Virus record (IMG/VR): IMGVR_UViG_3300032304_001060
Span: 1 to 64,000 of that record
Origin: a virus
Length of the DNA: 64,000 nucleotides
Strand: one strand, 5' to 3'
Every line of letters starts with the position of its first letter. Position 1 is the first letter of the stretch. The notes under the pieces are model-generated. The model ran no database searches and had not been told where the DNA came from. It saw nothing but the letters and a program-made list of their open reading frames with translations. The translations under genes and the position numbers were made by a program. This document shows positions 1-64,000 of the stretch, one piece after another.

Positions 1-573
1 ACCGCCACCTGAAATACCATTACCACCATTACCACCAACAGAATTGAGTGTTGTGTTAGCGCTACCACCGCCACCACCAGCACCAGCAGTTCCACTTACG
101 TTAGCGCTTGCACTAGCCGCGCCACCAGGAATACCCCAATAATTAGTTGCACCAGCGCCACCAGCAGTAGTGGTTCCACCAGAACCACCACCACCGAGAA
201 GTCCTGCACCGCCTGATGCACCGCCACCGCCAGCAATTACACTGCCGTAACGGGTATAACCGCCTTGAACGCCAGCAGTACCACCTGCACCAATAATGCA
301 AGTATTCTGTGGAACAGTCCAATTCCAAGCGACTCCACCACCACCACCTGAATTTGTAGATAGACCACCGCCACCGCCGCCAACTACAACTGCATAGACC
401 CAAGTAATCTCAGCAGGAATTGTGACAGACCCACTAGATGTAATTGTATGGCGCAGAGTTAAACCATAAGGATTGAGAAAAGATGTTTGTGCAAGTGGCG
501 TAAAACCATCATTAGGATTAGCCCAAGTAGATACCTGCCCTGATGACTCTCCGCGTTTAATCGGATTAGTCAT
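1..573 (-). CDS. Glycine-rich tail-associated protein (partial, runs off left edge)
   Basis: An open frame reads from ATG at 573 to the window edge without a stop, so the C-terminus is missing. The first 75 or so residues are an ordinary globular stretch containing HTITSSGSVTIPAEITWVYA. After that the protein is dominated by Gly-Gly runs broken by Ala, Ser, Thr and Asn, as in Gly-rich tips of phage tail fibres and receptor-binding proteins. The start overlaps the stop of the preceding gene (TAATG), with CAGGA about 9 nt upstream as ribosome binding site. The neighbours are also tail proteins. Function is inferred from composition and position; the exact family is not recognised. Confidence 0.75.
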   Translation of the reverse strand, partial: MTNPIKRGESSGQVSTWANPNDGFTPLAQTSFLNPYGLTLRHTITSSGSVTIPAEITWVYAVVVGGGGGGLSTNSGGGGGVAWNWTVPQNTCIIGAGGTAGVQGGYTRYGSVIAGGGGASGGAGLLGGGGSGGTTTAGGAGATNYWGIPGGAASASANVSGTAGAGGGGGSANTTLNSVGGNGGNGISGGG

Positions 574-935
574 TAGGAAATCCTGTTGACGTAACCTGAA
601 ACTGTAACCACGTTAGCAGTACCAGCGTAAGCAGCAACTGTATTTCCTGCGCTACCTGTACCAGCCAAAATAAGCCCAGGAATTACTAGAGTCAATCCTG
701 ACTGTGAAGGAATACTAATCTTAATATCATCATCAGGTGTTGCAGTTCCACCGTATTGAACAGTTAATAGGATTGGCCCAGTAGATGAGTTGTACGCATA
801 AAGCCATACTTCGTCATAAACACTTGCAGATGTTCCTGTTGTGTGGATAGTCGTACCAGTTGATGTAGTTGCTACTACCTTGATTGGTGTTCCATCTGTT
901 GCACCTGAAAAGGGTACCTTTGTAAAAGTTGCAAT
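573..935 (-). CDS. Small conserved tail protein with an apparent ATT start
   Basis: A 121-codon frame follows the collagen-like gene in the same phase after two TAG codons. Starting at ATT (933-935) it begins MATFTKVPFSGATDGTPIKV and ends VTVSGYVNRIS. I recognise this opening, the DEVWLYAYN centre and the SGLTLVIPG stretch as a conserved small phage virion protein of about 120 residues. No ATG or GTG lies near the N-terminus, and the next possible start would delete most of the protein. AGGAATAG sits 5-10 nt upstream of the ATT. The stop overlaps the next ATG (TAATG). It probably forms a compact beta-rich tail or fibre component. The family match is from memory. Confidence 0.8.
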   Translation of the reverse strand: MATFTKVPFSGATDGTPIKVVATTSTGTTIHTTGTSASVYDEVWLYAYNSSTGPILLTVQYGGTATPDDDIKISIPSQSGLTLVIPGLILAGTGSAGNTVAAYAGTANVVTVSGYVNRIS

Positions 936-944
936 TGTCTATTC

Positions 945-2780
945 CTATCCGAATACTTGAACTGCTAGAATGTTTTGGTCTGAATCTACTGCGCTGCCAC
1001 CGCCACCACCAGTTGCGTTGATAGTAACCGTTCCAGTACCGCCTGATGGGCTTAATGTTATGTTAGTTCCAGCAACAATTTGACTTACTCCACCTGTTTG
1101 AGCAACCCATTGAGTATTGTAGTTTGTTCCATCGATCTTTGAAAGAACTTGCCCAGCAGTACCACCTACGGGTACGCCTTGACCATTGGTTCCGTTAGTA
1201 CCATTGGTACCATCAGTTCCGTTAGCGCCTTGCAGTCCAGTTAGACCCTGTGAACCAGTTGTGCCTTGTGAACCTGTAGTTCCCTGAAAACCAATTGCAC
1301 CTTGCGCGCCTGTTGTTCCCTGGATACCAACGCTTTGAGTAATAAGAGCAAGTTGGTGGGTATTATTAAAGTTTGTTGTGCCTGTTCCGCCTGACTCTAA
1401 AAGAGTTACAGGGTAAGTAAAGTAACTGTGAGTGACAGATGAAGGTGTGCCATTTACTTGCCATTTTTGATAATTGGTAGAGTTATTTCTATCTTGAATG
1501 AAGAAAATATCATTATCTTTAATGTTTGCTAATAGAAAATCAATGTCCTCATTTCGGTCATTTATGTGAGATACATAAATGTTTGTTGAGTTAATTTGAG
1601 TTGAGTTGCTCCACATAATTTGACCATTATTAGGTGGTGGTGTTTGTGAATTAGCCCTTGCTACATAATCAAAAATAGATGATGAAGTGCCGCTTGCGCC
1701 AGTATTACCTTGCACACCCTGAATACCATTTAAACCTTGAATACCTGTAGTTCCTTGTACGCCTTGAATACCCTGTGTGCCTTGTGTGCCTAACCCGCCC
1801 TGGATACCTTGTGTACCTTGTGAACCTGTAGTTCCTTGAGAACCAGTAGTTCCTTGCGTGCCTTGTACACCCTGAATACCCTGTATTCCTTGTGTGCCCT
1901 GCATACCCGTAGTGCCTTGTATGCCTGTAGTGCCCTGGTTTCCTTGAGTTCCTTGAAGGCCTTGAATACCCTGAGTTCCTTGAATACCTGTAAGACCTTG
2001 AGTACCAGTAGTTCCCTGAAGACCTTGCGTTCCTTGAGCACCAACATCACCTGTGCGAGCAAAGGTAAATAAAAGTTCTTCGCCATTGGTAAATGTTCCG
2101 TTACCAGATACATAGGCAACTTCTACATCAAACCAATTTGGTGCTGAATCTACAAGACCAGAAATTGTGTAAAGTGCAAAGATAGAGGTATCAAATTTCT
2201 TAGATACTTTTACGTGACCTTTGATTGTTGATGTTGAGTCATCAATTGTCTGTAAGAAATTAGAAACATCATAATTACCATCAGAAGGATTATCATCTAA
2301 TGCAATGTGTGAGACTAAAGTTAAGTTAGCATTATTTAGACGAGCATAGTTATCGCCTGGATCTGCCATAGTTGTATTATTGCTATATGTATATTCAACA
2401 GTAATACCGCCAAATGAACCTTCAATACCTTGAATACCATTAAGACCTTGTATGCCTTGAGTTCCTTGTAAACCTTGGGTACCTTGAGAACCTGTGTTTC
2501 CTATTGCTCCTTGAGTTCCTGTAATTCCTTGGATACCTTGAGTACCCTGAAGACCTTGAAGACCTTGAGTACCTTGAATACCTTGGGTTCCTTGAATACC
2601 TTGGGTTCCTTGAATTCCGAGAAGACCTTGAATGCCTTGGATTCCTTGTACACCCTGTGGACCACGAGCACCGCCCTGACCAGGACCTACGATAACGGTG
2701 GTCGGTGCAGGGGTCTGCACAGTGATCATCTGCACACTACAGGTACAGGTATAACTTACATTACCGCACGTACAGGTCAT
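945..2780 (-). CDS. Collagen-like tail fibre protein
   Basis: The 611-residue product has three blocks of Gly-X-Y triplets, mostly GTQGIQ, GLQ and GTTG, at roughly residues 33-130, 250-375 and 465-515. Two non-repetitive domains of about 100 residues separate them. The N-terminus is Cys-rich (MTCTCGNVSYTCTC), which could allow metal binding or crosslinking. The C-terminal 90 residues (GGTAGQVLSKIDGTN onward) resemble the ends of other phage fibres. Collagen-like triplets in phages form trimeric rods, so this is likely a host-contacting fibre. Its start overlaps the preceding stop by 4 bp. The repeats give long spurious open frames on the opposite strand. Confidence 0.9.
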   Translation of the reverse strand: MTCTCGNVSYTCTCSVQMITVQTPAPTTVIVGPGQGGARGPQGVQGIQGIQGLLGIQGTQGIQGTQGIQGTQGLQGLQGTQGIQGITGTQGAIGNTGSQGTQGLQGTQGIQGLNGIQGIEGSFGGITVEYTYSNNTTMADPGDNYARLNNANLTLVSHIALDDNPSDGNYDVSNFLQTIDDSTSTIKGHVKVSKKFDTSIFALYTISGLVDSAPNWFDVEVAYVSGNGTFTNGEELLFTFARTGDVGAQGTQGLQGTTGTQGLTGIQGTQGIQGLQGTQGNQGTTGIQGTTGMQGTQGIQGIQGVQGTQGTTGSQGTTGSQGTQGIQGGLGTQGTQGIQGVQGTTGIQGLNGIQGVQGNTGASGTSSSIFDYVARANSQTPPPNNGQIMWSNSTQINSTNIYVSHINDRNEDIDFLLANIKDNDIFFIQDRNNSTNYQKWQVNGTPSSVTHSYFTYPVTLLESGGTGTTNFNNTHQLALITQSVGIQGTTGAQGAIGFQGTTGSQGTTGSQGLTGLQGANGTDGTNGTNGTNGQGVPVGGTAGQVLSKIDGTNYNTQWVAQTGGVSQIVAGTNITLSPSGGTGTVTINATGGGGGSAVDSDQNILAVQVFG

Positions 2781-3826
2781 ATCGTCGCCTGACGTGTCAC
2801 AAAGATTGTTCCACGCATGTACGTCTGCTGGTAAGTAGGGTCACCTGCAATAGTGGCCTGGATATCCCAGTAACAACGTTCAGGAAGGTCACTAGTGACG
2901 GCAGGAGAAAGAGACAGGATTAACTTACTGTTATCCAAAGGATCAGGAGTAATCTCGAACGAGGTATACGTTGAAGAACTTCCATAAGTCTTTACGATGT
3001 TTGCAGTAAATACGTAGCCGCTCACATTCATTGGGAAGTCAAGGGTAACCTCAAATGAATCGCCCTGAATAAAGGAGAAGTCTTGTGTAGGAACTGGTGA
3101 TGGAACTGTTTCGTTTCCATAAGTAGGTACTGGAAGATAGACACGAGACTTGTAAGAGCGATCGTCAATTTCCTTAGGCTTAAAGATTGGGACATAGTGA
3201 TCTGTCGTCTTGGAAATACGGCGCAAAGTAAAGACGTCGATCTTGTAGAGGCCAATACCTAACTGAGAACAGAGTTCCTTGTACTGATTCTTACGGACTT
3301 CAATCATCTGCATCAACTGACGGTAACGCTCAGAGCGTGGAATCATTACGCCGTCAGGTGCGGTGATATCAATATCAAAAGATGCATCGGTGGCTAGGGC
3401 ATACATAGCCAAGGTAGATGCATAGATAACAACAGGATACTCTTCAAGAGAGGCCATCGTCTGAACGCTCGCGGTACGTCCATACGCATCGGTATGGTAA
3501 GCAGAGTGCTGATCAAAGGCGGTGCTTACATACTGTTGAACTTCGGTATTGGTGAAGTATCGGTAGTAGGTTCCCGCAACAACGATTGAAGCATCAGCCA
3601 CAGGGGTCACATCAAAGGTGATGTAGCCAGTCTGTTCTTCAACTTCTACACCTGCAGAGACATCTACTGCGTCGACTGTAACGATGAGGTTGACACCATC
3701 GAGGGGTGAGTAAGGGATGAGATAACGGTCAGTATCTCCAGTAGCCTCTGTCTGATAGACAAATGACTTAGGGATATCGCCAATCTCATACCGCAAACGG
3801 TCTGCAAGGGCTGAAAGTGTAGCCAC
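2777..3826 (-). CDS. Head-tail connector-like / virion protein with C-terminal beta domain
   Basis: A 349-residue protein lies between the capsid genes and the fibre genes. The first 230 residues mix helices and strands and include YYRYFTNTEVQQYVSTAF and a helix-rich stretch ending VRKNQYKELCSQLG, compatible with a head-tail adaptor. The last 105 residues start FSFIQGDSFEVTLDFPMN and look like an immunoglobulin or BppU-type beta sandwich. It overlaps the collagen-like gene by 4 bp, so the two are probably translationally coupled. A minus-strand terminator lies just upstream, so it may have its own promoter or depend on readthrough. The role is inferred from position. Confidence 0.75.
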   Translation of the reverse strand: MATLSALADRLRYEIGDIPKSFVYQTEATGDTDRYLIPYSPLDGVNLIVTVDAVDVSAGVEVEEQTGYITFDVTPVADASIVVAGTYYRYFTNTEVQQYVSTAFDQHSAYHTDAYGRTASVQTMASLEEYPVVIYASTLAMYALATDASFDIDITAPDGVMIPRSERYRQLMQMIEVRKNQYKELCSQLGIGLYKIDVFTLRRISKTTDHYVPIFKPKEIDDRSYKSRVYLPVPTYGNETVPSPVPTQDFSFIQGDSFEVTLDFPMNVSGYVFTANIVKTYGSSSTYTSFEITPDPLDNSKLILSLSPAVTSDLPERCYWDIQATIAGDPTYQQTYMRGTIFVTRQATI

Positions 3827-3874
3827 GTAACCTCCGTAAAGTCTTCTGCGAAGTATCTCGCATTACATGCAAAT

Positions 3875-3929
3875 AAAAAGGTCCAACCCCCATCTGGGAG
3901 GAGGGCGGGAACCAGATGAGGGTCGGACT
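3875..3929 (-). terminator. Rho-independent terminator downstream of the capsid operon
   Basis: On the minus strand an imperfect 18-bp stem (GTCCGACCCTCATCTGG pairing with CCAGATGGGGGTTGGAC) with a GC-rich loop is followed by TTTTTATTTG. It lies after the small gene that follows the capsid gene and before the connector gene, so it would reduce transcription past the abundant capsid messages. Confidence 0.8.
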
Positions 3930-3949
3930 ACTAGAGACGTGCTGACTGT

Positions 3950-4321
3950 TTAGTTAGGACGCCAAATGTAGCCTAGTTCTTCAAGATAGCCTGCAAGTTG
4001 TGCAGGGACTCGGTACTTAACTCCAGCCTTAAAGGTGAAGGTGTTACCTACGCCGTAAGTCATATCTTCAATGTCGGTAATGGTACGGATAACGACCATA
4101 TCGCCTGCTGTTGATACTCCTACGTTCTCGATCTCATCTAGAACAAGTGGGGTGTCTGGGTGCTTAGGATCGAATATATCCTTCTCCAGACTTTCTGCCT
4201 CAATCTGAGACGCAATAGAAATCTCATCTTTGCGCTTTTTTAGTTCTGCAGCATTCTTCTTTGTTGCTGTCTCCGCTGCGCGACCTGTTGCGTCAAGCGG
4301 ACTTGTTGGTGTATTTGCCAC
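3950..4321 (-). CDS. Small head-associated protein downstream of capsid
   Basis: A 123-residue protein has a charged helical first half (AAETATKKNAAELKKRKDE) and a compact C-terminal part, FKAGVKYRVPAQLAGYLEEL, ending in an aromatic tail. Its place between the major capsid gene and a terminator suggests a head decoration or capsid-completion protein. TAGGAG sits about 10 nt before the ATG. I do not recognise a characterised family, so the head assignment rests on context. Confidence 0.7.
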   Translation of the reverse strand: MANTPTSPLDATGRAAETATKKNAAELKKRKDEISIASQIEAESLEKDIFDPKHPDTPLVLDEIENVGVSTAGDMVVIRTITDIEDMTYGVGNTFTFKAGVKYRVPAQLAGYLEELGYIWRPN

Positions 4322-4361
4322 GGTGTTTATTCTCCTAAGTTAGTTTTTTGTTGTGATGTGC

Positions 4362-4392
4362 CTGGGGGCCCAGGAAGGAGTAGGACCCCCAG
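4362..4392 (-). repeat. GC-rich stem-loop after the capsid gene
   Basis: CTGGGGG at 4362-4368 pairs with CCCCCAG at 4386-4392, 14 nt after the capsid stop. No U-run follows on the minus strand, so it is not a standard terminator. It could stabilise or process the capsid message. Confidence 0.5.
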
Positions 4393-4406
4393 ACGACATC
4401 GATGTC

Positions 4407-5534
4407 TTAGTTTGTGTAAACTTTGACGATAGCCTGGTCGGTAATTACACCGAGACCCCAGATTGCGTACCATGCAAGAGCGTGCTCACGACCGAAGTCG
4501 AGAACGCCACCATCGCGGAGTTCAACTGGGAGTGAGATTGCGTGACCAAATGCGTTGTCACCAATCATGATTGATTCGTAAACTTCAGCAGCGTTACCTG
4601 TTGCTGATGTTAGGTAACCCTTTTCTGCAGTGAAATCTGCAGACTCTGGGTTTCCACCTGAACCTGGGGCTGTGTTAGCCTTAACAGGAACGCTGTACTG
4701 ATCTGCTGGAACACCAACAGATGTTGAGGTTGTGTAGCCAGCGTTGATTGCCAACTTCTTAACCTGTGTTGTTTCGATGAAGACTACGTCGTATAGACGA
4801 CCGATCTCACCGAGCATGAAGTTACCTGGAGCAGCGTACTTTGTAACTTCGATGAACTCTGGGTTCGAACGAATGTCACGTGACTGCTTTGGGTGTACGA
4901 ACTGTACGTATGTCTCACCTAAGCGAGGGATGTTCTTACCAGCAAGGGTAAGAGCAGCATCCTTAACAGCACCTGTTGACAACTTGTGGTTACCATCAAG
5001 ACCTGAGATTGATGTCGCTGCTGTTCCTTCGTTGTACCAGTCGTTAACGCCCTGGACACCAGTGCGGTCATAACCGAATACAGCAGAAGTTGCTGCAGAG
5101 AGTGTGTTGCGTGCCTGTACGTCGAGGTACTGTGCCATGTGGCGACCAAGAAGACGTGAAGCAGAAGCCATAACGTCATCGAATGATGCGTTTAGGAGGA
5201 GTTCAGAAACTGCTACTGCGTAACCGTGTTCTGCAACTGTGATTGCAATCTGCTCTGCTGTGAGTGCAGATGTTGTCATACGAACACCTTCTGTAAGGGG
5301 TGTTGGATCGACAGCGAAGTTCTTGTAACGGAGGAAGTTAACACGTAGACCAGGAGCGACGCCGAGTTCTGTCTTCTTAACAGCGAACTGTTCGAAGCGG
5401 AGGATTGGCATTGCCTGGAAAAGAATTTCCTTCGACCAGATTGTTTGAATTGCTTGGTTCAAAGATGAGTTTGAACCTGAGTAAGCGGTTGGGGCGCTTG
5501 CGAGTTGCCCTGTTCCTGTGATTGCACTTGCCAT
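4407..5534 (-). CDS. Major capsid protein, N4-gp56-like
   Basis: The 375-residue product begins MASAITGTGQLASAPTAYSG and continues with a helix-rich arm (SLNQAIQTIWSKEILFQAMP), a pattern typical of the N4-gp56 family of HK97-fold capsid proteins. The length fits. ATG at 5534 is preferred because AAAGGA lies 10 nt before it; an in-frame TTG three codons upstream sits almost on top of that site. The gene follows the coiled-coil scaffold candidate and precedes a small head protein and a terminator, as expected for a highly expressed shell protein. The family call is from sequence memory. Confidence 0.92.
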   Translation of the reverse strand: MASAITGTGQLASAPTAYSGSNSSLNQAIQTIWSKEILFQAMPILRFEQFAVKKTELGVAPGLRVNFLRYKNFAVDPTPLTEGVRMTTSALTAEQIAITVAEHGYAVAVSELLLNASFDDVMASASRLLGRHMAQYLDVQARNTLSAATSAVFGYDRTGVQGVNDWYNEGTAATSISGLDGNHKLSTGAVKDAALTLAGKNIPRLGETYVQFVHPKQSRDIRSNPEFIEVTKYAAPGNFMLGEIGRLYDVVFIETTQVKKLAINAGYTTSTSVGVPADQYSVPVKANTAPGSGGNPESADFTAEKGYLTSATGNAAEVYESIMIGDNAFGHAISLPVELRDGGVLDFGREHALAWYAIWGLGVITDQAIVKVYTN

Positions 5535-5568
5535 GTAGGTCAAGTCCTTTCTTAGTAGTTAGTGGGGA

Positions 5569-6354
5569 TTACTGATCGAACAGTCCCTGACCACGATTGC
5601 TGGCTGCACTGCCAAGTAGTTTGGCTCTTTGTTTCGCATAGTCTGCCATGTTCATATCCCGAATGGAATCGGGTGTATAGGTTTGTTGTGACGAATCATT
5701 ATCGAGGGGTCCTGCGGCAGGCGCTGTAACGCGTGTTCCTGCCATTTGCTGTTTTGCACTTTGCATCGCCTGTTGAACAGACGCTGAGATGCTTGCAGAC
5801 TTTTCTTTGAGCGTCGCAATACTGTGCTCAACTTCTTCTGGAGTATTGCCTTGAATCAGATCGATCAGTTCAGGAACGATACTGTCTCGTTCTTGCTCCA
5901 AACGGTTCTGACGATAATTCATTAATTCTTGGAACTTGCGTTCTTGGTCTAGAAGTGCAAAGGCACGTTCTCTTTCAAGACGTTCAGTATCTAACAGAGC
6001 CTGAAATTCTTGCTCCTTCTTAGCGAGGAGTTCTTTAGCAGAGAGTTCAGATTCTTCTTGTTCTCTCTTTAATGCTTCCTGACGAGCATGCTCTTCAGCA
6101 ATGCGTGATTCACGCTCTGCTTCCTTAGCGGCCTGCTCTTCACGAGCCTTCTTTAAAGATGCTAGTTCTTCCTTCATTTTTTCCATCTGAGGATACAACT
6201 TCGCCTTCTCTTGTTCACGAGCCTTAGCGATGTCGTCTGCGCTGTACACAGAATTTACCTCATTCTGAAAAACATCAGTTGCTGTTGTCTCCATTGCTTC
6301 CACAATCTGTGGAGAAAAAAGATCAGCATTCGTTACTTTATTGTCAGTGTCCAT
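5569..6354 (-). CDS. Capsid scaffolding protein candidate
   Basis: A 261-residue, strongly charged protein lies directly upstream of the capsid gene, the usual place for a phage scaffold. Residues 40-160 are Glu/Lys/Arg/Gln-rich with heptad-like runs such as KEELASLKKAREEQAAKEAE, indicating a long coiled coil. A Gln/Ala-rich linker and a short basic C-terminal part (YAKQRAKLLGSAAS), which could bind capsid subunits, follow. There is no enzymatic motif. Scaffolds are poorly conserved, so the call rests on position, coiled-coil content and size. Confidence 0.8.
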   Translation of the reverse strand: MDTDNKVTNADLFSPQIVEAMETTATDVFQNEVNSVYSADDIAKAREQEKAKLYPQMEKMKEELASLKKAREEQAAKEAERESRIAEEHARQEALKREQEESELSAKELLAKKEQEFQALLDTERLERERAFALLDQERKFQELMNYRQNRLEQERDSIVPELIDLIQGNTPEEVEHSIATLKEKSASISASVQQAMQSAKQQMAGTRVTAPAAGPLDNDSSQQTYTPDSIRDMNMADYAKQRAKLLGSAASNRGQGLFDQ

Positions 6355-6463
6355 AGGGGTTCACTTATCTTTCTTAGGTCGTTGTCCGAGTGCCTTGCGG
6401 CGTATCACATTGTGGTTGTTACGAGATAATTGCATTACATTTCAGTGCTTTTGTCTCGCTATA

Positions 6464-6482
6464 TTCTGATTAATAATCAGAA
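6464..6482 (-). repeat. 8-bp palindromic stem-loop after the portal stop
   Basis: TTCTGATT and AATCAGAA flank a 3-nt loop and begin 3 nt after the portal stop. The stem is AT-rich and has no U-tract, so it is more likely an mRNA 3' end structure or weak terminator in the 130-bp portal-scaffold gap. I see nothing else in that gap. Confidence 0.5.
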
Positions 6483-6484
6483 AC

Positions 6485-8230
6485 TTATTCCTTGCCGACA
6501 TTTCTCCTTAGTGGAATTTTCGTTCCATAGGCGTCAGTGACAAGTTTATTTCGGATCTCGGCCTCGGCCTGCTTCTCGATTCCTTCAGTCTGTTGGCTGG
6601 CATCGTTCATTGGGTTCTCAGGAGATGGCTCACCCATCATTCCGTCGCCCATAATGTCCCCATCACCCAACTGCGTTGGCTGCATAGGGATGGCTGAATT
6701 GCCGTCAGGACCTGGCATCATGCCAGTCATATCCATGATCTGCTTCTGGATCTGGACCTTGATAAGTTGTAGGGCGCCATCAGCCTCAGCGTCAGCGATA
6801 AGTTCCGCACGAATCTCTTCGAGTTTCTCTTCTGGGAATTCCTCACCAAGAGTACGGAGAGCGCCTTCCTTAGACTCAAGGCCCATACCGAGTTTGGTCT
6901 GGATCTCATTGAGCGCGATCAACTTATCTAGTGGGAGTGGCTGTGGGAAGTGAGCGTAGTTTATGTAAGAAATAGGATCATTTGGATCTAGAACAGGTAG
7001 TTGACCTTCTTTAATTGGGCCATCTACTTCTGGGTTGTAGATCATCGTCTCTGGTTCCTTGAGGAAGAGAGTACGAAGAGCGAGTTCATTGATGTACTCA
7101 ATGCCCTTGCCGTATTGAGCAACCTTCTGTGAGTAGCGGTTCATCAGTGGCTGATACTGAATAGAGAGAGCAACACCTGATGTATTAGAGATTGCTTGAA
7201 CCTGACCCAGTGCGGTTTCTGGGATGTTCATTACTTCATGCATTGAGCGCTTTAATAGTTCTAGGTACTTCAAGGCTCCGTCAATGCCTTGTGCACCGCC
7301 TTCTAGGTTGAAGACTTGAGCATCTTTTGGAAGACCGCCCCAAACCTTCTTAGCGCCTTTTTCTAGGTTAGAGGCTTTAGCACCCACGATTACCGTTACA
7401 GGTGATGCGTGGTAGTTAATGATGTCTGCGACATCAGTGCTAATTTCGTTATATGCACGGTTGATAGTGATGATGTCGTGTGCGTCCGAGAGACCCCACG
7501 GAGAACCAGATACTGGCACATTTGGAATGTGCACCACAGGAATTAATCCAAGTGGATTTGGGCGAGAATCAATCAACTCATCGTTAACGTATTCTTCAAT
7601 TACGTCATCAGTAAGAATTTCAGTGTATGTAAATACTTGACGTGTACCTTCAAGAGATGTTCCCCAGAAACGATACTTCTGCTTGAAACGCAATAGGCGT
7701 GAGCGATCGTGTGGGTGGAACTCAGGGAAACAGAATGACGAGTTCATTGGAAGAAGGCGAACACGACCAGGATGGAAGTGTCCAGCGGTATCTGTCCATG
7801 GCTCTTCATAAGCAATCTTTACAAAGCAGTCGCCTGTAATTCCGCCCTGTTGACCAATCTCAAGTAGAACACGCATCTTGTCGTTGTCTACTTCCCAGAT
7901 ACGCTCTAGACGATCTGGAACGATTGCTTCTGTAGCCTTTGGTGAACGGAAGTGAATGCCGCTACCAAATGTAAAGCGTGAAAGATAATCATTGAATGCA
8001 CGGTAGTAGTTAACAGCGATTTGCATTTCGCCTTGTTCTCTACGGTAACCCCAGTGATGACCTATTCAACCCAGGTACATCGCCCAGTTGAGCGAGTACC
8101 TGTTTAGACGTGGACCGTGAACTTCGAACTCCTCGTCGGCTAATTCAACCAGGCCAAGTGGAGAAATTGAAATTGTTAAATCACTTGATGCTGCTCTATA
8201 AGATGGGGGAGAGAAATCTAGGAAAGACAT
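6485..8230 (-). CDS. Portal protein with an internal in-frame TGA
   Basis: From ATG at 8230 (strong GGAGG site 10 nt upstream) the frame reads MSFLDFSPPSYRAASSDLT, then RLNRYSLNWAMYLG, then TGA (8066-8068). It continues in the same frame through HHWGYRREQGE into 513 more residues from an internal ATG at 8026. The long part is clearly portal: VRLLPMNSSFCFPEFHPHDR, YRFWGTSLEGTRQVFTYTEI and GLSDAHDIITINRAYNEIS. The parts before and after the stop both belong to the same family, so the complete protein would be about 578 residues. It forms the dodecameric DNA channel at the capsid vertex. Options are translational bypass of 9 nt, internal restart at 8026 without the N-terminus, or an artefact. 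The upstream HNH gene overlaps the start by 13 bp. Confidence 0.85.
8060..8071 (-). other. Candidate translational bypass site (GGT-TGA-ATA-GGT)
   Basis: Within the portal frame a Gly codon GGT (8069-8071) is followed directly by TGA, then ATA, then a second GGT (8060-8062). If peptidyl-tRNA-Gly moved from the first GGT to the second, the product would read YLG-HHWGYRRE, the spacing expected for this portal family. T4 gene 60 also has matched Gly codons with a stop right after the take-off codon. Whether bypass happens here is inference. Confidence 0.45.
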
Positions 8231-8868
8231 ACGTCATGCACCTCCAATCCGTCTGTGACAGGCAAGGTATGCGCCTGGGTAGCACGTAATGCTCGTACTA
8301 CAACAGCAATTTCATTTTTCTTTTCATCAGTAAATGGATGGATTGATCCTTTGCGTCCATTGCAATCTTTGCACGCTGGACGTAAATTAGAAAGAACATG
8401 TGACCCACCTTTTGAAAGAGGGTGAACATGGTCCCACTGAACTACATCTAACTGTATTTCACAAATCCAACACTGGTTGTTGTACTGGTTGAGGATCTCG
8501 TCCAACACTGTTGCAGTTATTTTTTCAACATCAGAAGTCCAAAGAGCAGCACGTTTTTGACTGCGTCTAGCCTTGTTTAGTTTAACTCTATAAGCAGAAG
8601 TTTTAGATAACCCGTGAGTAGTCATTTGTGCTTTTACTACTTCGGTGTGGATACAACCACACGACGAAGTGTTACCATTTTTTACAGTGTATGATCGAAG
8701 CATTACAGAGGTACCGCAAGAGCATTCAAACCTTTGAAAACAACGATTCCGTCCATCTGGACGAACACGAAGTTCATAGTCTGTCGTTGCTGTTAGGCGG
8801 CCAAAAACAAGACCTGCTTCAATAAGCACAGGTTGTTTTCTCACAGCCACAATACTAGCAGAGGTCAT
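8218..8868 (-). CDS. HNH homing-type endonuclease
   Basis: The 216-residue protein has a C-terminal HNH domain: CWIC, then WDHVHPLSKGGSHVLSNL with the central His pair, then CKDCNGRKG. The two CxxC pairs should bind structural zinc and the DH/N residues form the beta-beta-alpha metal site. The N-terminal part contains another Cys cluster (FECSCGTSVML and SSCGC), probably a DNA-recognition zinc module. It starts inside the preceding stop (4-bp overlap) and ends 13 bp into the portal start. Free-standing HNH genes often invade phage structural operons, and this one lies 150 bp from the portal anomaly. The target site is unknown. Confidence 0.93.
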   Translation of the reverse strand: MTSASIVAVRKQPVLIEAGLVFGRLTATTDYELRVRPDGRNRCFQRFECSCGTSVMLRSYTVKNGNTSSCGCIHTEVVKAQMTTHGLSKTSAYRVKLNKARRSQKRAALWTSDVEKITATVLDEILNQYNNQCWICEIQLDVVQWDHVHPLSKGGSHVLSNLRPACKDCNGRKGSIHPFTDEKKNEIAVVVRALRATQAHTLPVTDGLEVHDVCLS

Positions 8869-9116
8869 TTGTCCTTCTTGCCGCTCTTCTTAACATCTTT
8901 TTTCTCTTCAAGATGTTTTGATTTTTCTTTATCTTGCTTCTTCTTTGCCATTGCAACCTTGCGTGTGGCTTCAGTTGTTTCTACAAACTGTCCACCAGAT
9001 TGAATGTACTTCTTATGCACCCAAGCGGATGCGCCAGGGTTTGGGTATGAGGAGTACTTAGCCCGCGCCATAGCAACAATGGTTGCATACAGTTTTGGGT
9101 TTGCTGGTTTTCTCAT
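8865..9116 (-). CDS. Small basic protein upstream of portal
   Basis: An 83-residue protein. The first 50 residues (MRKPANPKLYATIVAMARAK, then SAWVHKKYIQSGGQFV) form a conserved-looking phage domain I have seen near portal genes. The tail is almost all Lys/Glu/Asp and probably disordered or nucleic-acid binding. GGAGGAGAT precedes the ATG. No function is established; proximity suggests a role in head assembly or packaging. Confidence 0.75.
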   Translation of the reverse strand: MRKPANPKLYATIVAMARAKYSSYPNPGASAWVHKKYIQSGGQFVETTEATRKVAMAKKKQDKEKSKHLEEKKDVKKSGKKDK

Positions 9117-9132
9117 ATCTCCTCCAAAGATA

Positions 9133-9170
9133 GCCTTATTGCCCCCACACTAGTGTAGGGGCAATAAGGC
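9133..9170 (-). repeat. Long perfect-type hairpin between head genes
   Basis: An 18-bp inverted repeat (GCCTTATTGCCCCTACAC against GTGTGGGGGCAATAAGGC, one wobble pair) has a 2-nt centre. No T-run follows on either strand. It lies between the 131-aa protein and the small basic gene, so it may mark an mRNA processing or stability point, or be a protein-binding palindrome. Confidence 0.7.
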
Positions 9171-9182
9171 GTCAGTATTAAA

Positions 9183-9578
9183 TTAGTCGTTTACGACTGT
9201 TGCGTTTGGACGCTGCATGCGTCCGCCTGAACGAGCAACTGTCTCGATCTGAGCAGCAGAGTAATCGTTCATTGTGCCATGTGCGAACTCACCAAGGAAT
9301 GTTGGTGCTTCAACCCATGAGGCAGACCCAACGTGTGCACGCTCTGAAAGAGTTTCAGCAGCAGACTTCTGCCACACTGGTGCATTACGGTTTGGACGTC
9401 CTGGTGCAACTGCTGAACCAGACTGCATGCCCTTGATGAAATCATTAGGTACATCTGTGTCTGTAGCGACGCCCTCTTCAAAACGAAGTGGTCCGCGACG
9501 TGATTCGTTGCCTGCACCCTTCATCTCGTACATGTGTGGGGCACGCTCTGGAAAGCGAGGTGCTGGTGAAATTGTCAT
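9183..9578 (-). CDS. Hypothetical protein between terminase and portal
   Basis: A 131-residue protein rich in Pro, Arg and Gly with little predicted secondary structure at the start (SPAPRFPERAPHMYEMKGAG). A more ordered C-terminus follows, with APTFLGEFAHGTMNDYSAAQ. It has no catalytic motif, signal or membrane segment. Its position between terminase and portal suggests a virion or packaging accessory. AAGGAGTC precedes the ATG. A 78-bp gap separates it from the terminase stop and holds no gene. Confidence 0.7.
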   Translation of the reverse strand: MTISPAPRFPERAPHMYEMKGAGNESRRGPLRFEEGVATDTDVPNDFIKGMQSGSAVAPGRPNRNAPVWQKSAAETLSERAHVGSASWVEAPTFLGEFAHGTMNDYSAAQIETVARSGGRMQRPNATVVND

Positions 9579-9656
9579 ATTGACTCCTTAAGGATATTGG
9601 AAAGGCCTTTTCCTAGGCAATAGTTTCCACCCTTTTTGCTTGTTTGTGTGGTTGAA

Positions 9657-11243
9657 CTAGAAAAAAGGATTGCTAGAGGCTACTACTTCTGGCATCACTA
9701 AGTCTTGAGTAAGAGAGCATGCAATCGACAAAGAGTCTACAAAATCGTCGTGGGCGTAGTTTTCATCAGGGGCAGCGACTAAGAAGTTAGGTCCTTTGTA
9801 CTGGACTTCGGCATCCGTCATCTGTTGATAGAAACGCTTCCAGGTTCGAAGTCTGCGTGTTTTTGCATGGGCAGGCCACGCAAGCATCTTTCTCTGAATC
9901 AGCGCCTGTAGATGCTTCCATCGCTTGGACTGTTCAGAAGGACTAGAGGTTACTGGCATAACTTCGGCTCTAGGAAGAAGAAGTTTTAAACGTTGAGCAA
10001 CTGCGTCACCTACACCGTTAGCATCTACGCCAACAGCGAGTACATCGTAGTTACTGAGGAAGTTAACGATCTGGAAGTATTGTTCTTCCCAATCGTCTCC
10101 CTGCATCTCTAGCCAATTAAGAATACGGTGATCAAAGTAACCAAACTCGTCAGGACGATCCCAATCAACCCAAACCACAGTAACGACTGTAGAGTCAGTT
10201 TTACGAGCAGGGTCGATGCCGACAACGACTGGGGTTTTATGCCATACCTTAACCAGTTCTTGAGAAGTGTCGCCCAACTCATCCATAGCGCTCGAAGTAA
10301 TAAACATGCCTCTTTCAAGAAGCCATTTGCAGTTGTAGGACATTTGGAACTCATCTGATTCCTCACCGATGCGTAGCATCTCTTTCTTAATGAACTTCTC
10401 ATAGTTCGGGTTAATCTTGGAAACTTCTTTCCAGTCCCACTGGTAATGATTCTGACGATTGCCTCGTGTTGTTTGGCGTCGTCGATTCAGTTGGATTGAT
10501 TTGTAAAAGTTGTTCTTACTTGTAGTTGGAGTACCTGTCTTAACCATAGTTCCTGCGTAGTAAGCAAGCATAGGGCTAATAGATTTTGATACAACAAAGT
10601 CGTCAGCCTCCTGACATTCGTCGATGATAATGAGATGGAATGACTTAGATTCAATTTTGGCTCGTGGGTTTGCCGTCATCATTGTGATGGTGGAACCTGA
10701 TTTCTTTAACTTAATTTGGCGTGTTACACCACCCACACGGATAGCGGCGTCATCAATTTCAGCATCGCCCATAATCTCTACAGCCCGCTCAGAGGTAAGG
10801 CGGTTAACAGTTCTGCCATACAATGTTTCGGCCTGTGTCTCTGTAGGCGCAAATAGACCTACCCATAGACCGTCTTTAAATTTACCGAGAAGATCGGGGT
10901 ATAACTTTGCAAGACGTGGCAAAAGCACCATGAGTGTTGACACGGTGTCTGCAACAATCTCTGACTTACCTGACTGACGAGCAGCAAGTGCTGTGATCTC
11001 TTCACCGTCGTTGATGATCACAGACTCCATGATGCGACGAGCCAGTGGCTTTTGATACGGGTGAAGATCATGCCCCACAAGAACCTTGAGGAAGTCCATC
11101 ATCTTATCGATTAACTTGTCGACGAATTGCTGCGACAGTTCATCAAGTTGTTCGTCAACTGGATCATCAACAGGCTTTTCGTCATGCTGATAAAATTCGG
11201 GATTTATCTCCTCAAATTGATCTTGATCAAACTCAGTTTCCAT
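9657..11243 (-). CDS. terL: Terminase large subunit
   Basis: The 528-residue packaging motor has an N-terminal ATPase with Walker A AARQSGKSE (87-95) and Walker B LIIIDECQEAD (204-214, catalytic Glu 209). A GTPTTSKN coupling motif lies near 237. The C-terminal RNase H-fold nuclease shows Asp 344 in GIDPARKTDST, Asp 407 in VDANGVGD and the acidic cluster HDDFVDS near 499-503, as expected for metal-dependent headful or cos cleavage. The length is normal. It docks on the portal and drives DNA into the prohead. No small terminase is recognised; one of the small upstream genes may fill that role. The start follows the previous stop directly (TAAATG), suggesting coupling. Confidence 0.96.
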   Translation of the reverse strand: METEFDQDQFEEINPEFYQHDEKPVDDPVDEQLDELSQQFVDKLIDKMMDFLKVLVGHDLHPYQKPLARRIMESVIINDGEEITALAARQSGKSEIVADTVSTLMVLLPRLAKLYPDLLGKFKDGLWVGLFAPTETQAETLYGRTVNRLTSERAVEIMGDAEIDDAAIRVGGVTRQIKLKKSGSTITMMTANPRAKIESKSFHLIIIDECQEADDFVVSKSISPMLAYYAGTMVKTGTPTTSKNNFYKSIQLNRRRQTTRGNRQNHYQWDWKEVSKINPNYEKFIKKEMLRIGEESDEFQMSYNCKWLLERGMFITSSAMDELGDTSQELVKVWHKTPVVVGIDPARKTDSTVVTVVWVDWDRPDEFGYFDHRILNWLEMQGDDWEEQYFQIVNFLSNYDVLAVGVDANGVGDAVAQRLKLLLPRAEVMPVTSSPSEQSKRWKHLQALIQRKMLAWPAHAKTRRLRTWKRFYQQMTDAEVQYKGPNFLVAAPDENYAHDDFVDSLSIACSLTQDLVMPEVVASSNPFF

Positions 11244-11474
11244 TTATGAACGTTTCTTTAGTTCTTTCGCAATCGCATAGAACGCTTCTGCGCCCATGAG
11301 TAGTTCGTCAAGATCGGCGTCACTCTGATGTTTTTGCCACCTTGTCAAGTTCTTGCCCAATATAAACATCGACTGCTCCATCCATAAGATCAAATCTGGA
11401 GTAGATATCTTGGCGACCCGCTTCTCCACCCGTGTCTGGGGCTGGAGTCCATCCTGCTTCTTCCGTAAAATCAT
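11244..11474 (-). CDS. Small protein preceding terminase (overlapping gene)
   Basis: A 76-residue basic protein with a helical C-terminal part (TPDLILWMEQSMFILGKNLT, then LDELLMGAEAFYAIAKELKK). This resembles a small family found just upstream of large terminase genes in actinophages, so it is a small-terminase or terminase-accessory candidate. Its first 155 bp overlap the neighbouring 132-aa gene in another frame, and both frames look coding. The start is uncertain: the first ATG has no clear ribosome site, and a GTG at codon 16 is also possible. Confidence 0.65.
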   Translation of the reverse strand: MILRKKQDGLQPQTRVEKRVAKISTPDLILWMEQSMFILGKNLTRWQKHQSDADLDELLMGAEAFYAIAKELKKRS

Positions 11475-11718
11475 CGTATGTCACATCCCGTCTTTCTAGT
11501 GCGCCGTTTAATGCTTCTTCTTCGTTCTTCATTCCGCTCCACTTACCTAGTACTAGTGCATGATAATTGGGCAATCGTACTATGAAAGGTTCAGAAGTTC
11601 TATAAGGCTCTTCAATTTCTTGTGTCCATCCCTTAACGACAACCTTAGTGCCCCAATCGTAAGGGAACTTGGTGTACTGGATGAAATGATTTGGTCCGAT
11701 GTTGTGTACCTTGGGCAT
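11320..11718 (-). CDS. Hypothetical virion-region protein
   Basis: A 132-residue protein starting MPKVHNIGPNHFIQYTKFPY. ATG at 11718 lies 1 nt after the upstream stop (TGACATG), so translation is coupled; a longer frame reaching into the upstream gene is less likely. It has beta-like stretches (GTKVVVKGW, EPFIVRLPNYHALVLGKWSG) and an acidic C-terminus. Its last 50 codons share DNA with the next gene in another frame. I do not recognise it. Confidence 0.65.
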   Translation of the reverse strand: MPKVHNIGPNHFIQYTKFPYDWGTKVVVKGWTQEIEEPYRTSEPFIVRLPNYHALVLGKWSGMKNEEEALNGALERRDVTYDDFTEEAGWTPAPDTGGEAGRQDIYSRFDLMDGAVDVYIGQELDKVAKTSE

Positions 11719-11719
11719 G

Positions 11720-12349
11720 TCACGGTTTCTTTGGTTTAGGGGGCTTTCCTGGTCGACCCTTAGATTGTACTTGAGTTGCACGTGCAATGCGATAGAAAGC
11801 CCTACGTGCAACAGCCGAGATTCCAGCAACATCTGCTGGTCCACGAGGCTTGGAGTCTAAGTAACTATAGATGTAGCGGCCCTTAGATACGCGGGCCTTA
11901 AATGCTTGCCACTCATTTGGATTGACGTGGTAGTAGTTGTAGAAGGTTCCATCACGGAATACAACTGTAATTTTTTTATCGGCCTTATCGTAGCCAGCCG
12001 CCACTGTTCGTGGACGTTCAGGATTGATCGTAGAGGTTGGGACTAAGGTTAGTTCTGCTGGTGACTCATCTTCCATATCTGGAATATCACCATAATTTTC
12101 AAACTGCTCGCCCGTTGTTGGGTCGTAATACTCAAGGGTGCTCTTGTCATCAATAAGAGAAATGATCTCATCAAACTCGCCGTAAGACGCAGCGGCTGGA
12201 ACGCCACCAAAATCGGGGCCTGTAATCTTTGCTATGCCAGATAGTTGCCTTGGACCAAACTGGTTACCGATAGCACGGTTTAGTTCGTCCGCAGACGGTG
12301 CAGTTCTCTTTTGACCACGAGCGGCTGCACCGCCTAACGGACGTACCAT
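11720..12349 (-). CDS. KTSC-domain protein
   Basis: A 209-residue protein whose residues about 105-175 match the KTSC domain. They read STINPERPRTVAAGYDK, then ITVVFRDGTFYNYYHVNP, then KGRYIYSYLD, ending near RGPAD. KTSC domains are small beta domains attached to phage and lysyl-tRNA synthetase-like proteins; their function is unclear. The N-terminus is basic and Ala/Gly-rich and the C-terminus is Lys/Pro-rich (RPGKPPKPKKP), so both may be flexible. It sits in the head-gene region, which suggests a minor virion or packaging role. Confidence 0.8.
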   Translation of the reverse strand: MVRPLGGAAARGQKRTAPSADELNRAIGNQFGPRQLSGIAKITGPDFGGVPAAASYGEFDEIISLIDDKSTLEYYDPTTGEQFENYGDIPDMEDESPAELTLVPTSTINPERPRTVAAGYDKADKKITVVFRDGTFYNYYHVNPNEWQAFKARVSKGRYIYSYLDSKPRGPADVAGISAVARRAFYRIARATQVQSKGRPGKPPKPKKP

Positions 12350-12363
12350 GTTTTAACTCCTAA

Positions 12364-13059
12364 TTAGGATGCTGTTGCCCAAGGTGTGATTGTCACTGCT
12401 GCACCTGGTGCTGTGTTGTTTGCACCTGCTGCAATTGACTGTACTCGGATTGTTCCTGCTGTACCGCCAAGAGTTGCAGTTGCGTTGATACCTGTTGTGT
12501 TTGCAACAGTAAAGCCTGAACCAGAAACTGTAATCTGGTTTGAGGCAACTGCTGTAACCGTAAATGTACCAATTGCGTATGCTGGAAGGTTTACTGGGTT
12601 TGCTCCAGCAGGTGTTCCTGCAACAAGGGTGACTTTAGTTCCAACTGGGTAGTTGGTGTTTGCACTGGTTGCATAGATGTTTGCAACTGTTGCGCTTGTA
12701 GCATCGAAGCGAGTAATGTCTGTACGAGCATTTGCTGCTGCATTTGCGGTTGTTACTACCAATGAAGCATCCTTCATTGCATCTTGTGCAAGTGCTGTTG
12801 TAAGTCCAAGTACTGAAGGTACGAGTACGTAGTCAACTGCATCTCCTGCTACATCTTCACCAGCAGAGTTTGCTGTGAATTGTGGGTATCCGCCCCATCC
12901 TGAAAGAGCGATGATGTGGTTATCTGCTTCTGGGTCTAGACGACCTGCTGTTGTGTCTGGGCGAGCATCGTTTGGTTGAATAGGGAAGTTTCCCCATACA
13001 AAGTCAATTGCGACCTCTCCTGCGGAATCTAGGAGATTCCCGTTGTTATTAGTAGCCAT
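12364..13059 (-). CDS. Ala/Thr-rich virion protein with PASTA-like motif
   Basis: The 231-residue protein has a PASTA-like helix-strand unit at about 79-105 (VPSVLGLTTALAQDAMKDAS, then LVVTTA). PASTA modules bind cell-wall or beta-lactam-type ligands in bacteria and also appear in phage surface proteins. The C-terminal half is Ala/Thr/Gly-rich beta sequence (PVGTKVTLVAGTPAGANPVN, then IGTFTVTAVASNQITVSGSG), as in phage decoration proteins. No signal peptide is present. Its start overlaps the preceding gene by 11 bp. Likely an exposed head or tail protein. Confidence 0.7.
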   Translation of the reverse strand: MATNNNGNLLDSAGEVAIDFVWGNFPIQPNDARPDTTAGRLDPEADNHIIALSGWGGYPQFTANSAGEDVAGDAVDYVLVPSVLGLTTALAQDAMKDASLVVTTANAAANARTDITRFDATSATVANIYATSANTNYPVGTKVTLVAGTPAGANPVNLPAYAIGTFTVTAVASNQITVSGSGFTVANTTGINATATLGGTAGTIRVQSIAAGANNTAPGAAVTITPWATAS

Positions 13060-13291
13060 TTATTTCCTCACAATCATGATTGGTTAGTTCAGTCTCTAAA
13101 AGTACTTCTTCGCAAGCCCTGCATTTGAAGAAGCGTACATCGTCTAATCCAACGTGTAAGGAATCCGAGTGTTGATCGCCGAAATCCATCTGAGGTTGGG
13201 CTAGAACTTCAGGCGGAAACGGTCCTCTAGGACTGTGCGCTCCCGATGGTACAGTATGACCCTGCACCGCGAACTTGCGAATTAACTTCAT
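13049..13291 (-). CDS. Small zinc-finger-like protein
   Basis: An 80-residue protein with one C-terminal Cys/His cluster, FFKCRACEEVLLETELTNHDC, giving CxxC followed by H-x-C, compatible with one zinc ion. The N-terminal half is Pro-rich (SGAHSPRGPFPPEVLAQPQ). It overlaps both neighbours by 4 and 11 bp. Unrecognised; small zinc proteins are scattered through this late operon. Confidence 0.65.
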   Translation of the reverse strand: MKLIRKFAVQGHTVPSGAHSPRGPFPPEVLAQPQMDFGDQHSDSLHVGLDDVRFFKCRACEEVLLETELTNHDCEEINGY

Positions 13292-13566
13292 TCTTTTTCA
13301 GACTTTTTAGCAGCCTTTTTTACTGGAGTAGGTTTTACAGACTCTTCAACAACTGCCTCTGCCTCTTCAAAAATTGGCTCTGGTGTTGAGAGTTTCTCCA
13401 GCATCGATTCTTCAGCAATCTCCATAGACTCAGTGATCTTAAGGAGACCTGCTTTACGCTGTGGCTCTAAAAAGCGTGGCAAATCTTTACCACAATAAAA
13501 GATTGATTTATTCTTTGTAATTTTATACTCAAAGAGAGCATCATTAATGCAGTTAGCGCACTTCAT
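13288..13566 (-). CDS. Small Cys-containing acidic protein
   Basis: A 92-residue protein that opens MKCANCINDALFEYKITKNK and has another Cys in IFYCGKDLPRF, a possible zinc ribbon. The rest is acidic (IFEEAEAVVEESVKP) and ends in a basic tail (KKAAKKSEKE). It overlaps the next gene by 4 bp. Unrecognised. The first half may resemble a nucleic-acid-binding ribbon, but no family can be named. Confidence 0.65.
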   Translation of the reverse strand: MKCANCINDALFEYKITKNKSIFYCGKDLPRFLEPQRKAGLLKITESMEIAEESMLEKLSTPEPIFEEAEAVVEESVKPTPVKKAAKKSEKE

Positions 13567-13574
13567 GGGGACTA

Positions 13575-13904
13575 CTAACGCTTTTTACGCTTTGGCTTTG
13601 TTCCAGGAGCAGTTGGGCTCTTGGACTTCTTTGGGTAAGCCTTCGTGTGCTTTACTGGGATTGTTGTGGTTTTTTCCATTTGTGGTTCCTCCGTTGTCGG
13701 TTCTTGTGTAGGTGTAGTAGGTGGTGTCGAGGCATCAAAAGGTAGTTGATCTTGAACCCAGCGTCCGCTCGTATTAGGTTTTTCTGGTTGCTCTTTTGCC
13801 TTATCGTGTGCATCAAAAAATTGTTGTGCCCTAAATGGTAACTCAATATTCGGAATGTGAGCCCGCTTGCCCATCCATGGCGCAAAACTCTCCGTCGTTA
13901 TCAT
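13575..13904 (-). CDS. Hypothetical protein with Pro/Thr-rich linker
   Basis: A 109-residue protein: a folded-looking N-terminus (SFAPWMGKRAHIPNIELPFR), then a Pro/Thr linker (DASTPPTTPTQEPTTEEP) and a strongly basic C-terminus (PGTKPKRKKR). It overlaps the preceding membrane protein gene by 4 bp. The build suggests a tethered structural or DNA-binding accessory protein. No family recognised. Confidence 0.6.
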   Translation of the reverse strand: MITTESFAPWMGKRAHIPNIELPFRAQQFFDAHDKAKEQPEKPNTSGRWVQDQLPFDASTPPTTPTQEPTTEEPQMEKTTTIPVKHTKAYPKKSKSPTAPGTKPKRKKR

Positions 13905-14275
13905 GGCTCTATCTTCTCGTACTCTTCTTCAGATTGTGAGGTATTCGTCAAGCAATTCTCGATAGCGATCAGGCGCTCACCCATCTCAACGAAGGCCTCC
14001 ATCAACTTCTCTTGGTTTTGGTAGAGTTTATCTACTACGTCCTTCGTTGACCTGCCGCCGTTATTACTAAGTTCACCGTCAAGTTTGTTGAGTCGCTCCA
14101 TCACACCTGGAGTGGCGTCACGTCCTGGCTCTTCTGGCTCACCCTCCCAGTCCCGCATGAAGCGTTCCATCCACTGCATGAAACGCTTAAGTTTTTTATA
14201 GAGGGGACTCAAGAGGACTCCTAAACTAATGAGAGCACCAGCGACAATGCCGAGGGTTGTAAAGAACGTTGTCAC
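13901..14275 (-). CDS. Single-span membrane protein, possible lysis accessory
   Basis: A 124-residue protein with one N-terminal hydrophobic helix (FFTTLGIVAGALISLGVLLS) followed by a basic stretch (YKKLKRFMQWMERFMRDW) and a long acidic helical domain. This is the layout of phage proteins encoded next to holins, which may act as holin partners or anchor a coiled coil at the membrane. It lies directly after two small hydrophobic proteins in transcription order. Lysis role is inferred. Confidence 0.65.
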   Translation of the reverse strand: MTTFFTTLGIVAGALISLGVLLSPLYKKLKRFMQWMERFMRDWEGEPEEPGRDATPGVMERLNKLDGELSNNGGRSTKDVVDKLYQNQEKLMEAFVEMGERLIAIENCLTNTSQSEEEYEKIEP

Positions 14276-14291
14276 TGGTGCTCTCTCTTAA

Positions 14292-14486
14292 TTACTTCTT
14301 TGAACCAAAGCCGTATGATGGGTCTTTTGGATTAATGAACTTTGCTGCTGGACCGATGATGCCTGCGATAAACGCATTCAACAGAGTCTTTGGGTCAGTA
14401 ACTCCACTCATGTAGAGTGCAGCAACTGCCGCAGCACTTGCACGAAGCCAAGTTGCTCCTGCAGCCTTTAGTACGTTGATATCCAT
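14292..14486 (-). CDS. Holin candidate, small membrane protein
   Basis: A 64-residue protein with two hydrophobic stretches (WLRASAAAVAALYMSGV and ALLNAFIAGIIGPAAKFI-like, with short polar ends). The C-terminus is polar, DPSYGFGSKK. Size, small-residue-rich helices and neighbouring membrane genes fit a holin that would let the endolysin reach the wall. AGGAG lies 6 nt before the ATG. A second, larger candidate lies at 18075-18407. Confidence 0.6.
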   Translation of the reverse strand: MDINVLKAAGATWLRASAAAVAALYMSGVTDPKTLLNAFIAGIIGPAAKFINPKDPSYGFGSKK

Positions 14487-14527
14487 ATTTCTCCTAACAA
14501 GATGCCCTTCTCAGGGAAAATAATCCC

Positions 14528-14692
14528 TTATTCGTCTCGATTACGCAGCGGATACGTGATCAACCATGCGGCAAGAGTGCAGAGAATTGCATATCCCACT
14601 ACGGTTTTGGCACTTCCATCAAGAACAACCCAGGCAATAAACATGCCGAGGAGAGTCCATAGTTGGTCAACCATATCTTTTAGTACCTTCAT
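14528..14692 (-). CDS. Small two-span membrane protein, possible holin
   Basis: A 54-residue frame starts at ATG 14692 inside the stop of the preceding secreted-protein gene (ATGA overlap). It reads [20 protein letters not shown], a VVLDGSAK turn, a second hydrophobic stretch [17 protein letters not shown] and a charged end RNRDE. Two helices with charged termini match class II holins. With the two following membrane genes it may form a membrane or lysis cassette. Confidence 0.6.
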
Positions 14693-16818
14693 TGATTTTC
14701 CCTTCGTCCTGCATTTGAGTTCCCGCTACTACTTCCCCCTGTAGATGAACTTGATGTTGTGGTCGCAGCCGTGGCTGCTGCACTAATCGCAGCACCTGCA
14801 GCAACAACTGTTGCAACGACTGCCTTTGTTGATTCTTCACGTTCTTCTTCAGACATGTCAGCACCGATACTGCCTAATGCAAGGAGCGCCTGTGCTGGGT
14901 CTGAAAATATTTCGCCAATAAGTTCTGCTGGATTCTCCAGCAATGTTAAGGCCTCGGCTACCTCTGCGGTGATAACAACTGCATTACCATTCTCATCAGT
15001 ACGCACATCGACAGGCGTCTCAGGTGGCAAATCTGCGTAAGTAAGACCTGCTGCCTGTATATCAGCGGCAGTAACTGCTATACCCTCTGAGAGCGCTTCA
15101 GCGATCAGCGCTGTAGCCACAATCTCTTTCTCCTCTTCAGTGAGTTTTCCATCTGCTAAGGCATCAGTCACTGCTTCGTCTACGGTAGGCTCTTCCTCTA
15201 CAGTAGGAGGTTCAGATGGAGACGGTTCAGGATCAGGTTCAGGAGTTGGTTCAGGCTCTGGCTCTGGCTCAGGAGAAGGTTCAGGAGTTGGCTCAGGCTC
15301 AGGCTCAGGTTCTGGGGTTGGTGATGGCTCAGGTTCAGGCGATGGCTCAGGTTCAGGCGATGGCTCAGGATCTGGAGTTGGCTCTGGCTCAGGACTTGGC
15401 TCTGGCTCAGGAGAAGGCTCAGGAGAAGGCTCAGGTGTCGGCGTTGGTTCAGGCTGAGGAGAAGGTTGAGGTTCTGGAGTCGGGGTGGGTTCAGGACGAA
15501 CTACCTCTGGGACCGTTGTGGTACTAGGCGATGGACTTGGGTCAGGTGTTGGCGTTGGGGTTGGGTCTGGGATTTGTGTTTGGGTGGGTTGTGGGCTGGG
15601 TTCAGCAGTCGCCGTCGAAGTCTCAGAAGGTTCAGGAGAAGGAGAACTGGTTGCAGTTGGACTCTCGGAAGGCTCAGGAACGATCACTGGCGGCGTTGGG
15701 TCAGAAAGAAGAGTAGTTACTTCGTTAGACCAGACAGAATATAAAGGCGCTGTGTCGTGGTCTGATCGAAGTCTGAAGGTGTAATCTTTATCCCATCCAC
15801 CAGTGCTAGAAAATAGTTGTGGGCTTAATACGATCGAAGTCGTGGTTGATGCAACTGCCCAACCAGCATTCCCTGGAATTGACCAAAAGACAGCGTAGCG
15901 TTCTGGGATCAAGCCAGCAGTAGGAGAATCCCAAATAAGAATTACTGTTCCGCTCTCTACTGATGCTACAAGGTTAGATGGGGGATTAATTGTTAATGCT
16001 GGGAAAGAAGACAGCACTTGTTGGGCCGCAATAAGTTCGGCTTGTTTTTGCTGCAGTACTGCAACTAGCCCTTGGTCATAAGAGGTATACGCAGGGGTAA
16101 CAGTTGTTATATTTGTTACAAGGCTAACGTTGTCAATGCTTCCAGCAAAGTTACCGTTCCAGTAACCGCTGTCTGCTAAACGAAACCCAATGTCCCAACG
16201 TACCGCGGCGTCTGGCAAATCATATGTAGTTGTAAAGTTGGTCCAGCCAAACACATCACTACGATTACGTGTGTCATAGTAGTTTAATCGTGTTCCATTA
16301 GCCGAGTAGGTACGAAACTCTACTCGATACATATCAGCCTGTAGCCTTTGCCCATCATTAAAGTTGTTGTTCGACATGTCGTAGGAAAAAGTGACTTGTC
16401 TAGTTGGACTTGGAAAAGTGCCTGTTTGAAGCATGAAGTTGCCGTAGTTATAAGACCCAATAAGAACGCCGTTGTAAACTCTGGCAATACTGGAGTTCAG
16501 AATTGTGCTGCCATCTCCCATACCGATGCTTGACCAAGCGGAAGCGTCATCAAAAGTACCATTAACAACAACGTTACCTTGCCCACTAGCAGTTACTGTC
16601 TCGTGATAAACAGCGCTCTCTTTCACTGCTAGTTGAGCAGTTGCAACAGCAGACTCTGCTAAAAGAACGGCATTCTGGGCAGCAGCAAACTCAGCGTTAT
16701 ACTCAGCAAGAGTATACGACTGGCTTAGTGAAGCAGATGCTGGTGTTGGAAATAGTAATGGGAAAAAAGCGGAGTATGTTAGAACGATTAGTGCTGCGGA
16801 TAGACGCAGTTTTCTCAA
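14689..16818 (-). CDS. Secreted multidomain protein with Pro-rich spacer
   Basis: The 709-residue product starts at TTG (GAGGGG site 5 nt upstream) and has a signal peptide ([20 protein letters not shown], cleavage near ASASLS). A helical region follows, then a jelly-roll-like domain around residues 85-235 containing [19 protein letters not shown], typical of carbohydrate-binding modules. A fibronectin III-like domain spans about 280-370 ([20 protein letters not shown]). About 180 residues of PEPSPEP/PTPEP repeats act as a wall-spanning spacer, and an acidic C-terminal domain ends with a Ser/Thr/Gly tail. It is likely exported and surface-bound, so it could be a cell-wall or lysogenic-conversion factor; a virion role is possible. 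Confidence 0.8.
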
Positions 16819-16862
16819 GTGTTCCCCTCGGAATACTTTAATGCCCTCTTCTAGAAGTTAGA

Positions 16863-17069
16863 TTATATCGGCTTCCAGTTTTTATTCACGATGAACTTAT
16901 CGTTTGAACTCTTTGAGTTAACAGACTCGCCTTGTACACCACGTCCACGCTGAGGCCATGAAACTATTGACGGCTCTGCTTTACCTTTTGGAGTGAAGTC
17001 AGGTACGTAATTAAAGTGCTGCTTAATACCACGACGCTGATTAACCATAAGTGGTTTGCGCTGCATCAT
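16863..17069 (-). CDS. Small basic hypothetical protein
   Basis: A 68-residue basic protein (MMQRKPLMVNQRRGIKQHF, ending DKFIVNKNWKPI). Its start overlaps the upstream stop by 4 bp. It has no membrane segment or known motif. Part of the late operon; virion accessory or unknown. Confidence 0.6.
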   Translation of the reverse strand: MMQRKPLMVNQRRGIKQHFNYVPDFTPKGKAEPSIVSWPQRGRGVQGESVNSKSSNDKFIVNKNWKPI

Positions 17070-17410
17070 GTGCCAAGACCGCCAATGTAACCAGCAGCAG
17101 TTCCGCCAGATCCTGTACCGTTCTTTGAAGAGGCAGGCTTTGTTCCCTTTTTCTTTTGTGAAGGGTCTACAGCGTAAGGATTTGGATTTAATGGGTTTGC
17201 AGACATTGCACCGACTGCAGATGGGTAACCAAATGTGTATCCGTTACCAACAAACCCAGATTCACGCTTACGCTTAAACCGACGGCGCTGTTGATCTTCA
17301 AGGTTAGTTCTTGTAGAGAATTGAGCAGAGAGTGGAGAAGTTGTTGGTCCAGTTAAATACTTACCGTATGTACCTTTAGGACTTCCGAATAGACCGTCAC
17401 CGATCGGCAT
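17066..17410 (-). CDS. Gly/Asn-rich hypothetical protein
   Basis: A 114-residue protein starting MPIGDGLFGSPKGTYGKYL. ATG at 17410 is chosen over an in-frame start 11 codons upstream because AAAGG lies 9 nt before it. The middle is very basic (EDQQRRRFKRKRESG) and the C-terminus is Gly/Ser-rich (GTGSGGTAAGYIGGLGT), suggesting disordered, nucleic-acid-contacting sequence. It overlaps both neighbours slightly. Unrecognised. Confidence 0.6.
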   Translation of the reverse strand: MPIGDGLFGSPKGTYGKYLTGPTTSPLSAQFSTRTNLEDQQRRRFKRKRESGFVGNGYTFGYPSAVGAMSANPLNPNPYAVDPSQKKKGTKPASSKNGTGSGGTAAGYIGGLGT

Positions 17411-17603
17411 AGTTAAAAACCTTTTCTGGATCGTAAACTGCAATAGACTTTTGAATCAATGTGTACCCAAGTTCCCGTGCATGATGTCCACAGAAGTACA
17501 ACTGACCAGTTAGCAGAGTTGCACGAATGGCTGCTCGTGCAGAGCACTTGTCACAACGATCTTCTGCTGTAAGTTCCTCTTCTGTTTTAATGATGGTAGT
17601 CAT
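17397..17603 (-). CDS. DUF7455-like Cys/His zinc protein
   Basis: A 68-residue protein with TAEDRCDKCSARAAIRATLL and YFCGHHARELG, giving CxxC and CxHH zinc ligands. This arrangement is known to me as a small family (DUF7455) widespread in Actinobacteria, where it is often encoded in the chromosome. Its presence supports an actinobacterial host. Function is unknown; a zinc-stabilised adaptor or regulator is likely. Confidence 0.75.
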   Translation of the reverse strand: MTTIIKTEEELTAEDRCDKCSARAAIRATLLTGQLYFCGHHARELGYTLIQKSIAVYDPEKVFNYADR

Positions 17604-17743
17604 TATTTCCCTTCACTTGACGCTGGTCCTTGATCCCCACCAAGTGGTGAAGGACCTTCAAACTGTCGAGTTAACGGCATTGCACCCGAACTGGTCACAC
17701 TAGCACCAGGATTGAACTGCTGCTTAGAAAGATTCCCGTTCAT
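17603..17743 (-). CDS. 46-residue tagged protein (NLSKQQF)
   Basis: A short frame from ATG 17743 to TAA overlapping the next ATG (TAATG). It encodes MNGNLSKQQFNPGASVTSSG followed by a Pro/Gly-rich, probably disordered tail. The N-terminus carries the NLSxxQF motif shared by many small proteins of this phage. Apart from the motif no domain is visible, so the protein is little more than tag plus linker. Confidence 0.6.
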   Translation of the reverse strand: MNGNLSKQQFNPGASVTSSGAMPLTRQFEGPSPLGGDQGPASSEGK

Positions 17744-17792
17744 GTGCTTATTTTGCCCTCTTTATCTCTTCGTGTACGGACATAATAGGCGG

Positions 17793-17900
17793 ATGGACGA
17801 TGCTGCAAGAATTGCCCGTTATACTTGCAACTTCTGTAAAAAACGATACGTTGTACCTGATTTAGCACGAATGTGCGAGGACAAGCACTTGGAGGATTAA
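17793..17900 (+). CDS. 35-residue zinc-finger peptide (plus strand)
   Basis: On the strand opposite to its neighbours, ATG 17793 opens a 35-codon frame: MDDAARIARYTCNFCKKRYV and then ARMCEDKHLED. CxxC followed by C-x3-H is a classical zinc finger. It ends 1 nt before the FmdB-like gene, and its last codons supply that gene's GGAGG site. A longer upstream in-frame extension is less likely because it lacks coding character. Confidence 0.6.
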   Translation: MDDAARIARYTCNFCKKRYVVPDLARMCEDKHLED

Positions 17901-17901
17901 A

Positions 17902-18078
17902 ATGCCTAAATATGAATACGCATGCACTACCTGCGACTTAGATTACGAAAAAGAGCGTAGCATTCACGATTCAGAACCAGAATACTTCTGTGAATCATGC
18001 GGCTACGCTCTTCAACGTGTCTACAACTCTTTTGGCCTCCAATTTAAAGGTGGAGGTTTCTACTCTAGTAGAAGTTAG
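17902..18078 (+). CDS. FmdB-type zinc ribbon protein
   Basis: A 58-residue protein with MPKYEYACTTCDLDYEKERS and EYFCESCGYALQRVYN, matching the FmdB-family zinc ribbon (CxxC...CxxC followed by a basic strand and a Gly-rich GLQFKGGGFY end). These proteins are putative regulators or adaptors. GGAGG sits 7 nt before the ATG. Its stop overlaps the stop of the convergent membrane-protein gene. It forms a two-gene plus-strand island with the zinc-finger peptide. Confidence 0.8.
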   Translation: MPKYEYACTTCDLDYEKERSIHDSEPEYFCESCGYALQRVYNSFGLQFKGGGFYSSRS

Positions 18079-18407
18079 TTATAGTTTGGATCGTCTTCTT
18101 TAGCGCTAGTTGCTGACTTTGTTTCAGCATCTTTTGCTTGACGCTTCTCAACTTCTACATCAGCAACTGTCTTTGCGCCCTTATCGACTGAAGAAAACGC
18201 CGCATTGATTTCATCAAGCGTAAGTTTTCCATCATCCATAAATGCACGAGCCAATTTTTCAACAACAGCGGCAACTGCAGTAAGACCTGCAACTAACATA
18301 GCCTTACCGACCGAGATACCAGCAACTGCACCAGCACCGATAACACCGAGACCGCTTGCTGCAAAGACTGCAACAATACGCATCAATACATTCTTCAGAC
18401 TTGCCAT
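18075..18407 (-). CDS. Membrane protein, holin candidate
   Basis: A 110-residue protein with two adjacent hydrophobic helices (MRIVAVFAASGLGVIGAGAV and AMLVAGLTAVAAVVEKLA) followed by a charged cytoplasmic tail. ATG at 18407 has AGG 9 nt upstream; an ATG two codons earlier is too close to it. The layout resembles actinophage holins encoded near the endolysin, which lies 1 kb upstream in transcription order. Confidence 0.65.
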   Translation of the reverse strand: MASLKNVLMRIVAVFAASGLGVIGAGAVAGISVGKAMLVAGLTAVAAVVEKLARAFMDDGKLTLDEINAAFSSVDKGAKTVADVEVEKRQAKDAETKSATSAKEDDPNYN

Positions 18408-18454
18408 GAACATATACCTGTTCTCTTTTCCCCCTCAGGATGTAAGTCTTATTA

Positions 18455-18718
18455 TCAGTCTTGCTGGATACCAATACGTTCTAAATAGGCTTCTTTTTCG
18501 GTCATGAGGTAGTCCTCAATACGCTTTTTTTGAATAGCAACCTGTTCTTCAGTTGCTGTGATTTGTTCTGTTGTCATTTCGTGGTTTAAGTCCTTAAATG
18601 TCTCAACGGCTAGGTCGAGGTCGGTATTTGCCAAGGCAGCCTTTAACTGCGCTTGTTGCCAAAGAAACTCGGCATGATCAATTTTTCTCTGTAAACGCTT
18701 ATCTTGTGTGTTAGACAT
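18455..18718 (-). CDS. Coiled-coil hypothetical protein
   Basis: An 87-residue, almost fully helical charged protein (QRKIDHAEFLWQQAQLKAAL, then ETFKDLNHEMTTEQITATEE). It has no Cys, signal or catalytic motif. It may start without a leader: TAGGGT lies at -12 to -7 and no ribosome site is visible. It is the first gene of a small unit ending at the holin candidate. Confidence 0.65.
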   Translation of the reverse strand: MSNTQDKRLQRKIDHAEFLWQQAQLKAALANTDLDLAVETFKDLNHEMTTEQITATEEQVAIQKKRIEDYLMTEKEAYLERIGIQQD

Positions 18719-18724
18719 ATGTCT

Positions 18725-18730
18725 ACCCTA
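18725..18730 (-). promoter_or_regulatory. Leaderless -10 candidate (TAGGGT)
   Basis: TAGGGT fits the actinobacterial TAnnnT -10 pattern and sits exactly at -12 to -7 from the ATG at 18718, in a 117-bp gap with no other gene. No clear -35 is seen. Confidence 0.4.
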
Positions 18731-18835
18731 TCAGAAAGTTAATGAAGCAGTTTTTGCGCCCTCATGCTTAGGAGGTTCTTATTCAATTGTGTGACTAATC
18801 TAACTATAAATTAACGTGATTTACATTACAAAGGG

Positions 18836-19384
18836 TTACTTATATTGCTCTTTGACCAAAAATGGGGCAGATGTGTTGGCATCTAGTTGTGCAGCGATCT
18901 CTAGGGCCTTGAGAGGCTTCGCGCCCGCGTGAAGGGCGCCGATAGCGTAACTAGAGCCAGATCCGACCCCGTAGATGCCGTCATCGCTCATACAGATAGA
19001 GCAGTCGTCTGCAACGTCAAATACCTCGCCACCGATAGCAATGAGAAAGTTAAATCGAGAATCATTGACTTTTCCGTCGCCTTTGCCTTCATTAAAGTCA
19101 TATCCGTTATCTGTCAAACACTGTCTAAGATGTGGCATGACTTTGGTAATCATAAAGTGATAAATATCTTGACGATCTTTGAGAGTTGGCTTTGGTGGCT
19201 GCCAAATGTGTTGAGCAATATCACAAGGTCCGATTTCACCAGAACCTGCAATGAGGTACTCACCACGCTCTGTAATCTTCTCCATACGTGGATGATGGTA
19301 GATGCGACCGTTATCACCTGTAACTTGGTTATCGGCAGCAAAAACTACTTTGTCCGTGTATTGGACTGCCACGATCGTTGTCAT
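18836..19384 (-). CDS. Proteasome beta/HslV-like Ntn hydrolase
   Basis: The 182-residue product begins MTTIVAVQYTDKVVFAADNQ. Removal of Met would expose an N-terminal Thr nucleophile; the Asp of AAD lies at mature position 17, as in proteasome beta subunits, and MEKI supplies the general-base Lys near 35. The later GVGSGSSYAIGALHAG matches the conserved GSGS(x)YA element. ATG at 19384 (AAGGGG 7 nt upstream) is chosen because it puts Thr at position 2; an in-frame start 15 codons earlier would bury it. Such proteases self-process into rings. In a phage it might mature virion proteins, degrade host factors or alter host proteasome activity. It sits just before the gap leading to the tail of the lysis region. 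Confidence 0.82.
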   Translation of the reverse strand: MTTIVAVQYTDKVVFAADNQVTGDNGRIYHHPRMEKITERGEYLIAGSGEIGPCDIAQHIWQPPKPTLKDRQDIYHFMITKVMPHLRQCLTDNGYDFNEGKGDGKVNDSRFNFLIAIGGEVFDVADDCSICMSDDGIYGVGSGSSYAIGALHAGAKPLKALEIAAQLDANTSAPFLVKEQYK

Positions 19385-19461
19385 ATCCACCCCTTCAATA
19401 AAGAACCCCCCAAGGATACCATCTGGCATCCATGGAGGGTCTTAAGGTCGGAAATGTCCGA

Positions 19462-20205
19462 TTAGAGGAATTTGATCAATTCTGCCCAAGTCTTAGGGCC
19501 GACGATGCCGTTTGAGTCCACAATGTCGTGATTATCCTGAAATGCGATGACTGCCTTCTTTGTGTGAGGGCCGTAGTCGCCGTCAGCCAAGAGGCCGAGA
19601 GCCCTCTGAACGACCTTGACGCCCTCACCCTTAGCGCCAGGCTTGATCTGGCCTGGGAATGCTGGAGTCTCTGGTGCTGGGATCTTGGCGGTGACTTCGT
19701 TGCCCTTGTAGTTAGGGCGACCCCAACCGACGATAGAGACCAGAACCTTCTTCTTGTTGGCCTTGTACGCACGTGTCTGTGCACATACCTCGCCGCCATT
19801 GCGCTGGCTGCCCTTCTTCTTGCCTGAAGTGTTACCTTCGATAGTCAAGACGACCCCATCTGAGTCGATACCTGTGCAGATACCTACGTGCGAAATTCTA
19901 TCGACGCCGTCTCCTGGGAAATCAAAATACAGGATATCGCCTGGCTGTGGTGATTGACCGCAATCTGCCTCAAACCATGTTCCCATCTTCTTAAATGCTG
20001 CAGCACCTGCCACAGTAGAGACTGTATTAGGGATCTTTACACCTGCTTGATGAGCACACCAGTTAACAAAACTTCCACACCATGCAAGGTAGTTAGCCTT
20101 TGTAAAGGCGCCGTACTTGGTCTCGTTATCCTTTGGACCTTCGATTGTGCCAACCTCTTTTGTTGCAACTTCAATGATTGCTGCTGCTGTTCCTTTTTCT
20201 GCCAT
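19462..20205 (-). CDS. Endolysin: CHAP amidase/endopeptidase with peptidoglycan-binding domain
   Basis: The 247-residue protein has an N-terminal CHAP domain with catalytic Cys 43 in WCGSFVNWC, His 106 in ISHVGI and a polar third residue in TIEGNTS (about 123-125). A linker (APETPAFPGQI) leads to a C-terminal PG_binding_1 domain (GEGVKVVQRALGLLADGDYG, then KKAVIAFQ and GPKTWAEL). It would cleave peptide bonds of the host wall at the end of infection. No signal peptide is present, so it needs a holin. AAGGAAAGG precedes the ATG. Confidence 0.95.
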   Translation of the reverse strand: MAEKGTAAAIIEVATKEVGTIEGPKDNETKYGAFTKANYLAWCGSFVNWCAHQAGVKIPNTVSTVAGAAAFKKMGTWFEADCGQSPQPGDILYFDFPGDGVDRISHVGICTGIDSDGVVLTIEGNTSGKKKGSQRNGGEVCAQTRAYKANKKKVLVSIVGWGRPNYKGNEVTAKIPAPETPAFPGQIKPGAKGEGVKVVQRALGLLADGDYGPHTKKAVIAFQDNHDIVDSNGIVGPKTWAELIKFL

Positions 20206-20207
20206 GG

Positions 20208-20471
20208 TTATCTACCTTTCCTTGGTATGAAGTGATGATGCTCGTCATCGTTCTTAAATTCGCCGTTAGCATGAGCCTCGTCGTGTAACTTGTCCCACGC
20301 CGCATGATCATGCTGTGAAGGACCAACTATAACGCCATTGGCATTTATTGGCGCACCTTTATGCATACTAAACATGTGTGATCTAATGGACCACCCAACT
20401 TGTTTTGGAACCCAGCGCTTCTTCTTTGGAGGCTGTGCTTCCGACATATTCTCTTCTGTGTTAGCAGCCAT
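20208..20471 (-). CDS. His-rich hypothetical protein
   Basis: An 87-residue protein with a basic centre (PPKKKRWVPKQVGWSIRSH) and a His-rich C-terminus (SQHDHAAWDKLHDEAHANG, then DDEHHHFIPRKGR). Histidines could bind metal. It ends 2 nt before the endolysin start, so the two are probably co-translated. No family recognised. Confidence 0.6.
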   Translation of the reverse strand: MAANTEENMSEAQPPKKKRWVPKQVGWSIRSHMFSMHKGAPINANGVIVGPSQHDHAAWDKLHDEAHANGEFKNDDEHHHFIPRKGR

Positions 20472-20474
20472 TGT

Positions 20475-20867
20475 TTACCGTCCTCGCCCTCTATCTGCCT
20501 GCTTTTGAATTCCGCGGTTCTTTTCAACATTGCGCTGCTTGGCACCAATCGCTGTCTTTCGTGCAAGGCCGACTAATTGGTGGAATTGAGAATTGTTAGA
20601 GGTGATAAGCCCTGCAATGTGGGCCAAGTTCTCATTGTTGGTAGAGACACCCATGTGGGTCAATCCAGCCAAGAACATGTTGGTGCCGATCTTCTTAGGG
20701 TGGTTACCTAACTCTGCTGCAATCGCTGCACGGTGGTCGCCTGGTGTCTTTGGCAAGCCTTCGCCTGTGCGAGCAGGTGTGTTTACACCAGCAGCAGCGG
20801 GTGTAAGGAAGCCCTGAAACTGAGCACCAGACACTAGCGTGGTGTGTGGCTTTGGGTTGCTGGTCAT
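20475..20867 (-). CDS. Hypothetical protein with LVSGAQF motif
   Basis: A 130-residue protein starting MTSNPKPHTTLVSGAQFQGF at ATG 20867, inside the stop of the ParB-like gene (ATGA). The LVSGAQF stretch resembles the NLSxxQF tag. The rest is helical (GDHRAAIAAELGNHPKKIGT, then FHQLVGLARKTAIGAKQRN) with a basic C-terminus. No catalytic motif is seen. Confidence 0.65.
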   Translation of the reverse strand: MTSNPKPHTTLVSGAQFQGFLTPAAAGVNTPARTGEGLPKTPGDHRAAIAAELGNHPKKIGTNMFLAGLTHMGVSTNNENLAHIAGLITSNNSQFHQLVGLARKTAIGAKQRNVEKNRGIQKQADRGRGR

Positions 20868-21274
20868 GTGGTATCCCTCTTCGGCTTTCTCCACTCATCA
20901 TGTACTACAGGAACTAACATATTAGGATCTATATCTGCGGCAGCGGCTACACGGTGATGGCCTTCGCTGAGTTGATATCCTGCAGGCCAATGCTTACCCC
21001 CATCAAAATTACGACTTAATTCTACTGGCTTTCTGACACCTTCTCGTTTGATCGAGTCATAGAGAGATGCGCCCTTGCGTGCGCGGGTAGGAAGATATCT
21101 AGCATTTCTAATGGCGCCAGTCTTTGCCTCATATAACTTCTGATGCCAGAGGCTCTCCATATTGTCGCCACCTGGGTCTGCAGAGTAGTTGACCATGGAC
21201 TTGATCTCCCCTGCCTTCATGAACATGGGTAACTGTTCCCATTGCTGAGAAGAGAGATTATTTTCGGCGCTCAT
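20864..21274 (-). CDS. ParB/sulfiredoxin-like GHHR protein 1
   Basis: The 136-residue protein starts MSAENNLSSQQWEQLPMFMK, combining the NLSxxQ tag with a QLPMFM signature shared by three paralogues. The core GYQLSEGHHRVAAAADI contains the GHHR motif of the ParB/Srx fold, which binds nucleotides or acts as a nuclease, and VPVVHDEW follows. It lacks a DNA-binding HTH domain, so it is not a standard partition protein. It overlaps both neighbours by 4 bp. The activity is unknown; CTPase, nuclease or kinase functions occur in this fold. Confidence 0.75.
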   Translation of the reverse strand: MSAENNLSSQQWEQLPMFMKAGEIKSMVNYSADPGGDNMESLWHQKLYEAKTGAIRNARYLPTRARKGASLYDSIKREGVRKPVELSRNFDGGKHWPAGYQLSEGHHRVAAAADIDPNMLVPVVHDEWRKPKRDTT

Positions 21275-21708
21275 TTTCTAAACTTCACTCTCTCTGGAAG
21301 TTTCTCTCCAGTTGACTTGGCCCATGCATCACCTTGGTCACTTCTATCTCCTGAGTGAACTGGTGCTGGTACACCTGTTTTTGCTGCAATATCCTTAGCG
21401 GCTTTTAACATCGCTGTTGCCGCTTTCTTTCTTCTGGCTCCTGGAATAACATGGACGTCTAATATCTCGCCCGTGTTAGAGTTCCAGTGAAGATGACCTA
21501 GAGTAGTAGAAGGTTTATCTGCATCTGGTGCTTGAGATTCCAAGGTTACTCCAGCGGTATGGAGACCAAAGTTAGTTGCAGCATTTCCAAATGGCTTATC
21601 ACCTGTGGGAACTTCATATCGGATATGTGGAGCAAACTGCTTAAGGTTTAAGTTTGTATGTGGGGCTGGTTGCCATCCGTGTCCCCATTCGGAGTGGAAC
21701 TCGCTCAC
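21271..21708 (-). CDS. GNAT-type acetyltransferase-like protein 1
   Basis: A 145-residue protein with an N-terminal segment holding NLNLKQF, then a GNAT-like core. GHLHWNSNTGEILDVHVIPG is the beta4 strand, and ARRKKAATAMLKAAKDIA is the acetyl-CoA pyrophosphate loop and helix. It ends with SDQGDAWAKSTGEKLP, shared with a second copy at 27079-27450. GNAT enzymes transfer acetyl groups to amines; the substrate is unknown. The loop is a degenerate R/Q-x-x-G-x-G/A (ARRKKAA), so activity is uncertain. Confidence 0.75.
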   Translation of the reverse strand: MSEFHSEWGHGWQPAPHTNLNLKQFAPHIRYEVPTGDKPFGNAATNFGLHTAGVTLESQAPDADKPSTTLGHLHWNSNTGEILDVHVIPGARRKKAATAMLKAAKDIAAKTGVPAPVHSGDRSDQGDAWAKSTGEKLPERVKFRK

Positions 21709-21795
21709 TTACTTCTCCTCGCAGATACATTTGCACGTATCTTCTGTGCAGACTCCATATTCGATCTTGTGATCGCACTTGATACAGTTAAGCAT
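21709..21795 (-). CDS. 28-residue double CxxC peptide
   Basis: ATG 21795 opens a 28-codon frame, MLNCIKCDHKIEYGVC, then TCKCICEEK, with seven Cys in a ribbon-like order. Its start overlaps the end of the His-rich gene by 8 bp and its stop abuts the GNAT gene. A longer in-frame version exists upstream but lies inside another gene. It is probably a zinc-binding micro-protein; expression is uncertain. Confidence 0.5.
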   Translation of the reverse strand: MLNCIKCDHKIEYGVCTEDTCKCICEEK

Positions 21796-22165
21796 TGTGC
21801 ATGTGCTCATGTCCGAAGTCGGTGTAGTTCTCACGCTCATCTGCAGGACCTGCATCCATATTTGCGTGGTCTTCATCGTGATATGCCTTAAGAGTTGCGT
21901 GATCCATCTCATGCACATCAAGTGGGTGAGCATAGTGACCAGAAGAAAGCATGTGTGCTTTCAGTGCGGCATGATCACGCACATCGGTCGGTGCAGTACG
22001 CATGTGTGCGTCTACCTGTGCGTGGAGGCGGCCTGCCTGACTAAATGCTTCCATCGCATCAATGTCAGAACGGTCTAAGTGGATATGACTGTCTGCTGGC
22101 TTGTCGCAGCCTAGTTCAGGACAGACACGCGCTTTACCTTGCTGGAACTCTTCACCTCTGCTCAT
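21788..22165 (-). CDS. His/Asp-rich hypothetical protein
   Basis: A 125-residue protein starting MSRGEEFQQGKARVCPELGC. The N-terminus has CPELGCDKPADSHIH, a possible metal site, and the remainder is a His/Asp/Ala-rich helical region (HAALKAHMLSSGHYAHPLDV, DHATLKAYHDEDHANM). Another His-rich protein at 27447-27746 has a similar flavour. The start at 22165 follows the upstream stop by 16 nt; AGG is only 1 nt from the ATG, but CACAAT lies at -12 to -7, so initiation may be leaderless. Confidence 0.6.
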   Translation of the reverse strand: MSRGEEFQQGKARVCPELGCDKPADSHIHLDRSDIDAMEAFSQAGRLHAQVDAHMRTAPTDVRDHAALKAHMLSSGHYAHPLDVHEMDHATLKAYHDEDHANMDAGPADERENYTDFGHEHMHNA

Positions 22166-22171
22166 ACCTGT

Positions 22172-22177
22172 ATTGTG
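22172..22177 (-). promoter_or_regulatory. Leaderless -10 candidate (CACAAT)
   Basis: CACAAT at -12 to -7 from ATG 22165, preceded by CTGT. The same CTGTCACA element with the same 8-nt spacing to an ATGAG start occurs before the gene starting at 25483. Confidence 0.35.
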
Positions 22178-22181
22178 ACAG

Positions 22182-22304
22182 TTAGGCTTTGGTTCCACTC
22201 GCTGTATTCGTAGCAGTTGATTTTGGCCCCATCTGCATGGCGACATTGACGTACATGTCTTTAGGCATTACTTGGGCGCCTAGAAATTGCTGCTGAGAGA
22301 TCAT
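22182..22304 (-). CDS. 40-residue tagged protein (ISQQQF)
   Basis: ATG 22304 overlaps the upstream stop (ATGA) and opens a frame MISQQQFLGAQVMPKDMYVN continuing AMQMGPKSTATNTASGTKA. The ISQQQF opening matches the shared tag. The centre, MPKDMYVNVAMQM, resembles a short domain seen in phage virion proteins; the tail is disordered. Unrecognised otherwise. Confidence 0.65.
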   Translation of the reverse strand: MISQQQFLGAQVMPKDMYVNVAMQMGPKSTATNTASGTKA

Positions 22305-22663
22305 TGCTTGGGCCTCTTTACTGAGGCTGTAATTTGATTCTGCTTATAGCGAGGGATATTCGACCAAGTCTTTTCCCAGTTTGCTTTCATTTCCTGTACC
22401 CGTGGATCAGCACTAGCGTCTTTCCATCGGTGGAAGTCTGGAGAGATAGGAGCAATAAGACCGATCTGGTCACCTTTGTAGTGTGGATCAAGTGAGTTCT
22501 CTCTAGGAACAAAGCCCCACTTAAATGATTTGCCGTAATGCTCATCCCAACTTGGTGCAGGCGCAGAGCCAGGCTTCATAAGGCTAGGTGTTACACGAGG
22601 GTCCATAGTGCGTGGTTTGTAGTTAACAAACTGCTGATCGGAGATGTTTTCTGGAGATGTCAT
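22301..22663 (-). CDS. Tagged hypothetical protein (NISDQQF)
   Basis: A 120-residue protein starting MTSPENISDQQFVNYKPRTM, with the shared tag at residues 6-12. The body (GKSFKWGFVPRENSLDPHYK, IGLIAPISPDFHRWKDASAD) has no catalytic signature I can name. It overlaps both flanking genes by 4 bp, indicating coupled translation. Confidence 0.7.
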   Translation of the reverse strand: MTSPENISDQQFVNYKPRTMDPRVTPSLMKPGSAPAPSWDEHYGKSFKWGFVPRENSLDPHYKGDQIGLIAPISPDFHRWKDASADPRVQEMKANWEKTWSNIPRYKQNQITASVKRPKQ

Positions 22664-22803
22664 TTGTCAAACTGCTCCAAACTCAAATTGGCGTTCTTCA
22701 TCACGTCTTTTACTTGCGCCTCAACTTTAGAGCCATCCCATGCTGCCATAGGGTTCTTTGAGGAAGGAGACTTCAAACTATCTGGTTTCTCTAGTGGGTT
22801 CAC
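22660..22803 (-). CDS. 47-residue protein with the tag at its C-terminus
   Basis: A GTG start at 22803 overlaps the preceding TGA (GTGA), and the frame ends at TGA overlapping the next ATG. The product runs VNPLEKPDSLKSPSSKNPMA, then a short helix (SKVEAQVKDVMK), and ends ANLSLEQFDK. The NLSxxQF motif is therefore at the C-terminus rather than the N-terminus. No other domain is seen. Confidence 0.6.
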   Translation of the reverse strand: MNPLEKPDSLKSPSSKNPMAAWDGSKVEAQVKDVMKNANLSLEQFDK

Positions 22804-23012
22804 TTTTTTCTCCAAACCTTCACTTTAGCATCTGGCTTGTAATGAGTAACTCCTGGCGCTTTTGAACCACGAAGTCTGTGTGCTGCCACGAGGTCCTCAC
22901 CAATCATCTTCACAGCATGTACACGCACTTTCCTAGTGCTATCTAGATAATCACCAGGCTGCATGTCTCTTGCGGCAATGTGTGCTGCCTCAAATTCTGA
23001 AGCCCTACTCAT
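22800..23012 (-). CDS. Small beta-rich hypothetical protein
   Basis: A 70-residue protein: MSRASEFEAAHIAARDMQPG, then DYLDSTRKVRVHAVKMIGED and ending DAKVKVWRKK. The PGD(Y)-turn and following strands suggest a small SH3- or Hint-like barrel. Basic C-terminus. No family named. Confidence 0.6.
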   Translation of the reverse strand: MSRASEFEAAHIAARDMQPGDYLDSTRKVRVHAVKMIGEDLVAAHRLRGSKAPGVTHYKPDAKVKVWRKK

Positions 23013-23034
23013 GCTGGAATCTCTCTTAGTGGAG

Positions 23035-23397
23035 TCATTCGTCGCTCATCTTTTCTCCATAAGTGACGTAACGCTTTACGCCCTTTACTTTAAACCCTTT
23101 ATCAGAGGTCACAGAGTTTTTAGTCCACCATGACGCATCGGTAAGAGTTTTATCTCCCTTTAGAGGCGCTACCTCGTATACAGGAGAGACCATGGATAGT
23201 TGATGCCATCCCTTTTTATTATCTCGTCCTCTATACCCTGTGTACATACGATCGATGACGTGGTCTGCTGCACGGTCTGCATTAGTTCCTGCCCATACAA
23301 CACGATCATTACCTGGGAGGATTATTGTTCCAGGCTTCATCGTCTCTGCGGTTGAGCCGTGGAATAACTGTTGTGAGAGATTATCTTGAGCACTCAT
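23035..23397 (-). CDS. Arr-like ADP-ribosyltransferase-fold protein, tagged
   Basis: The 120-residue protein starts MSAQDNLSQQLFHGSTAETM. After the NLSxxLF tag, FHGSTAETMKPGTIILPGND and the following VVWAGTNADRAADHVIDR resemble the opening of rifampin ADP-ribosyltransferase (Arr), where the FHGT histidine and the first helix bind NAD. SPVYEVAPLKGD parallels the Arr (V)YxVEPxG...D segment. It lies at the head of three further ADP-ribosyltransferase-like genes. The call rests on motif resemblance; some catalytic positions are not conserved, so activity is uncertain. Confidence 0.6.
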   Translation of the reverse strand: MSAQDNLSQQLFHGSTAETMKPGTIILPGNDRVVWAGTNADRAADHVIDRMYTGYRGRDNKKGWHQLSMVSPVYEVAPLKGDKTLTDASWWTKNSVTSDKGFKVKGVKRYVTYGEKMSDE

Positions 23398-23828
23398 GCT
23401 GGCATTACCCTTGGAGGATTAAAGGTGCGGTTGCGGGCACGCAACTTGACTTGCGTTAATCCTTGCTCATCTTTATATTTTTTAGCAGTTTTACGAAATT
23501 GTCGGTCTACCAATACCGCAGCGCCTGGACGAACTGTTACTTCTTTTTCATTAGACCCAGGCCAAATTGCATTTTCCTTAACTGCTTTACGGCCTTCTTT
23601 TGTCTTTGGGTCAATAATTGCAGCAGGATGTACTTTTCCAACAAGCACAACGCTTTTAGTTACGTCTCCAGGAAGTCTAGGAATACTTAACTCAGAAAAG
23701 TTAGAAGCAACACTTGATTTAGATGACCAGTGCATACCAAGAGGTTTTTTAACTTCATGAGTGCCCCCTAATCCACGGTATACAGGGACAGTAAATAAAG
23801 ATGCAGATAAGTTATCTTGGGCGCTCAT
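23394..23828 (-). CDS. ADP-ribosyltransferase-like protein A, tagged
   Basis: The 144-residue protein starts MSAQDNLSASLFTVPVYRGL. It shows the three landmarks of arginine-type mono-ADP-ribosyltransferases in order: Arg in VYRG, a Ser-x-Ser strand (MHWSSKSSVASNFS) and an E-x-E pair in NEKEVTVRPGAAVLV. Such enzymes transfer ADP-ribose from NAD to protein arginines; phage T4 injects one (Alt). The C-terminus RTFNPPRVMPA is shared with the next two paralogues. It overlaps both neighbours by 4 bp. Function is inferred from motifs only. Confidence 0.65.
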   Translation of the reverse strand: MSAQDNLSASLFTVPVYRGLGGTHEVKKPLGMHWSSKSSVASNFSELSIPRLPGDVTKSVVLVGKVHPAAIIDPKTKEGRKAVKENAIWPGSNEKEVTVRPGAAVLVDRQFRKTAKKYKDEQGLTQVKLRARNRTFNPPRVMPA

Positions 23829-24211
23829 GCTGGCATCTCTCGTGGTGGGTTGTATGTGCGCTTACGAGATTTTACATCGCCAAAATTGCGTAGTGTTGTT
23901 CTTCCTGTAACGAGAACTGGTTTACCAAAGCGAACAGGGACTTCTTGCTCATGCTCGTACTCTCCGCCTACTTCTTTTCGCTTAAGAGTACTTGTCCTAG
24001 TCTCTACAGAACTCATAGGAACATTTGCGTGATAGATAACTCGTGTAGATCCAGATTCGCCACCTTTTCGTGCAAATCCCTCTGCTACATCAGGGGATGC
24101 GCTCCAGTGAGTCCCTGCGTGCTTTGACTCTAACTTTTCTCCAGGCTTAATATACAGACCTCTATGCACCTGAAAGAATAACTCATTAGACAAGTTGTCT
24201 TCTGCGCTCAT
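23825..24211 (-). CDS. ADP-ribosyltransferase-like protein B, tagged
   Basis: A 128-residue paralogue of its neighbours, beginning MSAEDNLSNELFFQVHRGLY. Landmarks: Arg in VHRG, THWSASPDVAEGFARK as the Ser-x-Ser strand and helix, and the E-x-E pair in HEQEVPVRFGKPVLVTG. It ends RKRTYNPPREMPA. The order and spacing of motifs fit an R-S-E ADP-ribosyltransferase. The conserved C-terminal codons also carry the purine-rich ribosome site of the next gene, so part of their conservation may be at the RNA level. Confidence 0.68.
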   Translation of the reverse strand: MSAEDNLSNELFFQVHRGLYIKPGEKLESKHAGTHWSASPDVAEGFARKGGESGSTRVIYHANVPMSSVETRTSTLKRKEVGGEYEHEQEVPVRFGKPVLVTGRTTLRNFGDVKSRKRTYNPPREMPA

Positions 24212-24618
24212 GCCTTCATCTCCCTTGGCGGATTATATGTGCGCTTGCGCGTCCTTCTCTCGCCTCGCTCACCATCTGGTAGCAGTGATGGGGGTTTCAG
24301 GCTTGTTTTACCTGTTACCAGCACAGTTGCTCCTTCTTTTACTGGAATTTCTTTTTCGTTTAGTGGATCTTGCCCCATAAAACCAGCAAAACCTCTTTGA
24401 CCAAGTACTTTTGTATTGGTCTCGACAGATGAGATAGGAATCTTGGCGTGAATAATAGTTGCGTGTGTTAAATGAAATTTTGCAGCAAATTTTTTAGCAA
24501 CATTCTCAGATGCGCTGAAGTGCATGCCCACGCCGTAATTAGGATTAAGATTTTTTTCTTTGATGCCTCGATGTGCTTCAAAAAATAGTTCATGAGACAA
24601 GTTATCTTCTGCAGCCAT
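24208..24618 (-). CDS. ADP-ribosyltransferase-like protein C, tagged
   Basis: A 136-residue paralogue starting MAAEDNLSHELFFEAHRGIK at ATG 24618, whose A is shared with the upstream stop (TAATG). An earlier in-frame ATG three codons upstream would break the shared N-terminal pattern. It has Arg in AHRG, GMHFSASENVAKKFAAK and the E-x-E pair in LNEKEIPVKEGATVLVTG, then ends RKRTYNPPREMKA. Same predicted NAD-dependent transferase fold as its neighbours. Confidence 0.68.
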   Translation of the reverse strand: MAAEDNLSHELFFEAHRGIKEKNLNPNYGVGMHFSASENVAKKFAAKFHLTHATIIHAKIPISSVETNTKVLGQRGFAGFMGQDPLNEKEIPVKEGATVLVTGKTSLKPPSLLPDGERGERRTRKRTYNPPREMKA

Positions 24619-25028
24619 TAGTCCCACTTCGATTCATCTAGTGCAACGCCCTTGCGTTCTGCCCAGTCATTATCTGAAGAGGGCTTACCAAATGCTTTGC
24701 CACGCTTAACATCTGACATATCAGCGTGAATGACAGGAACTAATTCATCAGGGCGATGCTTGAGCCCTGCGATAAGGCGATGATGGCCATCAACAAGTTC
24801 TGCCTTCCCACCTTCATCTTGTGATTGGTGAAATATGTGAAATGGCTTTTGAATAGGTTTTTCTTTAATTGCCTTATCAAGACCGCTAAGTTCGTTCTCG
24901 CGCTGTTTCACATCGGTCATCTGGCGCACTCCGCCGTAGTAATGTGAATCGCTCAGTTCGTGAGTTGACGCAATCTCTTTTGGCGTCATAAACATAGCCA
25001 GTTGTTGCGCTGAGACTGAGGATGACAT
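24618..25028 (-). CDS. ParB/sulfiredoxin-like GHHR protein 2
   Basis: The 136-residue protein starts MSSSVSAQQLAMFMTPKEIA and has the core AELVDGHHRLIAGLKHRPDE followed by LVPVIHADMSDVKRG. GHHR marks the ParB/Srx nucleotide-binding loop. The QxMFMTxKEI signature is shared with the other three copies in this region. The stop overlaps the next start (TAATG). Activity unknown. Confidence 0.72.
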   Translation of the reverse strand: MSSSVSAQQLAMFMTPKEIASTHELSDSHYYGGVRQMTDVKQRENELSGLDKAIKEKPIQKPFHIFHQSQDEGGKAELVDGHHRLIAGLKHRPDELVPVIHADMSDVKRGKAFGKPSSDNDWAERKGVALDESKWD

Positions 25029-25483
25029 TAGTAGTCCTCCTTAAGAGCCTGACGAGCATCATGGATATTGTCGTGGTGAACCACTGGAAATAAATAATTA
25101 GGATGTTCTTCTGCTGCAACTGCAACTCTATGATGCCCACCTAGCATCTCTTTTGTTTCAAAATTTATTGGTATGCGTGGTGATTTAAATCCTTCGTGCG
25201 CTATATCTTGAGCCAAGTTACTATATTTTTCGCCGTGCTCTGCTCCACCCATGTCAGCATTAGTTACTGACTCATCATACTTTCGTTCCCATAACTCACT
25301 GTTAGTTTCTGGTCGAATCTTTTTGCCACCCCATTCTTCTGGGTCTGGCTCATCTGTGGCTCTTCCTTCACGATCACCAGGCCAAGGGCTGATGTGAGTT
25401 TGTATCTCTTTACCTGTCATGAACATAGGCAGTTGTCCTTTAGCCAAGTGTTCCCCTAAAGAGAAGTGCTTGCGTCTGCTCAT
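25028..25483 (-). CDS. ParB/sulfiredoxin-like GHHR protein 3
   Basis: A 151-residue protein starting MSRRKHFSLGEHLAKGQLPM and continuing FMTGKEIQTHISPWPGDREG. The core is TKEMLGGHHRVAVAAEEHPN with FPVVHHDN after it. ATG at 25483 is used; a GTG two codons upstream also exists. There is no ribosome site, but CACACT lies at -12 to -7, so it may be a leaderless first gene of the array. Confidence 0.72.
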   Translation of the reverse strand: MSRRKHFSLGEHLAKGQLPMFMTGKEIQTHISPWPGDREGRATDEPDPEEWGGKKIRPETNSELWERKYDESVTNADMGGAEHGEKYSNLAQDIAHEGFKSPRIPINFETKEMLGGHHRVAVAAEEHPNYLFPVVHHDNIHDARQALKEDY

Positions 25484-25489
25484 GCACAC

Positions 25490-25495
25490 AGTGTG
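25490..25495 (-). promoter_or_regulatory. Leaderless -10 candidate (CACACT)
   Basis: CACACT at -12 to -7 from ATG 25483, within CTGTCACA. An 8-nt match to the element before 22165 at identical spacing supports a shared promoter-like signal. Confidence 0.35.
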
Positions 25496-25544
25496 ACAGA
25501 TTTTGCCGCGGTAGGGTTTTTAAAACCGACGAGGCGCTTTTTCC

Positions 25545-26039
25545 TTAGATGTCAAGAGACTGGTTGAACTCATAAAGCGGAATCCGCCATGAGCCCTCTG
25601 GTGCATACTTCCATTCATCCCGCTGACAGTCCTCCATACGCATCCAACCAAATATCTCAACTTCGGAGTAGTAGTCGCGGTCTAGCACTCGTGCGCCCAC
25701 CAGGAGCCATCCCTCTCGGATGTCCTTAGGAAATACAGGTATCTCATCTTTGGTGCGGATGGACTTGACTTCAATGTTCGTACCTACCTCAGCGATGTCT
25801 TTGCGGAAGTAGTGCTCTTCATTGGTGTAGAAGGGGAAGGTGAATGACTTCTTGTATAACTTAGCAACTGCGTACTCTGCAACGATAGTCCTTACATTGG
25901 CGGCAATTTCTGGTTCAAGTATTGCTTTGTTGGTGTAGTTAGGACGATCAACGCTGCCAAACTTAATCATCCATCGGTTGAGTGCGATATCTGCACATGC
26001 ACGTACTTCTTCTTTAGATAACTTGACGATGTGGCTCAT
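25545..26039 (-). CDS. PD-(D/E)XK-like nuclease candidate
   Basis: A 164-residue protein with the layout of small restriction-fold nucleases. A helix with a conserved Glu (TIVAEYAVAKLY) comes first. KDIAEVGTNIEVKSIRTKDE then supplies the D...E-x-K pair, and REGWLLVGARVLDRDYYSE follows as a core strand. Phage members of this group may process DNA ends or cut host DNA. It lies at the end of a run of small genes and the start of the ParB-like array. The fold assignment is inference. Confidence 0.65.
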   Translation of the reverse strand: MSHIVKLSKEEVRACADIALNRWMIKFGSVDRPNYTNKAILEPEIAANVRTIVAEYAVAKLYKKSFTFPFYTNEEHYFRKDIAEVGTNIEVKSIRTKDEIPVFPKDIREGWLLVGARVLDRDYYSEVEIFGWMRMEDCQRDEWKYAPEGSWRIPLYEFNQSLDI

Positions 26040-26042
26040 TCT

Positions 26043-26111
26043 TTATGCGCTCCATAGAGTAAGGGCCAATATAATCCAAAGAACAATTACAGAGGCGATG
26101 ATGTACTTCAT
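26043..26111 (-). CDS. 22-residue single-span membrane peptide
   Basis: ATG 26111, inside the stop of the zinc-ribbon gene (ATGA overlap), opens a 22-codon frame MKYIIASVIVLWIILALTLW ending SA. It is essentially one transmembrane helix. Tight coupling on the upstream side and a 3-nt gap to the next gene support real translation. Possible membrane micro-protein. Confidence 0.5.
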   Translation of the reverse strand: MKYIIASVIVLWIILALTLWSA

Positions 26112-26215
26112 TCGTTATTTTTGCACTTAGGGCACTGCTTTGTTGGATGTGCCGTTCCTTGAGGTACGGTGAATGTGCCGCCGCAATCAAAGCAGAGGAC
26201 GATGAGGTCACTCAC
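26108..26215 (-). CDS. 35-residue zinc ribbon peptide
   Basis: A GTG start at 26215 (AGAGAGAA upstream) gives MSDLIVLCFDCGGTFTVPQG followed by TKQCPKCKNNE. Two CxxC knuckles form a complete zinc ribbon. It overlaps the membrane peptide gene by 4 bp. Confidence 0.65.
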   Translation of the reverse strand: MSDLIVLCFDCGGTFTVPQGTAHPTKQCPKCKNNE

Positions 26216-26227
26216 TGTAGTTCTCTC

Positions 26228-26368
26228 TTAATCTTCTGCCCAGTCGCGGATGACATCGGCCAATTCAGCGATCTCGATGCTGTGCTCGTACCCACTGTCG
26301 TGGAGAAATTCTATAAATTCATCGGGTGCAACTAGTGTGCCGTTAATAATTGAGAATAGATCGCTCAT
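26228..26368 (-). CDS. 46-residue acidic hypothetical protein
   Basis: ATG 26368 overlaps the upstream stop (ATGA), with AAGGAG 9 nt upstream. The product MSDLFSIINGTLVAPDEFIE, then FLHDSGYEHSIEIAELAD and DWAED is acidic and helical. Unrecognised. Confidence 0.6.
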   Translation of the reverse strand: MSDLFSIINGTLVAPDEFIEFLHDSGYEHSIEIAELADVIRDWAED

Positions 26369-26526
26369 ACTGTGCTCCTTGCGATATCTGCACACCGTTC
26401 GCCTGCACGGATAATTGCATAGTCAATGTCATCGATAGGCGGATATGTTGCCTCTAGTTCGTCTTCAATTGCTTTTGCGATGCGCTCACGCAACTCCGTT
26501 AATTGTACTTCGACTGTCTTCTCCAT
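26365..26526 (-). CDS. 53-residue hypothetical protein
   Basis: ATG 26526 (GAAGGGGC 7 nt upstream) opens MEKTVEVQLTELRERIAKAI followed by EDELEATYPPIDDIDYAIIR and AGERCADIARSTV. Helical, charged. It overlaps the next gene by 4 bp. Unrecognised. Confidence 0.6.
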   Translation of the reverse strand: MEKTVEVQLTELRERIAKAIEDELEATYPPIDDIDYAIIRAGERCADIARSTV

Positions 26527-26567
26527 TTTTTGCCCCTTCTTCTTCAGTAAAGGCTACTGCCTCAAAG

Positions 26568-26972
26568 TTATAGCGTCAAATCTTCTTCGTTAGGGGAGGT
26601 AACTACATTCTTATGGTAGTAATGACCGCCGTTATGTGTTCGCACTCGATGACAATTGGCACAGACGACGTCGCATTTATCTAATTCTTCTAGCATCTTG
26701 TCCCAACTGCCTCTCTCGGCTAATTTTGACGGTTGGAATTTCTTTTTATGTGGGTCGCGGTGGTCTAGATCGAGTACGTAGTACGGAAATTTGCCTCCGC
26801 AGTCCTTACAGCCGTGAAATTCCTTAAATTTATGCAAAAAATCACGTAATTGGCTCTTCTTTTCGCTATTTCGAGCAATATATGCGCTTTTATGGCGTCT
26901 GTAGTGCCTCTTTGAGTCTTCACGAGCCTTAATTCGGCCCTCTTCTGTGCCCTTATCTTTTCTTGGAGACAT
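26568..26972 (-). CDS. HNH endonuclease, small
   Basis: A 134-residue protein with a basic helical N-terminus (KAREDSKRHYRRHKSAYIAR) and an HNH module. The module reads CKDCGGKFPYYVLDLDHRDP, then CDVVCANCHRVRTHNGG, with the first CxxC and the final CxxC/H arrangement for zinc and the DH pair for catalysis. A second, related protein is at 35094-35504. Likely a site-specific nicking or homing enzyme. TAGGCT at -12 to -7 and no ribosome site suggest a leaderless start. Confidence 0.88.
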   Translation of the reverse strand: MSPRKDKGTEEGRIKAREDSKRHYRRHKSAYIARNSEKKSQLRDFLHKFKEFHGCKDCGGKFPYYVLDLDHRDPHKKKFQPSKLAERGSWDKMLEELDKCDVVCANCHRVRTHNGGHYYHKNVVTSPNEEDLTL

Positions 26973-26978
26973 GTATGG

Positions 26979-26984
26979 AGCCTA
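26979..26984 (-). promoter_or_regulatory. Leaderless -10 candidate (TAGGCT)
   Basis: TAGGCT fits TAnnnT and lies exactly at -12 to -7 from the ATG at 26972. No Shine-Dalgarno sequence lies between it and the start. Confidence 0.42.
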
Positions 26985-27008
26985 ACACATGTCGTTACTG
27001 AGAAAGTA

Positions 27009-27077
27009 CTAGTGCTCGTTCGCCCAAAACATCACGAAGACAATAAATAAAAACATTAAGGTAAGAAACGCGGCCAT
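27009..27077 (-). CDS. 22-residue single-span membrane peptide
   Basis: ATG 27077, 1 nt after the GNAT gene stop, opens a 22-codon frame MAAFLTLMFLFIVFVMFWAN ending EH. It is a single strongly hydrophobic helix, like the peptide at 26043-26111 but unrelated in sequence. It fills what would otherwise be a gap before the HNH gene. Confidence 0.5.
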   Translation of the reverse strand: MAAFLTLMFLFIVFVMFWANEH

Positions 27078-27078
27078 T

Positions 27079-27450
27079 TTAGTCGAGGTGTCCTTTGTAT
27101 TCTTCAATATTCTTTTTAAGAGAAGGTACTCTACCACCTACCGACTTGGCCCATGCATCGCCTTCGGGGGTTCTGGTCTCAGAATGTTTTGGCGCGATGA
27201 TACTTTCCTTTGCAGATACCTCATGGGCATAGTTATAGAGGGCTGTAGCCACACCCTTACGGCGGTGCTCTGCCTTAACCTCTAGCGAGAGTATCTCACC
27301 GCTATGTGGATGCCAACTCATCTGCCCCATAAAGTCAGGTTGATTCTCAGGTGTACGCCCGATCATTGCTACAAAGTGGGCAGGATCGCCCTCTGGAGTG
27401 TGCCCATAAGCATAAGAGAGATTACCGAACTGTTTGCCCAGGTTGCTCAC
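27079..27450 (-). CDS. GNAT-type acetyltransferase-like protein 2, tagged
   Basis: The 123-residue protein starts MSNLGKQFGNLSYAYGHTPE (NLGKQF tag). Its GNAT core has GQMSWHPHSGEILSLEVKAE and then HRRKGVATALYNYAHEVS, a good acetyl-CoA-binding R-x-x-G-x-A loop. It ends TPEGDAWAKSVGGRVPSLKK, shared with the copy at 21271-21708. It probably acetylates an unknown amine or protein. It overlaps the next upstream gene by 4 bp. Confidence 0.8.
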   Translation of the reverse strand: MSNLGKQFGNLSYAYGHTPEGDPAHFVAMIGRTPENQPDFMGQMSWHPHSGEILSLEVKAEHRRKGVATALYNYAHEVSAKESIIAPKHSETRTPEGDAWAKSVGGRVPSLKKNIEEYKGHLD

Positions 27451-27746
27451 TCAAAGTACTTTCCTAGAGAGGAGATGACAGATTTGGCTGAACGGCGTAG
27501 GTCGCCCGAATCTGATGACCAGTCGCTGCCGTGGGCGTAGTAGTGGGCGTCATCCAGGAGGCTTGAGGCCTGGTCATCGGTCATATTGACGTGGAGATGG
27601 TTGTTGTCACTTCCCTCGATATGGCTATGTGACAGCCCTGTCTCATCGCCCATGCGATCGATGTGGTCCATCAGGAAGTGATGGCCAGCATGACGTATCT
27701 TAAAGATGTCTCGTGGCTCATCAAATTGTTTTCCTAAGTTGCTCAT
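27447..27746 (-). CDS. His-rich tagged hypothetical protein
   Basis: A 99-residue protein starting MSNLGKQFDEPRDIFKIRHA and ending SAKSVISSLGKYFE, so a tag-like motif is present at both ends (NLGKQF and SLGKYF). The body contains HHFLMDHIDRMGDE and SHSHIEGSDNNHLHVNMTDD, a possible metal-binding or phosphoesterase-like region. ATG 27746 is preferred over the GTG one codon upstream because AGGAG is then 5 nt away. Confidence 0.65.
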   Translation of the reverse strand: MSNLGKQFDEPRDIFKIRHAGHHFLMDHIDRMGDETGLSHSHIEGSDNNHLHVNMTDDQASSLLDDAHYYAHGSDWSSDSGDLRRSAKSVISSLGKYFE

Positions 27747-27754
27747 CACAACTC

Positions 27755-28252
27755 CTACTTATACGTATCATCGTACTGCGCCTCAATCATTGAGCCGTAG
27801 TACTTCACTGGATGTAGGGCGTCTTTAAATTGCTCTGCTGACAATGCAACCCTATGGTGACCGCCGAGGATGTAGGACTGAACAGGGAATCCTTTGAGGT
27901 TGGTCTCAGGGCGTGGCTGTAGCGAGATTACTCCGTGAGTGCCGCCCTGCTTCTCCATGACCTTCTTGAGTGTAGAGCGGGGTGTCACCCCTAGTTTCTG
28001 GCCGTGCTTGGTCACACGGTCTATGCCCTTGAGTCGAGGACTACCGACGCCGTAGCGGGCGCTATTTTCACCAGTCTCCTTGGACTCCCGCAATTTGACA
28101 TCCCAGGCCTGATCTTCTTCTAGGCCGTCTCGGTCTCCTGGGTACATGTGGAAATTGTCTTTGATCTCTTGACCCGTCATAAACATAGGCTGATATCCCT
28201 GAGTTAGGGCTTTGCCCAAATCCTTGGGAGGGGTCATGCGCTTCTTGGCCAT
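27755..28252 (-). CDS. ParB/sulfiredoxin-like GHHR protein 4
   Basis: A 165-residue protein starting MAKKRMTPPKDLGKALTQGY, then QPMFMTGQEIKDNF, and the core QSYILGGHHRVALSAEQFKD. It is the largest of the four paralogues and the first minus-strand gene leaving the control region. ATG 28252 is chosen over one six codons upstream because CACAAT lies at -12 to -7 and no ribosome site exists for either. Activity unknown. Confidence 0.72.
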   Translation of the reverse strand: MAKKRMTPPKDLGKALTQGYQPMFMTGQEIKDNFHMYPGDRDGLEEDQAWDVKLRESKETGENSARYGVGSPRLKGIDRVTKHGQKLGVTPRSTLKKVMEKQGGTHGVISLQPRPETNLKGFPVQSYILGGHHRVALSAEQFKDALHPVKYYGSMIEAQYDDTYK

Positions 28253-28258
28253 GTGGCT

Positions 28259-28264
28259 ATTGTG
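28259..28264 (-). promoter_or_regulatory. Leaderless -10 candidate (CACAAT)
   Basis: CACAAT at -12 to -7 from ATG 28252, the third such hexamer before a small late gene. This is the first gene leftward of the control region, where a promoter is expected. Confidence 0.38.
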
Positions 28265-28387
28265 GCCCATTTTGGCTACTGCCTCAGCCTAAAAGTCGTC
28301 AACCGTGTCTCTCACCTGGCTGGTCCTGTGCGCGATCTCGCTTAATGGTGGGGGGTCAACTGATCATCTTGTCTTGTGTTAACAACA

Positions 28388-28426
28388 TCACCTGACTATT
28401 AATCAGGTGACAATGTGTAAACACAT
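28388..28426. repeat. Two adjacent palindromes (TCACCTGA..TCAGGTGA and ATGTGTAAACACAT)
   Basis: TCACCTGA and TCAGGTGA flank 7 nt at 28388-28410. A perfect 14-bp palindrome ATGTGTAAACACAT follows at 28413-28426. They look like operator sites or small hairpins. Confidence 0.6.
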
Positions 28427-28570
28427 GCGTTGTTATCAGGTGGTACAGGTTGCTCGGTGACAACTTCGGTGACGTGATCACTTCGGCTACTGCACTCGTG
28501 GTACACATGGCTGTGTTGGTAACACCAGACTGACAGCCATCTGCGCCAGATGTAATCAGGTCACATGTAC

Positions 28571-28641
28571 ACGTTGTTATATCGATTCCGACTGCCTATT
28601 GGCATCGTGGTGCATTCACCTGTCGGTAGATATAACAACGT
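28571..28641. repeat. Long inverted repeat with 13-bp arms
   Basis: ACGTTGTTATATC (28571-28583) is matched by GATATAACAACGT (28629-28641), with inner CCGAC/GTCGG extending the symmetry. The arms contain the GTTGTTA half-site found repeatedly in this region. It could be a cruciform or dimer-dimer binding site. Confidence 0.7.
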
Positions 28642-28676
28642 GGCCACGTGTTATTTATTTATTTGTTGCTGTTGTT

Positions 28677-28690
28677 ACGTTGTACAACGT
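28677..28690. repeat. Perfect palindrome ACGTTGTACAACGT
   Basis: A 14-bp perfect palindrome built from the same ACGTTGT half-site as the long inverted repeat 40 bp away. It is a good candidate operator for a dimeric regulator. Confidence 0.65.
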
Positions 28691-28708
28691 TGTCGTACTC
28701 AATCAGCC

Positions 28709-28720
28709 ACGTCGCGACGT
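28709..28720. repeat. Perfect palindrome ACGTCGCGACGT
   Basis: A 12-bp perfect palindrome 18 bp after the previous one, differing mainly in its centre. Likely part of the same operator cluster. Confidence 0.55.
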
Positions 28721-29010
28721 TGGCTATCGATTGATCACTTAACAACTCTGATACTGGATACATATCTGCATCTCCTTTCCCTCTCACTTACTTACTCTTC
28801 CTTAGCGATTATTTTGTTAACTTTTATCTTGTGATCTCTCTCTCTAATACAGCGTTGATCTATTGATTGTTAGATCGTTACTGGAAAAAAATCCCTGCGC
28901 CGAATTCCCACGTGGTCATCTGGCCATCTGGCCATGTGATCATCTGGGGCTCATCTCGTGCGTGTGCGCCCACATCGACCCGTTCGACCCGTATTCCACC
29001 GACCACCACT

Positions 29011-29044
29011 CACGCTCAAATCACGCTCAGGTGGCTCACGCTCA
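29011..29044 (+). repeat. Three direct repeats of CACGCTCA
   Basis: CACGCTCA occurs at 29011, 29022 and 29037 in the C-rich block. Short spaced direct repeats are typical of iterons bound by initiators, but three copies are few. Confidence 0.5.
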
Positions 29045-29237
29045 ATACCCCGTACAGGCCTCCTACGGCCTCTCTGAGCCCCGATACCCCCATTCTGACC
29101 CAATCACCCACGCCCAGACCCGATCGTGGCTCCCAGCCCTGCTCTGGAACCTCGGAATTCTCCGATCGCCACGCTATGACCAGCGTGTACGGGGTTGTCG
29201 TACAGGCATGGTTTAATTCTCCTATCGGCACTCGCGT

Positions 29238-29260
29238 GAACGATCGTTCTGAATTCAGAA
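29238..29260. repeat. Overlapping palindromes GAACGATCGTTC and TTCTGAATTCAGAA
   Basis: A 12-bp palindrome (29238-29249) overlaps a 14-bp palindrome (29247-29260) by 3 bp. Both are perfect. Confidence 0.6.
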
Positions 29261-29339
29261 TCCCTTCGGGGCAATTCAATTCGATCTACTAGCAGAAGAG
29301 AAAAAAGCCAAAAGTACTTATTGCAAAAGCGGTGTACTC

Positions 29340-29376
29340 ATTCGAATCATTATGAATCCCTAGGGAATTCGAATCA
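29340..29376. repeat. Direct repeat ATTCGAATCA with central GAATCCCTAGGGA
   Basis: ATTCGAATCA occurs at 29340-29349 and 29367-29376. Each contains the palindrome ATTCGAAT, and between them is a near-palindrome around CCCTAGGG. This could be an operator or recombination-type site. Confidence 0.5.
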
Positions 29377-29707
29377 GGTGACGGAAAGCATTCACTTACT
29401 TAATTAAATAGAGACTAGATACTTGCGAGAGATCGTATTGGTCATTACTGGAATAAAGAATTCATTCTGTAAGGCGCAATAAATTCATCTAACAAATTGC
29501 AATATGCATGCACATGATGACGATCTACTTACTATCGAAACGATTATGAAAATAATTGTGAATAGCAAGGGGCTAGTGAAGATTGCGGAGATTGTTAATA
29601 GGTTGATCATGGATTGCCATACAAGGTGCAGTCGGTAATCAATCCGCACGACAGAACAATGAAATTAATCTATTAACAATTAGCAAATCTACTTATGTGT
29701 TTTCTGT

Positions 29708-29778
29708 GATCACCAACTACTAAATAGACAGCGATCTATCTGCGGTTGGTGATCGCGGTGAATACATATCCTGTATTC
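29708..29778 (+). promoter_or_regulatory. Structured 5' leader of the early operon
   Basis: GATCACCAAC (29708-29717) pairs with GTTGGTGATC (29745-29754) around a second partial stem. Then GAATACA (29760-29766) pairs with TGTATTC (29772-29778). The two hairpins lie 34-104 nt before the first early ATG and would be in its transcript, so they may regulate translation, termination or stability. No known riboswitch is recognised. Confidence 0.45.
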
Positions 29779-29811
29779 AAATTCACCTAGACAATGAAAT
29801 GAGAAAACAAA

Positions 29812-29979
29812 ATGACTACATTCGTTAATCAAAACAACGAAGTAATTGCACGTGGCACTATCAAACCTCAATTAATTGACATCGTATTTAACGATGGCAC
29901 TCGCTTCTACTCAACAAAATCAGATGGCTACACACTCGACTTCCTCAAGAACCTACAAATTGCAAAGGTCGTAAAGTAA
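29812..29979 (+). CDS. First early protein, 55 residues
   Basis: ATG 29812 opens MTTFVNQNNEVIARGTIKPQ, then LIDIVFNDGTRFYSTKSDGY and ends LQIAKVVK. It is a small beta-rich protein with no motif I recognise. It ends immediately before the next ATG. As first gene of the rightward operon it is likely expressed early and may target host functions. Confidence 0.65.
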   Translation: MTTFVNQNNEVIARGTIKPQLIDIVFNDGTRFYSTKSDGYTLDFLKNLQIAKVVK

Positions 29980-30282
29980 ATGAGCAATCGCACATCGAAT
30001 GCAAAATCTTTTTCGTACATCGTTAATCGCATCGCATTCAAAGCAAACAATTTCTACGGCTATCTCTGGCCACTCTGCGGTGAATTCACACCAACGATCG
30101 GAATGCTCCCAGCCGATTATCTCGACGAATTAAAAGGCGTTGAATACATCGTCTATTCATACGGCACTCCAATCGCATGGTTTAAGAATGGTGAATGGAC
30201 TATCCCAGCACTCAAATACTCAACAACAACATCGAAACATCAAAACTACGTCAGAAGGGCGGTTGCATCACATGGGTTCTAA
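29980..30282 (+). CDS. Early hypothetical protein
   Basis: A 100-residue protein: KSFSYIVNRIAFKANNFYGY, then GMLPADYLDELKGVEYIVYS, then YGTPIAWFKNGEWTIPALKY and a basic end. The YSYGTPIAWxxNGxW pattern is common in small early phage proteins of unknown role. It starts directly after the previous stop and overlaps the next gene by 11 bp. Confidence 0.72.
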   Translation: MSNRTSNAKSFSYIVNRIAFKANNFYGYLWPLCGEFTPTIGMLPADYLDELKGVEYIVYSYGTPIAWFKNGEWTIPALKYSTTTSKHQNYVRRAVASHGF

Positions 30283-30550
30283 TTTCGCAAACGAATTGGC
30301 AAGCGGTGATCTTCTTAAAAATCTCGATCAGCAATTATCAATTCACTTTCAACACAATTGCTATCCACCTGTTCCACTCATCATGATCAACGTTGCTATT
30401 GATGCGATCAACGCGGTCAATGCTGGCGATTATGGTTACGAGATTTTGTTGCCAGATGAAATCTCATTCAAAGGCTCACACATCGTGCATGCAATCAACG
30501 CGGTTGATGCACTTCGACTACACGCATGGATAGGAGTAGATGACGAATGA
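30272..30550 (+). CDS. Early hypothetical protein
   Basis: A 92-residue protein beginning MGSNFANELASGDLLKNLDQ, with VPLIMINVAIDAINAVNAGD and HIVHAINAVDALRLHAWIGV. Helical, acidic. ATG 30272 is chosen because the longer upstream extension lies inside the previous gene. It overlaps the membrane peptide gene by 4 bp. Unrecognised. Confidence 0.65.
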   Translation: MGSNFANELASGDLLKNLDQQLSIHFQHNCYPPVPLIMINVAIDAINAVNAGDYGYEILLPDEISFKGSHIVHAINAVDALRLHAWIGVDDE

Positions 30551-30642
30551 CAATCTTTCTTCTTGCTGTTATCGCTGGCATCGCTGGCGTTCTTCTGGAG
30601 AACTTCTTTTACGATCGATCACAATCGCATCGTCGGTTCTAA
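30547..30642 (+). CDS. 31-residue membrane peptide
   Basis: ATG 30547 overlaps the upstream stop (ATGA) and opens MTIFLLAVIAGIAGVLLENF, then FYDRSQSHRRF. One hydrophobic helix with a basic C-terminus, probably an inner-membrane micro-protein. Confidence 0.55.
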   Translation: MTIFLLAVIAGIAGVLLENFFYDRSQSHRRF

Positions 30643-30882
30643 CAGACTTCGATCTGCGGAACTACATAGATCGAGTCACGACTTGAAACGATGAGATGGA
30701 ATCGCGTTCGTCGAATTTATTTTGGATTTTCGACTAACCCCAAGTCCAATAATCAATTCATAGGTTGCAGGGTTCTTTTGCTACTTCTAAAGATCGAAAC
30801 AGCACTTCGGTGCTGTCGCGTTGTTACGCAACGCCTGATGAGATCACTTATCGGTACACCTAGACATGAAACGGAATAACAA
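30643..30882 (+). promoter_or_regulatory. 240-bp leader with a UUCG hairpin before the MoxR gene
   Basis: This gap contains ACAGCAC-TTCG-GTGCTGT, a 7-bp stem capped by a stable UUCG tetraloop. GCGTTG-TTACG-CAACGC follows immediately. No U-run follows, so these are more likely RNA stability or regulatory elements than a terminator. I could not fold the region into a tRNA. Confidence 0.45.
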
Positions 30883-31764
30883 ATGACCACAGATACAAAA
30901 TCTCTCTTCGTACCAACACTCGCATCAACATCTCACTACATACCTCGCACATTCGCTGGCCACGTCGGCGAATTTGAAACATTCGATTACGCACTTGAAA
31001 ACAATCTCAATGTGCTCATCGAAGGCGAGACTGGAACTGGTAAGACTTCTGGCGTTATGGCGTACTGCGCCCAACGTCATCTCAACTTCTTTGCTGTTCC
31101 TTGCAACAGCGCAATTGATTTCACTCAGGTGATCGGCGGTCTATTCCCGAATGCTGATGGCAAATTGGAATGGGTTGACGGCGGTATCACTCGCATCGTT
31201 CGTGAGGGCGGTGTCTTGTTGATTAACGAATTAAACAATGCGCCGAAGAATCTCTCTCAGTACCTCATGTCATTACTTGATGATCGTCGCTCGATCACTC
31301 TCATGGGTCATGGCAACGAGGTTGTGACTGCACACAAGGACTTGCTGATCGTTGCAGATCAGAATCCAAATTATCGTGGCACTCAACTTCTCAATGAGGC
31401 ATGGAAAGATCGCTTCGAGATTAAATTGCGTTACAACTACGACAACGCGATTGAGAAGAAGATCGTTACATCGTCAGCACTTCTGGAACTTGCGAATGGA
31501 ATTCGTTCTACATCGCGCCAGAATGAATACGCATCAGATCGCGGAACGATCTTCGAGACCCCAGTATCGCCTCGTCTACTTAAGACGTTCGAGAAAATCG
31601 CTCGTGATCTTTCATACGACTTTGCAGTCGATAACTTCGTCAACAACTTTACCGATGAAGAACGCCCTGCGGTGAAGATGCTCATCGAAGGTGCTTCATA
31701 CAACATCAAGGAAGAACTCGGTCTTGCTGTTGATTCAATCACCACCGAACACGCCAACGCGTAA
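30883..31764 (+). CDS. MoxR/CbbQ-type AAA+ ATPase
   Basis: The 293-residue protein has Walker A GETGTGKTS (48-56), a Walker B GGVLLINELNNAP with Asn 115 before the catalytic Glu 116, and sensor 1 IVADQNPN. An Arg-finger region (LNEAWKDRFEIKLRY) follows. MoxR-family ATPases (CbbQ, GvpN, CobS relatives) remodel partner complexes together with a VWA protein, and one is encoded 9 bp downstream. In phages this pair is common but its target is unknown; metal insertion or disassembly of host complexes are possibilities. The first Walker B acidic residue is replaced, as noted. Confidence 0.9.
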   Translation: MTTDTKSLFVPTLASTSHYIPRTFAGHVGEFETFDYALENNLNVLIEGETGTGKTSGVMAYCAQRHLNFFAVPCNSAIDFTQVIGGLFPNADGKLEWVDGGITRIVREGGVLLINELNNAPKNLSQYLMSLLDDRRSITLMGHGNEVVTAHKDLLIVADQNPNYRGTQLLNEAWKDRFEIKLRYNYDNAIEKKIVTSSALLELANGIRSTSRQNEYASDRGTIFETPVSPRLLKTFEKIARDLSYDFAVDNFVNNFTDEERPAVKMLIEGASYNIKEELGLAVDSITTEHANA

Positions 31765-31773
31765 GGAGATTAC

Positions 31774-33672
31774 ATGTCATCAATCAAACTCTATGAAGAT
31801 TTCCTTTTAGGAGATCAATCAGAGGCTAAGGAACAACGTCGTATCGCAGATGAAAAGCGACAGAGACTTGAACGATTCACTCAATTCTTTGGTCGTGTGA
31901 ATTCTGCATTCACATTCCGCAAAGTGACTGTCAAGGTTGAGGACTCACCTATCGGTGCACCAGCGTGGTCTGGTGCATCGGAGGTGACATTCAATTCTCG
32001 TTTACTTGATCTCGATAGTCCGCAATCAATTGCTGGCTTGAAAGGTCTTGATCTACACGAGATCAGTCACATTCTTTATACGCCACGTGAGGGCTCTGAG
32101 ATATTTGATTACGTCAAAGAGAACGATTATCTACAGGCATACAACTGCCTCGAAGATCAACGTATCGAGACACTCTTTACATCAAAGTATCCGTCAACGA
32201 TTGATTGGTTCACAGCCACGATCTTGATTCACTTCGTTGATAAGCCAGAGGCATTCAACGCTTCTTATCCGTTGCTACGCGGTCGTAGATACTTACCCGT
32301 TGAATTGCGTGCACGCTCTCGTAACGCATATATCAATCAATCTAATCTCGATGAAATCTGCGAGATCGTCGATGCCTATCGCTCTCTTATCTTTCCTACT
32401 GATACTGAACAAGGAAAAGATTTAATTGCGCGATTCCACAAACTATTGCCAAAGCAGGATTCACCTGCTGGCGAAGGACAGGGCACACAGACTGTCACAG
32501 TACGGATTCAAGACCCGTTCGGACATGGTGAGAGGCCACAGGAGGGTATTGAGTCATCGGTTGATTCACGCCCTGTATCGCCACTTAAGCAGAAGCAGGA
32601 TCGTGCACGTTCACAGGCCAACGATGGTGAAGATGATTCGGCTCTTGCTGATTCACTTCGCAACGATGATCTCGTGATCGATATTGATCTATCTGGTGCA
32701 GGTGACGATGGTGATGCTGATGCTGATGGTGATGGTGATGATTCTTTGGATTCTGATAATTCATCTGATGGTGATTCTGCTGGTGATTCTGCTGGTGACA
32801 TGACAATCATTCAAGATTTTCTCGATGATCTTTTGAATGACGAAAATGTTGCTAGTGAAATCAACAACATCATTCGACAAATTGGTGGAGCACCTTCTCT
32901 TTCTACCAATGATTCGAAAGAACCGAAGATCAAGGACTACATGTCGCTCAGTCCAGATGCAGATACATTTCATGCATCACTTTCTTTCGGTCGTGAATTA
33001 GAACGATTGAAAGCATCATTCGACCCTGCATGGGATAAGTACGAGTCACAGGGGCGTATCGATGCACATCGTTACCTTCGCGGTGATGATCTCGATACAG
33101 TCTTTGATCAATGGAATGAGGGTCGTGAAGATGCGACTGAAATTTCATGTGTGATCATGCTCGATACTTCTGGCTCGATGAATGGCACTAAAGCAACATC
33201 TGCATACAAAGCCATGTATGCAATTAAACGTGCACTCGACAAGATCAATGCAGAATGTACTGTGATCACATTTAACGATTCAGTACACACGCTTTATCGT
33301 GCATCAGATAAGGCTGGTAACACTCTTCGTCATGCTGGAACTGGTGGCGGTACAAACGCTGATGAGGCAATCAGGTATGCGACCAAAGTGTTGGCCGAGA
33401 CTGAGAAGCCTGTACGTGTTCTCTTCGCAATTACCGATGGGGATTGGTACGGCGATCAGACTCTCAACGATGAAGCGATCAGTCGCTTGTCTCGTGCTGG
33501 TGTGCTTACAGCACTTGCCTACATTCCAGAAAAAAAATCGTCAGTAAATCTTGCTGACATCAATTCTCATCAATGCGAGATCAAAGCAGTCGTGCGTAAT
33601 CCAATTGACCTAATTGGAATGGCTCGATCAATTACTCGCTACGCGATCAATCGCAGATTGATCAACAACTAA
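31774..33672 (+). CDS. VWA-domain protein with N-terminal HExxH motif
   Basis: The 632-residue partner of the MoxR ATPase has HEISH (95-99) within GLDLHEISHILYTPR, a zinc-metallopeptidase-like motif known from CobT/DUF2201-type proteins. An acidic low-complexity stretch at about 300-345 is rich in Asp/Gly/Ser (GDDGDADADGDGDDS). A C-terminal von Willebrand A domain starts near residue 460, with the MIDAS sequence MLDTSGSMNGT followed by TGGGTNADEA and an ITDGDW loop. The VWA domain binds a divalent ion and the ATPase. GGAGA lies 6 nt before the ATG. Protease activity is possible but unproven. Confidence 0.9.
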   Translation: MSSIKLYEDFLLGDQSEAKEQRRIADEKRQRLERFTQFFGRVNSAFTFRKVTVKVEDSPIGAPAWSGASEVTFNSRLLDLDSPQSIAGLKGLDLHEISHILYTPREGSEIFDYVKENDYLQAYNCLEDQRIETLFTSKYPSTIDWFTATILIHFVDKPEAFNASYPLLRGRRYLPVELRARSRNAYINQSNLDEICEIVDAYRSLIFPTDTEQGKDLIARFHKLLPKQDSPAGEGQGTQTVTVRIQDPFGHGERPQEGIESSVDSRPVSPLKQKQDRARSQANDGEDDSALADSLRNDDLVIDIDLSGAGDDGDADADGDGDDSLDSDNSSDGDSAGDSAGDMTIIQDFLDDLLNDENVASEINNIIRQIGGAPSLSTNDSKEPKIKDYMSLSPDADTFHASLSFGRELERLKASFDPAWDKYESQGRIDAHRYLRGDDLDTVFDQWNEGREDATEISCVIMLDTSGSMNGTKATSAYKAMYAIKRALDKINAECTVITFNDSVHTLYRASDKAGNTLRHAGTGGGTNADEAIRYATKVLAETEKPVRVLFAITDGDWYGDQTLNDEAISRLSRAGVLTALAYIPEKKSSVNLADINSHQCEIKAVVRNPIDLIGMARSITRYAINRRLINN

Positions 33673-33696
33673 CTGTCACGTCTAGGTGGCAACTGG

Positions 33697-33732
33697 TGGG
33701 GTGCGTTACTCGTGGAGGGCTGGCGCACCCCA
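33697..33732 (+). repeat. 9-bp hairpin after the VWA gene
   Basis: TGGGGTGCG (33697-33705) pairs with CGCACCCCA (33724-33732) around an 18-nt loop, 25 nt after the VWA stop. No T-run follows; it may attenuate transcription or protect the upstream mRNA end. Confidence 0.5.
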
Positions 33733-33766
33733 CTCCACACACAACTATTAATGGGAGAACAAATAA

Positions 33767-34387
33767 ATGAAATTTCAAGAATTAGAACTCGGTATTGAAT
33801 ACGGCGTTATTCCATCATGGGAATACTCATCGAAAGATAAAAAGAATCCAGATACAGTCGTTCGTAGACAGGTTGCAAAAGCAACTTTGGTATCGCTGGA
33901 TAAGTACGAGTACATCGTTTATCGATCAGGACAAGCCGATAGTCCAAACTTCAAACCAGCACCCAAAGGTTCCAGAAGTGTTGGTTATCTGGTGCAGTCA
34001 CATGATTGGGCTGAGGCAGGAACGACAGATTCGATCTTCTGGCTTGCACGTCCTCAAGACATCATCGCTCCTCATGCTGATCTTGAAGCGCGTTGGGTTA
34101 TTAAAGAGGCAGAAGAGAAGGCTCAGATCGCCAAAGAACAGGCCGAACGTGAAGAACAAGAACGCATCGAACGTGAAACAACGGCGCGTGAGCAACGAAT
34201 TGTTGATTCATGTATTAAGGCTCTGAATTCAATTATCGGAACACAATTAACCGAACACGTGTATGCACAGGTAGGTCGATCATTTAGCCATGGTGTATAT
34301 CAACCGAATGCAGAATTTCGTCTTAACGGACGCACGATGCAAATCCTGATTGAAAAAGTACTAGAGGCCAGAGATGAGGTGGCGTAA
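33767..34387 (+). CDS. Early hypothetical protein with coiled coil
   Basis: A 206-residue protein. The first 110 residues form a beta-rich domain (GIEYGVIPSWEYSSKDKKNP, ATLVSLDKYEYIVYRS). A Glu/Arg/Lys-rich coiled coil follows (EEKAQIAKEQAEREEQERIE), then a helical end (RTMQILIEKVLEARDEVA). GGGAGAAC precedes the ATG. The stop overlaps the next start (TAATG). No family recognised. Confidence 0.7.
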   Translation: MKFQELELGIEYGVIPSWEYSSKDKKNPDTVVRRQVAKATLVSLDKYEYIVYRSGQADSPNFKPAPKGSRSVGYLVQSHDWAEAGTTDSIFWLARPQDIIAPHADLEARWVIKEAEEKAQIAKEQAEREEQERIERETTAREQRIVDSCIKALNSIIGTQLTEHVYAQVGRSFSHGVYQPNAEFRLNGRTMQILIEKVLEARDEVA

Positions 34388-35109
34388 TGGAGACAGCAAC
34401 AATTGATCGCGTAGAGAAACTACGCAATTACTATGAAAAGTACGATCATGCAGTCGGCACTACATTCACAACAACATGGTGTGGGAGACGTTTTCGATTG
34501 CCTTATGTAGCAGAGGTAACACAACTTGAACGCGAGTACATTCGAGAGGAGTACGAAGGGTTCGAATTAATAATCACAAAATCTTCTTGGAAGTATCAAG
34601 AGATTTTTGATGTCAACGGCGATCACTTTAAACATGGCAACGTATTAAAAGATGAAATTGATGGGCGTGGGAAAGAACAATTCCGTACTGAGTATATTGC
34701 TTTTGCATGGGAGATCAAAGATCACTACCTTCATGCAGAGTTAAATACTCCGCATGCTTTTGAATTTTCAGTTTTGTGTGGCCTTGGAATCTCGGATTCG
34801 TATGACAAGACTCGAAAGACTGCAATTAAAAAGTTAGACACACTTAAAAAAATCAAAGATGTCTTGCCACGTCTTATCGCAATCTGTGATGAGAGGTTGT
34901 TGATTGGTCATGATCAGAAAGAAAAGTACAGACCATTCAACGTACTAATTGGTGATGAGGTTTTCGTTCAAGCCCATGGGCGAAAGCGCAAGGGAATTGT
35001 GGTTGGTACAACTGGCTCACGATTTATCGTGGGCTATGTAACGCCTTCAAATTATCGTGACCTTAAGTACAAGACCCTTGGAATGGAACATCTATGGGTG
35101 AAGCCGTAA
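34387..35109 (+). CDS. Early hypothetical protein, 240 residues
   Basis: A mixed alpha/beta protein without a known motif. It includes a KSSWKYQEIFDVNGDHFKHG stretch and a C-terminal SH3-like part, NVLIGDEVFVQAHGRKRKGI, then VVGTTGSRFIVGYVTP. The GDEVFVxxHGRKRKG segment could bind nucleic acid. It overlaps both neighbours. Confidence 0.68.
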   Translation: METATIDRVEKLRNYYEKYDHAVGTTFTTTWCGRRFRLPYVAEVTQLEREYIREEYEGFELIITKSSWKYQEIFDVNGDHFKHGNVLKDEIDGRGKEQFRTEYIAFAWEIKDHYLHAELNTPHAFEFSVLCGLGISDSYDKTRKTAIKKLDTLKKIKDVLPRLIAICDERLLIGHDQKEKYRPFNVLIGDEVFVQAHGRKRKGIVVGTTGSRFIVGYVTPSNYRDLKYKTLGMEHLWVKP

Positions 35110-35504
35110 AACTATGTGGGAGGTGCAAGGTTGAACAATCAATTGACAACTTCGACACCTACAACAGAGGTGCAATCGAAGTCTGCAAGCCATGCAGACG
35201 AGAGCGCGGTCGTGAGTACTACAAACGATCACGTCCACACATCAAAGAGTGGATTTACGATTACTTATCGAGTAATCCATGTGTCGACTGTGGTGAGAAC
35301 GACCCCCTGCGACTCGAATTCGATCACCGAAGTGAGAAGCACTTCAACATCGGTAAGTCATTTATCGGTAAAGCAAAGAACATCGAGATCGTCCAATCTG
35401 AGATCGCAAAGTGCGATGTCCGATGCGCTAATTGCCACAAAGTAAAAACGCACAAAGAACAAGACACTTGGAAATACCGAATGTCCGTAGAAAGGAATCA
35501 GTAA
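35094..35504 (+). CDS. HNH endonuclease with extra N-terminal zinc module
   Basis: The 136-residue protein opens with a zinc module (LCGRCKVEQSIDNF, then EVCKPCRRERGREYYKR). The HNH core follows: PCVDCGENDPLRLEFDHRSE, then IAKCDVRCANCHKVKTHKEQ. It shares its C-terminal half with the HNH protein at 26568-26972. FDH supplies the catalytic His. It lies among early genes, so it may be a mobile insertion or a nicking enzyme in replication. Confidence 0.88.
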   Translation: MGEAVKLCGRCKVEQSIDNFDTYNRGAIEVCKPCRRERGREYYKRSRPHIKEWIYDYLSSNPCVDCGENDPLRLEFDHRSEKHFNIGKSFIGKAKNIEIVQSEIAKCDVRCANCHKVKTHKEQDTWKYRMSVERNQ

Positions 35505-35677
35505 TGAAATTAAATCGCAGAGGTTGGATTGTGCTGGTTGTTATTCCAGCAATCGTTGCAACACTCTTTTTTACATGGGCAACGCGTGATGTCTGCTATG
35601 TAGGTGAGGGTGGAAATTTCTTGGGCTATGGCTCATGCACTCAGATGATCGACAATGCAATTAATGGAGGAAAATAA
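35504..35677 (+). CDS. Small membrane protein, 57 residues
   Basis: ATG 35504 overlaps the preceding stop (TAATG), with AAAGGAA 7 nt upstream. The product has one N-terminal helix (GWIVLVVIPAIVATLFFTWA) and an outer part with two Cys (RDVCYVGEGGNFLGYGSCTQ) that could form a disulfide. Probable membrane-anchored early protein, perhaps superinfection exclusion; that is speculation. Confidence 0.65.
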   Translation: MKLNRRGWIVLVVIPAIVATLFFTWATRDVCYVGEGGNFLGYGSCTQMIDNAINGGK

Positions 35678-35836
35678 ATGAAAAAGTGGAACATAAGTGA
35701 GGACACAGTACTGATGCGGTGCTGTGATGAAGTGCAATTCGAGTACACATGCTCAGAGTGTGGTGAAAGAGGCGGTTGCTACTTCTGCGATTTCAATCTT
35801 GATGAACCCTGCGAATGTAAGGAGGAAAATAAATGA
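35678..35836 (+). CDS. Cys-rich 52-residue protein
   Basis: ATG 35678 follows the previous stop directly, with GGAGG 9 nt upstream. The product contains RCCDEVQFEYTCSECGERGG and CYFCDFNLDEPCECKEENK, nine Cys in all, enough for two zinc sites. It overlaps the next gene by 4 bp. Unrecognised. Confidence 0.65.
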   Translation: MKKWNISEDTVLMRCCDEVQFEYTCSECGERGGCYFCDFNLDEPCECKEENK

Positions 35837-36039
35837 CAAACGAACCAGAAAACCAGATCACACTTGTATGGAGTACAGAGGACATTCAAGAACTCTGCCC
35901 ACAGATGAGCGATGAAGAAGCGATCGAAGCACTCCACACGATTCGAGAGACATTCAAAGATAGATCAACCGAAGAAGGTTGGAACATTCTTGAATGTGCA
36001 CTTGAATTTTACGGATTCATTCCAGAGGAAGAGGACTAA
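35833..36039 (+). CDS. Early acidic protein
   Basis: A 68-residue protein: QITLVWSTEDIQELCPQMSD, EEAIEALHTIRETFKDRSTE and EGWNILECALEFYGFIPEEE. The helix pair with W-x-x-LE and the acidic end are typical of small early phage proteins; no function known. GGAGG lies 8 nt upstream of the ATG. Confidence 0.65.
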   Translation: MTNEPENQITLVWSTEDIQELCPQMSDEEAIEALHTIRETFKDRSTEEGWNILECALEFYGFIPEEED

Positions 36040-36042
36040 TAA

Positions 36043-36210
36043 ATGGGATACATCGAAACAATCAGGATTACACCTGAGCAACTTGATCTCTGTGACAACT
36101 GCAATCAGCAAGGACTGAAAGCAAGTGGTCACTACGCAAACGATTCTTATGGAGAAGCAGTTATTTTCTTCTGCTTCAACTGCAAACGAAAATTGATAAC
36201 ACTTAAATAA
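36043..36210 (+). CDS. 55-residue zinc ribbon protein
   Basis: ATG 36043, 3 nt after the previous stop, opens MGYIETIRITPEQLDLCDNC, with a second pair in FFCFNCKRKLITLK. Two CxxC knuckles 33 residues apart fit a zinc ribbon. Unrecognised. Confidence 0.62.
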   Translation: MGYIETIRITPEQLDLCDNCNQQGLKASGHYANDSYGEAVIFFCFNCKRKLITLK

Positions 36211-36219
36211 GGAGAACGT

Positions 36220-36552
36220 ATGTCAAAAGATCAAGACGATCTCGTTAAGTCACTTAGATTCGCCAATGAATTCCTCAAAGTTACTCGTGGATTTAAATTG
36301 GAGTCACAGCGACCAGACGGGTTGCCACAAGAACTAAAAGAACATCTTGCAAACGAACACTTGAATGCACTCATCGAAGAGCACGAACTAGAGCCAGAGA
36401 TGTTGATCTGGGGCTTGCTACACATGCTCGAAGTAGTGTTGAAGTACTCAGAACTAAGTCCAGAGGAACTCTCCGAAGTAATGGAGCAGTTTATTCACGC
36501 AGTAGAACACACGCCTGAGATATTCGATGGAGATGATGATGACCACCGCTAG
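36220..36552 (+). CDS. Early helical protein
   Basis: A 110-residue, mainly helical acidic protein (LVKSLRFANEFLKVTRGFKL, LIWGLLHMLEVVLKYSELSP, ending FDGDDDDHR). AAGGAGAA lies 6 nt before the ATG. It overlaps the WhiB gene by 14 bp. No family recognised. Confidence 0.65.
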   Translation: MSKDQDDLVKSLRFANEFLKVTRGFKLESQRPDGLPQELKEHLANEHLNALIEEHELEPEMLIWGLLHMLEVVLKYSELSPEELSEVMEQFIHAVEHTPEIFDGDDDDHR

Positions 36553-36823
36553 ATCAGAATTACTAGACGGCATGACACCGACGATCACAGGTGCGCCATG
36601 TCAATCAACAGAACCAGAGATATTCTTTCCAGACCCAACTGATTACGAAACGATCAAGGTTGCCAAAGAATTTTGTGCATCATGTAAGGCAGACGTTAAA
36701 AATAAATGTCTGTCATTCGCTCTCGAAAACAAGATTTGGTATGGAGTCTGGGGAGGACTTACAGAACGTGAACGCATGAACTTCCGCAGACAACAGATGA
36801 GAAGGGAATATCGGAATGACTGA
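36539..36823 (+). CDS. WhiB-family iron-sulfur regulator
   Basis: The 94-residue protein has Cys 21 (GAPCQSTEPEIFFPD), Cys 46 and Cys 49 (EFCASC), Cys 57 (KNKC) and the WYGVWGGLTERER turn diagnostic of WhiB-like proteins. The four Cys bind a [4Fe-4S] cluster and the VWGG turn contacts the principal sigma factor. WhiB proteins are restricted to Actinobacteria and their phages. ATG 36539 is the last of several clustered ATGs and has GGAG 6 nt upstream. The spacing between the third and fourth Cys (7) is longer than the usual 5. A second copy is at 53475-53804. Confidence 0.92.
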   Translation: MTTARSELLDGMTPTITGAPCQSTEPEIFFPDPTDYETIKVAKEFCASCKADVKNKCLSFALENKIWYGVWGGLTERERMNFRRQQMRREYRND

Positions 36824-37016
36824 TGAGATCACAGACGATCTATGGTGGAACTGTGTTTACGAATATGCACACATGGATTTATCTGCGCTATTTGTAGTAA
36901 AGATTTACGCACCAACTAAAGAATTGGCCATTGAAGAGGCTGATAAACAATTAATGGGATACCTATTGCTACCTAGCAATTGGGAATTTGTAGACTGTCA
37001 GGAGACAACAAACTAA
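36816..37016 (+). CDS. Early hypothetical protein
   Basis: A 66-residue protein: DDLWWNCVYEYAHMDLSALF, VVKIYAPTKELAIEEADKQL, ending WEFVDCQETTN. The VxAPTKELAIEEA helix pattern is common in small phage proteins. It overlaps the WhiB gene by 8 bp and the next gene by 1 bp. Confidence 0.62.
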   Translation: MTDEITDDLWWNCVYEYAHMDLSALFVVKIYAPTKELAIEEADKQLMGYLLLPSNWEFVDCQETTN

Positions 37017-37120
37017 TGAGATGCAAAGAGTGTGGCGCAAAAATTGTTTACGTAAGCATGACAGAGCATGGAACATGGTCATGTAGCGACTGCGGTTGGG
37101 ATACGGGGGTGGAGGACTAA
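37016..37120 (+). CDS. 34-residue zinc ribbon peptide
   Basis: ATG 37016 (TAATG overlap) opens MRCKECGAKIVYVSMTEHGT, then WSCSDCGWDTGVED. Complete CxxCG...CxxCG ribbon. Its stop overlaps the next start (TAATG). Confidence 0.65.
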   Translation: MRCKECGAKIVYVSMTEHGTWSCSDCGWDTGVED

Positions 37121-37305
37121 TGACTGATTGGCTCACCAGCAAAGACATCGCAGAACAAACTGGTCTGAAATTAGACACGATTTATACATACAGACAGCGC
37201 AAGACGTTGCCTGAACCCGATTACACGATCGGCAGAACACCGCTATGGAAGCAATCAACTATTGATGAATGGAATTCATCTCGATCAGAATTGGAGATTA
37301 ATTAA
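37120..37305 (+). CDS. AlpA/excisionase-like HTH protein
   Basis: The 61-residue protein reads MTDWLTSKDIAEQTGLKLDT, then IYTYRQRKTLPEPDYTIGRT and PLWKQSTIDEWNSSRSELEI. This is a winged-helix MerR/AlpA-type DNA-binding domain, as in phage excisionases. ATG 37120 overlaps the previous stop and follows GGAGG. It lies 440 bp before the integrase and may act as recombination directionality factor or transcription regulator. Confidence 0.8.
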   Translation: MTDWLTSKDIAEQTGLKLDTIYTYRQRKTLPEPDYTIGRTPLWKQSTIDEWNSSRSELEIN

Positions 37306-37436
37306 TGGCAATCAAGTACCGAGACTGTGCAGAGTGTGCAGATCAGCACAATGTAAATGACATGTATCCATACGAAGGTTGGTACATCTGCCAGCCATGT
37401 CTAGACGAGTCATTCGTATTAATGGAGGTCAAGTAA
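37305..37436 (+). CDS. 43-residue zinc peptide
   Basis: ATG 37305 (TAATG overlap, GGAG upstream) gives MAIKYRDCAECADQHNVNDM, then GWYICQPCLDESFVLMEVK. Two CxxC pairs. Stop overlaps the next ATG. Unrecognised. Confidence 0.6.
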   Translation: MAIKYRDCAECADQHNVNDMYPYEGWYICQPCLDESFVLMEVK

Positions 37437-37570
37437 TGACACAACTGATCGTCTACATCGATCTTCCAGAAGATCACAAGGTCGATGAAGAACCGAAATT
37501 CATGGAAGCAATCAAAGACACGCTTGAGACGAACGATCACATAACTTATTGGGAGTGGGAGATTCGTTAA
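37436..37570 (+). CDS. 44-residue hypothetical protein
   Basis: ATG 37436 (TAATG overlap, GGAGG upstream) gives MTQLIVYIDLPEDHKVDEEP, then KFMEAIKDTLETNDHITYWE and ends WEIR. A small alpha/beta protein with the look of a ferredoxin-like half. Last gene before the operon terminator. Confidence 0.6.
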   Translation: MTQLIVYIDLPEDHKVDEEPKFMEAIKDTLETNDHITYWEWEIR

Positions 37571-37733
37571 GTAACTTTTATCTCCGCCAAAAAAGTTACT
37601 TCTAAACACATAAGTAGATCGCAATCTTCACTAGCCGTATCTAGTCTCAACAATTGAGATGCCCCAGATGAGAATCTGGGGCTTTTTTTTGACATCGAAG
37701 TTACTCATCAGTAACATTACCAACCAGTAACAT
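37570..37733. repeat. Cluster of AGTTACT/AGTAAC elements upstream of the integrase
   Basis: AGTAAC or its complement occurs at 37570, 37594, 37699, 37710 and 37726, including the direct repeat CAGTAACAT (37709 and 37725). Five copies in 164 bp next to the integrase suggest integrase arm-type or excisionase binding sites, so the attachment site may be here. Confidence 0.5.
37661..37690 (+). terminator. Strong Rho-independent terminator of the early operon
   Basis: GCCCCAGAT (37661-37669) and ATCTGGGGC (37674-37682) form a perfect 9-bp stem with a 4-nt loop, followed by eight T residues. It ends the early plus-strand operon before the integrase. Confidence 0.95.
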
Positions 37734-37748
37734 CATGAAGGAGGGCTC

Positions 37749-39011
37749 ATGGCATACGTTGTTAAGCGTGGCGATCGCTACACAGGCTATTATCGCAAGG
37801 GCGGTAAACGCCTCTCTGCTGGCACATGGCCAACGAAAACCGAGGCCGAATATCACGCCATGCAAGCGGACAGATCGGCTGGCACAGAGCCTTCTAGGGC
37901 TGTAAATGACCTATCGACCTATCTGGATTCATGGCTCAAGAGTGCCGATCTCATGCCTATCACGCTCAAGGGATATAGATCGGTACTGGAGAAGTACGTC
38001 ATGGCGGAATTAGGCGCGGTCAAAGTTACTTCAATTTCAAAGCGGGCGATCTCAGATTTACTTCAAAAATTGAAGGCGCAGGGCGTGGGGTCTGCAACTA
38101 TCCAGCAGGTCAAGGCGAGCCTAGGGTCGGCCTTCTCGCACCTCGTGGCCACAGGCGAACTAGCCGAGAACCCCACCCATGGCATCAAGGTCAGAGCACG
38201 CCATGCAGACATTGAGAAGATCATCGAGCCTGAAGAATTCAGGAAGATACTCAGTCACCTTCAGATCCAAGGTGCAAAGTTACTTGCCCAATTCCTAGTC
38301 GCATCAGGGTGCAGATTCGGAGAGGCGACCGAGATTCGGGTCAAGGACATCAATCTCAAGACAGGCGAGATATTCGTCCAGAGGCGAGTCAGCGATCTGG
38401 GCAAGAGCCATAGCAATAGATTCATGGTCATTGATGCCACAAAGTCGGGTCATAAGCGAAGCCTGACCATAAGCAAAGCCTTACTACAAGAGATTCGAGA
38501 CTATGTCTCAGCAAAAGCCCTATCAAAAGATGATCTGCTGTTCTCAAGGTTACTGGTGTGTGAACAAAGTAAAATAATAGATTCTCGTGGTGAAAAGTCT
38601 AAGCGACCATTCGCCCAAGACGGAAAACTGTTCCAGCATGGAACGCTGTACGCCTATACCCATGGGCGGTGCAGGTGCGGTGAATGCCGAGAGGCGATGC
38701 GAGAGTATCGTCGAAAGGCAAAGCCATACCAGAAGCAACAGCGATTCATCGACCAAACGAGTCACCTGCCACGAGATGTATGGAGAAAAATCTGGAACAA
38801 AGCAATAGACAAGTCCGCAATCGGGTGGACTCCTAGAACCCATGACCTACGGCACGCTAATGCCACTCAACTTCTAAAAGGTGGGGTGGACTTGCACGAG
38901 GTCAAGGAAAGGCTAGGTCACCAATCGATCAAGACGACAGAGCGATACCTACATCGCCTTCGTCACAACCAGTCAACGGCAGGGGAACTTGCCAATGACT
39001 TTTTGGAGTGA
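37749..39011 (+). CDS. int: Tyrosine integrase with a Cys-rich insertion
   Basis: The 420-residue recombinase has an arm-binding N-terminus (YVVKRGDRYTGYYRKGGKR), a SAM-like core-binding domain (about 55-150) and a catalytic domain. Catalytic residues are Arg 189 (SGCRFGEATEIR), Lys 232 (TKSGHKRS), His 365/Arg 368 (HDLRHANAT), His 391 (RLGHQS) and Tyr 400 (TERYLHRL). Between the Lys strand and the second box there is an insertion at about 270-340 carrying HGTLYAYTHGRCRCGECREA, a Cys-rich helix motif also found in actinobacterial phage nucleases. It integrates the phage genome into the host chromosome. GAAGGAGG is an optimal ribosome site. The upstream terminator isolates it from the early operon. 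Confidence 0.96.
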   Translation: MAYVVKRGDRYTGYYRKGGKRLSAGTWPTKTEAEYHAMQADRSAGTEPSRAVNDLSTYLDSWLKSADLMPITLKGYRSVLEKYVMAELGAVKVTSISKRAISDLLQKLKAQGVGSATIQQVKASLGSAFSHLVATGELAENPTHGIKVRARHADIEKIIEPEEFRKILSHLQIQGAKLLAQFLVASGCRFGEATEIRVKDINLKTGEIFVQRRVSDLGKSHSNRFMVIDATKSGHKRSLTISKALLQEIRDYVSAKALSKDDLLFSRLLVCEQSKIIDSRGEKSKRPFAQDGKLFQHGTLYAYTHGRCRCGECREAMREYRRKAKPYQKQQRFIDQTSHLPRDVWRKIWNKAIDKSAIGWTPRTHDLRHANATQLLKGGVDLHEVKERLGHQSIKTTERYLHRLRHNQSTAGELANDFLE

Positions 39012-39013
39012 TG

Positions 39014-39547
39014 ATGAAACATCTACATAGAAGCCGAGTACTGATCGGTGGGGCTATCTCAGTCCTAGTGACAGGTCTAGGGGTCGTGGCAGGACAGCCA
39101 CAAGCCATAGCACCAGTCAAAGCCGAAGCAGTAGTCATATCAAAAAGCACAGTCCGAATGAACACGCTGGCCAAGTACAGCAACGCAGATAGCCTGACCG
39201 ATCGTGATCTGGTCAAGTTACTAGGTGCTGTCGGGTTCGAAGGCAAAGCCTTACGACAAGCGTGGGCAATCGCTAAGAAAGAATCAACAGGACGACCTCT
39301 CGCCCATAACGGAAACCGAAATACTGGAGATAACTCTTACGGGTTATTCCAGATCAATATGCTCGGTTCTCTGGGCGAAGAGCGACGGGATAAATTCAGT
39401 TTAGGTTCAAACGCTGAATTGCTCAACCCTGTGGTGAATGCCAAAGTCGCTTATCACATGAGCGATGCTGGGCAGGACTGGAGTGCATGGAAGGGAACTA
39501 ATACGAAGCGAGTCAAGTACTGGCTAAGTAAATTCCCTAAGGCATAA
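39014..39547 (+). CDS. Secreted lytic transglycosylase (SLT/GEWL-like)
   Basis: A 177-residue protein with an N-terminal export signal (HRSRVLIGGAISVLVTGLGV, small residues before PQAIAP) and a C-terminal lysozyme-like domain. AIAKKESTGRPLAHNGNRNT holds the catalytic Glu (KKEST), and DNSYGLFQINMLG is the typical SLT loop. ATG 39014 is chosen because GGAG is 5 nt upstream; GTG and ATG codons just before it are too close. It follows the integrase with a 3-bp gap, so it may be expressed from the prophage to remodel the host wall, or act as a second lysis or virion enzyme. Confidence 0.88.
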   Translation: MKHLHRSRVLIGGAISVLVTGLGVVAGQPQAIAPVKAEAVVISKSTVRMNTLAKYSNADSLTDRDLVKLLGAVGFEGKALRQAWAIAKKESTGRPLAHNGNRNTGDNSYGLFQINMLGSLGEERRDKFSLGSNAELLNPVVNAKVAYHMSDAGQDWSAWKGTNTKRVKYWLSKFPKA

Positions 39548-39596
39548 GGCAAAGCCAAAGGCAAAGCCATATCAAAAGCAAGACGGCATACGGGAG

Positions 39597-39618
39597 CCCC
39601 CGTCAGAAATGGCGGGGG
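39597..39618 (+). repeat. GC hairpin before the 121-aa gene
   Basis: CCCCCG (39597-39602) pairs with CGGGGG (39613-39618), 50 nt after the transglycosylase stop. No T-run; it may attenuate or separate messages. Confidence 0.45.
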
Positions 39619-39638
39619 TATCTCAGACAAGGAGCAGC

Positions 39639-40004
39639 ATGTACAACAAAGATACTTCGTGGGAAAACGATACGAAGACGTACATAAAGAAAGCCAAACA
39701 ATATGCCAATCCTCACGATCCTCACATGGGTGCTCATCGTGAATCAGAAGAAACTCCTCTTACTCCAAAACAAGTAGAAGAAATTTTCTGGGAAAAATTA
39801 GTTAATAAGGGTTGGAAATTAGACTTAGAAAAGAAAATAACAGGAATTGTTCTCCTTTGCCCTGATTGCGAAGAGATTGTAGATAGATACAGATTTATAA
39901 AAGCCACACAAATAGCCAAAATTGTGGGAGATAGGTACATCGCAGCAGTAATTGCTATTCATAATGGCAAACCATGTAAGCCAGAGGCCACAGGAGAAGC
40001 ATAA
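39639..40004 (+). CDS. Hypothetical protein with CxxC
   Basis: A 121-residue protein starting MYNKDTSWENDTKTYIKKAK, with LTPKQVEEIFWEKLVNKGWK and LLCPDCEEIVDRYRFIKATQ. ATG 39639 has AAGGAG 6 nt upstream; an ATG ten codons earlier lies within the hairpin. The single CPDC suggests a half zinc site. Last plus-strand gene before convergent transcription. Its codon use is more AT-rich than that of the integrase. Confidence 0.65.
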   Translation: MYNKDTSWENDTKTYIKKAKQYANPHDPHMGAHRESEETPLTPKQVEEIFWEKLVNKGWKLDLEKKITGIVLLCPDCEEIVDRYRFIKATQIAKIVGDRYIAAVIAIHNGKPCKPEATGEA

Positions 40005-40013
40005 GCAATAGCA

Positions 40014-40039
40014 AAAGCCCCACCAGAAGGTGAGGCTTT
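40014..40039. terminator. Bidirectional hairpin between convergent operons
   Basis: AAAGCCCCACC and GGTGAGGCTTT form an imperfect 11-bp stem with a 4-nt loop (AGAA). The minus-strand transcript would end GGGGCTTTTGC and the plus strand GGCTTTAGCC, both with short T-runs. It lies 10 nt after the plus-strand stop and 22 nt after the ribonucleotide reductase stop, where a shared terminator is expected. Confidence 0.65.
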
Positions 40040-40061
40040 AGCCAAAGCAATACCAGAAGCG

Positions 40062-42080
40062 TTACTGGTTATCTTTAATTAACTTCACTTCACAGGCATC
40101 GGTGGTGCAGTAAGCCTCACCAATAGCATCAGAAGCCATACCAGCATAGACACCAGCCAGATCGATAGGGAACAACTTCAGTGTTCCTTCTGTCTCGTAC
40201 TCTTCTTGAGTGATCTGTGTGTAAGGCATCTGAGGATAGACAGCATTACCAGAAGGCAAGAATGAGACAGTCTTAAGTTGACCGTCATACATATGCAAAG
40301 CCGTACCAATAGCCGAAGCCTCTGTCTCTGGATCAAACGAGATCGTTACTGAGACAGAGTTGTCTGACCAATATCTTTGCGCCGTTGCTGCCAACGCCAT
40401 CTTCTCGTAGATACTGACGTCCTTCTCAGAACGCTTTGCATCTGATTTGATAGGGAAGAAGACAACCGAAGTTGTATCGGGCGATTCATTTGCTGGCTCT
40501 ACGCGGTAGTTGGCTAACTTAAAGAGTGGCAGCATCGGATCAGAGTTACTAAAGCGAATGGCGCGATTGAAGTACTCACCACCTACAGTCCAGTGAACTC
40601 CAGGAGATTCACCAGCAAGGATAGAGACTGTGCCTGATGGCTTAACAGTTGTCATCTTGATTGACTCACGAATGCCGAGCCACTCCGAGTATGTGGTGTC
40701 GTAGGTCTTGATGATCTTGTATCCCTCATCCATCCACTGGCGAAGAATTGGCAAGCCCCTGTTATCTGCAAAGTTAGCAACGCCAGAGATTGATGTGCCG
40801 ATGCGACGATTACGTTGCATGATGGCGTTGGTCTCTTCCCAGTGAGTTGGAAGTAGCGTTACAGTCTTTGCATAGAGATAAGCAAACTTCAGTGTGCGCT
40901 TGAAATCATCGAGTGAGTCATGGCGGTTGAGGTAAGTCTCAACCAAAGTGCAACACTCATAAGACTCTAGTGACTGTTCAGCACATGGGTTGTACCCCGC
41001 GATGCGCCAATCCTTATTGTTCTCTGGGTCTGCAAGACGACCGAACTTCTTTGATACATCCATCCAGATAACTCCTGGCTCACCATTGAGTTTAATTCCC
41101 TCAACGATTGCGTCAAGATCATCTCCCACATTGACAGCCACAGAGTTGTTCGACATCCAGCCATGGGTCAGACGCTCTGGGTACTTGTCGTAATTCTTGA
41201 GGTTGAGGAACTCCTCATCATCGATACGGCCAATAAGTAACTCAGCAGAGCGACGCACGTTGCCAGAGACAACACAGACACCGATCATGTTGCCGATGTC
41301 GGCAATGTCACGACGTGTAAGTAGTTGCCCTGCACGACCTGCAAACATCTGGTGTAGGTAGTCGTGGAGTTTAATTAGTGGGTCTGGCCCTGCTGCGGTT
41401 CCTCCAAAGGTCTTAATCGGAACTCCTGCTGGACGAATTTCGGAGTAGTCAAAGATAGGCTTCTTCGAATCTGGCTTAAGGTAGCAATCGATGATTGCGG
41501 CAGTCGCTCTGACCCAACCTTCTCTGGTATCGGGAATGACATGAGTTACTTCTCCTTGTGGTTCATAGATAGTGAATTCTTTATCTGCGCCTTTATCATC
41601 AAAGCCCACACCCACACCGAGCATGGATGCCTCCATCAAGAAGGCAAACGGCTTGGATGGCTCTACCTTGTTCATCGACCCTGTCGATACGAAAGCACAA
41701 TTCTGTAGGGCTGCTGAGTTACGCTGAATGTTTACGATTGGTGTACCCATGACCCATAGACCACGTCCAGGTGGAGTCCACTTGAGATTCCACAGTCGAT
41801 CAAAAGCCTCCTTTGCAGAGGCTGCTGCCTTAGCATCTGACCATGGCAGACGAGCAGTTTTGGCGTGATCCTTCTGGAGCGAGTACATGCCATTGATGAC
41901 TCTCTCACATACATCTACCCAAGTCTCCTTAGTACCATCTTCTTTGAGACGTGAATAGGTTCTGAGAAAAGTAATCTCTCCTACGGAATTTCCTGCTGCG
42001 TCTTGATAACCGAAGGGCGCTTTCTTTGCCCGATATGGTGCAACAAAATCTTCGGTTAATTTAAATGAAAACAACGACAT
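40062..42080 (-). CDS. nrdJ: Class II (B12-dependent) ribonucleoside triphosphate reductase
   Basis: A 672-residue monomeric reductase that makes deoxynucleotides for phage DNA. Features: N-terminal RTYSRLKEDG, the substrate/redox Cys in LQNCAFVSTG, the active-site loop NPCAEQSLESYECC (thiyl Cys and catalytic Glu), KPSGTVSILAGESPGVHW, and a C-terminal Cys pair CTTDACEVK that relays electrons. The absence of a small subunit gene and the overall length fit the adenosylcobalamin class. Start is uncertain between ATG 42080 (MSLFSFKL) and ATG 42092. Its 3' end faces the plus-strand operon across a shared hairpin. No cobalamin riboswitch could be recognised in the 155-bp gap upstream. Confidence 0.95.
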   Translation of the reverse strand: MSLFSFKLTEDFVAPYRAKKAPFGYQDAAGNSVGEITFLRTYSRLKEDGTKETWVDVCERVINGMYSLQKDHAKTARLPWSDAKAAASAKEAFDRLWNLKWTPPGRGLWVMGTPIVNIQRNSAALQNCAFVSTGSMNKVEPSKPFAFLMEASMLGVGVGFDDKGADKEFTIYEPQGEVTHVIPDTREGWVRATAAIIDCYLKPDSKKPIFDYSEIRPAGVPIKTFGGTAAGPDPLIKLHDYLHQMFAGRAGQLLTRRDIADIGNMIGVCVVSGNVRRSAELLIGRIDDEEFLNLKNYDKYPERLTHGWMSNNSVAVNVGDDLDAIVEGIKLNGEPGVIWMDVSKKFGRLADPENNKDWRIAGYNPCAEQSLESYECCTLVETYLNRHDSLDDFKRTLKFAYLYAKTVTLLPTHWEETNAIMQRNRRIGTSISGVANFADNRGLPILRQWMDEGYKIIKTYDTTYSEWLGIRESIKMTTVKPSGTVSILAGESPGVHWTVGGEYFNRAIRFSNSDPMLPLFKLANYRVEPANESPDTTSVVFFPIKSDAKRSEKDVSIYEKMALAATAQRYWSDNSVSVTISFDPETEASAIGTALHMYDGQLKTVSFLPSGNAVYPQMPYTQITQEEYETEGTLKLFPIDLAGVYAGMASDAIGEAYCTTDACEVKLIKDNQ

Positions 42081-42247
42081 AACCCCTACCATTTCTATTA
42101 ATGTGCAAATACCCCTCAGTGGGTTGCTTAGTATTACGCTTGAAACCCTACCATGTATATGTCAATAAGGTTGAGTACTTTATTCAATGTTGGTGGGTCA
42201 AACTTCCCTCCACCTTGATCCACTTCACTCCACTTGCTGTTATCAGA

Positions 42248-43756
42248 TCATTGATCTTCGATAGATTCCGAGATAATCCTTGTCACAGTCTCTTCTTTTA
42301 GCGTCTCTGGTAACTCCTTGAGAGCCTGAGCACGATCGCCAAAGATTGCAGAGAGAACTCCACCAGCAGATTGTCGCTGTGCGGTGATCTGAATGAACTC
42401 CTTGTTGGTCTCCATCTCCTTGACTTGACCAACCAATTTGTAGAGGCGGTCAATCTCCTGAGAGAGATTTGGATCGGCGTAGCCACCATTCATTTCTTCT
42501 GCAAAACGCATAAAAGCCACTCTTTGGCCTTGCATTTCAATAATTGCAGTAAGTAGCGCTTTGAGTTGATCCTTAGTCTTGACCTCTATTGGGAGATTAA
42601 ATGCACACATGTTTTCGGGCTTAAAGGCTGGACAGTTAGATGCAACGAAACATGTGTTGCACTGACGTAGGGATGACTGCTGGTTGTTGATGACTGGAAC
42701 TTCTTTAAGAACATCTCGTCCTTCTTCATCAGTCTCAACTACAGTCTTCATCTTTACACCGAATACAGGGAGATTCTGCATCTCTTCAGGGTCTCTTTCA
42801 ACCAACTTAGTCGGTTCATTCTTCCGCACTTCGAGGTCACTGTTATCAGATGCACCCCCCATCATTTCCATCAAACCACTCATGAGTGGGGTATCGCTGT
42901 TATCAGATACTTGGGCGTTCTTGCCCCCGTCAATGATGTGTAGATCGGGTGTCTTCTTGTCCATTGATTCCTCTAATCGCTTGTATGACCAGACGGCTAC
43001 CCTAGTGGATTCGAGGGTACTATCTGCTATGAACTCAGAGTAGTCTAGTCCAGCCTTCTCTACCATCGCCTTGTAGCGAGGTCGTGCTTGGTCTTTCATT
43101 CTCTTGGGGTAGCGGTTTAACTTGGTGCCATCCCAGACGATTGTCTCGCCTCTTCTCATGGGCGAAAGCCATGACAATGTGCTGGCTGTGCTAAATGGTA
43201 CCTGCCTCAGATTGTCTGGCTTGGCACATCCAATGGCATGGAAGGCGGTTCCATGCGATCTCTGCAAGGTACGGGTAAGGCTTGCGAGGTTCTTGACTGA
43301 CTCGATTGTGTCGTTGGGAATGGCGATGTTGGAGTAACTTTTAGCCAAGGCCTGAAGATTACTTATCCCATCTGACTCATGCCAGACTACCCATAACTTA
43401 GGGTCGTTACTGAAGAAAGAACGTTGTTGGGCGATCCATTCTTGACCTAGGACTTGGGAATCAAACTCCAGAAACGCTTCTGCTCGATCCGCATTGTTAA
43501 CAAGAAACTCCTGATAGTCGGCTGCCAGATCAAGTAACTCTTGACGGGACAGGCCAGCCTTGTCTGCCTGTGATGCGCCAGACTCAATGTAGACCTTGGC
43601 CTCTGGTTCAAAGTGTTCTGAGATCAGCCATATCTTGGTCTTGGGTAGCCCACGCTTGCGAAGACCCCAGTAGTTGAGCCCCATCGACTCAACCTTCATG
43701 CCTTCGAGTAGGGTTCTATTGGAGCCCACTTCGACTCCTGAGAATATGAGGTTCAT
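42248..43756 (-). CDS. TGT/DpdA-like TIM-barrel protein with C-terminal Cys cluster
   Basis: The 502-residue protein has a first part resembling tRNA-guanine/DNA 7-deazaguanine transglycosylases. VYIESGASQADKAG corresponds to the DSGAFs motif, and FHAIGCAKPDNLRQVPFSTA, then STLSWLSP, corresponds to HGLGxxKPxLLxxYPFxSVDSTSW. The Asp of both motifs is changed (Glu and Ala), so base-exchange activity is doubtful. A disordered middle follows, then a Cys cluster (CNTCFVASNCPAFKPENMC) and a helical region (VAFMRFAEEMNGGYADPNLS). It overlaps the HAD-like gene by 1 bp and belongs to a three-gene unit with HAD and nucleotidyltransferase proteins. The fold call is moderate inference. Confidence 0.6.
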   Translation of the reverse strand: MNLIFSGVEVGSNRTLLEGMKVESMGLNYWGLRKRGLPKTKIWLISEHFEPEAKVYIESGASQADKAGLSRQELLDLAADYQEFLVNNADRAEAFLEFDSQVLGQEWIAQQRSFFSNDPKLWVVWHESDGISNLQALAKSYSNIAIPNDTIESVKNLASLTRTLQRSHGTAFHAIGCAKPDNLRQVPFSTASTLSWLSPMRRGETIVWDGTKLNRYPKRMKDQARPRYKAMVEKAGLDYSEFIADSTLESTRVAVWSYKRLEESMDKKTPDLHIIDGGKNAQVSDNSDTPLMSGLMEMMGGASDNSDLEVRKNEPTKLVERDPEEMQNLPVFGVKMKTVVETDEEGRDVLKEVPVINNQQSSLRQCNTCFVASNCPAFKPENMCAFNLPIEVKTKDQLKALLTAIIEMQGQRVAFMRFAEEMNGGYADPNLSQEIDRLYKLVGQVKEMETNKEFIQITAQRQSAGGVLSAIFGDRAQALKELPETLKEETVTRIISESIEDQ

Positions 43757-44244
43757 TAGTCTTGCCAGAACTGTAGGTCTTTAGGAGATGCTGCATCCTT
43801 AGATTTGGCGATGTTAACTCGTGTAATTGCTGCCTCGATCTCACCCCACTGGCGCACCTTCTTAGGCGCATCAGGGCGACGTTCAACAGCAAGATAGCCA
43901 GGATTCATAAACATCACTGCAGGGATTCCCTGCTCCTCAAAGACCCACGCACACATTAAAGGGTCAGAGTCCACGTACATCTCGATCGGTGCACGAGAGC
44001 GACTCACCACGAACTGGCGCTTCTTTAAGTCTTCACCTTCAAGGTAAAAAGAACGGTCGATGAGATCATCGTAGTTAATAATTCCGTGCGATTGAAGCCA
44101 GTGCTCTGCATCCTCAGTCTTACGGGAGGTCATGATGGCCACTCGGTTATTGATATTGAGGGCATAGTAGAGCGCCACTCCTGCTCGGATTGGATCGCCT
44201 GAATCCGAACTAAGTACGCCGTCTAGTGATACGAGTATATTCAT
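43756..44244 (-). CDS. HAD-like phosphatase
   Basis: A 162-residue protein with the HAD layout: MNILVSLDGVLSSDSGDPIR (motif I, but the first Asp of DxD is Ser), VAIMTSRKTEDAEHWLQSHG (motif II strand with Thr/Ser), and MYVDSDPLMCAWVFEEQGIP (motif IV Asp pair). Phage HADs often act as 5'-nucleotidases or polynucleotide phosphatases. Loss of the nucleophile Asp would leave it inactive or altered. It lies between the TGT-like and nucleotidyltransferase genes, spaced by -1 and 2 bp. Confidence 0.7.
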   Translation of the reverse strand: MNILVSLDGVLSSDSGDPIRAGVALYYALNINNRVAIMTSRKTEDAEHWLQSHGIINYDDLIDRSFYLEGEDLKKRQFVVSRSRAPIEMYVDSDPLMCAWVFEEQGIPAVMFMNPGYLAVERRPDAPKKVRQWGEIEAAITRVNIAKSKDAASPKDLQFWQD

Positions 44245-44246
44245 TA

Positions 44247-45185
44247 TTATCCTGGTGTTTTGTAGGTTGCTGCTCTTCGAATTAGGGTCTGAGTATCAGG
44301 CAGATCAACGCCATACGTGCTCTCTGCTTGTTGCGCTTTGTACGTGTCCCAGTACTCAGACATCTTTTTTAGGGTTGGTACGGTTCCGTACTTCTTACCC
44401 GCTTGCCATCGGTAGTTATAAAAGTCAGAGTAGCCATGGCCACTCTGAGTAAACGCATATCTGCGTGAGCGATGGATATCGTCAAATAGTAGTGATGCTT
44501 GCATCAGGGATGCCTGTAGTCTGAACTCTGCATTCCGTCGTGCAGGATCATTCTGTGCACCTTGTAGATCAGTCAATGCCTGTGAGTAGTGGCTAACAAT
44601 TTCTGCGGTGCGTGCACGATCACGTTCTGCTAGGACATCGCCTACCTTGCTGTGTGGTGCACCTTGCTTTGATGGAAATACTGTCCACTCATTGTGGGTC
44701 AAGTCGTATGCAGCATAGGGATTGATAGTACGGATATCTGTAGCGCCAGGATTGACGTAGAAGGTAACTTCAAACCCGTTCCACTCCTGTGTATCTGGCT
44801 GTAGATTCTCGCGGAAATCTTCGTTGAGCATCTTGCTGATCTCAATGTCAGATAGGCCATGGTAGTCAGGGTGCGCTTGACGGAACTGGATGTAGTTAAC
44901 ACCAATCAGAATATCTAAGTCTTTCGGATAGCGCTGTGCTGACCATTGGTAGGAGACGGCAGAGCCAGCAATCCATACCGTTGTCCACAAATCTGCATGA
45001 CGATACTGATCGCCAAGGAAATCAAAGAGCATATGGAGAATGCCGTTACGAACCCAGCCCTTGAGAGTTACGTTAGAGAATAACTCTGGGTCTAGGTTTT
45101 CTTCTGGAGCCGAGAAGTAGGAGGTAGGGCTTTCCTGCATGTCTACAGGAGCCACGTACTTGCCTAGTCCATCGAAACGGTTCAT
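44247..45185 (-). CDS. Nucleotidyltransferase-fold protein
   Basis: The 312-residue protein has the polymerase-beta-type signature: WIAGSAVSYQWSAQRYPKDL then DILIGVNYIQFR, that is GS followed by D-x-D, and a third acidic strand in EVTFYVNPGATDIR. The remainder is helical. Such proteins transfer nucleotides to RNA, protein or antibiotics. No start-site ribosome binding sequence is seen, but TAGAAT lies at -12 to -7, so it is probably a leaderless first gene of the three-gene unit with HAD and TGT-like proteins. Confidence 0.78.
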   Translation of the reverse strand: MNRFDGLGKYVAPVDMQESPTSYFSAPEENLDPELFSNVTLKGWVRNGILHMLFDFLGDQYRHADLWTTVWIAGSAVSYQWSAQRYPKDLDILIGVNYIQFRQAHPDYHGLSDIEISKMLNEDFRENLQPDTQEWNGFEVTFYVNPGATDIRTINPYAAYDLTHNEWTVFPSKQGAPHSKVGDVLAERDRARTAEIVSHYSQALTDLQGAQNDPARRNAEFRLQASLMQASLLFDDIHRSRRYAFTQSGHGYSDFYNYRWQAGKKYGTVPTLKKMSEYWDTYKAQQAESTYGVDLPDTQTLIRRAATYKTPG

Positions 45186-45191
45186 GGACTA

Positions 45192-45197
45192 ATTCTA
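45192..45197 (-). promoter_or_regulatory. Leaderless -10 candidate (TAGAAT)
   Basis: TAGAAT matches TAnnnT at exactly -12 to -7 from the ATG at 45185, within a 19-bp AT-rich gap. The following gene has no Shine-Dalgarno sequence. Confidence 0.45.
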
Positions 45198-45204
45198 TGT
45201 CTAA

Positions 45205-45492
45205 TTAGGCTTGTGGTGTCTCTATGCCACGATCGCTTAATGCAGATCGTAACTTGGCTTTTATCTCTTCAGACTCATCTTTTGGCTGTAGGAGTGGAGC
45301 AATCGATCGTGCAATTCGATCTGCAAGCAACTGGCTCTCAATATCGGTGACTAACTCTTTGCTGCAGCCAAATACGTCGTAGGTAGTTGCTTGACGGCGA
45401 GTGTTCTCATCCGCAGGGTGTAGGTGGGTCGACATTGTTCCATCAGCATTGATAACAACCGTGTAGGCTGCCTCAATCATCTTCTCATCCAT
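45205..45492 (-). CDS. Hypothetical protein
   Basis: A 95-residue protein starting MDEKMIEAAYTVVINADGTM at ATG 45492, sharing its A with the upstream stop (TAATG). It contains STHLHPADENTRRQATTYDV and a helical C-terminal part. ADGTMSTHLH might be a metal site. No family recognised. Confidence 0.65.
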   Translation of the reverse strand: MDEKMIEAAYTVVINADGTMSTHLHPADENTRRQATTYDVFGCSKELVTDIESQLLADRIARSIAPLLQPKDESEEIKAKLRSALSDRGIETPQA

Positions 45493-46046
45493 TATCGCAA
45501 TCCTTCCATGAGTTTCTGCTTGCGTTGTGCTACGCCTATCGCTACTGGACAAAAATCGCATAGGTAAGTCTTTTGTCCTGGGGAATCTTTGTACTTCTCC
45601 ATACCTTCTGCTTGACGCTCTTTTTCTGTCTTAGGAATGAGCATCTTGTCGACATCGTGCCAATCAGAGCACCCATCTTTAGGTTGGTTATGGCGACGAT
45701 AACATGTCATTGCATCATCCATGAAGATAGATCGTGAGTCATAGAAGGTGTCATCGATCTCTGCAAGGCCTTTGGAACCGCCACCTTTAATCTGGCGAAT
45801 GATCTCTTGCTTCGATTTGGTATCAGCCCATGAACGGAGAGGTAGAACAAATAACTTGCCCTTATGTGGCTCTCCTGATGGGAATACGTGGTTCTCACAT
45901 GCAACAGCCAAGAGCATGTCTAACTCTGGATCGCCGTCGTATGGAGGGAGTTCTTCTAGTGATTGGCAGACAAGGCAAAATAGCAAACGAAACATAGGTT
46001 CATTTGCTTCTGGCTTCTTCTGTCCAAGAATGGGTACGTTACTCAT
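45492..46046 (-). CDS. Cys-rich hypothetical protein
   Basis: A 184-residue protein with several Cys/His groups: FRLLFCLVCQSLEELPPYDG, MTCYRRHNQPKDGCSDWHDV and YLCDFCPVAIGVAQRKQK. The paired CxxC motifs suggest a split zinc site. AAGGAG lies 6 nt before the ATG. It may bind nucleic acid; unrecognised. Confidence 0.68.
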   Translation of the reverse strand: MSNVPILGQKKPEANEPMFRLLFCLVCQSLEELPPYDGDPELDMLLAVACENHVFPSGEPHKGKLFVLPLRSWADTKSKQEIIRQIKGGGSKGLAEIDDTFYDSRSIFMDDAMTCYRRHNQPKDGCSDWHDVDKMLIPKTEKERQAEGMEKYKDSPGQKTYLCDFCPVAIGVAQRKQKLMEGLR

Positions 46047-46095
46047 GGTGCTCCTTATAGTAGTCCGATTAGTCTAACAGATTGCGGAACTTCTC

Positions 46096-46329
46096 TTATT
46101 CTCCTGTTTTGTACTGAATGCGTTGAGAGGACTCGTCGTAAGGACGTAACTCTGTATAAGCCCATGAGGGTTTTCCAGTACGCTCTGCGTGGGCATCGAC
46201 TGCTCGCCGCATTGCTGCACGACCTTGAGGACTGCCTAGATCATGGTGACGAATCTTTTGGTTGTCTGTGCCCATACCACCGTTGGTGATGTAGTACTTA
46301 GTAGCACGATTGGGAACTTTAGCAGCCAT
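46096..46329 (-). CDS. Small basic hypothetical protein
   Basis: A 77-residue basic protein (MAAKVPNRATKYYITNGGMG, then GSPQGRAAMRRAVDAHAERT and ending RIQYKTGE). One helix, no known motif. It lies 2 bp after the tagged 94-aa gene. Confidence 0.6.
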   Translation of the reverse strand: MAAKVPNRATKYYITNGGMGTDNQKIRHHDLGSPQGRAAMRRAVDAHAERTGKPSWAYTELRPYDESSQRIQYKTGE

Positions 46330-46331
46330 GA

Positions 46332-46616
46332 TTACTTCCCACTCACTGGTGGAAATCTAAACTCGCTAGGATTCTGTGGTCCACTTGGAGTCTTAGGAAT
46401 TGGTGGGACAGGTGTTTTTGGGCGTGAAGTAGGGGTTCCTACTTGCAGAATGTTTCCAGCACGAGTGTGTGCCCGTTGCTGGAAAGCATTTTGCCAGATC
46501 GGATGGCTTGCAGGAAAAGTAAGTATTTGATTTTTAGGCATTGGAGTTACATTTGGTTTGAGGAAATTTTTGACTTTTGCACCAACAGACTTAAATTGGC
46601 GAGGAGAAAGGTTCAT
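46332..46616 (-). CDS. Tagged Pro-rich protein (NLSPRQF)
   Basis: A 94-residue protein starting MNLSPRQFKSVGAKVKNFLK, with the tag at residues 2-8. A basic helix and a long Pro/Thr-rich disordered tail (TSRPKTPVPPIPKTPSGPQN) follow. It looks like a tag plus DNA-binding linker. No enzymatic motif. Confidence 0.62.
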   Translation of the reverse strand: MNLSPRQFKSVGAKVKNFLKPNVTPMPKNQILTFPASHPIWQNAFQQRAHTRAGNILQVGTPTSRPKTPVPPIPKTPSGPQNPSEFRFPPVSGK

Positions 46617-46619
46617 AGG

Positions 46620-46793
46620 TTACTTACCTCCAAAAAGTGCTTTTCCGATAACTTTTTGAGCATCAGTTACTTTGGCATGTCTTTCGTAATCAAAATTAGG
46701 ATCAACATGAATCATTCCGCAAGATGGACATGGATTATTCATGTCGACTTTGCGCTTAGGATCTTTATTACGATCTGGAACTGTGTCAGCCAT
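46620..46793 (-). CDS. 57-residue protein with CPSC
   Basis: ATG 46793 opens MADTVPDRNKDPKRKVDMNN, then PCPSCGMIHVDPNFDYERHA and ends VIGKALFGGK. One CPSC with nearby His could bind zinc. Spacing to neighbours is 2-3 bp. Unrecognised. Confidence 0.62.
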   Translation of the reverse strand: MADTVPDRNKDPKRKVDMNNPCPSCGMIHVDPNFDYERHAKVTDAQKVIGKALFGGK

Positions 46794-46795
46794 GA

Positions 46796-46996
46796 TTACT
46801 TACCTGGGTTTACTTTACTTGGATACTCAGAAGTGATAAACCCATAACCATAGAATGGGTGCAGTGTCTGACGGTTGTTCACTGTAGAGGCAGAGTCCAT
46901 CGTTACTTCTGTATCTGGACGTGCCTTGCGATACTTGCCGTCTGTGGCTCCCTCATCGAGTGATGAATTCATTGAACGTGATGTATTAACTGCCAT
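46796..46996 (-). CDS. 66-residue hypothetical protein
   Basis: MAVNTSRSMNSSLDEGATDG, then KYRKARPDTEVTMDSASTVN and HPFYGYGFITSEYPSKVNPG. Polar and Ser/Thr-rich with an aromatic end; likely extended structure. Unrecognised, late-gene neighbourhood. Confidence 0.58.
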   Translation of the reverse strand: MAVNTSRSMNSSLDEGATDGKYRKARPDTEVTMDSASTVNNRQTLHPFYGYGFITSEYPSKVNPGK

Positions 46997-46998
46997 AA

Positions 46999-47283
46999 TT
47001 AAATAACCTTCTTCTCTGCTTGTTGCTTTGCTTCAACAACTCTTGCGCCTTCTTGGTAGCGATCACCACGATCTTCGGTGTTGTAACGTGTTGTATTTGC
47101 CCAACCAGCCTCACGTGCTGCGCTCTTAACCTGGCTGCGCTCGTACTTACCTTCGCCACTTTTCCAACTATCTTTCGAAGTATCAGGCATTGCCTTGATA
47201 CCACGAGCACCTGCTGCTGATGCTTTTGCAAGAGCCTCAACTTGTGGGCTCTTAAACTTTACACGACGGTCTCTGAATAACAT
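46999..47283 (-). CDS. 94-residue basic hypothetical protein
   Basis: MLFRDRRVKFKSPQVEALAK, then ASAAGARGIKAMPDTSKDSW and a charged C-terminus (YQEGARVVEAKQQAEKKVI). Basic and helical. Its first base is shared with the stop of the preceding zinc protein. Unrecognised. Confidence 0.6.
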   Translation of the reverse strand: MLFRDRRVKFKSPQVEALAKASAAGARGIKAMPDTSKDSWKSGEGKYERSQVKSAAREAGWANTTRYNTEDRGDRYQEGARVVEAKQQAEKKVI

Positions 47284-47486
47284 TAGATCATTTTACCTTT
47301 CACTCTTTTTGCATTGCGCTGAGTTATACAGGACAGGCAATGACCTCGATTGCTTAGAAATTCTACGGGATTCATAACAACTCCGCAGGTTGGACATGGG
47401 GAAGATCCATTATATTTTGTGGCGTTTTCAGCGATCTGTCGCGCCTGCAACTCCATAATTAACATGCCATCACCGTCGTCAGCCAT
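47283..47486 (-). CDS. 67-residue zinc ribbon protein
   Basis: A helical N-terminus (DGDGMLIMELQARQIAENAT) is followed by SPCPTCGVVMNPVEFLSNRG and HCLSCITQRNAKRVKG. CPTC...CLSC forms a zinc ribbon with a basic tail. Unrecognised family. Confidence 0.65.
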   Translation of the reverse strand: MADDGDGMLIMELQARQIAENATKYNGSSPCPTCGVVMNPVEFLSNRGHCLSCITQRNAKRVKGKMI

Positions 47487-47488
47487 AA

Positions 47489-47731
47489 TTATCCTATCTG
47501 AACAGGTCCAGGAGTGCGTTGAACGGTTTGATTACTGGCTTGTCCACCAGAGCCACTTACCATTGCTGATGCACCGAATTGAGCAGCGCTCATTATGTTG
47601 GATCTACTTAACGCTCCTGCTCCAAGTCGGGTTGCGCCAAGGCGAGTTGCTGCTGCGCCCAATGCACGACTTCCAAGAAATCGTGCTGCTGTTCCACCTG
47701 CTACAGGTGCAAGCGGTGCTAGAAATGCCAT
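47489..47731 (-). CDS. Ala/Gly-rich protein with MSAAQF motif
   Basis: An 80-residue protein of low complexity: VAGGTAARFLGSRALGAAAT, RLGATRLGAGALSRSN, then IMSAAQFGASAMVSGSGGQA. The Arg/Ala/Gly helix could insert in membranes or bind DNA; MSAAQF resembles the shared tag but is internal (near residue 47). Its start overlaps the preceding stop by 1 bp. Confidence 0.58.
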   Translation of the reverse strand: MAFLAPLAPVAGGTAARFLGSRALGAAATRLGATRLGAGALSRSNIMSAAQFGASAMVSGSGGQASNQTVQRTPGPVQIG

Positions 47732-48102
47732 TAGATACCTCCAAGTGCGTTACGTTCTGCGGCCTGATAGCCAGAGACTCCACCTGAGAACCATGATACT
47801 CGTGGCTCGGTGTAATTTCTGTCGATAGTGACAATGTCATCAATTCCAGGTTGTGAGCGATCACCATAGCCATAACGTGGTGGGAATAGTTGAATCTGTG
47901 GCAGAGGTGGGCGAACCATTGCCTGAATATCGGCTCCAGGAATGTTCATGACCATCAGTGCCTGTTGCGTGAGACGCTCGGCATTGGTTGCCCAAGGACC
48001 TTGATAAGAATACTTTTTGGCAACGGAATCTGGCCTTACAGGAGAACGGAACTCGTTCCAAGGCTTAGTACGATCGTATTGACCGTCAGTGTGCTGTGTC
48101 AT
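47731..48102 (-). CDS. Hypothetical protein
   Basis: A 123-residue protein: MTQHTDGQYDRTKPWNEFRS, KKYSYQGPWATNAERLTQQA, RPPLPQIQLFPPRYGYGDRS and TEPRVSWFSGGVSGYQAAER. Aromatic and Pro-rich with little regular structure; likely a virion-associated or cargo protein. AAGGAG is 6 nt upstream of the ATG. Confidence 0.6.
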   Translation of the reverse strand: MTQHTDGQYDRTKPWNEFRSPVRPDSVAKKYSYQGPWATNAERLTQQALMVMNIPGADIQAMVRPPLPQIQLFPPRYGYGDRSQPGIDDIVTIDRNYTEPRVSWFSGGVSGYQAAERNALGGI

Positions 48103-48103
48103 G

Positions 48104-48109
48104 TAGACT
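48104..48109 (+). promoter_or_regulatory. Leaderless -10 candidate (TAGACT), plus strand
   Basis: TAGACT fits TAnnnT and lies at -13 to -8 from the ATG at 48117. No ribosome binding site is present for that gene. Confidence 0.35.
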
Positions 48110-48116
48110 CCTTTCT

Positions 48117-48287
48117 ATGACTGATGAACAACTATTAGAACTACTCCAATGTTACGATGCTGAATGCCTTTATGACCCCGAAACCGATGATCAAAATGGT
48201 ACTCAATACTTTCAAATTGCAGGTAACTCATTTCGTGTTAGGAAAACACTTCGTGATTACCTCTATTCAAAAGGTATTCTTAACTAG
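48117..48287 (+). CDS. Lone plus-strand acidic protein in a minus-strand block
   Basis: A 56-residue frame, MTDEQLLELLQCYDAECLYD, then GTQYFQIAGNSFRVRKTLRD and ending YSKGILN. It fills an otherwise empty 177-bp gap and ends convergent with the next minus-strand gene (8-bp overlap). The sequence reads like a real alpha/beta protein. No Shine-Dalgarno is present, so leaderless start is assumed. It could be an antisense-oriented moron gene. Confidence 0.5.
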   Translation: MTDEQLLELLQCYDAECLYDPETDDQNGTQYFQIAGNSFRVRKTLRDYLYSKGILN

Positions 48288-49074
48288 CACCTCTCCATCC
48301 AACCCATGAAAGGGCTTGGAATTGAGGGCGTGAAAGATTTTGACTTGGATCATAGAACTGATGCGCTAAGTGATGGGCTGCTTGCAAGGTTCTGTAACGA
48401 CGTATTGCTGTTCCGCCACTGCTGATCGCCCGTGAATCATCACCAAATTTTTGACCCATCGCTGCATCATGCTGATGTCGGTCTATTGTGTAACCCAGTC
48501 CCTGACCTCCACCAGTCCACGTCTCTGGTTCAGAGATAGAGCCTGCAAAATCACGTAACTTTGGTGATCCGTAGACTACTGCAGGGTGCGTGTTGTTATC
48601 GACAGCACGTTGAAGAACAGGGGTTGAAAGATGTTTTGCAATCTCTCCAGTCTCCATAGAGTGCTTAATAAGTCCTTCTCGTCTTGCTTCACTGCTGTTT
48701 TGACTGTAACCACTTGCTAACAACAATCCTGCAAGTTCTGGGTGCTCTGGATGGTAAAGTGGCAATCCCTTTGCTGCACGTGCTGCGTTAAACGCTGTGC
48801 CGATTGATGCATTTCTCTCGCGTTCATTTGGGTACCACTGAAGTGCTTCCCCAACAAGTCCTTTACGTTCTGCAGTAGCGGCTGTTTCTGCAATTCTCTC
48901 TGCCATGTGTCGAACAGATCGGTGTGCTTGCAGTCCAGGAAGATCTGTAATTTCAGTACTCATCGTTCTTTGTCCTGGTACTTGAAAAAATGGTTTAAAA
49001 GTATCCATTGGAAGAACTTGAGGAGTTGGTTGTCCTACCCCAATACCTGTTCCAAATTCATTAGTTCTTCCCAT
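48280..49074 (-). CDS. DUF7178-like protein with C-terminal NLSRPQF
   Basis: A 264-residue helical protein starting MGRTNEFGTGIGVGQPTPQV (ATG 49074 shares its A with the upstream stop). The C-terminal half, GLGYTIDRHQHDAAMGQKFG, then SQNLSRPQFQALSWVGWRGA, resembles a phage family (DUF7178) with a (V/Y)TID...H signature and a (S/P)xxxQAxxWxxWR end; a helix-hairpin-helix glycosylase-like fold has been suggested for such proteins. NLSRPQF overlaps this family motif, so its similarity to the tag could be chance. Role unknown. Confidence 0.6.
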   Translation of the reverse strand: MGRTNEFGTGIGVGQPTPQVLPMDTFKPFFQVPGQRTMSTEITDLPGLQAHRSVRHMAERIAETAATAERKGLVGEALQWYPNERERNASIGTAFNAARAAKGLPLYHPEHPELAGLLLASGYSQNSSEARREGLIKHSMETGEIAKHLSTPVLQRAVDNNTHPAVVYGSPKLRDFAGSISEPETWTGGGQGLGYTIDRHQHDAAMGQKFGDDSRAISSGGTAIRRYRTLQAAHHLAHQFYDPSQNLSRPQFQALSWVGWRGAS

Positions 49075-49613
49075 TACGACCACGCTGGCTTTAGGTAGGC
49101 CATCATCTGACGACGACGTGCATCGATCTGACCTGGTTGATCTGCTTGTGTATTTGCTTTACCATCGTTTACAAGGTGTGGTGCTGGAGTCAAATCTATT
49201 TGTGGAGCATTTCGTAGGCTCTGGTATGTGACAGCACCGTTGAGTGGATTAACAACTGGCTGTGCCTTCATCTGGCGCTCAATACCCATCATCGGGTGAA
49301 CTTGCTCAGGCCAGTAGTACATAGATGGCTCAATGCGCTCACCCTTGTGTACGCCACGTTGATAGGCTTTCTGGTTGACGCGAGACTTGATGCTATCCAG
49401 TAAACGGTCATCACGACGTGAACGGATAGTACCAAGATAGCCATCTGGGTATTCCGCAGATGGAACTCGACCAACACCAATACGGAGTGAGTCTAAGGTA
49501 TCTCGTGCTACAGGAGTTCCTGCACCACCCTGGTTATTGTAACCAGCAAGGCCACCGCCTCCTAGAGATTGCCAGTTCTGGGAAGGAGAGTAGTTATTAT
49601 ATCCTCCTGGCAT
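49074..49613 (-). CDS. Gly/Gln-rich hypothetical protein
   Basis: A 179-residue protein with a disordered N-terminus (MPGGYNNYSPSQNWQSLGGG) and a conserved-looking middle (SIKSRVNQKAYQRGVHKGER, IEPSMYYWPEQVHPMMGIER). No catalytic motif. Next to tagged proteins and probably part of the same group of virion or cargo genes. Confidence 0.6.
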   Translation of the reverse strand: MPGGYNNYSPSQNWQSLGGGGLAGYNNQGGAGTPVARDTLDSLRIGVGRVPSAEYPDGYLGTIRSRRDDRLLDSIKSRVNQKAYQRGVHKGERIEPSMYYWPEQVHPMMGIERQMKAQPVVNPLNGAVTYQSLRNAPQIDLTPAPHLVNDGKANTQADQPGQIDARRRQMMAYLKPAWS

Positions 49614-49614
49614 G

Positions 49615-50223
49615 TTACGCCTTCCTAAATGCTTCTAGTGCTGCTGCCTTTTGTTTTGGCGTAATCTTGCGTCGTGCTTTACTGACCTCACGTTGTTCTT
49701 TAAGTGAGGCTACAACATTTTCTGCTCTTGGATTAACAGTTCTTTGCCCTGTTTTCTCATCTTCAAAGTGTGTTGGGAGAGTCTTTCCTGCACCTGCTGC
49801 ATAAACACCAAGTTGCTTTTGACCAATACCACGAGTCAACGCTTCTTCAAGAGAGGAACTTGAAGCACGTCCACCAACACGATCAGAAACGTCCAAGTAA
49901 GTCTTCTTTGAATTTTCATCCTGCCAAATTCCCTGATGAACGTTTGCGCTTTCTTCTGGAGTTGCTGCACGAGCACTCATGAATCCTGTTGGAACAACTT
50001 TTTCAGCAACGCCCTTGATTGAACGCATATGCTCTGAGACAGCAGGGACATCGGCTAAACCACCGACGACTTCATTACTGCCACCTGCTTCTACAGGTAC
50101 ACGAGGGTCACGAGATACGTAGTACCCTGAACCTCTACCTGCTCTACCTGTAGCAATCTCACGAGAACCACCGATCATGTGAGCAAACTGTGCGTCGCTA
50201 AGTATTGGTCGATTGTCTGACAT
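49615..50223 (-). CDS. Tagged hypothetical protein (ILSDAQF)
   Basis: A 202-residue protein starting MSDNRPILSDAQFAHMIGGS. The tag-like ILSDAQF is at residues 7-13. The middle includes a helical SEHMRSIKGVAEKVVPTGFM and the charged C-terminus is basic (KEQREVSKARRKITPKQKAA), suitable for DNA contact. No enzymatic motif. Its start shares one base with the upstream stop. Confidence 0.62.
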   Translation of the reverse strand: MSDNRPILSDAQFAHMIGGSREIATGRAGRGSGYYVSRDPRVPVEAGGSNEVVGGLADVPAVSEHMRSIKGVAEKVVPTGFMSARAATPEESANVHQGIWQDENSKKTYLDVSDRVGGRASSSSLEEALTRGIGQKQLGVYAAGAGKTLPTHFEDEKTGQRTVNPRAENVVASLKEQREVSKARRKITPKQKAAALEAFRKA

Positions 50224-50474
50224 TATGCACGTCCAAAACTTGCGCCTGAATCAGACTTCGGTATAACAGAAGCGCCGCCAGCGTTATCATCAAAGTTATA
50301 AGTAGATCCTGCAGTCCTGCTTGAGTATGCCATTGGACGTCCACGACCTAAAGATTTATTGCGCCACGCAGTAGCGTTGGCTGCAGAACCCATGGTGTTT
50401 TTACCTAGGGCTAAAGGTGTTTCAATCTCTGGCTGACTATCTTCGCCACCAAATTGTGTTGATGACAGTGGCAT
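50223..50474 (-). CDS. Tagged hypothetical protein (PLSSTQF)
   Basis: An 83-residue protein starting MPLSSTQFGGEDSQPEIETP. The tag is at residues 2-8; the rest is Gly/Ser/Ala-rich and probably disordered (RPMAYSSRTAGSTYNFDDNA). It lies 2 bp after the next gene. Confidence 0.62.
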   Translation of the reverse strand: MPLSSTQFGGEDSQPEIETPLALGKNTMGSAANATAWRNKSLGRGRPMAYSSRTAGSTYNFDDNAGGASVIPKSDSGASFGRA

Positions 50475-50475
50475 A

Positions 50476-50931
50476 TTAGTAGGTGCTATCTACGCCGCTG
50501 TTAAAGTTAGGTGCTTGACGTCCAGAAATTGAAGGAACAATCTTTGAATTTCCCATTGTTGTTCCTAGTTCTGATTGATGAACTCCTGGAAACTTTGCTC
50601 CAACAATGTAACGAGCACCTGAACGTTCTGCCTGTGCAGCAGGTGCTGCAAGAACGTTCTTACGGTTTGCTTTGTTCATAATTGTTGGATCGCCTGCCTG
50701 CATGTTCTTCTTCGGCATGAGTGTGCCCTTAAGTGGAGCAGCACTCATGTCTGCAACGTTTGACATCTGGCCAACATAACGACGAGCGCTGTTAGCGTGT
50801 TCTGCAGAAGCGATAACTTCTTCTGGTGTCATGTGATTTCTGCTCATGTTTTTACCTGCTGACTCTAGATGGTTTGAGGGTGAACCCATGCGACGACGCA
50901 TAGCGTGTCCCATATCTGTCCAAGTTGCCAT
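50476..50931 (-). CDS. Hypothetical protein
   Basis: A 151-residue protein, MATWTDMGHAMRRRMGSPSN, with a basic Met/Asn-rich middle (KGTLMPKKNMQAGDPTIMNK) and a beta-like end (RYIVGAKFPGVHQSELGTTM). It lacks the tag. AAGGAGTC precedes the ATG. Unrecognised. Confidence 0.6.
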   Translation of the reverse strand: MATWTDMGHAMRRRMGSPSNHLESAGKNMSRNHMTPEEVIASAEHANSARRYVGQMSNVADMSAAPLKGTLMPKKNMQAGDPTIMNKANRKNVLAAPAAQAERSGARYIVGAKFPGVHQSELGTTMGNSKIVPSISGRQAPNFNSGVDSTY

Positions 50932-50968
50932 AGTGACTCCTTAATGTTGATACAAGGATACGGCGGAA

Positions 50969-51259
50969 TTAACTGGCTGTAATGGCAAATACGATGGCGC
51001 TAATTTCTCCATCACGAGACTCAATTGTGGTAAAACCTGGCTTACAGACGAGATCCAGGCCACGAGGAGCCACATAACCTCTTGCGATTGCCATTGCTTT
51101 TACGGCTTGATTGACGGCTCCAGCGCCTACGGCACGCATCTTGACCTCGTGCTTTTCGTAGATGGCGTGTGCAATTGCAGAGGCAACGCTCTGCGGATTG
51201 GAAGATGCGCTAACTCGTAGAAATTGCTCGTCAGCAGATGCGTCGGGTGTGTTATTCAA
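50969..51259 (-). CDS. spoVS: SpoVS/Alba-like protein
   Basis: The 96-residue protein matches stage V sporulation protein S: FLRVSASSNPQSVASAIAHA, then AVGAGAVNQAVKAMAIARGY and GLDLVCKPGFTTIESRDGEI. SpoVS belongs to the Alba superfamily, which binds nucleic acids, and the (V)SAxSxPxxVAxAI...GAGAVNQAxKA pattern is diagnostic. Length is typical. In Bacillus it affects sporulation; in phages it may compact DNA or regulate transcription. It lies just downstream of ruvC in transcription order. Confidence 0.9.
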   Translation of the reverse strand: MNNTPDASADEQFLRVSASSNPQSVASAIAHAIYEKHEVKMRAVGAGAVNQAVKAMAIARGYVAPRGLDLVCKPGFTTIESRDGEISAIVFAITAS

Positions 51260-51312
51260 TTTTTAGTCCTTTAGATCGAATTTGTGTGCCGCTCCTGGAC
51301 TAAATGGTAAGG

Positions 51313-51900
51313 CTAAAGTCGTGCTTGGTCTCTGTATTTAGGATCTTTCATTTGCTCAATAACTGCAGCCTCTACCGAGTCAATATGGACTTCTGCAGCA
51401 AGACGTGCCAGCCCGTAGGCATCGGCTGCATTGTCGTCGTTAAATTCCATGCCCCATCTCTTGTATATCTGCAGGAGCATCTCTTGTTTTTTGGCGTTTC
51501 CTTTACCAGATGCATACTTCTTCAACGTCATGGGAGGAACCTTCAAGGGGAATCGACGATCATCATTTTCATCAAAGTAATCAAAGATTGCAAGGCGAAC
51601 AGTTGCTGAGAGTTCTCCAAGCACCAAGGCTGCATGGCTTGCAAGGACTGTTCCTTCCATGGCAATGTCTTGAATGATTGCGCCCTGCTCTTCTAAATAC
51701 TCAAAATGATCTGTTAACCATTGGCGAATATCTGACAGTCTTTCTACACCAAAGTACGGAGACTTATACACCCATGTAATGTGTTCTGCTGGAGCAGTAG
51801 TGTTAACTGCAGATAAGGCAAACCCAGTAAGAGATTGATCAATCCCAATTCCTACAGGAACTCCGTAAGATAATTTTCCATCAATCAGTTTGGTTGGCAC
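51313..51900 (-). CDS. ruvC: RuvC-like Holliday junction resolvase
   Basis: The 195-residue nuclease has acidic residues in GIGIDQSLTGFALS (first Asp), DIAMEGTVLASHAA (Glu) and FNDDNAADAYGLARLA (C-terminal Asp pair), the RuvC active-site order. GKGNAKKQEMLLQI is the conserved basic loop. It resolves branched DNA before packaging. The start is probably GTG 51900 (VPTKLIDGKLSYG), which overlaps the upstream gene by 20 bp; a longer start at 51939 would overlap by 59 bp. Confidence 0.88.
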   Translation of the reverse strand: MPTKLIDGKLSYGVPVGIGIDQSLTGFALSAVNTTAPAEHITWVYKSPYFGVERLSDIRQWLTDHFEYLEEQGAIIQDIAMEGTVLASHAALVLGELSATVRLAIFDYFDENDDRRFPLKVPPMTLKKYASGKGNAKKQEMLLQIYKRWGMEFNDDNAADAYGLARLAAEVHIDSVEAAVIEQMKDPKYRDQARL

Positions 51901-52171
51901 GGAGTTTTCTTTCTTCAATAACCATCTCAATGGTTCCAAGATAACCTGCCCCGTCCGTCAAGTTATCGCGTTTGTGTTTGTAAGACTCTCTTGCAATCTT
52001 CACCCACGCCATGGCAAGTCCAACTTGTTCTTCAGTAATTTCGCAATCGAAGATTACTTCCCAACCTCGTTTGATGCGGTTGAAGTTATCCAACGGATGA
52101 TCATAGGAGTAATTACGATCTCCATAAATCAACTCAGTTGCTTCTTCAAGAATAGACTTGTCTTCTTTCAT
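51881..52171 (-). CDS. DUF6378-like protein
   Basis: A 96-residue protein with the pattern ILEEATELIYGDRNYSYDHP, LDNFNRIKRGWEVI, EEQVGLAMAWVKIARESYKH and DNLTDGAGYLGTIEMV. I recognise it as the small DUF6378 family common in tailed phages, probably a helical bundle. Function unknown, always near replication genes. It overlaps both neighbours. Confidence 0.8.
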   Translation of the reverse strand: MKEDKSILEEATELIYGDRNYSYDHPLDNFNRIKRGWEVIFDCEITEEQVGLAMAWVKIARESYKHKRDNLTDGAGYLGTIEMVIEERKLRANQTD

Positions 52172-52623
52172 AGCGTAAACGAATCCCTTCTACCGATAGT
52201 TTGTGAGCGACGACTTATTTCTCTAGATACAAGAGTAATGTCACGTTCTTGGTTATTTAACATCATCTCCAAGATTTTACGATAAGCGTACTTCTCTTCG
52301 TACTTATCACGCAAATCTTGAATGTCTGGATCAATATCGATCTGAGCCTTAATAAGAGAAACAGTGGTTCCTTTAGGTGACCCCGTAGTCAACGCCACAA
52401 GTGCTCGGCTCTCAGCCAGTTCTGTCTTACGAAGAGAGTTACGTTCAGCCAACTGAGCCTGCACCAACTGACTAGCCATGTAGTCTGCCCATCCAGTTAA
52501 GATGGTGAACATCTCAGCCAGTTGTTCACTACTCAGTTCAGTTATGTCTGGTGGAAGAATGGCTTGATCGTAGACTGGCTTAGGTAAATCTAAGCCACTC
52601 TGCATAATTGGTGATAGTTCCAT
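52168..52623 (-). CDS. Helical hypothetical protein near recombination genes
   Basis: A 151-residue protein with long helices (LSSEQLAEMFTILTGWADYM, LVQAQLAERNSLRKTELAES, YEEKYAYRKILEMMLNNQER). No catalytic residues. Its place between the Cas4-like exonuclease and DUF6378 suggests a recombination or replication helper. Confidence 0.62.
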   Translation of the reverse strand: MELSPIMQSGLDLPKPVYDQAILPPDITELSSEQLAEMFTILTGWADYMASQLVQAQLAERNSLRKTELAESRALVALTTGSPKGTTVSLIKAQIDIDPDIQDLRDKYEEKYAYRKILEMMLNNQERDITLVSREISRRSQTIGRRDSFTL

Positions 52624-52625
52624 AG

Positions 52626-53471
52626 TTACTCCTCAATTAAATCGCATTGCTTACAGCCGCTGGAATCCACATTACACTTAGGAAGAGAACCAGCGTTAAC
52701 CGCATCATTAATCTGTTGTGCCTTGTAGAAAATCCTATCAACGACATCGTAATCGGCCTTCACTGTGAACTCTTTGTAGTCTTGATCCATCTTTAGTTCA
52801 TATAAGAAAACGATTTCTTTTGGCGCTTCCTCCCCAAACATACGGCGTGCAAGTTCCAGGTACATCTGCCCCTGCAACAAGTGGCCACGGAATGGGCGAC
52901 GAATGTTTCTCCACGCCTTCTTCAAGTCATGGTCTGCATCACGAAGTAAGTCAGGCGCTTCAAAACGAAGAGTTCCCTCACCAATTGACTTGATTTCAAT
53001 CAGGTAATCATCACCTAGACCTTTGACCCAGCCATCTGTATGGCCTGCAATACGTAATGAATTATCAAGCATCTTTACTTCGTCATAGACCAAGGTCTTA
53101 CAGAAACAGTGCTGACAAACCTTAGGTGATAGGCCAGAGGTAATTAAGTCGCAATTCTGACACTTAAAATCTCCCCAGAGATTGCCCATCTCATAGATGC
53201 GGTTCTGCCACTTTGCATGGATGAAGTGCCCCTCATCAAAGATATTCTGCAGACGAAGATTTGGATTGTCTTGCTTCTTTTTGCCACCCATAAGGAGATA
53301 GGCCGAGTATCTGTGACAGAAGTCAGCCTTAATCATCTCTGATGGGTGCAATACGGTAGTACTACGATCGTCAGGAGTCCTCTTCATAAGGTGACGCTCT
53401 ATGGGTCCAATAAGACGAGTATCAGTCTTCTTGGTATCTAAGTACTTCTGTAGATCGTTCTTAACTACCAT
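52626..53471 (-). CDS. Cas4/RecB-like exonuclease
   Basis: The 281-residue protein shows the PD-(D/E)XK nuclease core: His in DEGHFIHAKWQ, Asp in IAGHTDGWVKG and E-x-K in YLIEIKSIGEG, with a Gln in LLQGQMYLELAR. Cys in KADFCHRYSAYLLM and the C-terminal group (PKCNVDSSGCKQC) may bind an Fe-S cluster as in Cas4. A separate zinc ribbon insertion (FKCQNCDL, VCQHCFCK) sits between His and Asp. It likely trims DNA ends for recombination. No Cas genes are present. Confidence 0.88.
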   Translation of the reverse strand: MVVKNDLQKYLDTKKTDTRLIGPIERHLMKRTPDDRSTTVLHPSEMIKADFCHRYSAYLLMGGKKKQDNPNLRLQNIFDEGHFIHAKWQNRIYEMGNLWGDFKCQNCDLITSGLSPKVCQHCFCKTLVYDEVKMLDNSLRIAGHTDGWVKGLGDDYLIEIKSIGEGTLRFEAPDLLRDADHDLKKAWRNIRRPFRGHLLQGQMYLELARRMFGEEAPKEIVFLYELKMDQDYKEFTVKADYDVVDRIFYKAQQINDAVNAGSLPKCNVDSSGCKQCDLIEE

Positions 53472-53474
53472 GTC

Positions 53475-53804
53475 TTAATCCTTGTCTACGCTGAAAATAA
53501 AATCTCTGAGGGTCATCTTCTTCTTAAACTTCTTTTGCCACTTTCGTATTAGTGCGTTTCTTTCTCGGTGAGATAGCCCGCCCCAAATACCATGAGGTTC
53601 GTCACGGGATACTGCATCCCACAAACACTCGGTTCTTACTGGACATGGATTCTTTCCTGTCTCTCCAAAGCAAAAGCCTTTTGCTTGCGTAGCCAAAGTC
53701 TTGTACTGCTCTTTATCACGAGGTGGATAAAAGATGAGCGTTGTTTCGTCTTGACCTTTACAACGGGCTTTGTATCGCCAGATGTAATCTGGTTCGTCTT
53801 CCAT
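53475..53804 (-). CDS. WhiB-family regulator 2
   Basis: A 109-residue protein with Cys 15 (ARCKGQDETTLIFYPPR), Cys 45, Cys 54 and Cys 60 (FCFGETGKNPCPVRTECLW), and PHGIWGGLSHRERNALIRKW. These are the WhiB cluster ligands and sigma-binding turn, with an unusually long C-x8-C spacing between the second and third Cys. It sits in the replication block, unlike the early copy. It may switch transcription through the host principal sigma factor. Confidence 0.9.
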   Translation of the reverse strand: MEDEPDYIWRYKARCKGQDETTLIFYPPRDKEQYKTLATQAKGFCFGETGKNPCPVRTECLWDAVSRDEPHGIWGGLSHRERNALIRKWQKKFKKKMTLRDFIFSVDKD

Positions 53805-54125
53805 TTATTTTTCATCCTTTAGTTTCTCCCTCATCTCAAGTAAGTCATCTTCCAAAAGAATAACGTAGTTAACACCATCTAGATAAAGGCCAAAGACTGG
53901 CATTCGTCCATCAAGTATTGCTTCCGTTGTGATCTTCTTTAATTCTTCTGACTTTATGGTTTTGGTTTTCTTTCCTGTCCACTTATGTTCGATCAAGAGA
54001 TCCTCTGATCTAACATCGCCCTTCCTTGACCAGAACGCCCCAGACGCCGCATTTGTTGAGCCACCAATCTTCTTGGCTAGTCTCTTCTCATGCTTCTGTG
54101 ACTGTTTTTGACCTTCACTTTTCAA
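53805..54125 (-). CDS. PD-(D/E)XK / Holliday-resolvase-like protein
   Basis: A 106-residue protein with QKHEKRLAKKIGGSTNAASG (Glu on the first helix), then WSRKGDVRSEDLLIEHKWTG holding D...E-x-K and a Lys/Thr-rich strand. The motif order fits small archaeal-type resolvases (Hjc-like) found in phages. It starts 11 bp inside the previous gene. Likely a structure-specific nuclease; not proven. Confidence 0.7.
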   Translation of the reverse strand: MKSEGQKQSQKHEKRLAKKIGGSTNAASGAFWSRKGDVRSEDLLIEHKWTGKKTKTIKSEELKKITTEAILDGRMPVFGLYLDGVNYVILLEDDLLEMREKLKDEK

Positions 54126-54354
54126 TTTCGATCTTTCCTTGCTCGTAGCCTTCTATGATACGAGGTACAAGGTAAAACAATGTCTCACGCCAAAAACAAG
54201 AAGAACATCCACAGAAGAGTTCTTTTGAAAGAGTTTCACTTAAAACTTCTTCTTCTGCCATCGCTGCCTCAAACAACATGTCGGTGTATTCCTCTACGCC
54301 CTTCTCTAAGTCGTGAGCCCATGCTTGATCTGTTACGTTAAATTCCTTATGCAT
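54115..54354 (-). CDS. 79-residue protein with GCSSC
   Basis: ATG 54354 (AGGAG 6 nt upstream, inside the recA end) opens MHKEFNVTDQAWAHDLEKGV. The sequence continues LFEAAMAEEEVLSETLSKEL, FCGCSSCFWRETLFYLVPRI. Helical with one CGCSSC group. A longer frame from 54390 lies inside recA. Unrecognised. Confidence 0.62.
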   Translation of the reverse strand: MHKEFNVTDQAWAHDLEKGVEEYTDMLFEAAMAEEEVLSETLSKELFCGCSSCFWRETLFYLVPRIIEGYEQGKIEIEK

Positions 54355-55393
54355 CTGTTTCTCCTGCCATTGGGTTGTCGGGTGTTTCAAACACTAACTT
54401 GCGGATAGCGTCTTTTAATTCAATCTCTTCACGAATACTTTGGATGACTGGATCAATACCCTGCCACTTGCGTTCACCAAAGTAGTACCAACCACCCTTA
54501 CGTTGAATAATGTCCTTGACCACTGCAAGGGCTGCAACTTCTTTAGCGAAGTCGTACTCACCTGGTAAACAATCCCCACCTTCTGAGAAATAGAAATCAA
54601 AGTACGCCACACGCTGTGGTGGTGCGGTCTTATTCTTTAGTGTTCGTACCTTAATTCGTTGACCAATACGGTTCTTATTTCCGCTAGGTCCAATCTCAAT
54701 CCATTCATCACGGCGAATTTCAAGACGTGTAAAGAAAGCGTAATCTTTACCCTGTCCTCCTGGAGTTGTGCGTGGATCTCCGTGCATAACTCCGATCTTC
54801 ATTCTGTATTGGTTAATGATAATTCCAAGAACTGGACGCTCATCTTCAACAAGACTACGCTTCATTGCAGATCCGACTACACGAAAAAACTTGTTCGTGA
54901 GCAACGCTCCGCGTCCTACAGTCATCTCATTCATGTCCTTCTCCATTTCAGGAGCGGGAGACAGCGCTGGAAGAGAGTCAATGACAATCGCATCGACTGA
55001 CTTAGATTCAGCAAATTCAATAACAGACTGGTAAGCCTCTTCCATGACGTTGGTCTCAATCACAATGACTCGGCTTGTATCAACGCCACACATCGCGGCG
55101 TACTCTGGTACCCACTGCTCTGCTGCAACCCAGACAGTTGTGTGCTCTGGATCAAGCGCTTGGTTTGCCGCGATGGTCTTAAGCGCAACTGCAGTCTTGC
55201 CGTGTGAAGGTTCTCCTATGAGTTCATTCCATTGATTACCAGGAAAGCCACCACCCAGCACATAATCCAAAGTAGTTGAGCCTGAAGTAATGCGAGGTAT
55301 AAGGTCGTTGCGAATATCAGAGGCAACAACCACCACGTTATTTCCAAACTTTTTATTAAGCGTTGCAACAATTTTACGGGCTTCATCATTCAC
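54347..55393 (-). CDS. recA: RecA-like recombinase
   Basis: The 348-residue protein has Walker A GEPSHGKTA (60-68), the downstream Walker B strand VDAIVIDSLPAL, and conserved RecA elements TSGSTTLDYVLGGGFPGNQW and INQYRMKIGVMHGDPRTTPG, where loop 2 and the nucleotide contact lie. It should form filaments on single-stranded DNA for repair and recombination-dependent replication. It is shorter in the C-terminal part than bacterial RecA. It shares its first base with the preceding zinc-protein stop. Confidence 0.92.
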   Translation of the reverse strand: MNDEARKIVATLNKKFGNNVVVVASDIRNDLIPRITSGSTTLDYVLGGGFPGNQWNELIGEPSHGKTAVALKTIAANQALDPEHTTVWVAAEQWVPEYAAMCGVDTSRVIVIETNVMEEAYQSVIEFAESKSVDAIVIDSLPALSPAPEMEKDMNEMTVGRGALLTNKFFRVVGSAMKRSLVEDERPVLGIIINQYRMKIGVMHGDPRTTPGGQGKDYAFFTRLEIRRDEWIEIGPSGNKNRIGQRIKVRTLKNKTAPPQRVAYFDFYFSEGGDCLPGEYDFAKEVAALAVVKDIIQRKGGWYYFGERKWQGIDPVIQSIREEIELKDAIRKLVFETPDNPMAGETDA

Positions 55394-55767
55394 TAGTTAA
55401 TCCTTCCAATAATTCCTTGTGGGTTCCAATTACTTGCAACATCATTACCTCGTGCATCTCGTGCAGAACCTTCGACTTTTGCACCAGTCAACGATCCATA
55501 ACGACTTCCTGATTGATTAATTGGGTATCCGCAGTCGTAACAACGTGGTGCAGCATTCTGAACTGCCATGTAGTTATTGCCACCACACTCAGGGCAAGAT
55601 TGAGTTTGACTTGCACTACCAATACGCAATGACGGGACTTGTGGCTGTGGTGCTTGGTACGGAGTCATAGGCTGTTGTGACGGTGGCATTGGAACATCTG
55701 CTGGTCGTGCCTGCGGTTGTGCAGGTTGTGTACCTAACTGTTTAGCCCACCAGTCTGCATTACTCAT
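55393..55767 (-). CDS. Pro/Gln-rich zinc ribbon protein
   Basis: A 124-residue protein starting MSNADWWAKQLGTQPAQPQA (ATG 55767 inside the polymerase stop, ATGA). A Pro/Gln linker is followed by a zinc ribbon, SCPECGGNNYMAVQNAAPRC then YDCGYPINQSGSRYG. The WWAKQLG opening recurs in actinophage proteins. Possible polymerase or RecA accessory, given its place between them. Confidence 0.72.
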   Translation of the reverse strand: MSNADWWAKQLGTQPAQPQARPADVPMPPSQQPMTPYQAPQPQVPSLRIGSASQTQSCPECGGNNYMAVQNAAPRCYDCGYPINQSGSRYGSLTGAKVEGSARDARGNDVASNWNPQGIIGRIN

Positions 55768-57764
55768 TTTGCTTCTCCCCACTTGTTAACGATCTTTACT
55801 TCAGCGATTAGAGGAACTGTCATCTCAGGAATGTGGATACCTTCCATTGACTCACGGATTGCTTCCGCAACCTCTTCTGCTAAATCTTCACGAGCAACTG
55901 TAACCAGTTCATCATGCACAGTCAAAATGACATTTGCGTTTGGTTCGTCGACAAAACAAGAGTGTGCCCGAACCATCGCTAATTTCATCAAATCTGCAGC
56001 AGATCCTTGAATAACGGTGTTAAATGCTTGACGATCGGCTCTGGCTTTGAGGCCACGATCCTTGCTCTTTAACTCTGGGATGTAGCGACGACGACCAAAG
56101 ATGGTCTCTACATAAGGGATAGGGGATCTCCCAGTTGCTTGGCGGATCACCTTTGCCTTGTACTTGGAGATATCATGAAACTGCTCTTCAAAACGATTGA
56201 GTAGGTCTTTAGCATCTGATACAGAACAGCCAATGCTTTGAGCAATTTTGTCTGGTCCTACGCCGTATGCAATAGAAAGAACAAGAACCTTTCCAGCCTT
56301 TCGATCTACGCCCATGGTGTCACCAATAGTTGTGTAGATGTCTTCGCCATTGCGATAGTTGTTAACCATAATTGGGTCACCAGAGAATGCGGCGATGATG
56401 CGTGGCTCAATCTGTGAGTAGTCAGCCATGATCAACTTATGTCCTGGAGGTGCTACAAAGAGGTTACGAATTAACTTTCCGTACTGACCGCTACTAGGGA
56501 TGTTCTGTAGGTTAGGGTCACTACTGGAGAAACGACCTGTCTCTGCTCCATGGGCTTTAAAATTTGTGTGAACTTTCCCCTCAATCATGAGGCTCTTCTT
56601 CTCCACAATCTTTTCTTTGCCCATAGTTGTTCGGGTGATCTCGCCACCGAGATATGGCATTACATAAGTAGTCATCAACTTGTTCAGGTCTTGATACTCC
56701 AAGATTGCGTCAACAAGTTCGTCCTTACTGCGATAGAACTCCAGCGCATCTGAGGAGACTGAGTAGTGATAGATAGACAACGCTTCTGGTTTGTTAGCAG
56801 CGATGTCTTGACCCTTAGCAGTCAGAGCAACACGGATCCGTAGATTAGGGCGGATGCCACGGCCCTCTGGCTTTGGTGAGAACAGTAGTTCTTGCTTCTC
56901 TTTTACAGAGTTCATAGAGAACGGTTTACCCGTAAGTTTCCACGCCTTTGCTTTTGCAGCATCGATATCAATCTCAAGGCGTGCTTTAAGAGCAATCAAT
57001 TCTTCTACATCAATAGTTGCGCCAGTTAACTCCATGTCACAGAGAGCAGCAACAACATCCATCTCCAATGCCCAGACACGCTTAAGACTTCCCTCTAGAC
57101 GTGGCTCTAGCGCTTTGTATAATTTCCATGTGACCTCGGCATCAAACCCTGAGTAGTGTGCAACATCGCTAAACGAATGCACCTCAACCATTGCACCAAT
57201 ACCTTTTTCAACTTTGATTCCTAAAACCTTTTCAGCACAGGCTGCCAGACCTAATGCATTACGGTTTCGGTTGTCAATAACGAACATCGCCATGAGAGTG
57301 TCAAAGAAAGGTTTCTTTGGAACAACTCCACGGTAGTACTTAGAAATAGATTTTAAATCAAACTTAACATTGTGACCGATCTTTAACTTGTCACTAAAGA
57401 ATAATGGCTTGAGTGCTTGGAATACTTCTCCAGGAAGAAGTTGCTCTGGTGGTGCGTCAAAGACTGGCGTCCACTTCGCTTGATTCTTTGAGTAGTCTGC
57501 ATCTGTAAGGGTCTTGCCTGCTGCAGCCTTACGCTGACCACTTAACAACATCTCTTTATCCCAGTGAAGGAACTCACCATTTGGATGACCCATCGGGATT
57601 ACGTCTGTACGACCTTCTGTGGCTAATGAAATCCACATGACGTCATTAACGACAGGTTGAATTCTATTTTCACCAACGGTTTCGCAATCAAATGCAAAAG
57701 CATCTACCTTGGAGTAAAACTCAACAAGGTCTTGTAACTGTTCTTTGGTTGTAATGATGTTCAT
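55764..57764 (-). CDS. polA: DNA polymerase I, family A, with 3'-5' exonuclease
   Basis: The 666-residue replicative polymerase has an exonuclease domain (AFDCETVGEN, D26/E28; IGHNVKFDLKS near 130; YSGFDAEVTWK near 207). The polymerase motifs are A DYSQIEPRI (Asp 448), B RKAGKVLVLSIAYG (Arg 488, Lys 492, Tyr 500) and C VHDELV (616-621). There is no 5' nuclease domain, as usual for phages. The residue equivalent to E. coli Phe 762 is Leu (496), a substitution linked in metagenomic surveys to temperate phages. It copies the phage genome with the DnaB helicase and primase encoded upstream. Confidence 0.97.
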   Translation of the reverse strand: MNIITTKEQLQDLVEFYSKVDAFAFDCETVGENRIQPVVNDVMWISLATEGRTDVIPMGHPNGEFLHWDKEMLLSGQRKAAAGKTLTDADYSKNQAKWTPVFDAPPEQLLPGEVFQALKPLFFSDKLKIGHNVKFDLKSISKYYRGVVPKKPFFDTLMAMFVIDNRNRNALGLAACAEKVLGIKVEKGIGAMVEVHSFSDVAHYSGFDAEVTWKLYKALEPRLEGSLKRVWALEMDVVAALCDMELTGATIDVEELIALKARLEIDIDAAKAKAWKLTGKPFSMNSVKEKQELLFSPKPEGRGIRPNLRIRVALTAKGQDIAANKPEALSIYHYSVSSDALEFYRSKDELVDAILEYQDLNKLMTTYVMPYLGGEITRTTMGKEKIVEKKSLMIEGKVHTNFKAHGAETGRFSSSDPNLQNIPSSGQYGKLIRNLFVAPPGHKLIMADYSQIEPRIIAAFSGDPIMVNNYRNGEDIYTTIGDTMGVDRKAGKVLVLSIAYGVGPDKIAQSIGCSVSDAKDLLNRFEEQFHDISKYKAKVIRQATGRSPIPYVETIFGRRRYIPELKSKDRGLKARADRQAFNTVIQGSAADLMKLAMVRAHSCFVDEPNANVILTVHDELVTVAREDLAEEVAEAIRESMEGIHIPEMTVPLIAEVKIVNKWGEAK

Positions 57765-57784
57765 ATATCCCTCGTTTGTTAGAT

Positions 57785-57820
57785 GAAAGGGAGCCTGCGA
57801 ATAGGTGCAGGCCCCCTTTC
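57785..57820 (-). repeat. GC-rich hairpin between ssDNA-binding and polymerase genes
   Basis: GAAAGGG plus GCCTGC pair with GCAGGC plus CCCTTTC, an interrupted 13-bp stem with a short loop, in the 70-bp gap. No T-run follows on the minus strand; it may tune expression between the two genes. Confidence 0.55.
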
Positions 57821-57834
57821 GGTGGAAATTGCGC

Positions 57835-58482
57835 TTACGCTACTGAGCGAGCAACCTCAAGCATTTCGGAGCGAGGGGTCTCTCGAATAACTTCTGCTGT
57901 GAACGGTACAGCGGCTGCTACTAACTCATTAACAGTGTCTTGCGACAATTTCCATTCCTCTGCTAGGTCACGGCCTCGAACGAAGTTGAGGGTGTACTGC
58001 GTTGTTGGGCCAGTACCTAGTCGAGAAATTTCCCAGAACTCTTTTGACAGAGGTCCTTTGCGCTCATCGTCGTGAGCCTTCTTGATCTGACGAGCAAGTG
58101 AAGGAGGTGCTGTAAGAATCTGCACTCCTTGTACGTCTCCACTCAACACAAGAACGTTGAATGAAAACTTGCCACGAGGCTTGTCACCAAGGACATCGCA
58201 AAGTGGACATGCATCACCGATGCAGACGAAGGACTTCTTACCCTTTGGGCGTTCGATCCAGTGCTGCTCGTATGAAGCAAATGGTTGATCTTCAAGGAAC
58301 TTTACAAGTTGTGGTTCATCAGAGAACTTGAAGTCTGTTGGGAACTCAGACGTGTTCTCTTGAACGAGTGAGTCGAATGCATCCCAGCCCTGCTGGACTG
58401 TTGTTCCGACCTTTGGCATTGCATCTTCGCTGTCTTCAGCGAGATAGTTGTCAGCATCAACTGACGGCTTTGTGATTGGCAT
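57835..58482 (-). CDS. Putative single-stranded DNA-binding protein
   Basis: A 215-residue acidic protein. WIERPKGKKSFVCIGDACPL, then CDVLGDKPRGKFSFNVLVLS suggests an OB-fold with a zinc-like CxxxxxCPLC group, as in some phage gp32-type proteins. Its position directly upstream of the polymerase supports a role in replication. Both ends are acidic or disordered (LAEDSEDAMPKVGTTVQQGW). The function is inferred. Confidence 0.7.
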   Translation of the reverse strand: MPITKPSVDADNYLAEDSEDAMPKVGTTVQQGWDAFDSLVQENTSEFPTDFKFSDEPQLVKFLEDQPFASYEQHWIERPKGKKSFVCIGDACPLCDVLGDKPRGKFSFNVLVLSGDVQGVQILTAPPSLARQIKKAHDDERKGPLSKEFWEISRLGTGPTTQYTLNFVRGRDLAEEWKLSQDTVNELVAAAVPFTAEVIRETPRSEMLEVARSVA

Positions 58483-58506
58483 GTTTTTCCTTTTCGGTAA
58501 TGAGGC

Positions 58507-58983
58507 CTATTGGCTCTCGTTGGCAGTGATGACTTTCCAGGTTCGTACTAAAGTTTCTGTAAGGTCATCGTGTTGGCTCCACTCTACACGAGCGGCGCCT
58601 AGTAATCCTCTGCGATTGAATTCTTCAATAGCAGATTCTATGAGCGCTCTAGTGTACACACGATTGCCACCAGTCTTCTGACCTTTAAGGGTCTTTGAAC
58701 GAAGTCTGTATGGTGCACGTGGGATATAACCTTTGCGCTCCCATAGGCGAATAGTCACAATGGTCTTTTCCAATGCAAGTGCCAAAGCACCGATTGTAAA
58801 TACCTCTGTCTCTATTCCACCTAATGTTTTCATGATTGGGTTTGAATCCCAACCATTACTCTCACCGCTTTTACGGCGAGAAACCTTTGCATCTGGTTCA
58901 CGACGCTTACGCTTTGACCCAGGAATGTACTCTAGATCAGCAAACGCTTTTTCAATTTCGTCATCGCCACGAAGACCAGCCAT
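58507..58983 (-). CDS. MerR-type HTH DNA-binding protein
   Basis: The 158-residue protein has a basic N-terminus (GSKRKRREPDAKVSRRKSGE) and a central MerR-like winged helix: EVFTIGALALALEKTIVTIR, then LWERKGYIPRAPYRLRSKTL and GNRVYTRALIESAIEEF. It lies in the replication block and may regulate transcription or bind the origin. No effector-binding domain is attached. Confidence 0.8.
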   Translation of the reverse strand: MAGLRGDDEIEKAFADLEYIPGSKRKRREPDAKVSRRKSGESNGWDSNPIMKTLGGIETEVFTIGALALALEKTIVTIRLWERKGYIPRAPYRLRSKTLKGQKTGGNRVYTRALIESAIEEFNRRGLLGAARVEWSQHDDLTETLVRTWKVITANESQ

Positions 58984-58986
58984 GTG

Positions 58987-59427
58987 TTATCGCTTCTTCA
59001 TGACGAGTGCCCAGACAACATTTGCTGGGTACATTTCTTCGACTTCGTCTTCAGTCAAATCATCGTTGTAGAGAGCGGCCATAAGAGCATCCTCATCTAC
59101 AACACGAATTGTTTTGTACAAGGTATCTTCCATACCATGCTCTGCAATGATCTCTTCTGCACGAGTCTCATTAATCTTGCGTGATACACGGCGCTGCTTT
59201 ACTACTGCTACAACTCCATTGATATCTTCTGGAAGTTCAATAACAACATTTCCTGAAGAGTCTTCTTCACCTTCAGAATCGATTCGATCAAACAATTTGG
59301 CTTTGAGTTCTTTCTGTTGTTTTTCCCAATACTCAAGTTGCTCTTTCACAAAGGCGTAATGCTTTGCTTGTGCCATGAGATCGTCTTCCACACTTACACG
59401 TGGTTCTTCGTCTTTTATTCTTGCCAT
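58987..59427 (-). CDS. Coiled-coil hypothetical protein
   Basis: A 146-residue protein with a charged helix (YAFVKEQLEYWEKQQKELKA), a middle strand region (NVVIELPEDINGVVAVVKQR) and an acidic helical end. It resembles small recombination or replication helpers but has no defined motif. It lies 10 bp after the SNF2 helicase stop. Confidence 0.65.
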   Translation of the reverse strand: MARIKDEEPRVSVEDDLMAQAKHYAFVKEQLEYWEKQQKELKAKLFDRIDSEGEEDSSGNVVIELPEDINGVVAVVKQRRVSRKINETRAEEIIAEHGMEDTLYKTIRVVDEDALMAALYNDDLTEDEVEEMYPANVVWALVMKKR

Positions 59428-59437
59428 GTTATACCCC

Positions 59438-61009
59438 CTATGGTCTTGCGTTCTGTAGAAAACCTATCAGACTTCCAACGGTTAAATCAACTCCGCCCTT
59501 GGCGTTGATCCCCTGCCCGTCCATGACGGCATCGGCTACAGCGTTCTTCTGTTGGAGCATATCATACTGACGCCCCTCTATCGATTTGGCTACGAGGATG
59601 TCTTGAATAGTGATACTCGGCCAGCGGCTGGAGGCTCTCTTGATTCGGCCGTTCCTCTGGACTGCCAAGCCAGCGCTCCAAGGTAGGTCATAGTTTATGA
59701 GGAGATTAGCATTAGGAAGATCGACACCGTACCCACCAGCATCGCTAGATATAAATACACGACAATCAGGATCTGTAAGGAACTTAGTTTTACTTGCTTC
59801 TTTTTCTTTTGCATTCATGCTCCCTGTGTACAAAGTTCCGCTTACTGCATCCTGTATTGGAGCAAGCATTCCAACCCACGATGTAAACACAACCACCTTT
59901 GCTGCAGGATCGGTCTCTAAATGATCGAGAACATACACCTTTAACGCATCTAACTTTGGGGTTTTATTTACTCCCTCTAGTAATCCTCGTTCTTTTAAAC
60001 TAGAGGTGTACGCACTTCCTTCGCCAAGTTGTTTATCAAACTTCTCTGCGCTATCAACTAAGAGTTGTGGACTGTCGCATAACATTCTCAGTGCCGTAAT
60101 TTTCGACATGATTGAGCCACGCATCATGTCTGCAGGGCTTCCTGGCTTACTGTCGTGCCCGTAGTGAGCCATCAGTGAAAAGTTTGCACCTAGCAACTGT
60201 TGTGCCTCGTACAACTCGTTGCTCAGTTCGTCAGCGATAAAGTTATAGAGCGAAGATGTCTTCTTATCAAAATCAATGGTGAGAGGATCACGATGAATCG
60301 TGTCAGGTAGATATGGGGATACATCTGGATCAGTCTGGATCTTACGTACTGATGCTTGCTTCATCTTCTCGTGGAAGATCGGTAAGTTCCTGTATCTTTG
60401 AACACCGCCAAAATGATTACGTACAATAAAGGTCTGATCAAATAAATCGAAGCGCCCAAGCAATCCGTCGTCAACAAACTGCATGATGCTGTACACCTCT
60501 TCAGGACGTCCGTTCTCAATAGGAGTTCCAGTCAGAGCAAATCTAATTGGGATCTTTGAACCGAGTTTCTTTACGGCTTTGGCTCGCTTAGACCGAAAGC
60601 CCTTGATCGCAGTTGCCTCATCACAGACTACTGCGCCCCACTCATAGTCCTTAATGATGTCCCAGTCCGCCACGATCGTCTCGTAGTTAGCGATGATGTA
60701 GCCAGTATGTTCTTCCCAGCCCATGTCTCTTTCCCAGCGTATGGATCGAACTGACTTTGCACCGTCAATGACTGAGGCGTAGTCGTCAGAGAACTTGGCG
60801 ATCTCTTTCTGCCACTGATACTTCAAACTTGATAGCGCGATCACTAAGGTTGGCTTAGTTAAATCACCAACTTCTTTTAACTTCTCTAGTGCGGCAATCG
60901 TCATACATGTCTTGCCAAGACCCATCTCATAGGCAACCAGCATCTTCTTGCGGTTGACCATACGATCAACTGCCTCTACTTGATAGGGCTTGAGTGTTCC
61001 TTTAAACAT
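59438..61009 (-). CDS. SNF2-family DNA helicase/translocase
   Basis: The 523-residue protein has SF2 motifs: Q-like LKPYQVEAVDRM, Walker A YEMGLGKTCM (27-36), Walker B VVCDEATAIK (DEAT near 130), motif III ALTGTPIENG and C-terminal motifs VVVFTSWVGM, FISSDAGGYGVDLPNAN and QRNGRIKR. SNF2 proteins move on double-stranded DNA; phage members probably help replication restart or strand clearance. It overlaps the small zinc ribbon gene by 8 bp. Confidence 0.92.
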   Translation of the reverse strand: MFKGTLKPYQVEAVDRMVNRKKMLVAYEMGLGKTCMTIAALEKLKEVGDLTKPTLVIALSSLKYQWQKEIAKFSDDYASVIDGAKSVRSIRWERDMGWEEHTGYIIANYETIVADWDIIKDYEWGAVVCDEATAIKGFRSKRAKAVKKLGSKIPIRFALTGTPIENGRPEEVYSIMQFVDDGLLGRFDLFDQTFIVRNHFGGVQRYRNLPIFHEKMKQASVRKIQTDPDVSPYLPDTIHRDPLTIDFDKKTSSLYNFIADELSNELYEAQQLLGANFSLMAHYGHDSKPGSPADMMRGSIMSKITALRMLCDSPQLLVDSAEKFDKQLGEGSAYTSSLKERGLLEGVNKTPKLDALKVYVLDHLETDPAAKVVVFTSWVGMLAPIQDAVSGTLYTGSMNAKEKEASKTKFLTDPDCRVFISSDAGGYGVDLPNANLLINYDLPWSAGLAVQRNGRIKRASSRWPSITIQDILVAKSIEGRQYDMLQQKNAVADAVMDGQGINAKGGVDLTVGSLIGFLQNARP

Positions 61010-61175
61010 TATCTATCGGCGTCGGGGCTGTTGCCAAGGCTCCACATAGGTAGCACTCCATATCTAGCATGTACAAGGAAATTTCCCCTTCCTCAAACAT
61101 TGCCTTTACATTCCACAGAGTAGAACCACATATACAAACATGTAAGGGGCGCTCTTTATCTCGGAGATCCATCAT
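61002..61175 (-). CDS. 57-residue zinc ribbon protein
   Basis: ATG 61175 overlaps the primase stop (ATGA). The product MMDLRDKERPLHVCICGSTL, then ECYLCGALATAPTPIDNV contains CxC and CxxC groups about 30 residues apart, a zinc ribbon. It overlaps the helicase start by 8 bp, so all three are coupled. Unrecognised. Confidence 0.65.
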   Translation of the reverse strand: MMDLRDKERPLHVCICGSTLWNVKAMFEEGEISLYMLDMECYLCGALATAPTPIDNV

Positions 61176-62104
61176 AAGTAAGCAGCCTTCCCTAGTACCG
61201 ATGTCTTTGCCGTTTTAATTCCGTGCTCAATCTCAGCCTCTGTCATGTCACCAACATCCTTGACGTCAATTCCACGATAGTTGAAATAGTATAAATCCAT
61301 ACCGTACTTTCTAGCAAAGCCACGCATCTGTTCATTAGCCGTATGACCAGCCTTGTCATTATCGAACGCAGCAATAATCTTTGGAGCACGGCGCAAAATC
61401 TTGGCTTGCTCTTCACTCATGATTGCACCAAAAGTGGACACAGCGTTATGGCCTAAGCCAGTTAACCGAACAGCGTCTAGCGGTGATTCAACAACGATGA
61501 GGTCATGGGTTGAACTCATGATGTGAACTCCAAAGACTGTCCTTGACTTCTTAACTCCCGCAGGTTGATTGCGAAAGAAGCGTCCACGAGCACCCTTCTC
61601 TTGCCAACCCCATAACGAACCGTCGTCAGGGTCTCTGATAGGAAGAATCCATGCCTCATTGCTCTTGTCCCAAAGAACTCCATGTACATTTACTGGACCT
61701 ATTTTTAAGAATCGTTTTTTTAACTCTATCTCTGGTGGCTCTGTGTACACAGCAAGTCGAGCCTCAGACATTGCGATCGTCTCTTCAGGTTGCACGTACT
61801 GTGGTAAATCTTTTATTCGGCGCATAAGAGAGTCGAGAGGAATCTCAACATTTTCGCCAATGTAGTCCTGTGCATCAAAATAACTTATGCCTTTAACATC
61901 AGCAACAAGTGTGAATATATTTCCCTTGTAACCACAAGAGAAGCAGATGTGTGCTCCACTCTCAGAATTTATCCACCATGATGGTGAGTGATCCTCTTTG
62001 CCTGTGCGCTTCTTGTGCATTGGGCATAGGCCATTAACCTCAACTCCTCGCTGTGCAAAAAGTTGTAGGTCAAGTCCTACGAGGACACGCTCGACATCAA
62101 TCAC
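61172..62104 (-). CDS. dnaG: DnaG-type primase
   Basis: A 310-residue primase with an N-terminal CHC2 zinc finger (Cys 27, His 30, Cys 54, Cys 57 in GLCPMH...HICFSCG) and a TOPRIM domain with Glu 206 (IVVESPLDAVRL) and the Asp pair 248/250 (AAFDNDKAG). It makes RNA primers for lagging-strand synthesis and lacks the helicase-binding domain of bacterial DnaG. It overlaps the helicase gene by 4 bp. Confidence 0.94.
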   Translation of the reverse strand: MIDVERVLVGLDLQLFAQRGVEVNGLCPMHKKRTGKEDHSPSWWINSESGAHICFSCGYKGNIFTLVADVKGISYFDAQDYIGENVEIPLDSLMRRIKDLPQYVQPEETIAMSEARLAVYTEPPEIELKKRFLKIGPVNVHGVLWDKSNEAWILPIRDPDDGSLWGWQEKGARGRFFRNQPAGVKKSRTVFGVHIMSSTHDLIVVESPLDAVRLTGLGHNAVSTFGAIMSEEQAKILRRAPKIIAAFDNDKAGHTANEQMRGFARKYGMDLYYFNYRGIDVKDVGDMTEAEIEHGIKTAKTSVLGKAAYL

Positions 62105-63351
62105 ACACGGCTCCAGTCAGAGCAATACTTGCACTTAAATACTTCATCCTCATCGTGGAAGCATCCAGTCTCCCAGCGCCATGTCAGCGCCGTCTCTGTA
62201 GGACCGCAGTTACGACTTGCAACAACCTTTAGGTTACGAAGTTCTTCATCTTCTTCAATAGGTTCGAGACCAAGAATTACGTCAGAGTCTTGGAAGAATG
62301 AGGATGAGTAACCAATTGAATCAGCAGTTACCTTTCCAGCACGCATCTTCCATAAGAGTGTCTGAGTAGTAATGATGACTGGCTTGTCAATCTTTTGAGC
62401 AAGTCTCTTGAGTGCACGGGTGATGTTGGTGATGGCTTGGGGAGTGTTCATCTCACCTGTGATCTCATCAAGCATGAGGTAAACACCGTCGACAAACACA
62501 ATGTCAGGTTTTGTCTGTTCAATCTTTGCGGCTAATGCAGAGACTGTAATTCCATTTACAGCATCAACCAAATGGAATGAGTGCTCCTTCTCCATCTCAT
62601 TCAAGATATCGATGTAGCGTGCTTCTTCTGCTGGCAAAAGTTTTCCTCGACGCAATCGACCATGAGAAATGTTTGCACGCATTGCATCGTGACGTTGTTG
62701 TTGCTCATGGTTGTTCATCTCAAATGATTGAAACATTGGGATGTTACCTTGACGATGGATATTGATTGCCATCTTTAATGCAATCTGAGACTTACCTGTC
62801 TTTGGTGGAGCAATGATTGTTACCAACTGCCCACCTTGCAAACCAGCAGTTGCTTCATCGATCTTTGCAAACCCAGTAGGTATTCCTAAAAACTCTGCGT
62901 TCTGTAACGCTTGATATTCCTTGTAGCGTTCTTCGGTGTTCTTTGTAAGATCGATCTCATGAGTTCCAAGTACCCCTTGCTCATTGACCTTAGTGATTGT
63001 CGCTTCCATTGCAAGAAGAGCAGCGTCGTGGTTGTTCTCTTGTAGTTGCTCAATTGCACTCTCAAGACCTTGACGGGTGAGCATGCGACGACGGAAGTCA
63101 ACCATCGTATCAAGAAGATACTCAACATTATCTTGTACATCTAGTACTTTGTAGTTTGGGTAGTGATCTTTAACGGTGACAGCAGTAGGCACTTCGTTGT
63201 ATTCACCGTAGTGCTTACGAACGAATGCCCATACTCTTTTGTTTTCATCATCAAGAAACCATGCGTCATTAACACCACGTTGTAACGCGGGGATGATGTC
63301 GCGGTCACGAATGACCTTGCTGACTAAACGATGTTCGTTATCTGCTGCCAT
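62101..63351 (-). CDS. dnaB: DnaB-type replicative helicase
   Basis: The 416-residue helicase has an N-terminal helical domain and a RecA-like core with Walker A APPKTGKSQ (181-189), Walker B IVFVDGVYLM and the QTLLWKMR segment. It would unwind DNA at the fork with the primase (4-bp overlap). The C-terminus ends in a Cys pair (FKCKYCSDWSRV) near a His, an unusual zinc-like tail. AGGAGAAAAAG precedes the ATG. Confidence 0.95.
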   Translation of the reverse strand: MAADNEHRLVSKVIRDRDIIPALQRGVNDAWFLDDENKRVWAFVRKHYGEYNEVPTAVTVKDHYPNYKVLDVQDNVEYLLDTMVDFRRRMLTRQGLESAIEQLQENNHDAALLAMEATITKVNEQGVLGTHEIDLTKNTEERYKEYQALQNAEFLGIPTGFAKIDEATAGLQGGQLVTIIAPPKTGKSQIALKMAINIHRQGNIPMFQSFEMNNHEQQQRHDAMRANISHGRLRRGKLLPAEEARYIDILNEMEKEHSFHLVDAVNGITVSALAAKIEQTKPDIVFVDGVYLMLDEITGEMNTPQAITNITRALKRLAQKIDKPVIITTQTLLWKMRAGKVTADSIGYSSSFFQDSDVILGLEPIEEDEELRNLKVVASRNCGPTETALTWRWETGCFHDEDEVFKCKYCSDWSRV

Positions 63352-63360
63352 CTTTTTCTC

Positions 63361-63477
63361 CTAATGAAATCGTTCGCCACAAGTAGCGCATTGTAAGTAT
63401 GAATTAGCATTAACCCAGATGCGATTAATGTCATGGCTGTGGCACATTGGACAGATGACGTTTGCTATGTTTCCCAT
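63361..63477 (-). CDS. 38-residue zinc ribbon peptide
   Basis: ATG 63477 with GGGAGGG 6 nt upstream gives MGNIANVICPMCHSHDINRI, then YLQCATCGERFH. CPMC and CATC form a zinc ribbon. It ends 9 nt before the helicase start and its last bases overlap the helicase ribosome site. Confidence 0.65.
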   Translation of the reverse strand: MGNIANVICPMCHSHDINRIWVNANSYLQCATCGERFH

Positions 63478-63495
63478 TTTCCCTCCCTCAAGGGT

Positions 63496-63912
63496 TTAGA
63501 TGTTGTCTATTTCTACACCCGCTGACCCATATCTGGCAACTCGGCCAGGAATATCGATCACCGCCTTCAAGTTAGGCCTATACGGTAGGCCTGCAACTAA
63601 CTCGTCCGCATCCTCGTACAACTGCCAGTAGTTAAATGGGTTAACCACACGACGCTCAAGTTTTTCGAACGCTTTGTCTAGGAGTTCCTCAGTCCACCCC
63701 TCAGCCTCAAACCCAGCCAACTCTAAAGAGATCCCGTAGTTATTTGAGAGGACCCACAACTTGTTGGCGCTTTGTAAATTGACGGCGCCGATCTTAGTCT
63801 CAGTCTTCTTTGAGAGAAGTCTCTTAGTTTCCTCTTGCGTTAGTTGAACGACGACGTCTGTGAGACAGATCACTTGAGGAGAGGAGACGTTAGATATGTC
63901 TCCGTTTTTCAT
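63496..63912 (-). CDS. Hypothetical protein of the replication operon
   Basis: A 138-residue protein (VSSPQVICLTDVVVQLTQEE, ETKIGAVNLQSANKLWVLSN, GWTEELLDKAFEKLERRVVN) of alpha/beta type with a charged centre. It overlaps the partial gene upstream by 4 bp. No motif named. Confidence 0.65.
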   Translation of the reverse strand: MKNGDISNVSSPQVICLTDVVVQLTQEETKRLLSKKTETKIGAVNLQSANKLWVLSNNYGISLELAGFEAEGWTEELLDKAFEKLERRVVNPFNYWQLYEDADELVAGLPYRPNLKAVIDIPGRVARYGSAGVEIDNI

Positions 63913-64000
63913 ATGACTTCGACTTTGGCGTACTTGACTACGAAGTCACGAAACTTTTCAGCGTCCTCACTAGCGTCTACAGCAAGTTCTGCTGAGACTT
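63909..64000 (-). CDS. C-terminal fragment of a gene cut by the right edge
   Basis: About 30 codons end ...VSAELAVDASEDAEKFRDFV, then VKYAKVEVI and a stop overlapping the next ATG. The start lies beyond the window. Acidic helical end; family cannot be judged. Confidence 0.55.
   Translation of the reverse strand, partial: VSAELAVDASEDAEKFRDFVVKYAKVEVI

Follow-up and report, generated by a model that had tools for sequence, protein, structure and literature searches.

Interchangeable terminal peptide tags on small effector-like proteins of a lake-phage lineage: a candidate docking system

The window analysed here is a 64,000-nt stretch (positions 1 to 64,000 of IMG/VR record IMGVR_UViG_3300032304_001060). 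It comes from an uncultured, myovirus-like phage lineage of lakes, with genomes of ~80–98 kb and an MCP ~60% identical to that of Streptomyces phage BRock. Many small proteins of the window carry one of two short peptides at a terminus (Table 1): tag 1, with the pattern N-[LI]-[SNG]-x(1-2)-[QL]-[FW], typically within residues 2–26, and tag 2, with the pattern [GAT]-R-N-N-x-[DE]-F. The tagged ORFs are all located on the minus strand and mostly start with ATG; several successive genes share a 4-nt overlap.

Table 1. Tag peptides in the window and the proteins that carry them
Peptide	Type	Position	Strand	Protein	Remarks
PLSAQF	tag-1-like	17318-17335	-	17066-17410	residues 26-31; homologues NLSNQF, TLSAQF
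NLSKQQF	tag 1	17714-17734	-	17603-17743	46 aa
LVSGAQF	weak tag-1-like	20817-20837	-	20475-20867	
NLSSQQW	tag 1	21239-21259	-	20864-21274	ParB-like
NLNLKQF	tag 1	21634-21654	-	21271-21708	GNAT acetyltransferase
SRGEEF	tag-2-like	22145-22162	-	21788-22165	
ISQQQF	tag-1-like	22284-22301	-	22182-22304	40 aa; NLSPQQF in relatives
NISDQQF	tag 1	22628-22648	-	22301-22663	no family
NLSLEQF	tag 1, C-terminal	22669-22689	-	22660-22803	47 aa
SRASEF	tag-2-like	22992-23009	-	22800-23012	
NLSQQLF	tag 1	23362-23382	-	23035-23397	Arr-like ADP-ribosyltransferase
NLSASLF	tag 1	23793-23813	-	23394-23828	ART-like
NLSNELF	tag 1	24176-24196	-	23825-24211	ART-like; residues 1-7 disordered (AF2 model)
NLSHELF	tag 1	24583-24603	-	24208-24618	ART-like
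SVSAQQL	weak tag 1	24999-25019	-	24618-25028	ParB-like
NLGKQF	short tag 1	27427-27444	-	27079-27450	GNAT
SLGKYF	second copy, C-terminal	27453-27470	-	27447-27746	His-rich
NLGKQF	short tag 1	27723-27740	-	27447-27746	His-rich
NLSPRQF	tag 1	46593-46613	-	46332-46616	second tagged cluster
GRTNEF	tag-2-like	49054-49071	-	48280-49083	DUF7178-like
ILSDAQF	tag-1-like	50185-50205	-	49615-50223	57%-identical G007 homologue VLSHAQF
PLSSTQF	tag-1-like	50451-50471	-	50223-50474	PLSSSQF, SLSSSQF in relatives

The initial annotation had noticed a motif shared near the N-termini of small proteins between 17.6 and 28.3 kb. The motifs that it listed are present in the named ORFs, including the C-terminal NLSLEQF and the NLGKQF...SLGKYF copies at both ends of one protein, and the phenomenon extends further than described there. 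Of the listed motifs, LVSGAQF, SVSAQQL and ISQQQF match only weakly, and NLGKQF lacks one residue. Tag 1 was also found outside that interval (ORFs 46332, 49615 and 50223). Homologues confirm the short ORF 22182–22304 and support ORF 17603–17743, whose slot is occupied in relatives by proteins of 57–61 aa with either tag 1 or tag 2; no homologues of protein 20475–20867 were found. The start of protein 21788–22165 was placed at an internal ATG (its homologue L236 4561 begins MSVSKNEEFQQG). Two resemblances were left uncounted: NLDPELF in 44247–45185 belongs to a body conserved in Streptomyces phage LuckySocke (ILDPQLF), and NNxSPSQNWQSLG in 49074–49613 (NNLSPQQNWQ in some relatives, where it is similar to tag 1) has a different pattern of variation.

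Across the lineage, 99 of 3,224 non-redundant proteins have tag 1 at the N-terminus, while 1.2 are expected from shuffling (maximum of 4 in 200 shuffles), a count inflated because some loci were fetched by tag-containing queries. The contrast between N-terminal and internal positions is free of this inflation: only 8 of 13,641 internal windows contain the pattern. It also occurs at nine C-termini. In the genome of the window, a PWM trained on related loci matched 10 of 174 N-termini (0.1 expected); the same PWM matched none of the 209 N-termini of LuckySocke, a relative with neither the tag nor the effector cluster.

Tags were found on 64 body clusters of the lineage, in proteins of 40–270 aa with mostly a single domain. 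The bodies had been described as unrelated, and the region from 17.6 to 28.3 kb does contain about ten families; still, ORFs 23394, 23825 and 24208 form one ART-like family, 21271 and 27079 are both GNATs, and 20864, 24618, 25028 and 27755 are ParB-like. Common descent explains part of the sharing within these three groups. The shared N-terminus could also be a by-product of duplication or of recombination via conserved gene-start DNA, with no function of the peptide itself, given the tandem amplification seen for genes of the ART-like, GNAT and ParB-like types and the MSAxDNLS that several ORF starts have in common. However, codons within the tag vary freely (all six Leu and all six Ser codons are used); such scrambling of synonymous positions indicates selection on the peptide and rules out a DNA-level motif or recombination signal. 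The tag is also kept on bodies only 20–30% identical, relocates to the C-terminus and changes type, all of which makes the by-product explanation extremely improbable. The portable peptide on diverse effector-like bodies proposed initially is thus selected at the peptide level, apparently within one phage lineage.

Tag 2 was found 44 times versus 0.4 expected. In eight body families, homologous bodies bear either tag 1 or tag 2. SRASEF of protein 22800–23012 is replaced by NLSKPQF in a 69%-identical homologue (L236), and GRTNEF of the DUF7178-like protein by NLAQAQF in a G007 protein 26% identical to it. The window's genome has three proteins with tag-2 variants (22800, 21788 and 48280). The NLSxxQF and RNNxDF tags seem to share one function, and each can stand in for the other on homologous bodies. 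Nine contigs carry both tags, contrary to what a single co-evolving receptor would predict.

The tag carriers include Arr-like and other ART-like proteins, GNATs, ParB-like proteins and short peptides. In the Arr-like cluster 0, similarity to the rifampin ART profile (PF12120, matched by 12 of 31 members; 2hw2, E 9e-4) is accompanied by a conserved HG[ST] motif with invariant His13. In the R-S-E-like cluster 1, where Arg, [ST] and E-x-E motifs were sought, R17, E88 and E90 are invariant; its AF2 model gave weak ART matches in the PDB (best E 0.02, TM below 0.5) and matched phage proteins in BFVD. Searches of GenBank phages with the tagged bodies by tblastn produced no or weak matches. Profiles built from these bodies, together with structure comparison, linked the ART-like, GNAT and ParB-like bodies to domains of single portal-near proteins in mycobacteriophages Tonenili, Astraea and Myrna; in the 751-aa Tonenili gp097, ParB-like, GNAT and ART-like domains are fused. 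Such domains of disparate activity from the ART, GNAT and ParB superfamilies make up the set seen in polyvalent proteins (Iyer et al. 2017, PMC5512222), but in the lake lineage they are separate small polypeptides, one from another, linked by the tag alone without covalent fusion. The union of such homologous domains in a single polyvalent protein encoded close to the portal fits docking of cargo. Polyvalent proteins and phage ARTs have been argued to be packaged in virions, especially in myoviruses (PMC5512222, PMC9503650). A virion location of the mycobacteriophage polyvalent proteins is itself predicted, which counts against virion loading in the lake lineage.

It is probable, in our judgement, that the tagged effectors dock on a phage-encoded partner and are most likely loaded into the virion and co-delivered with DNA. 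From these patterns we infer docking, loading, ejection and host targets alike. Each small effector (ART-like, GNAT, ParB-like or accessory peptide) would present a docking peptide at one of its ends, in most cases the N-terminus. Through binding to the partner, the effectors would be brought together, most likely in the virion as it assembles; the packaged effectors would then enter the next host cell along with the DNA and act there at an early stage of infection. The mycobacteriophage counterpart would be delivery of these domains as a single fused polyvalent protein. The tag would stand in for fusion, so that effectors could be gained or lost one gene at a time. A more specific version, a non-covalent polyvalent system in which a phage receptor reads either tag and so brings dozens of exchangeable enzymes directed against the host into the virion, is evenly balanced between true and false. 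Alternatively, the tag may assemble effectors around a hub encoded by the phage within the infected cell, in a non-covalent polyvalent complex that is never packaged. Restriction of the tags to one lineage would suit such a phage-encoded partner as well, and the mycobacteriophage fusion shows that the domains belong together, not where they act. Yet all 39 of 39 tagged genes lie on the structural-gene strand (81% background) and share strand and neighbourhood with late genes; with the published arguments for packaging, this leaves the intracellular hub unlikely.

In IMG/VR-wide scans, nearly all tag-bearing contigs belonged to the lake-phage lineage, and the tag-1 pattern used as query gave no match in other phages; in a 257-Gb prokaryote genome collection the pattern had 0 matches. 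Both tags appear confined to the lineage. Short terminal motifs with a final aromatic residue are typical of docking to host proteins, and the tag is of this kind; it might therefore be a linear motif that targets effectors to host RNA polymerase, the sliding clamp or a protease adaptor, the more so as ARTs and GNATs of known phages modify host proteins. Against this stand the absence of the tag-1 pattern from the other phages and prokaryote genomes searched, the service of the same bodies by two different tags and the occurrence of tags on 40–60 aa peptides without known domain; nor does the pattern fit the bacterial clamp motif, QL[SD]LF. We consider host docking quite unlikely.

Downstream of the tag we found neither a conserved residue nor a cleavage site; the spacing from the tag to the catalytic HG[ST] in Arr-like bodies is 0–25 residues (0 in 15 of 51), and AF2 places the disordered start of the tag ahead of the first strand. 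With no conserved cleavage site and a tag that often abuts the catalytic fold, the tag is probably retained. An HslV-like peptidase gene (18836–19384) lies near the tagged cluster and occurs mainly in tag-1 genomes, as one would expect if the tag were a processing or degradation signal. We rejected this peptidase as the tag reader: most tag-2 genomes lack the gene, cleavage after the tag would often damage the fold, no residue after the tag is conserved and the C-terminal copies do not fit. A protease signal is thus highly improbable. Among the head genes scanned with Pfam and PHROGs, no prohead protease was recognised; only the HslV-like peptidase was present, in some genomes.

The parallel with T4 drawn in the initial annotation is partial. 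As in the capsid-targeting sequence (CTS) of T4 (IPI–III, Alt), a short N-terminal peptide is common to otherwise unrelated small proteins, and T4 also ejects an ADP-ribosyltransferase; about 10 residues of the CTS are enough for loading (PMC9026906). The lake-phage tag differs from the CTS in sequence, has no conserved site for cleavage, in many proteins runs straight into the catalytic fold, occurs also at the C-terminus and exists in two interchangeable types; no prohead protease was recognised among the lake-phage head genes scanned. The tag is probably not a T4-type cleaved CTS. In phage P1, several defence-countering Dar proteins are loaded into the head, and for DarB a targeting sequence has been demonstrated (PMC9024508); loading of the lake-phage set would be similar, but the P1 sequence is described for DarB rather than spread over many bodies, the Dar proteins are large and P1 has a prohead protease. 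In eCIS/PVC, diverse effectors enter a contractile particle by means of an N-terminal signal, and the AAA+ ATPase Pvc15 assists their loading (PMC11495950); the arrangement of the peptide is alike, while the particle is tail-like and without DNA.

A MoxR-like AAA+ ATPase (30883–31764) and a VWA protein (31774–33672) were considered as a Pvc15-like loader. The pair is present in most genomes of the lineage and absent from LuckySocke; it was rejected, since it does not track the tag: it was not found in G010 and G011, and G010 carries tagged ART and GNAT. The scaffold was also rejected as tag bearer or receptor; it has a tag-like VTNADLF at the N-terminus, but its N-terminal 35 residues are unconserved. 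Core genes with no counterpart found in LuckySocke (8865–9116, 12364–13059 and 13049–13291) are first candidates for a receptor. Encapsulin cargo-loading peptides are short and portable, like the lake-phage tag, and recruit cargo to an HK97-fold shell; they are C-terminal, differ in sequence and serve a bacterial compartment, whereas the tag is mostly N-terminal and the lake-phage shell consists of a phage major head protein, alongside which scaffold and terminase are encoded separately. G003 and G004 have the same capsid genes as tagged relatives, yet few or no tags; a receptor among the core capsid proteins would thus imply that the phage can do without the tag system.

In the literature searched, we found no prior description of such a tag. 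If the proposed docking is correct, it provides a sequence rule by which injected effectors can be recognised in phages of a group that is common in IMG/VR metagenomes, gives proteins annotated as hypothetical a predicted role as an arsenal of effectors and makes available a loading tag of 7 residues; the lineage would gain and shed effectors via a 7-residue peptide in place of gene fusion. A 2019 survey took the ART genes that it found in freshwater phages to encode toxins directed at eukaryotic grazers (PMC6802176). The tagged ARTs, not necessarily the same genes, look instead as if they belong to a set whose target is the bacterial host.

A short peptide shared by many small proteins of the window (tag 1, N-[LI]-[SNG]-x(1-2)-[QL]-[FW]) had been read in the initial annotation as a possible signal for loading virion cargo. 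The observation itself was confirmed and extended; all the motifs listed there are present in the window sequence. With a position matrix built from related loci, 10 N-termini of the window's genome scored as tagged versus 0.1 expected from shuffling; in the outgroup, LuckySocke, none did. In 60 related loci, retrieved with one protein resembling ADP-ribosyltransferases (ARTs), the strict motif occurred 208 times within the first 32 residues (199 beginning at residues 1-10) and was almost absent elsewhere. Among 3,224 non-redundant lineage proteins (ORFs called mechanically), tag 1 was N-terminal in 99, whereas shuffling predicted 1.2 and never gave more than 4 in 200 rounds; the total of 99 is inflated by one tag-containing search seed and by loci retrieved with tag patterns. 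The contrast between N-termini and interior is not inflated by such retrieval: of 13,641 windows taken from protein interiors, 8 matched. C-termini gave 9 matches.

The element is conserved at the level of peptide, not DNA. Of the tag positions, N, L, [SN], [QL] and [FW] hardly vary, unlike the central residue pair and the flanking sequence. In ~100 distinct bodies (proteins apart from the tag), Leu of the tag is encoded by all six of its codons, Ser likewise by all six, and both codons of Gln and of Phe are in free use.

Similar bodies in sister contigs begin with a second tag, M-[GAT]-R-N-N-A-D-F-x-G, carried by a series of neighbouring genes at locus L192. This tag 2 ([GAT]-R-N-N-x-[DE]-F) was found at 44 N-termini of the same 3,224 proteins versus 0.4 expected, and once internally. 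A scan of 2.9 million viral contigs returned the tag-2 pattern in 36 stretches and the tag-1 pattern in 23, almost all on contigs with other lineage genes; the exceptions, L208 and L211, appear to be chance matches. The tag-1 scan of a prokaryote genome collection gave zero matches. Among 51 contigs with at least two tagged proteins, tag 1 was the sole type in 37 and tag 2 in 5; the other 9 carried both.

The 297 tagged proteins formed 64 body clusters. Of these, 27 had at least two members, and a few small ones reflect chance matches, e.g. membrane segments. Homologous bodies carried both tag types in eight clusters, including Arr-like ARTs (43 with tag 1, 8 with tag 2), a second ART-like family (47 and 2) and GNAT proteins (18 and 14). 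The window's SRASEF protein is 69% identical to one with N-terminal NLSKPQF, the alignment beginning at the tag [EQ]F. Tags also occur at C-termini, as NLSLEQF in the window and ALNGAQFNRG at the end of an ART-like protein of contig G009.

Assignment of the Arr-like cluster to ARTs draws on Pfam, which matched 12 of its 31 members, and on a PDB profile search. In the second family R17, E88 and E90 are invariant; its AF2 model (pLDDT 86) is disordered at residues 1-7, where the tag starts, and weakly resembles ARTs in the PDB, hence the name 'ART-like'. Other bodies are GNAT or ParB-like, and several tagged proteins of 40-60 aa have no known domain.

Searched by structure, the ART-like model matched one Myrna protein as well as ParB-like proteins from two Mycobacterium phages, Stubby and Bigswole. 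In Mycobacterium phage Tonenili, profiles of tagged bodies with the tag stripped matched a single protein of 751 aa, whose gene stands a few places upstream of the portal gene. They located a ParB-like domain at residues 45-132 (E 1e-12), GNAT domains at 167-252 (E 1e-19) and 632-715 (E 8e-11), and an ART-like domain at 471-566 (E 7e-12). Further matches were Astraea gp81 (ART-like and ParB-like), Myrna gp78 (ART-like) and Phabba gp084 (GNAT alone). The Tonenili protein is a polyvalent protein as Iyer et al. use the term; such proteins have been argued to enter with injected DNA (PMC5512222). The domain set of the Tonenili protein recurs in the freshwater phages, where it is spread over separate proteins with a tag in common; on the simplest reading, the tag stands in for the covalent link between domains. 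Polyvalent proteins are the closest parallel in content, yet the tagged set departs from them in one defining feature.

Closest in presumed role is the T4 capsid targeting sequence (PMC9026906), yet here too one defining feature differs: a conserved cleavage site follows the T4 sequence and none follows the lineage tag. Since, in addition, the distance from tag to catalytic His of Arr-like bodies ranges from 0 to 25 residues, the tag is expected to be retained.

Cargo loading by the tag is a plausible interpretation. Through the tag, each effector would bind a partner encoded by the phage, most likely while the head assembles, and would be delivered along with the genome. Loading into the virion is suggested by the polyvalent-protein parallel, by the bias of NAD/ADP-ribose proteins toward myoviruses (PMC9503650) and by where the tagged genes lie, both in strand and in neighbours. 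In 39 of 39 cases a tagged gene is on the structural-gene strand, versus 81% of all ORFs, a weak support because the cases cluster together. The system is open to direct testing. Two candidate receptors were rejected: the scaffold, whose N-terminus is unconserved, and an AAA+/VWA pair, kept in most of the lineage and missing from LuckySocke, whose distribution does not follow the tag.

Coordinates of features in the window and in related contigs and loci
Sequence	Positions	Strand	Feature
Window	12364-13059	-	N-terminus MATNxNGNLLDxxGxVxxDFVWGNxPxQPND near-invariant in lineage, remainder variable; weak PASTA match; possibly capsid-attached fibre with conserved docking domain
Window	14689-16818	-	Large secreted-looking protein, Pro/Glu/Ser repeats, hydrophobic ends; near lysis genes, differs between genomes
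Window	18836-19429	-	HslV/proteasome-family peptidase, between endolysin and small late genes
Window	22660-22803		Protein with C-terminal tag
Window	22800-23012		SRASEF protein
Window	28271-29811		~1.5 kb with little conserved coding, separating divergent tagged operon from rightward genes; may hold promoters
Window	30883-33672	+	MoxR-like AAA+ ATPase and neighbouring VWA protein (CobS/CobT-like pair)
Window	37749-39011	+	Tyrosine integrase, opposite (non-structural) strand; homologues in G001-G003, G008, G009, G012
Window	40062-42092	-	Class II (B12-dependent) ribonucleotide reductase, in lineage
Window	42248-43756	-	Queuine tRNA-ribosyltransferase-like protein (phrog_887), kept across lineage; possibly DNA 7-deazaguanine modification enzyme
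L192	10104-10619		Hsp20-like gene adjoining tag-2 cluster
L193	7319-7855		Hsp20-like gene adjoining tag-2 cluster
G006	34646-35167		Hsp20-like gene adjoining tag-2 cluster
G009	87917-88459		Hsp20-like gene adjoining tag-2 cluster
G010	51434-51955		Hsp20-like gene adjoining tag-2 cluster

The Hsp20-like gene was looked for in tag-1 genomes G000 (the window's own), G001 and G008 and was not found. The HslV-like peptidase is present in tag-1 genomes G000, G001, G008 and G002, and weakly in G015.

The virus record holding the window comprises 94,728 bases and encodes an SPP1-type portal, a separate scaffold and a large terminase. Its major capsid protein is 60-62% identical to those of Streptomyces phages LuckySocke, Alone3, BRock (a described myovirus; PMC7453282), pSt2308 and GiJojo. 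This protein is common in IMG/VR: at least 599 stretches match it, the best 80 of them all at least 80% identical; sixteen further contigs of the group (G001-G016), in large pieces, were used for comparison. Given the tyrosine integrase, the lineage may be partly temperate, though BRock is described as virulent.

What the first reader, a model, noticed from the sequence alone, without database searches (positions are those of the whole stretch)
23035..24618. Tandem array of four ADP-ribosyltransferase-like genes
Four adjacent, overlapping genes encode proteins with R...S-x-S...E-x-E landmarks (three) or Arr-like FHG features (one), all with the same N-terminal tag. Tandem duplication with diversification suggests several targets, such as host RNA polymerase, ribosome or defence proteins. 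Phage ADP-ribosyltransferases usually come singly or in pairs.
Basis: partly seen in the sequence, partly recalled or inferred. Interest (0 to 1): 0.72.

Follow-up and report, generated by a model that had tools for sequence, protein, structure and literature searches.

The report
Phage enzyme cassette sharing one tag
Four neighbouring phage genes do encode ADP-ribosyltransferase-fold proteins, but they belong to a larger, reshuffled cassette of unrelated small enzymes that carry the same short front-end peptide, which may be an address label that loads them into the virus particle or onto another common partner.

Summary
Four minus-strand genes (23035-24618), each overlapping the next by 4 bases, encode ART-fold proteins. 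Three are R-S-ExE enzymes; the fourth is Arr-like. Predicted structures, PDB comparisons and conserved active-site residues agree.

"Tandem duplication" does not hold: the three R-S-E copies are not one clade (AU p 0.0003), and two have their nearest relatives in other phages.

The larger finding is the "tag". NLSxxQF and variants sit at the N-terminus not only of ARTs but of ParB-like, GNAT and other small proteins throughout a cassette upstream of the lysin. In 2,217 unique genes from relatives the motif occurs 116 times in the first 45 residues (shuffles: mean 2). In 1,117 longer proteins it occurs 95 times N-terminally and never in residues 46-90. A domain-blind DNA scan for the tag returned almost only such genes. 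Orthologous domains carry different tag forms, or none.

Best reading: a modular set of host-modifying enzymes sharing one docking peptide, probably for virion packaging and injection, like T4 Alt/internal proteins or a polyvalent protein split into genes. The docking partner, packaging and enzyme activity are untested.

The parts
23035..23397 (-). ART1: Arr-like ADP-ribosyltransferase (FHG motif) with tag MSAQDNLSQQLF
   Evidence: ORF; model pLDDT 79.4; Foldseek top three rows Arr/Arr-2, prob 1.00; VIA Z 10.4 to Arr-2; profile search of PDB hits only three Arr chains, E 0.084-0.44; Pfam Arr-ms hit by 8 of 22 family members, best E 0.001, not by ART1 itself
23394..23828 (-). ART2: R-S-ExE ADP-ribosyltransferase-like, tag MSAQDNLSASLF
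   Evidence: homology to ART3/ART4 family and 47% to L014 protein; tree groups it with L014
23825..24211 (-). ART3: R-S-ExE ADP-ribosyltransferase-like, tag MSAEDNLSNELFF
24208..24618 (-). ART4: R-S-ExE ADP-ribosyltransferase-like, tag MAAEDNLSHELFF (low-confidence, probably disordered in the model)
   Evidence: Foldseek top rows ART fold (TreX, TreTu, pertussis S1, cholera A); the 50 VIA rows are ART-superfamily titles except one (rank 29, IcmR-IcmQ), Z up to 7.8
24618..25028 (-). ParB/Srx-like protein (GHHR motif), variant N-terminus SVSAQQLAMF
   Evidence: PHROG phrog_21912 E 6.6e-06; same HMM family as 20864
25028..25489 (-). ParB/Srx-like protein, variant N-terminus LGEHLAKGQLPMF
   Evidence: weak PHROG matches; family HMM
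27755..28270 (-). ParB/Srx-like protein, variant N-terminus LGKALTQGYQPMF
   Evidence: no PHROG/Pfam match; family HMM
27447..27749 (-). tagged small protein (NLGKQF), no family
27079..27450 (-). GNAT acetyltransferase-like with tag MSNLGKQF
   Evidence: Pfam PF00583 E 2.1e-05, over cut-off
22660..22803 (-). small protein with the motif at its C-terminus (NLSLEQFDK)
22800..23012 (-). 70-aa protein, untagged here; orthologs carry no tag, MSAEDNLSKPQF or MSNLNHKQF
22301..22663 (-). tagged small protein (NISDQQF), no family
21271..21708 (-). GNAT acetyltransferase-like with motif NLNLKQF
   Evidence: Pfam PF00583 E 3.4e-05, over cut-off
20864..21274 (-). ParB/Srx-like protein with tag MSAENNLSSQQW
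   Evidence: PHROG phrog_21912 E 5.7e-05 and ParB-like partition E 0.0013
20208..20471 (-). small protein whose relatives carry MPDNLNNAQF; degenerate here (ENMSEAQ)
19462..20205 (-). lysin-like gene downstream of the cassette, used as anchor (name from recall; not confirmed by a family search)
17603..17743 (-). 46-aa tagged peptide (MNGNLSKQQF) between lysin and terminase regions; family found only in cassette-bearing loci
17066..17410 (-). GGP-family small protein, internal variant motif PLSAQF; relatives have NLSSQF

Best explanation
Genes 23035-24618 encode four small ADP-ribosyltransferase-fold enzymes: three of the R-S-ExE protein-modifying type and one of the Arr type. They are part of a variable cassette of about twenty small genes (20208-28270) upstream of the lysin on the strand of the head and lysis genes. 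Its members have unrelated folds (ART, Arr, ParB/Srx-like, GNAT, others) but share a short, probably unstructured N-terminal peptide, NLSxxQF. The likeliest mechanism: the peptide docks each enzyme onto one common partner, most probably a capsid or other virion component during head assembly. The enzymes are then carried in the particle and injected with the DNA, where they ADP-ribosylate or acetylate host proteins at the start of infection. Tag and domain are exchanged separately between phages, so new cargo is recruited by gaining the tag. Shown: ART folds and conserved active sites; the tag, its position, its spread over unrelated families, its exchange, and its co-occurrence with the cassette. 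Inferred: docking function, packaging, injection, catalytic activity and targets.
For: ART fold and active sites. Tag enrichment: 116 of 2,217 unique genes against a shuffle mean of 2.0 (maximum 7); N-terminal 95 against residues 46-90 0 of 1,117 proteins of 95 aa or more; 35 single-linkage groups after tag removal, some of them chance singletons. Domain-blind DNA scan of IMG/VR for the tag: 38 matches in 35 stretches; 36 head complete genes of 76-181 aa, 1 opens a 22-aa frame (chance) and 1 runs off its contig. The tag is kept at protein level with mixed codons, 6 Leu and 6 Ser codons. Tag exchange: ART1 is 86% identical to L005:4508-4873 but has a different tag form; one 70-aa family occurs untagged and with two tag forms; 15 pairs at 60% identity or more join the two main tag forms. 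Co-occurrence: of 51 lysin-anchored loci with 3 kb or more upstream, 17 have a strict tag, 14 have an ART, and all 14 ART loci are among the 17. GGP-family proteins between lysin and terminase carry the motif in 18 of 19 cassette loci and in 0 of 21 loci without a cassette. The domain repertoire matches that of injected polyvalent proteins (PMC5512222, passages), and ARTs near head genes are argued to be packaged (PMC9503650, section). Nearest cultured counterpart: Mycobacterium phage Myrna gp78, two R-S-E ART-like stretches in one 477-aa protein, encoded about 5.6 kb before the annotated portal gene.
Against: No virion proteomics exists here for this phage or a tagged relative. No prohead protease or docking partner was identified. 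The nearest cultured relatives by capsid protein (Streptomyces phage LuckySocke, 61.8%) show no tagged cassette in the 50 kb scanned by script. Many family members have only a degenerate tag or none: strict or loose tag in 19 of 27 R-S-E, 24 of 29 Arr-like, 13 of 31 ParB-like and 15 of 20 GNAT. Co-occurrence of tag and cassette may partly reflect one phage clade. A late-region position also fits proteins that act late inside the cell.
Confidence: 0.5

Rival explanations
1. The tag recruits the enzymes to a non-virion partner made or present late in infection, such as host RNA polymerase, the ribosome or the replication machinery, so that several modifying enzymes act on one complex inside the producing cell.
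For: Shared docking peptide on different modifying enzymes. ParB-like members also carry QLxMF-like stretches that resemble the bacterial sliding-clamp motif (recalled). T4 Alt and Mod enzymes act on RNA polymerase (recalled; PMC5512222 passage for Alt).
Against: Two small-protein families encoded between lysin and terminase also carry the tag and go with the cassette. The ART tags do not match QLxLF. The cassette's domain repertoire mirrors injected proteins.
Confidence: 0.3
2. The ARTs are toxins aimed at eukaryotic grazers that eat infected cells (the trojan-horse idea put forward for ARTs of freshwater phages).
For: PMC6802176 proposes it for 24 freshwater phages encoding VIP2-like ARTs (passages).
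Against: The proteins are 120-144 aa with no room for binding or translocation domains. They share a tag with ParB-like and GNAT proteins. Habitat and grazers were not tested.
Confidence: 0.04
3. ART1 is a drug- or metabolite-modifying enzyme of the Arr kind that helps the host survive, and the others are unrelated passengers.
For: Fold and profile matches to rifampin ADP-ribosyltransferase.
Against: Same tag and same operon as the R-S-E ARTs. In relatives the Arr-like family is multicopy (5 at one locus) and very divergent (24% mean column identity), which suits diversified effectors better than a drug-resistance gene.
Confidence: 0.05
4. The ART folds are catalytically dead and serve only as structural or binding modules.
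For: Some relatives lose ExE (L059:1340-1684).
Against: R, H-W and both glutamates are kept at 90% or more across 26 sequences; all three R-S-E members of the window have R, S and E-x-E.
Confidence: 0.06

Closest known systems
T4 Alt and T4 internal proteins with the capsid targeting sequence
   Same: ART and other small proteins sharing a short N-terminal peptide, encoded in the late region of a phage related to contractile-tailed phages (T4 features recalled; T4 papers seen only as search listing, and Alt in a passage)
   Different: A different peptide; cargo is mainly modifying enzymes of several folds; no prohead protease or cleavage site found; packaging not shown
Polyvalent proteins (PMC5512222)
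   Same: Same domain kinds: ART, ParB/Srx-like, GNAT
   Different: There the domains are fused in one large polypeptide; here they are separate genes of about 70-200 aa sharing a peptide
Mycobacterium phage Myrna gp78 (477 aa; record label 'ParB C-terminal domain')
   Same: R-S-E ART domain of the same kind; encoded shortly before the annotated portal gene
   Different: Two ART-like stretches fused in one protein; no NLSxxQF motif
Arr / Arr-2 rifampin ADP-ribosyltransferases
   Same: Fold and catalytic histidine
   Different: About 12-17% identity; shorter; tagged; in a phage cassette
ARTs of freshwater phages (PMC6802176)
   Same: ART genes in metagenomic phages
   Different: That paper reads them as VIP2-like toxins against eukaryotes; the passages seen describe no tag or multi-enzyme cassette

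Membership tests
ART superfamily, R-S-E clade (ART2, ART3, ART4) | ART fold | tested here: met
   ART4 model: Foldseek top rows are ARTs; VIA rows with Z up to 7.8 are almost all ARTs. Z under 8 alone would be weak; consistency of the list and of the active site carries it. ART2 and ART3 by homology.
ART superfamily, R-S-E clade (ART2, ART3, ART4) | R on strand 1, S/T after strand 2, E-x-E at strand 5 | tested here: met
   R17 invariant; H33, W34, E88, E90 at 90% or more in 26 rows; strands at 12-19, 33-35 and 90-93. Placement inferred from sequence and secondary structure, not from coordinates.
ART superfamily, R-S-E clade (ART2, ART3, ART4) | NAD binding and ADP-ribosyl transfer | not testable with these tools
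   needs protein
Arr family (ART1) | Fold closest to Arr | tested here: met
   Foldseek top three rows Arr/Arr-2; VIA Z 10.4 / 8.6 / 8.2 to three Arr entries, Tpt1 at 8.4 tied with the latter two
Arr family (ART1) | Pfam Arr-ms match over its cut-off | tested here: inconclusive
   8 of 22 relatives match, best E 0.001; ART1 itself has no match at E 0.1
Arr family (ART1) | H-Y-D catalytic triad (recalled) | tested here: inconclusive
   H aligned with the Arr HGT histidine; the Y and D equivalents are not resolved
Virion-packaged cargo with a targeting peptide (T4 type) | One short N-terminal peptide on unrelated proteins | tested here: met
Virion-packaged cargo with a targeting peptide (T4 type) | Presence in the virion and dependence on the peptide | not testable with these tools
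   phage known only as a metagenomic record; no proteomics
Virion-packaged cargo with a targeting peptide (T4 type) | Processing by a prohead protease | not tested
   no such protease recognised; a proteasome-like gene lies at 18836-19384 but is not linked to the tag
Polyvalent proteins | Several effector domains in one polypeptide | tested here: not met
   longest ORF matching any of the four family HMMs is 201 aa
Sliding-clamp binding motif QLxLF (recalled) | Match of the tag to the motif | tested here: not met
   the four ART tags read NLSQQLF, NLSASLF, NLSNELFF, NLSHELFF; only ParB-like members have QLxM[FY]

The most novel reading that the evidence does not exclude
NLSxxQF is a new virion-loading address peptide. 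These phages carry a mix-and-match set of injected enzymes, each gaining entry to the particle by acquiring this seven-residue tag, so a polyvalent injected effector has been broken into separately exchangeable genes.
Probability: 0.4. Interest if true: 0.85.

Novelty: new variant of a known kind. Interest (0 to 1): 0.62.

Why it matters
If the tag is an address, its presence alone predicts which unknown small phage proteins are delivered effectors: a DNA pattern for it already pulls out such genes whatever their fold. It would give a compact, portable loading signal to test, and would explain how phages assemble and swap sets of early-acting enzymes. Even if the partner is not the virion, one docking peptide shared by ART, Arr, GNAT and ParB-like proteins points to a single complex that all of them act on.

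Tried and rejected
Tandem duplication: rejected by the tree test, with the caveat that several branches are long. Direct matches of the window's DNA or proteins in 50,697 GenBank phages: none for the 8-kb stretch at near identity, none for ART4 and ART3, none for relatives of ART1 or of the R-S-E family, the ParB-like 27755 protein or the GGP protein. GenBank phages do hold the capsid protein family (86 records). Pfam gives nothing for the four proteins singly. A scan of bacterial and archaeal genome contigs with the R-S-E alignment found no relative; it rested on a single C-terminal peptide pattern, so it is a weak negative, and no named host was obtained. Host and habitat remain unproven. 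No tRNA in the window. Promoter and terminator scans of 22500-28800 found no more than shuffles. The PDB profile search with the R-S-E family gave only one hit, E 0.65, an uncharacterised protein. A paper on Myrna capsids (PMC7150772, found) was searched for gp78 in the virion; gp78 is not mentioned in the main text (passages only). Two literature searches for a described shared peptide or tagged cassette returned no paper; others gave the packaged-ART, polyvalent-protein and freshwater-phage papers cited here. That a tagged cassette is undescribed rests on these searches of open-licence papers only.

Rows dropped: genes under 45 aa and duplicates by identical last 30 residues, loci with under 4.5 kb downstream, or under 3 kb upstream and no family hit. 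L002 and L026 are one contig. Some loci overlap on one contig. In one search the Arr-like HMM includes the tag and so over-assigns: the 76-aa proteins of L158 and L169 belong to the 22800-23012 family. My gene callers dropped ART4 because of an overlapping frame; it is supported. In L003 and L004 the caller likewise chose a shorter start for one R-S-E ART.

Full report
What is there. The window is bases 1-64,000 of a 94,728-base virus record. Four ORFs on the minus strand fill 23035-24618 and overlap by four bases each, as in a translationally coupled operon. They lie in a block of small minus-strand genes (20208-28270) upstream of a lysin-like gene (19462-20205); the terminase-, portal- and capsid-like genes follow further on the same strand (names by my reading of the sequence, the capsid confirmed).

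ART1 (23035-23397). Its 22-sequence family keeps H13, G23, A43, Y74 and V76 throughout, and N6, L7 and Q10 of the tag at 90% or more. The AlphaFold2 model (mean pLDDT 79.4) matches Arr and Arr-2 first in Foldseek (E 3.4e-03 to 4.3e-03, probability 1.00). In the second look VIA gives Z 10.4, 3.5 A rmsd over 104 residues to Arr-2, with tRNA 2'-phosphotransferases close behind (Z 8.4). The sequence profile finds only three Arr chains in the PDB (E 0.084 to 0.44), with the Arr HGT histidine aligned. Pfam Arr-ms is hit by 8 of 22 members, best E 0.001, and ART-PolyVal by one.

ART2-ART4. The 26-sequence family has invariant R17, G31 and P131, and near-invariant H33, W34, E88, E90 and R/Y positions near the C-terminus. 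The ART4 model (mean pLDDT 76.7; residues 1-7 under 50) matches ARTs first in Foldseek (TreX, TreTu, pertussis S1, cholera A; best E 0.011, probability 0.99). VIA gives Z up to 7.8 over about 100 residues; its 50 rows are ART-superfamily entries by title except one, IcmR-IcmQ at rank 29. Z below 8 is weak alone; the consistency of the list with the conserved R, S and ExE is what convinces. In predicted viral structures the closest are three uncultured-phage proteins, then (after a fourth) Mycobacterium phage Myrna B5LJ89, a Gordonia phage protein and ParB-annotated proteins of mycobacteriophages Stubby and Bigswole. Myrna gp78 has the same length (477 aa) as B5LJ89 and is annotated 'ParB C-terminal domain'. 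My R-S-E HMM finds two stretches in it (8.1e-08 and 9.9e-06 for a one-sequence search). It lies about 5.6 kb before the annotated portal gene. That gp78 is B5LJ89 is inferred.

Not a recent duplication. In a 41-sequence tree ART4 pairs with L005:6196-6597 (support 100/97) and ART2 groups with L014 and L037 (96/93). Holding the window's three together costs 56 log-likelihood units (p-AU 0.000333); long branches are a caveat. ART1 is 86% identical to a gene of L005. Loci of relatives hold 0 to 6 ARTs: of 86 loci with any family hit, 30 have three, 26 two, 14 one, 9 none, 4 four, 1 five and 2 six, some loci overlapping on one contig. A four-ART array is within the ordinary range of this group.

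The tag. The N-terminal peptide is shared with ParB-like, GNAT and other proteins. In 2,217 unique genes of 45 aa or more from the fetched loci, N[LI][SNG]x(0-3)Q[FLW] occurs in the first 45 residues of 116 (100 shuffles: mean 2.0, maximum 7). Of 1,117 proteins of 95 aa or more, 95 have it there and none in residues 46-90. A looser form gives 148 against 25. After removing the tag the 139 tagged proteins fall into 35 single-linkage groups, 13 with two or more members; some singletons are clearly chance. In this genome the strict motif marks 7 of 21 genes of the block and 2 of 145 elsewhere (Fisher p 5.9e-06). Tag presence by family: R-S-E 19 of 27, Arr-like 24 of 29, ParB-like 13 of 31, GNAT 15 of 20, counting strict or loose forms; several of the rest have degenerate forms such as HLGRQW.

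A scan of IMG/VR for the tag's DNA with no reference to any domain gave 38 matches in 35 stretches. Of these, 36 open complete genes of 76-181 aa: ARTs, Arr-like, ParB-like, GNAT and other small proteins; one opens a 22-aa frame and one runs off its contig. Some of these contigs were already known from protein searches.

Selection and exchange. The tag is spelled with 6 leucine and 6 serine codons across 175 unique genes, and the four ART tags differ at synonymous sites, so it is kept as peptide. ART1 and its 86%-identical relative carry different tag forms, with close DNA similarity starting just after the tag. The 70-aa family at 22800-23012 occurs untagged and with two different tag forms. 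Fifteen pairs of proteins at 60% identity or more join the two main tag forms.

Context. From 80 lysin-anchored loci, 51 have at least 3 kb upstream: 17 have a strict tag there, 14 an ART, 17 a ParB-like or GNAT gene; all 14 ART loci are among the 17 with a tag. Downstream, a GGP-family protein carries the motif in 18 of 19 cassette loci (the window has PLSAQF) and in none of 21 loci without a cassette, 3 of which have an untagged GGP protein. A second small-protein family, tagged in most, is found in 13 of 19 against 0 of 21. L002 and L026 are the same contig, and most cassette-free loci have more distant lysins, so phylogeny is a confounder; L018 and L020, with lysins 87% identical, lack the cassette.

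How it likely works. A docking peptide common to many small modifying enzymes, encoded with late genes and shared by two small proteins near the head genes, fits loading into the particle and injection. The cited reviews argue the same for ARTs near head genes and for polyvalent proteins (PMC9503650, abstract, passages and sections 13 and 27 read; PMC5512222, passages only). The alternative, a common intracellular partner, is not excluded. No step beyond fold, residues, tag and distribution is shown.

Novelty. Phage ARTs, packaged ARTs and combined ART/ParB/GNAT repertoires are known. A cassette of separate genes joined by one exchangeable peptide was not found in the searches made (open-licence papers only). 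I therefore rate it a new variant of a known kind.

Noticed in passing
window 18836-19384 (-): A 182-aa proteasome/HslV-like protein next to the lysin, conserved in cassette-bearing relatives (Pfam PF00227 E 4.7e-05; below the cut-off in the six-frame search). Possibly a phage protease; unexplained.
   Followed up: partly
window 46332-46616 (-): A lone gene far from the cassette begins MNLSPRQF; another (48280-48963) has NLSRPQF near its C-terminus.
   Followed up: no
window 17603-17743 and 17066-17410 (-): Two small-protein families between lysin and terminase carry the tag; the tagged half of the GGP protein is a separate gene in some phages (L017) and fused in others.
   Followed up: partly
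L016, record positions 91555-92451 and 92462-93385 (-): Two adjacent glycine-rich proteins with near-identical first 45 or so residues, like a duplicated fibre gene.
   Followed up: no
L181:941-2374 (Mycobacterium phage Myrna gp78): Annotated 'ParB C-terminal domain', but holds two R-S-E ART-like stretches and no match to my ParB-like profile; probably mislabelled.
   Followed up: partly
window 23394-24618, C-termini: The R-S-E ARTs end in a conserved R-x-R-x-Y-N-P-P-R-x-M strand that served as a specific search pattern; with it no relative was found in the genome contigs.
   Followed up: partly
window 26568-26972 (-): An HNH-endonuclease-like ORF (by eye, not searched) sits inside the cassette region.
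   Followed up: no
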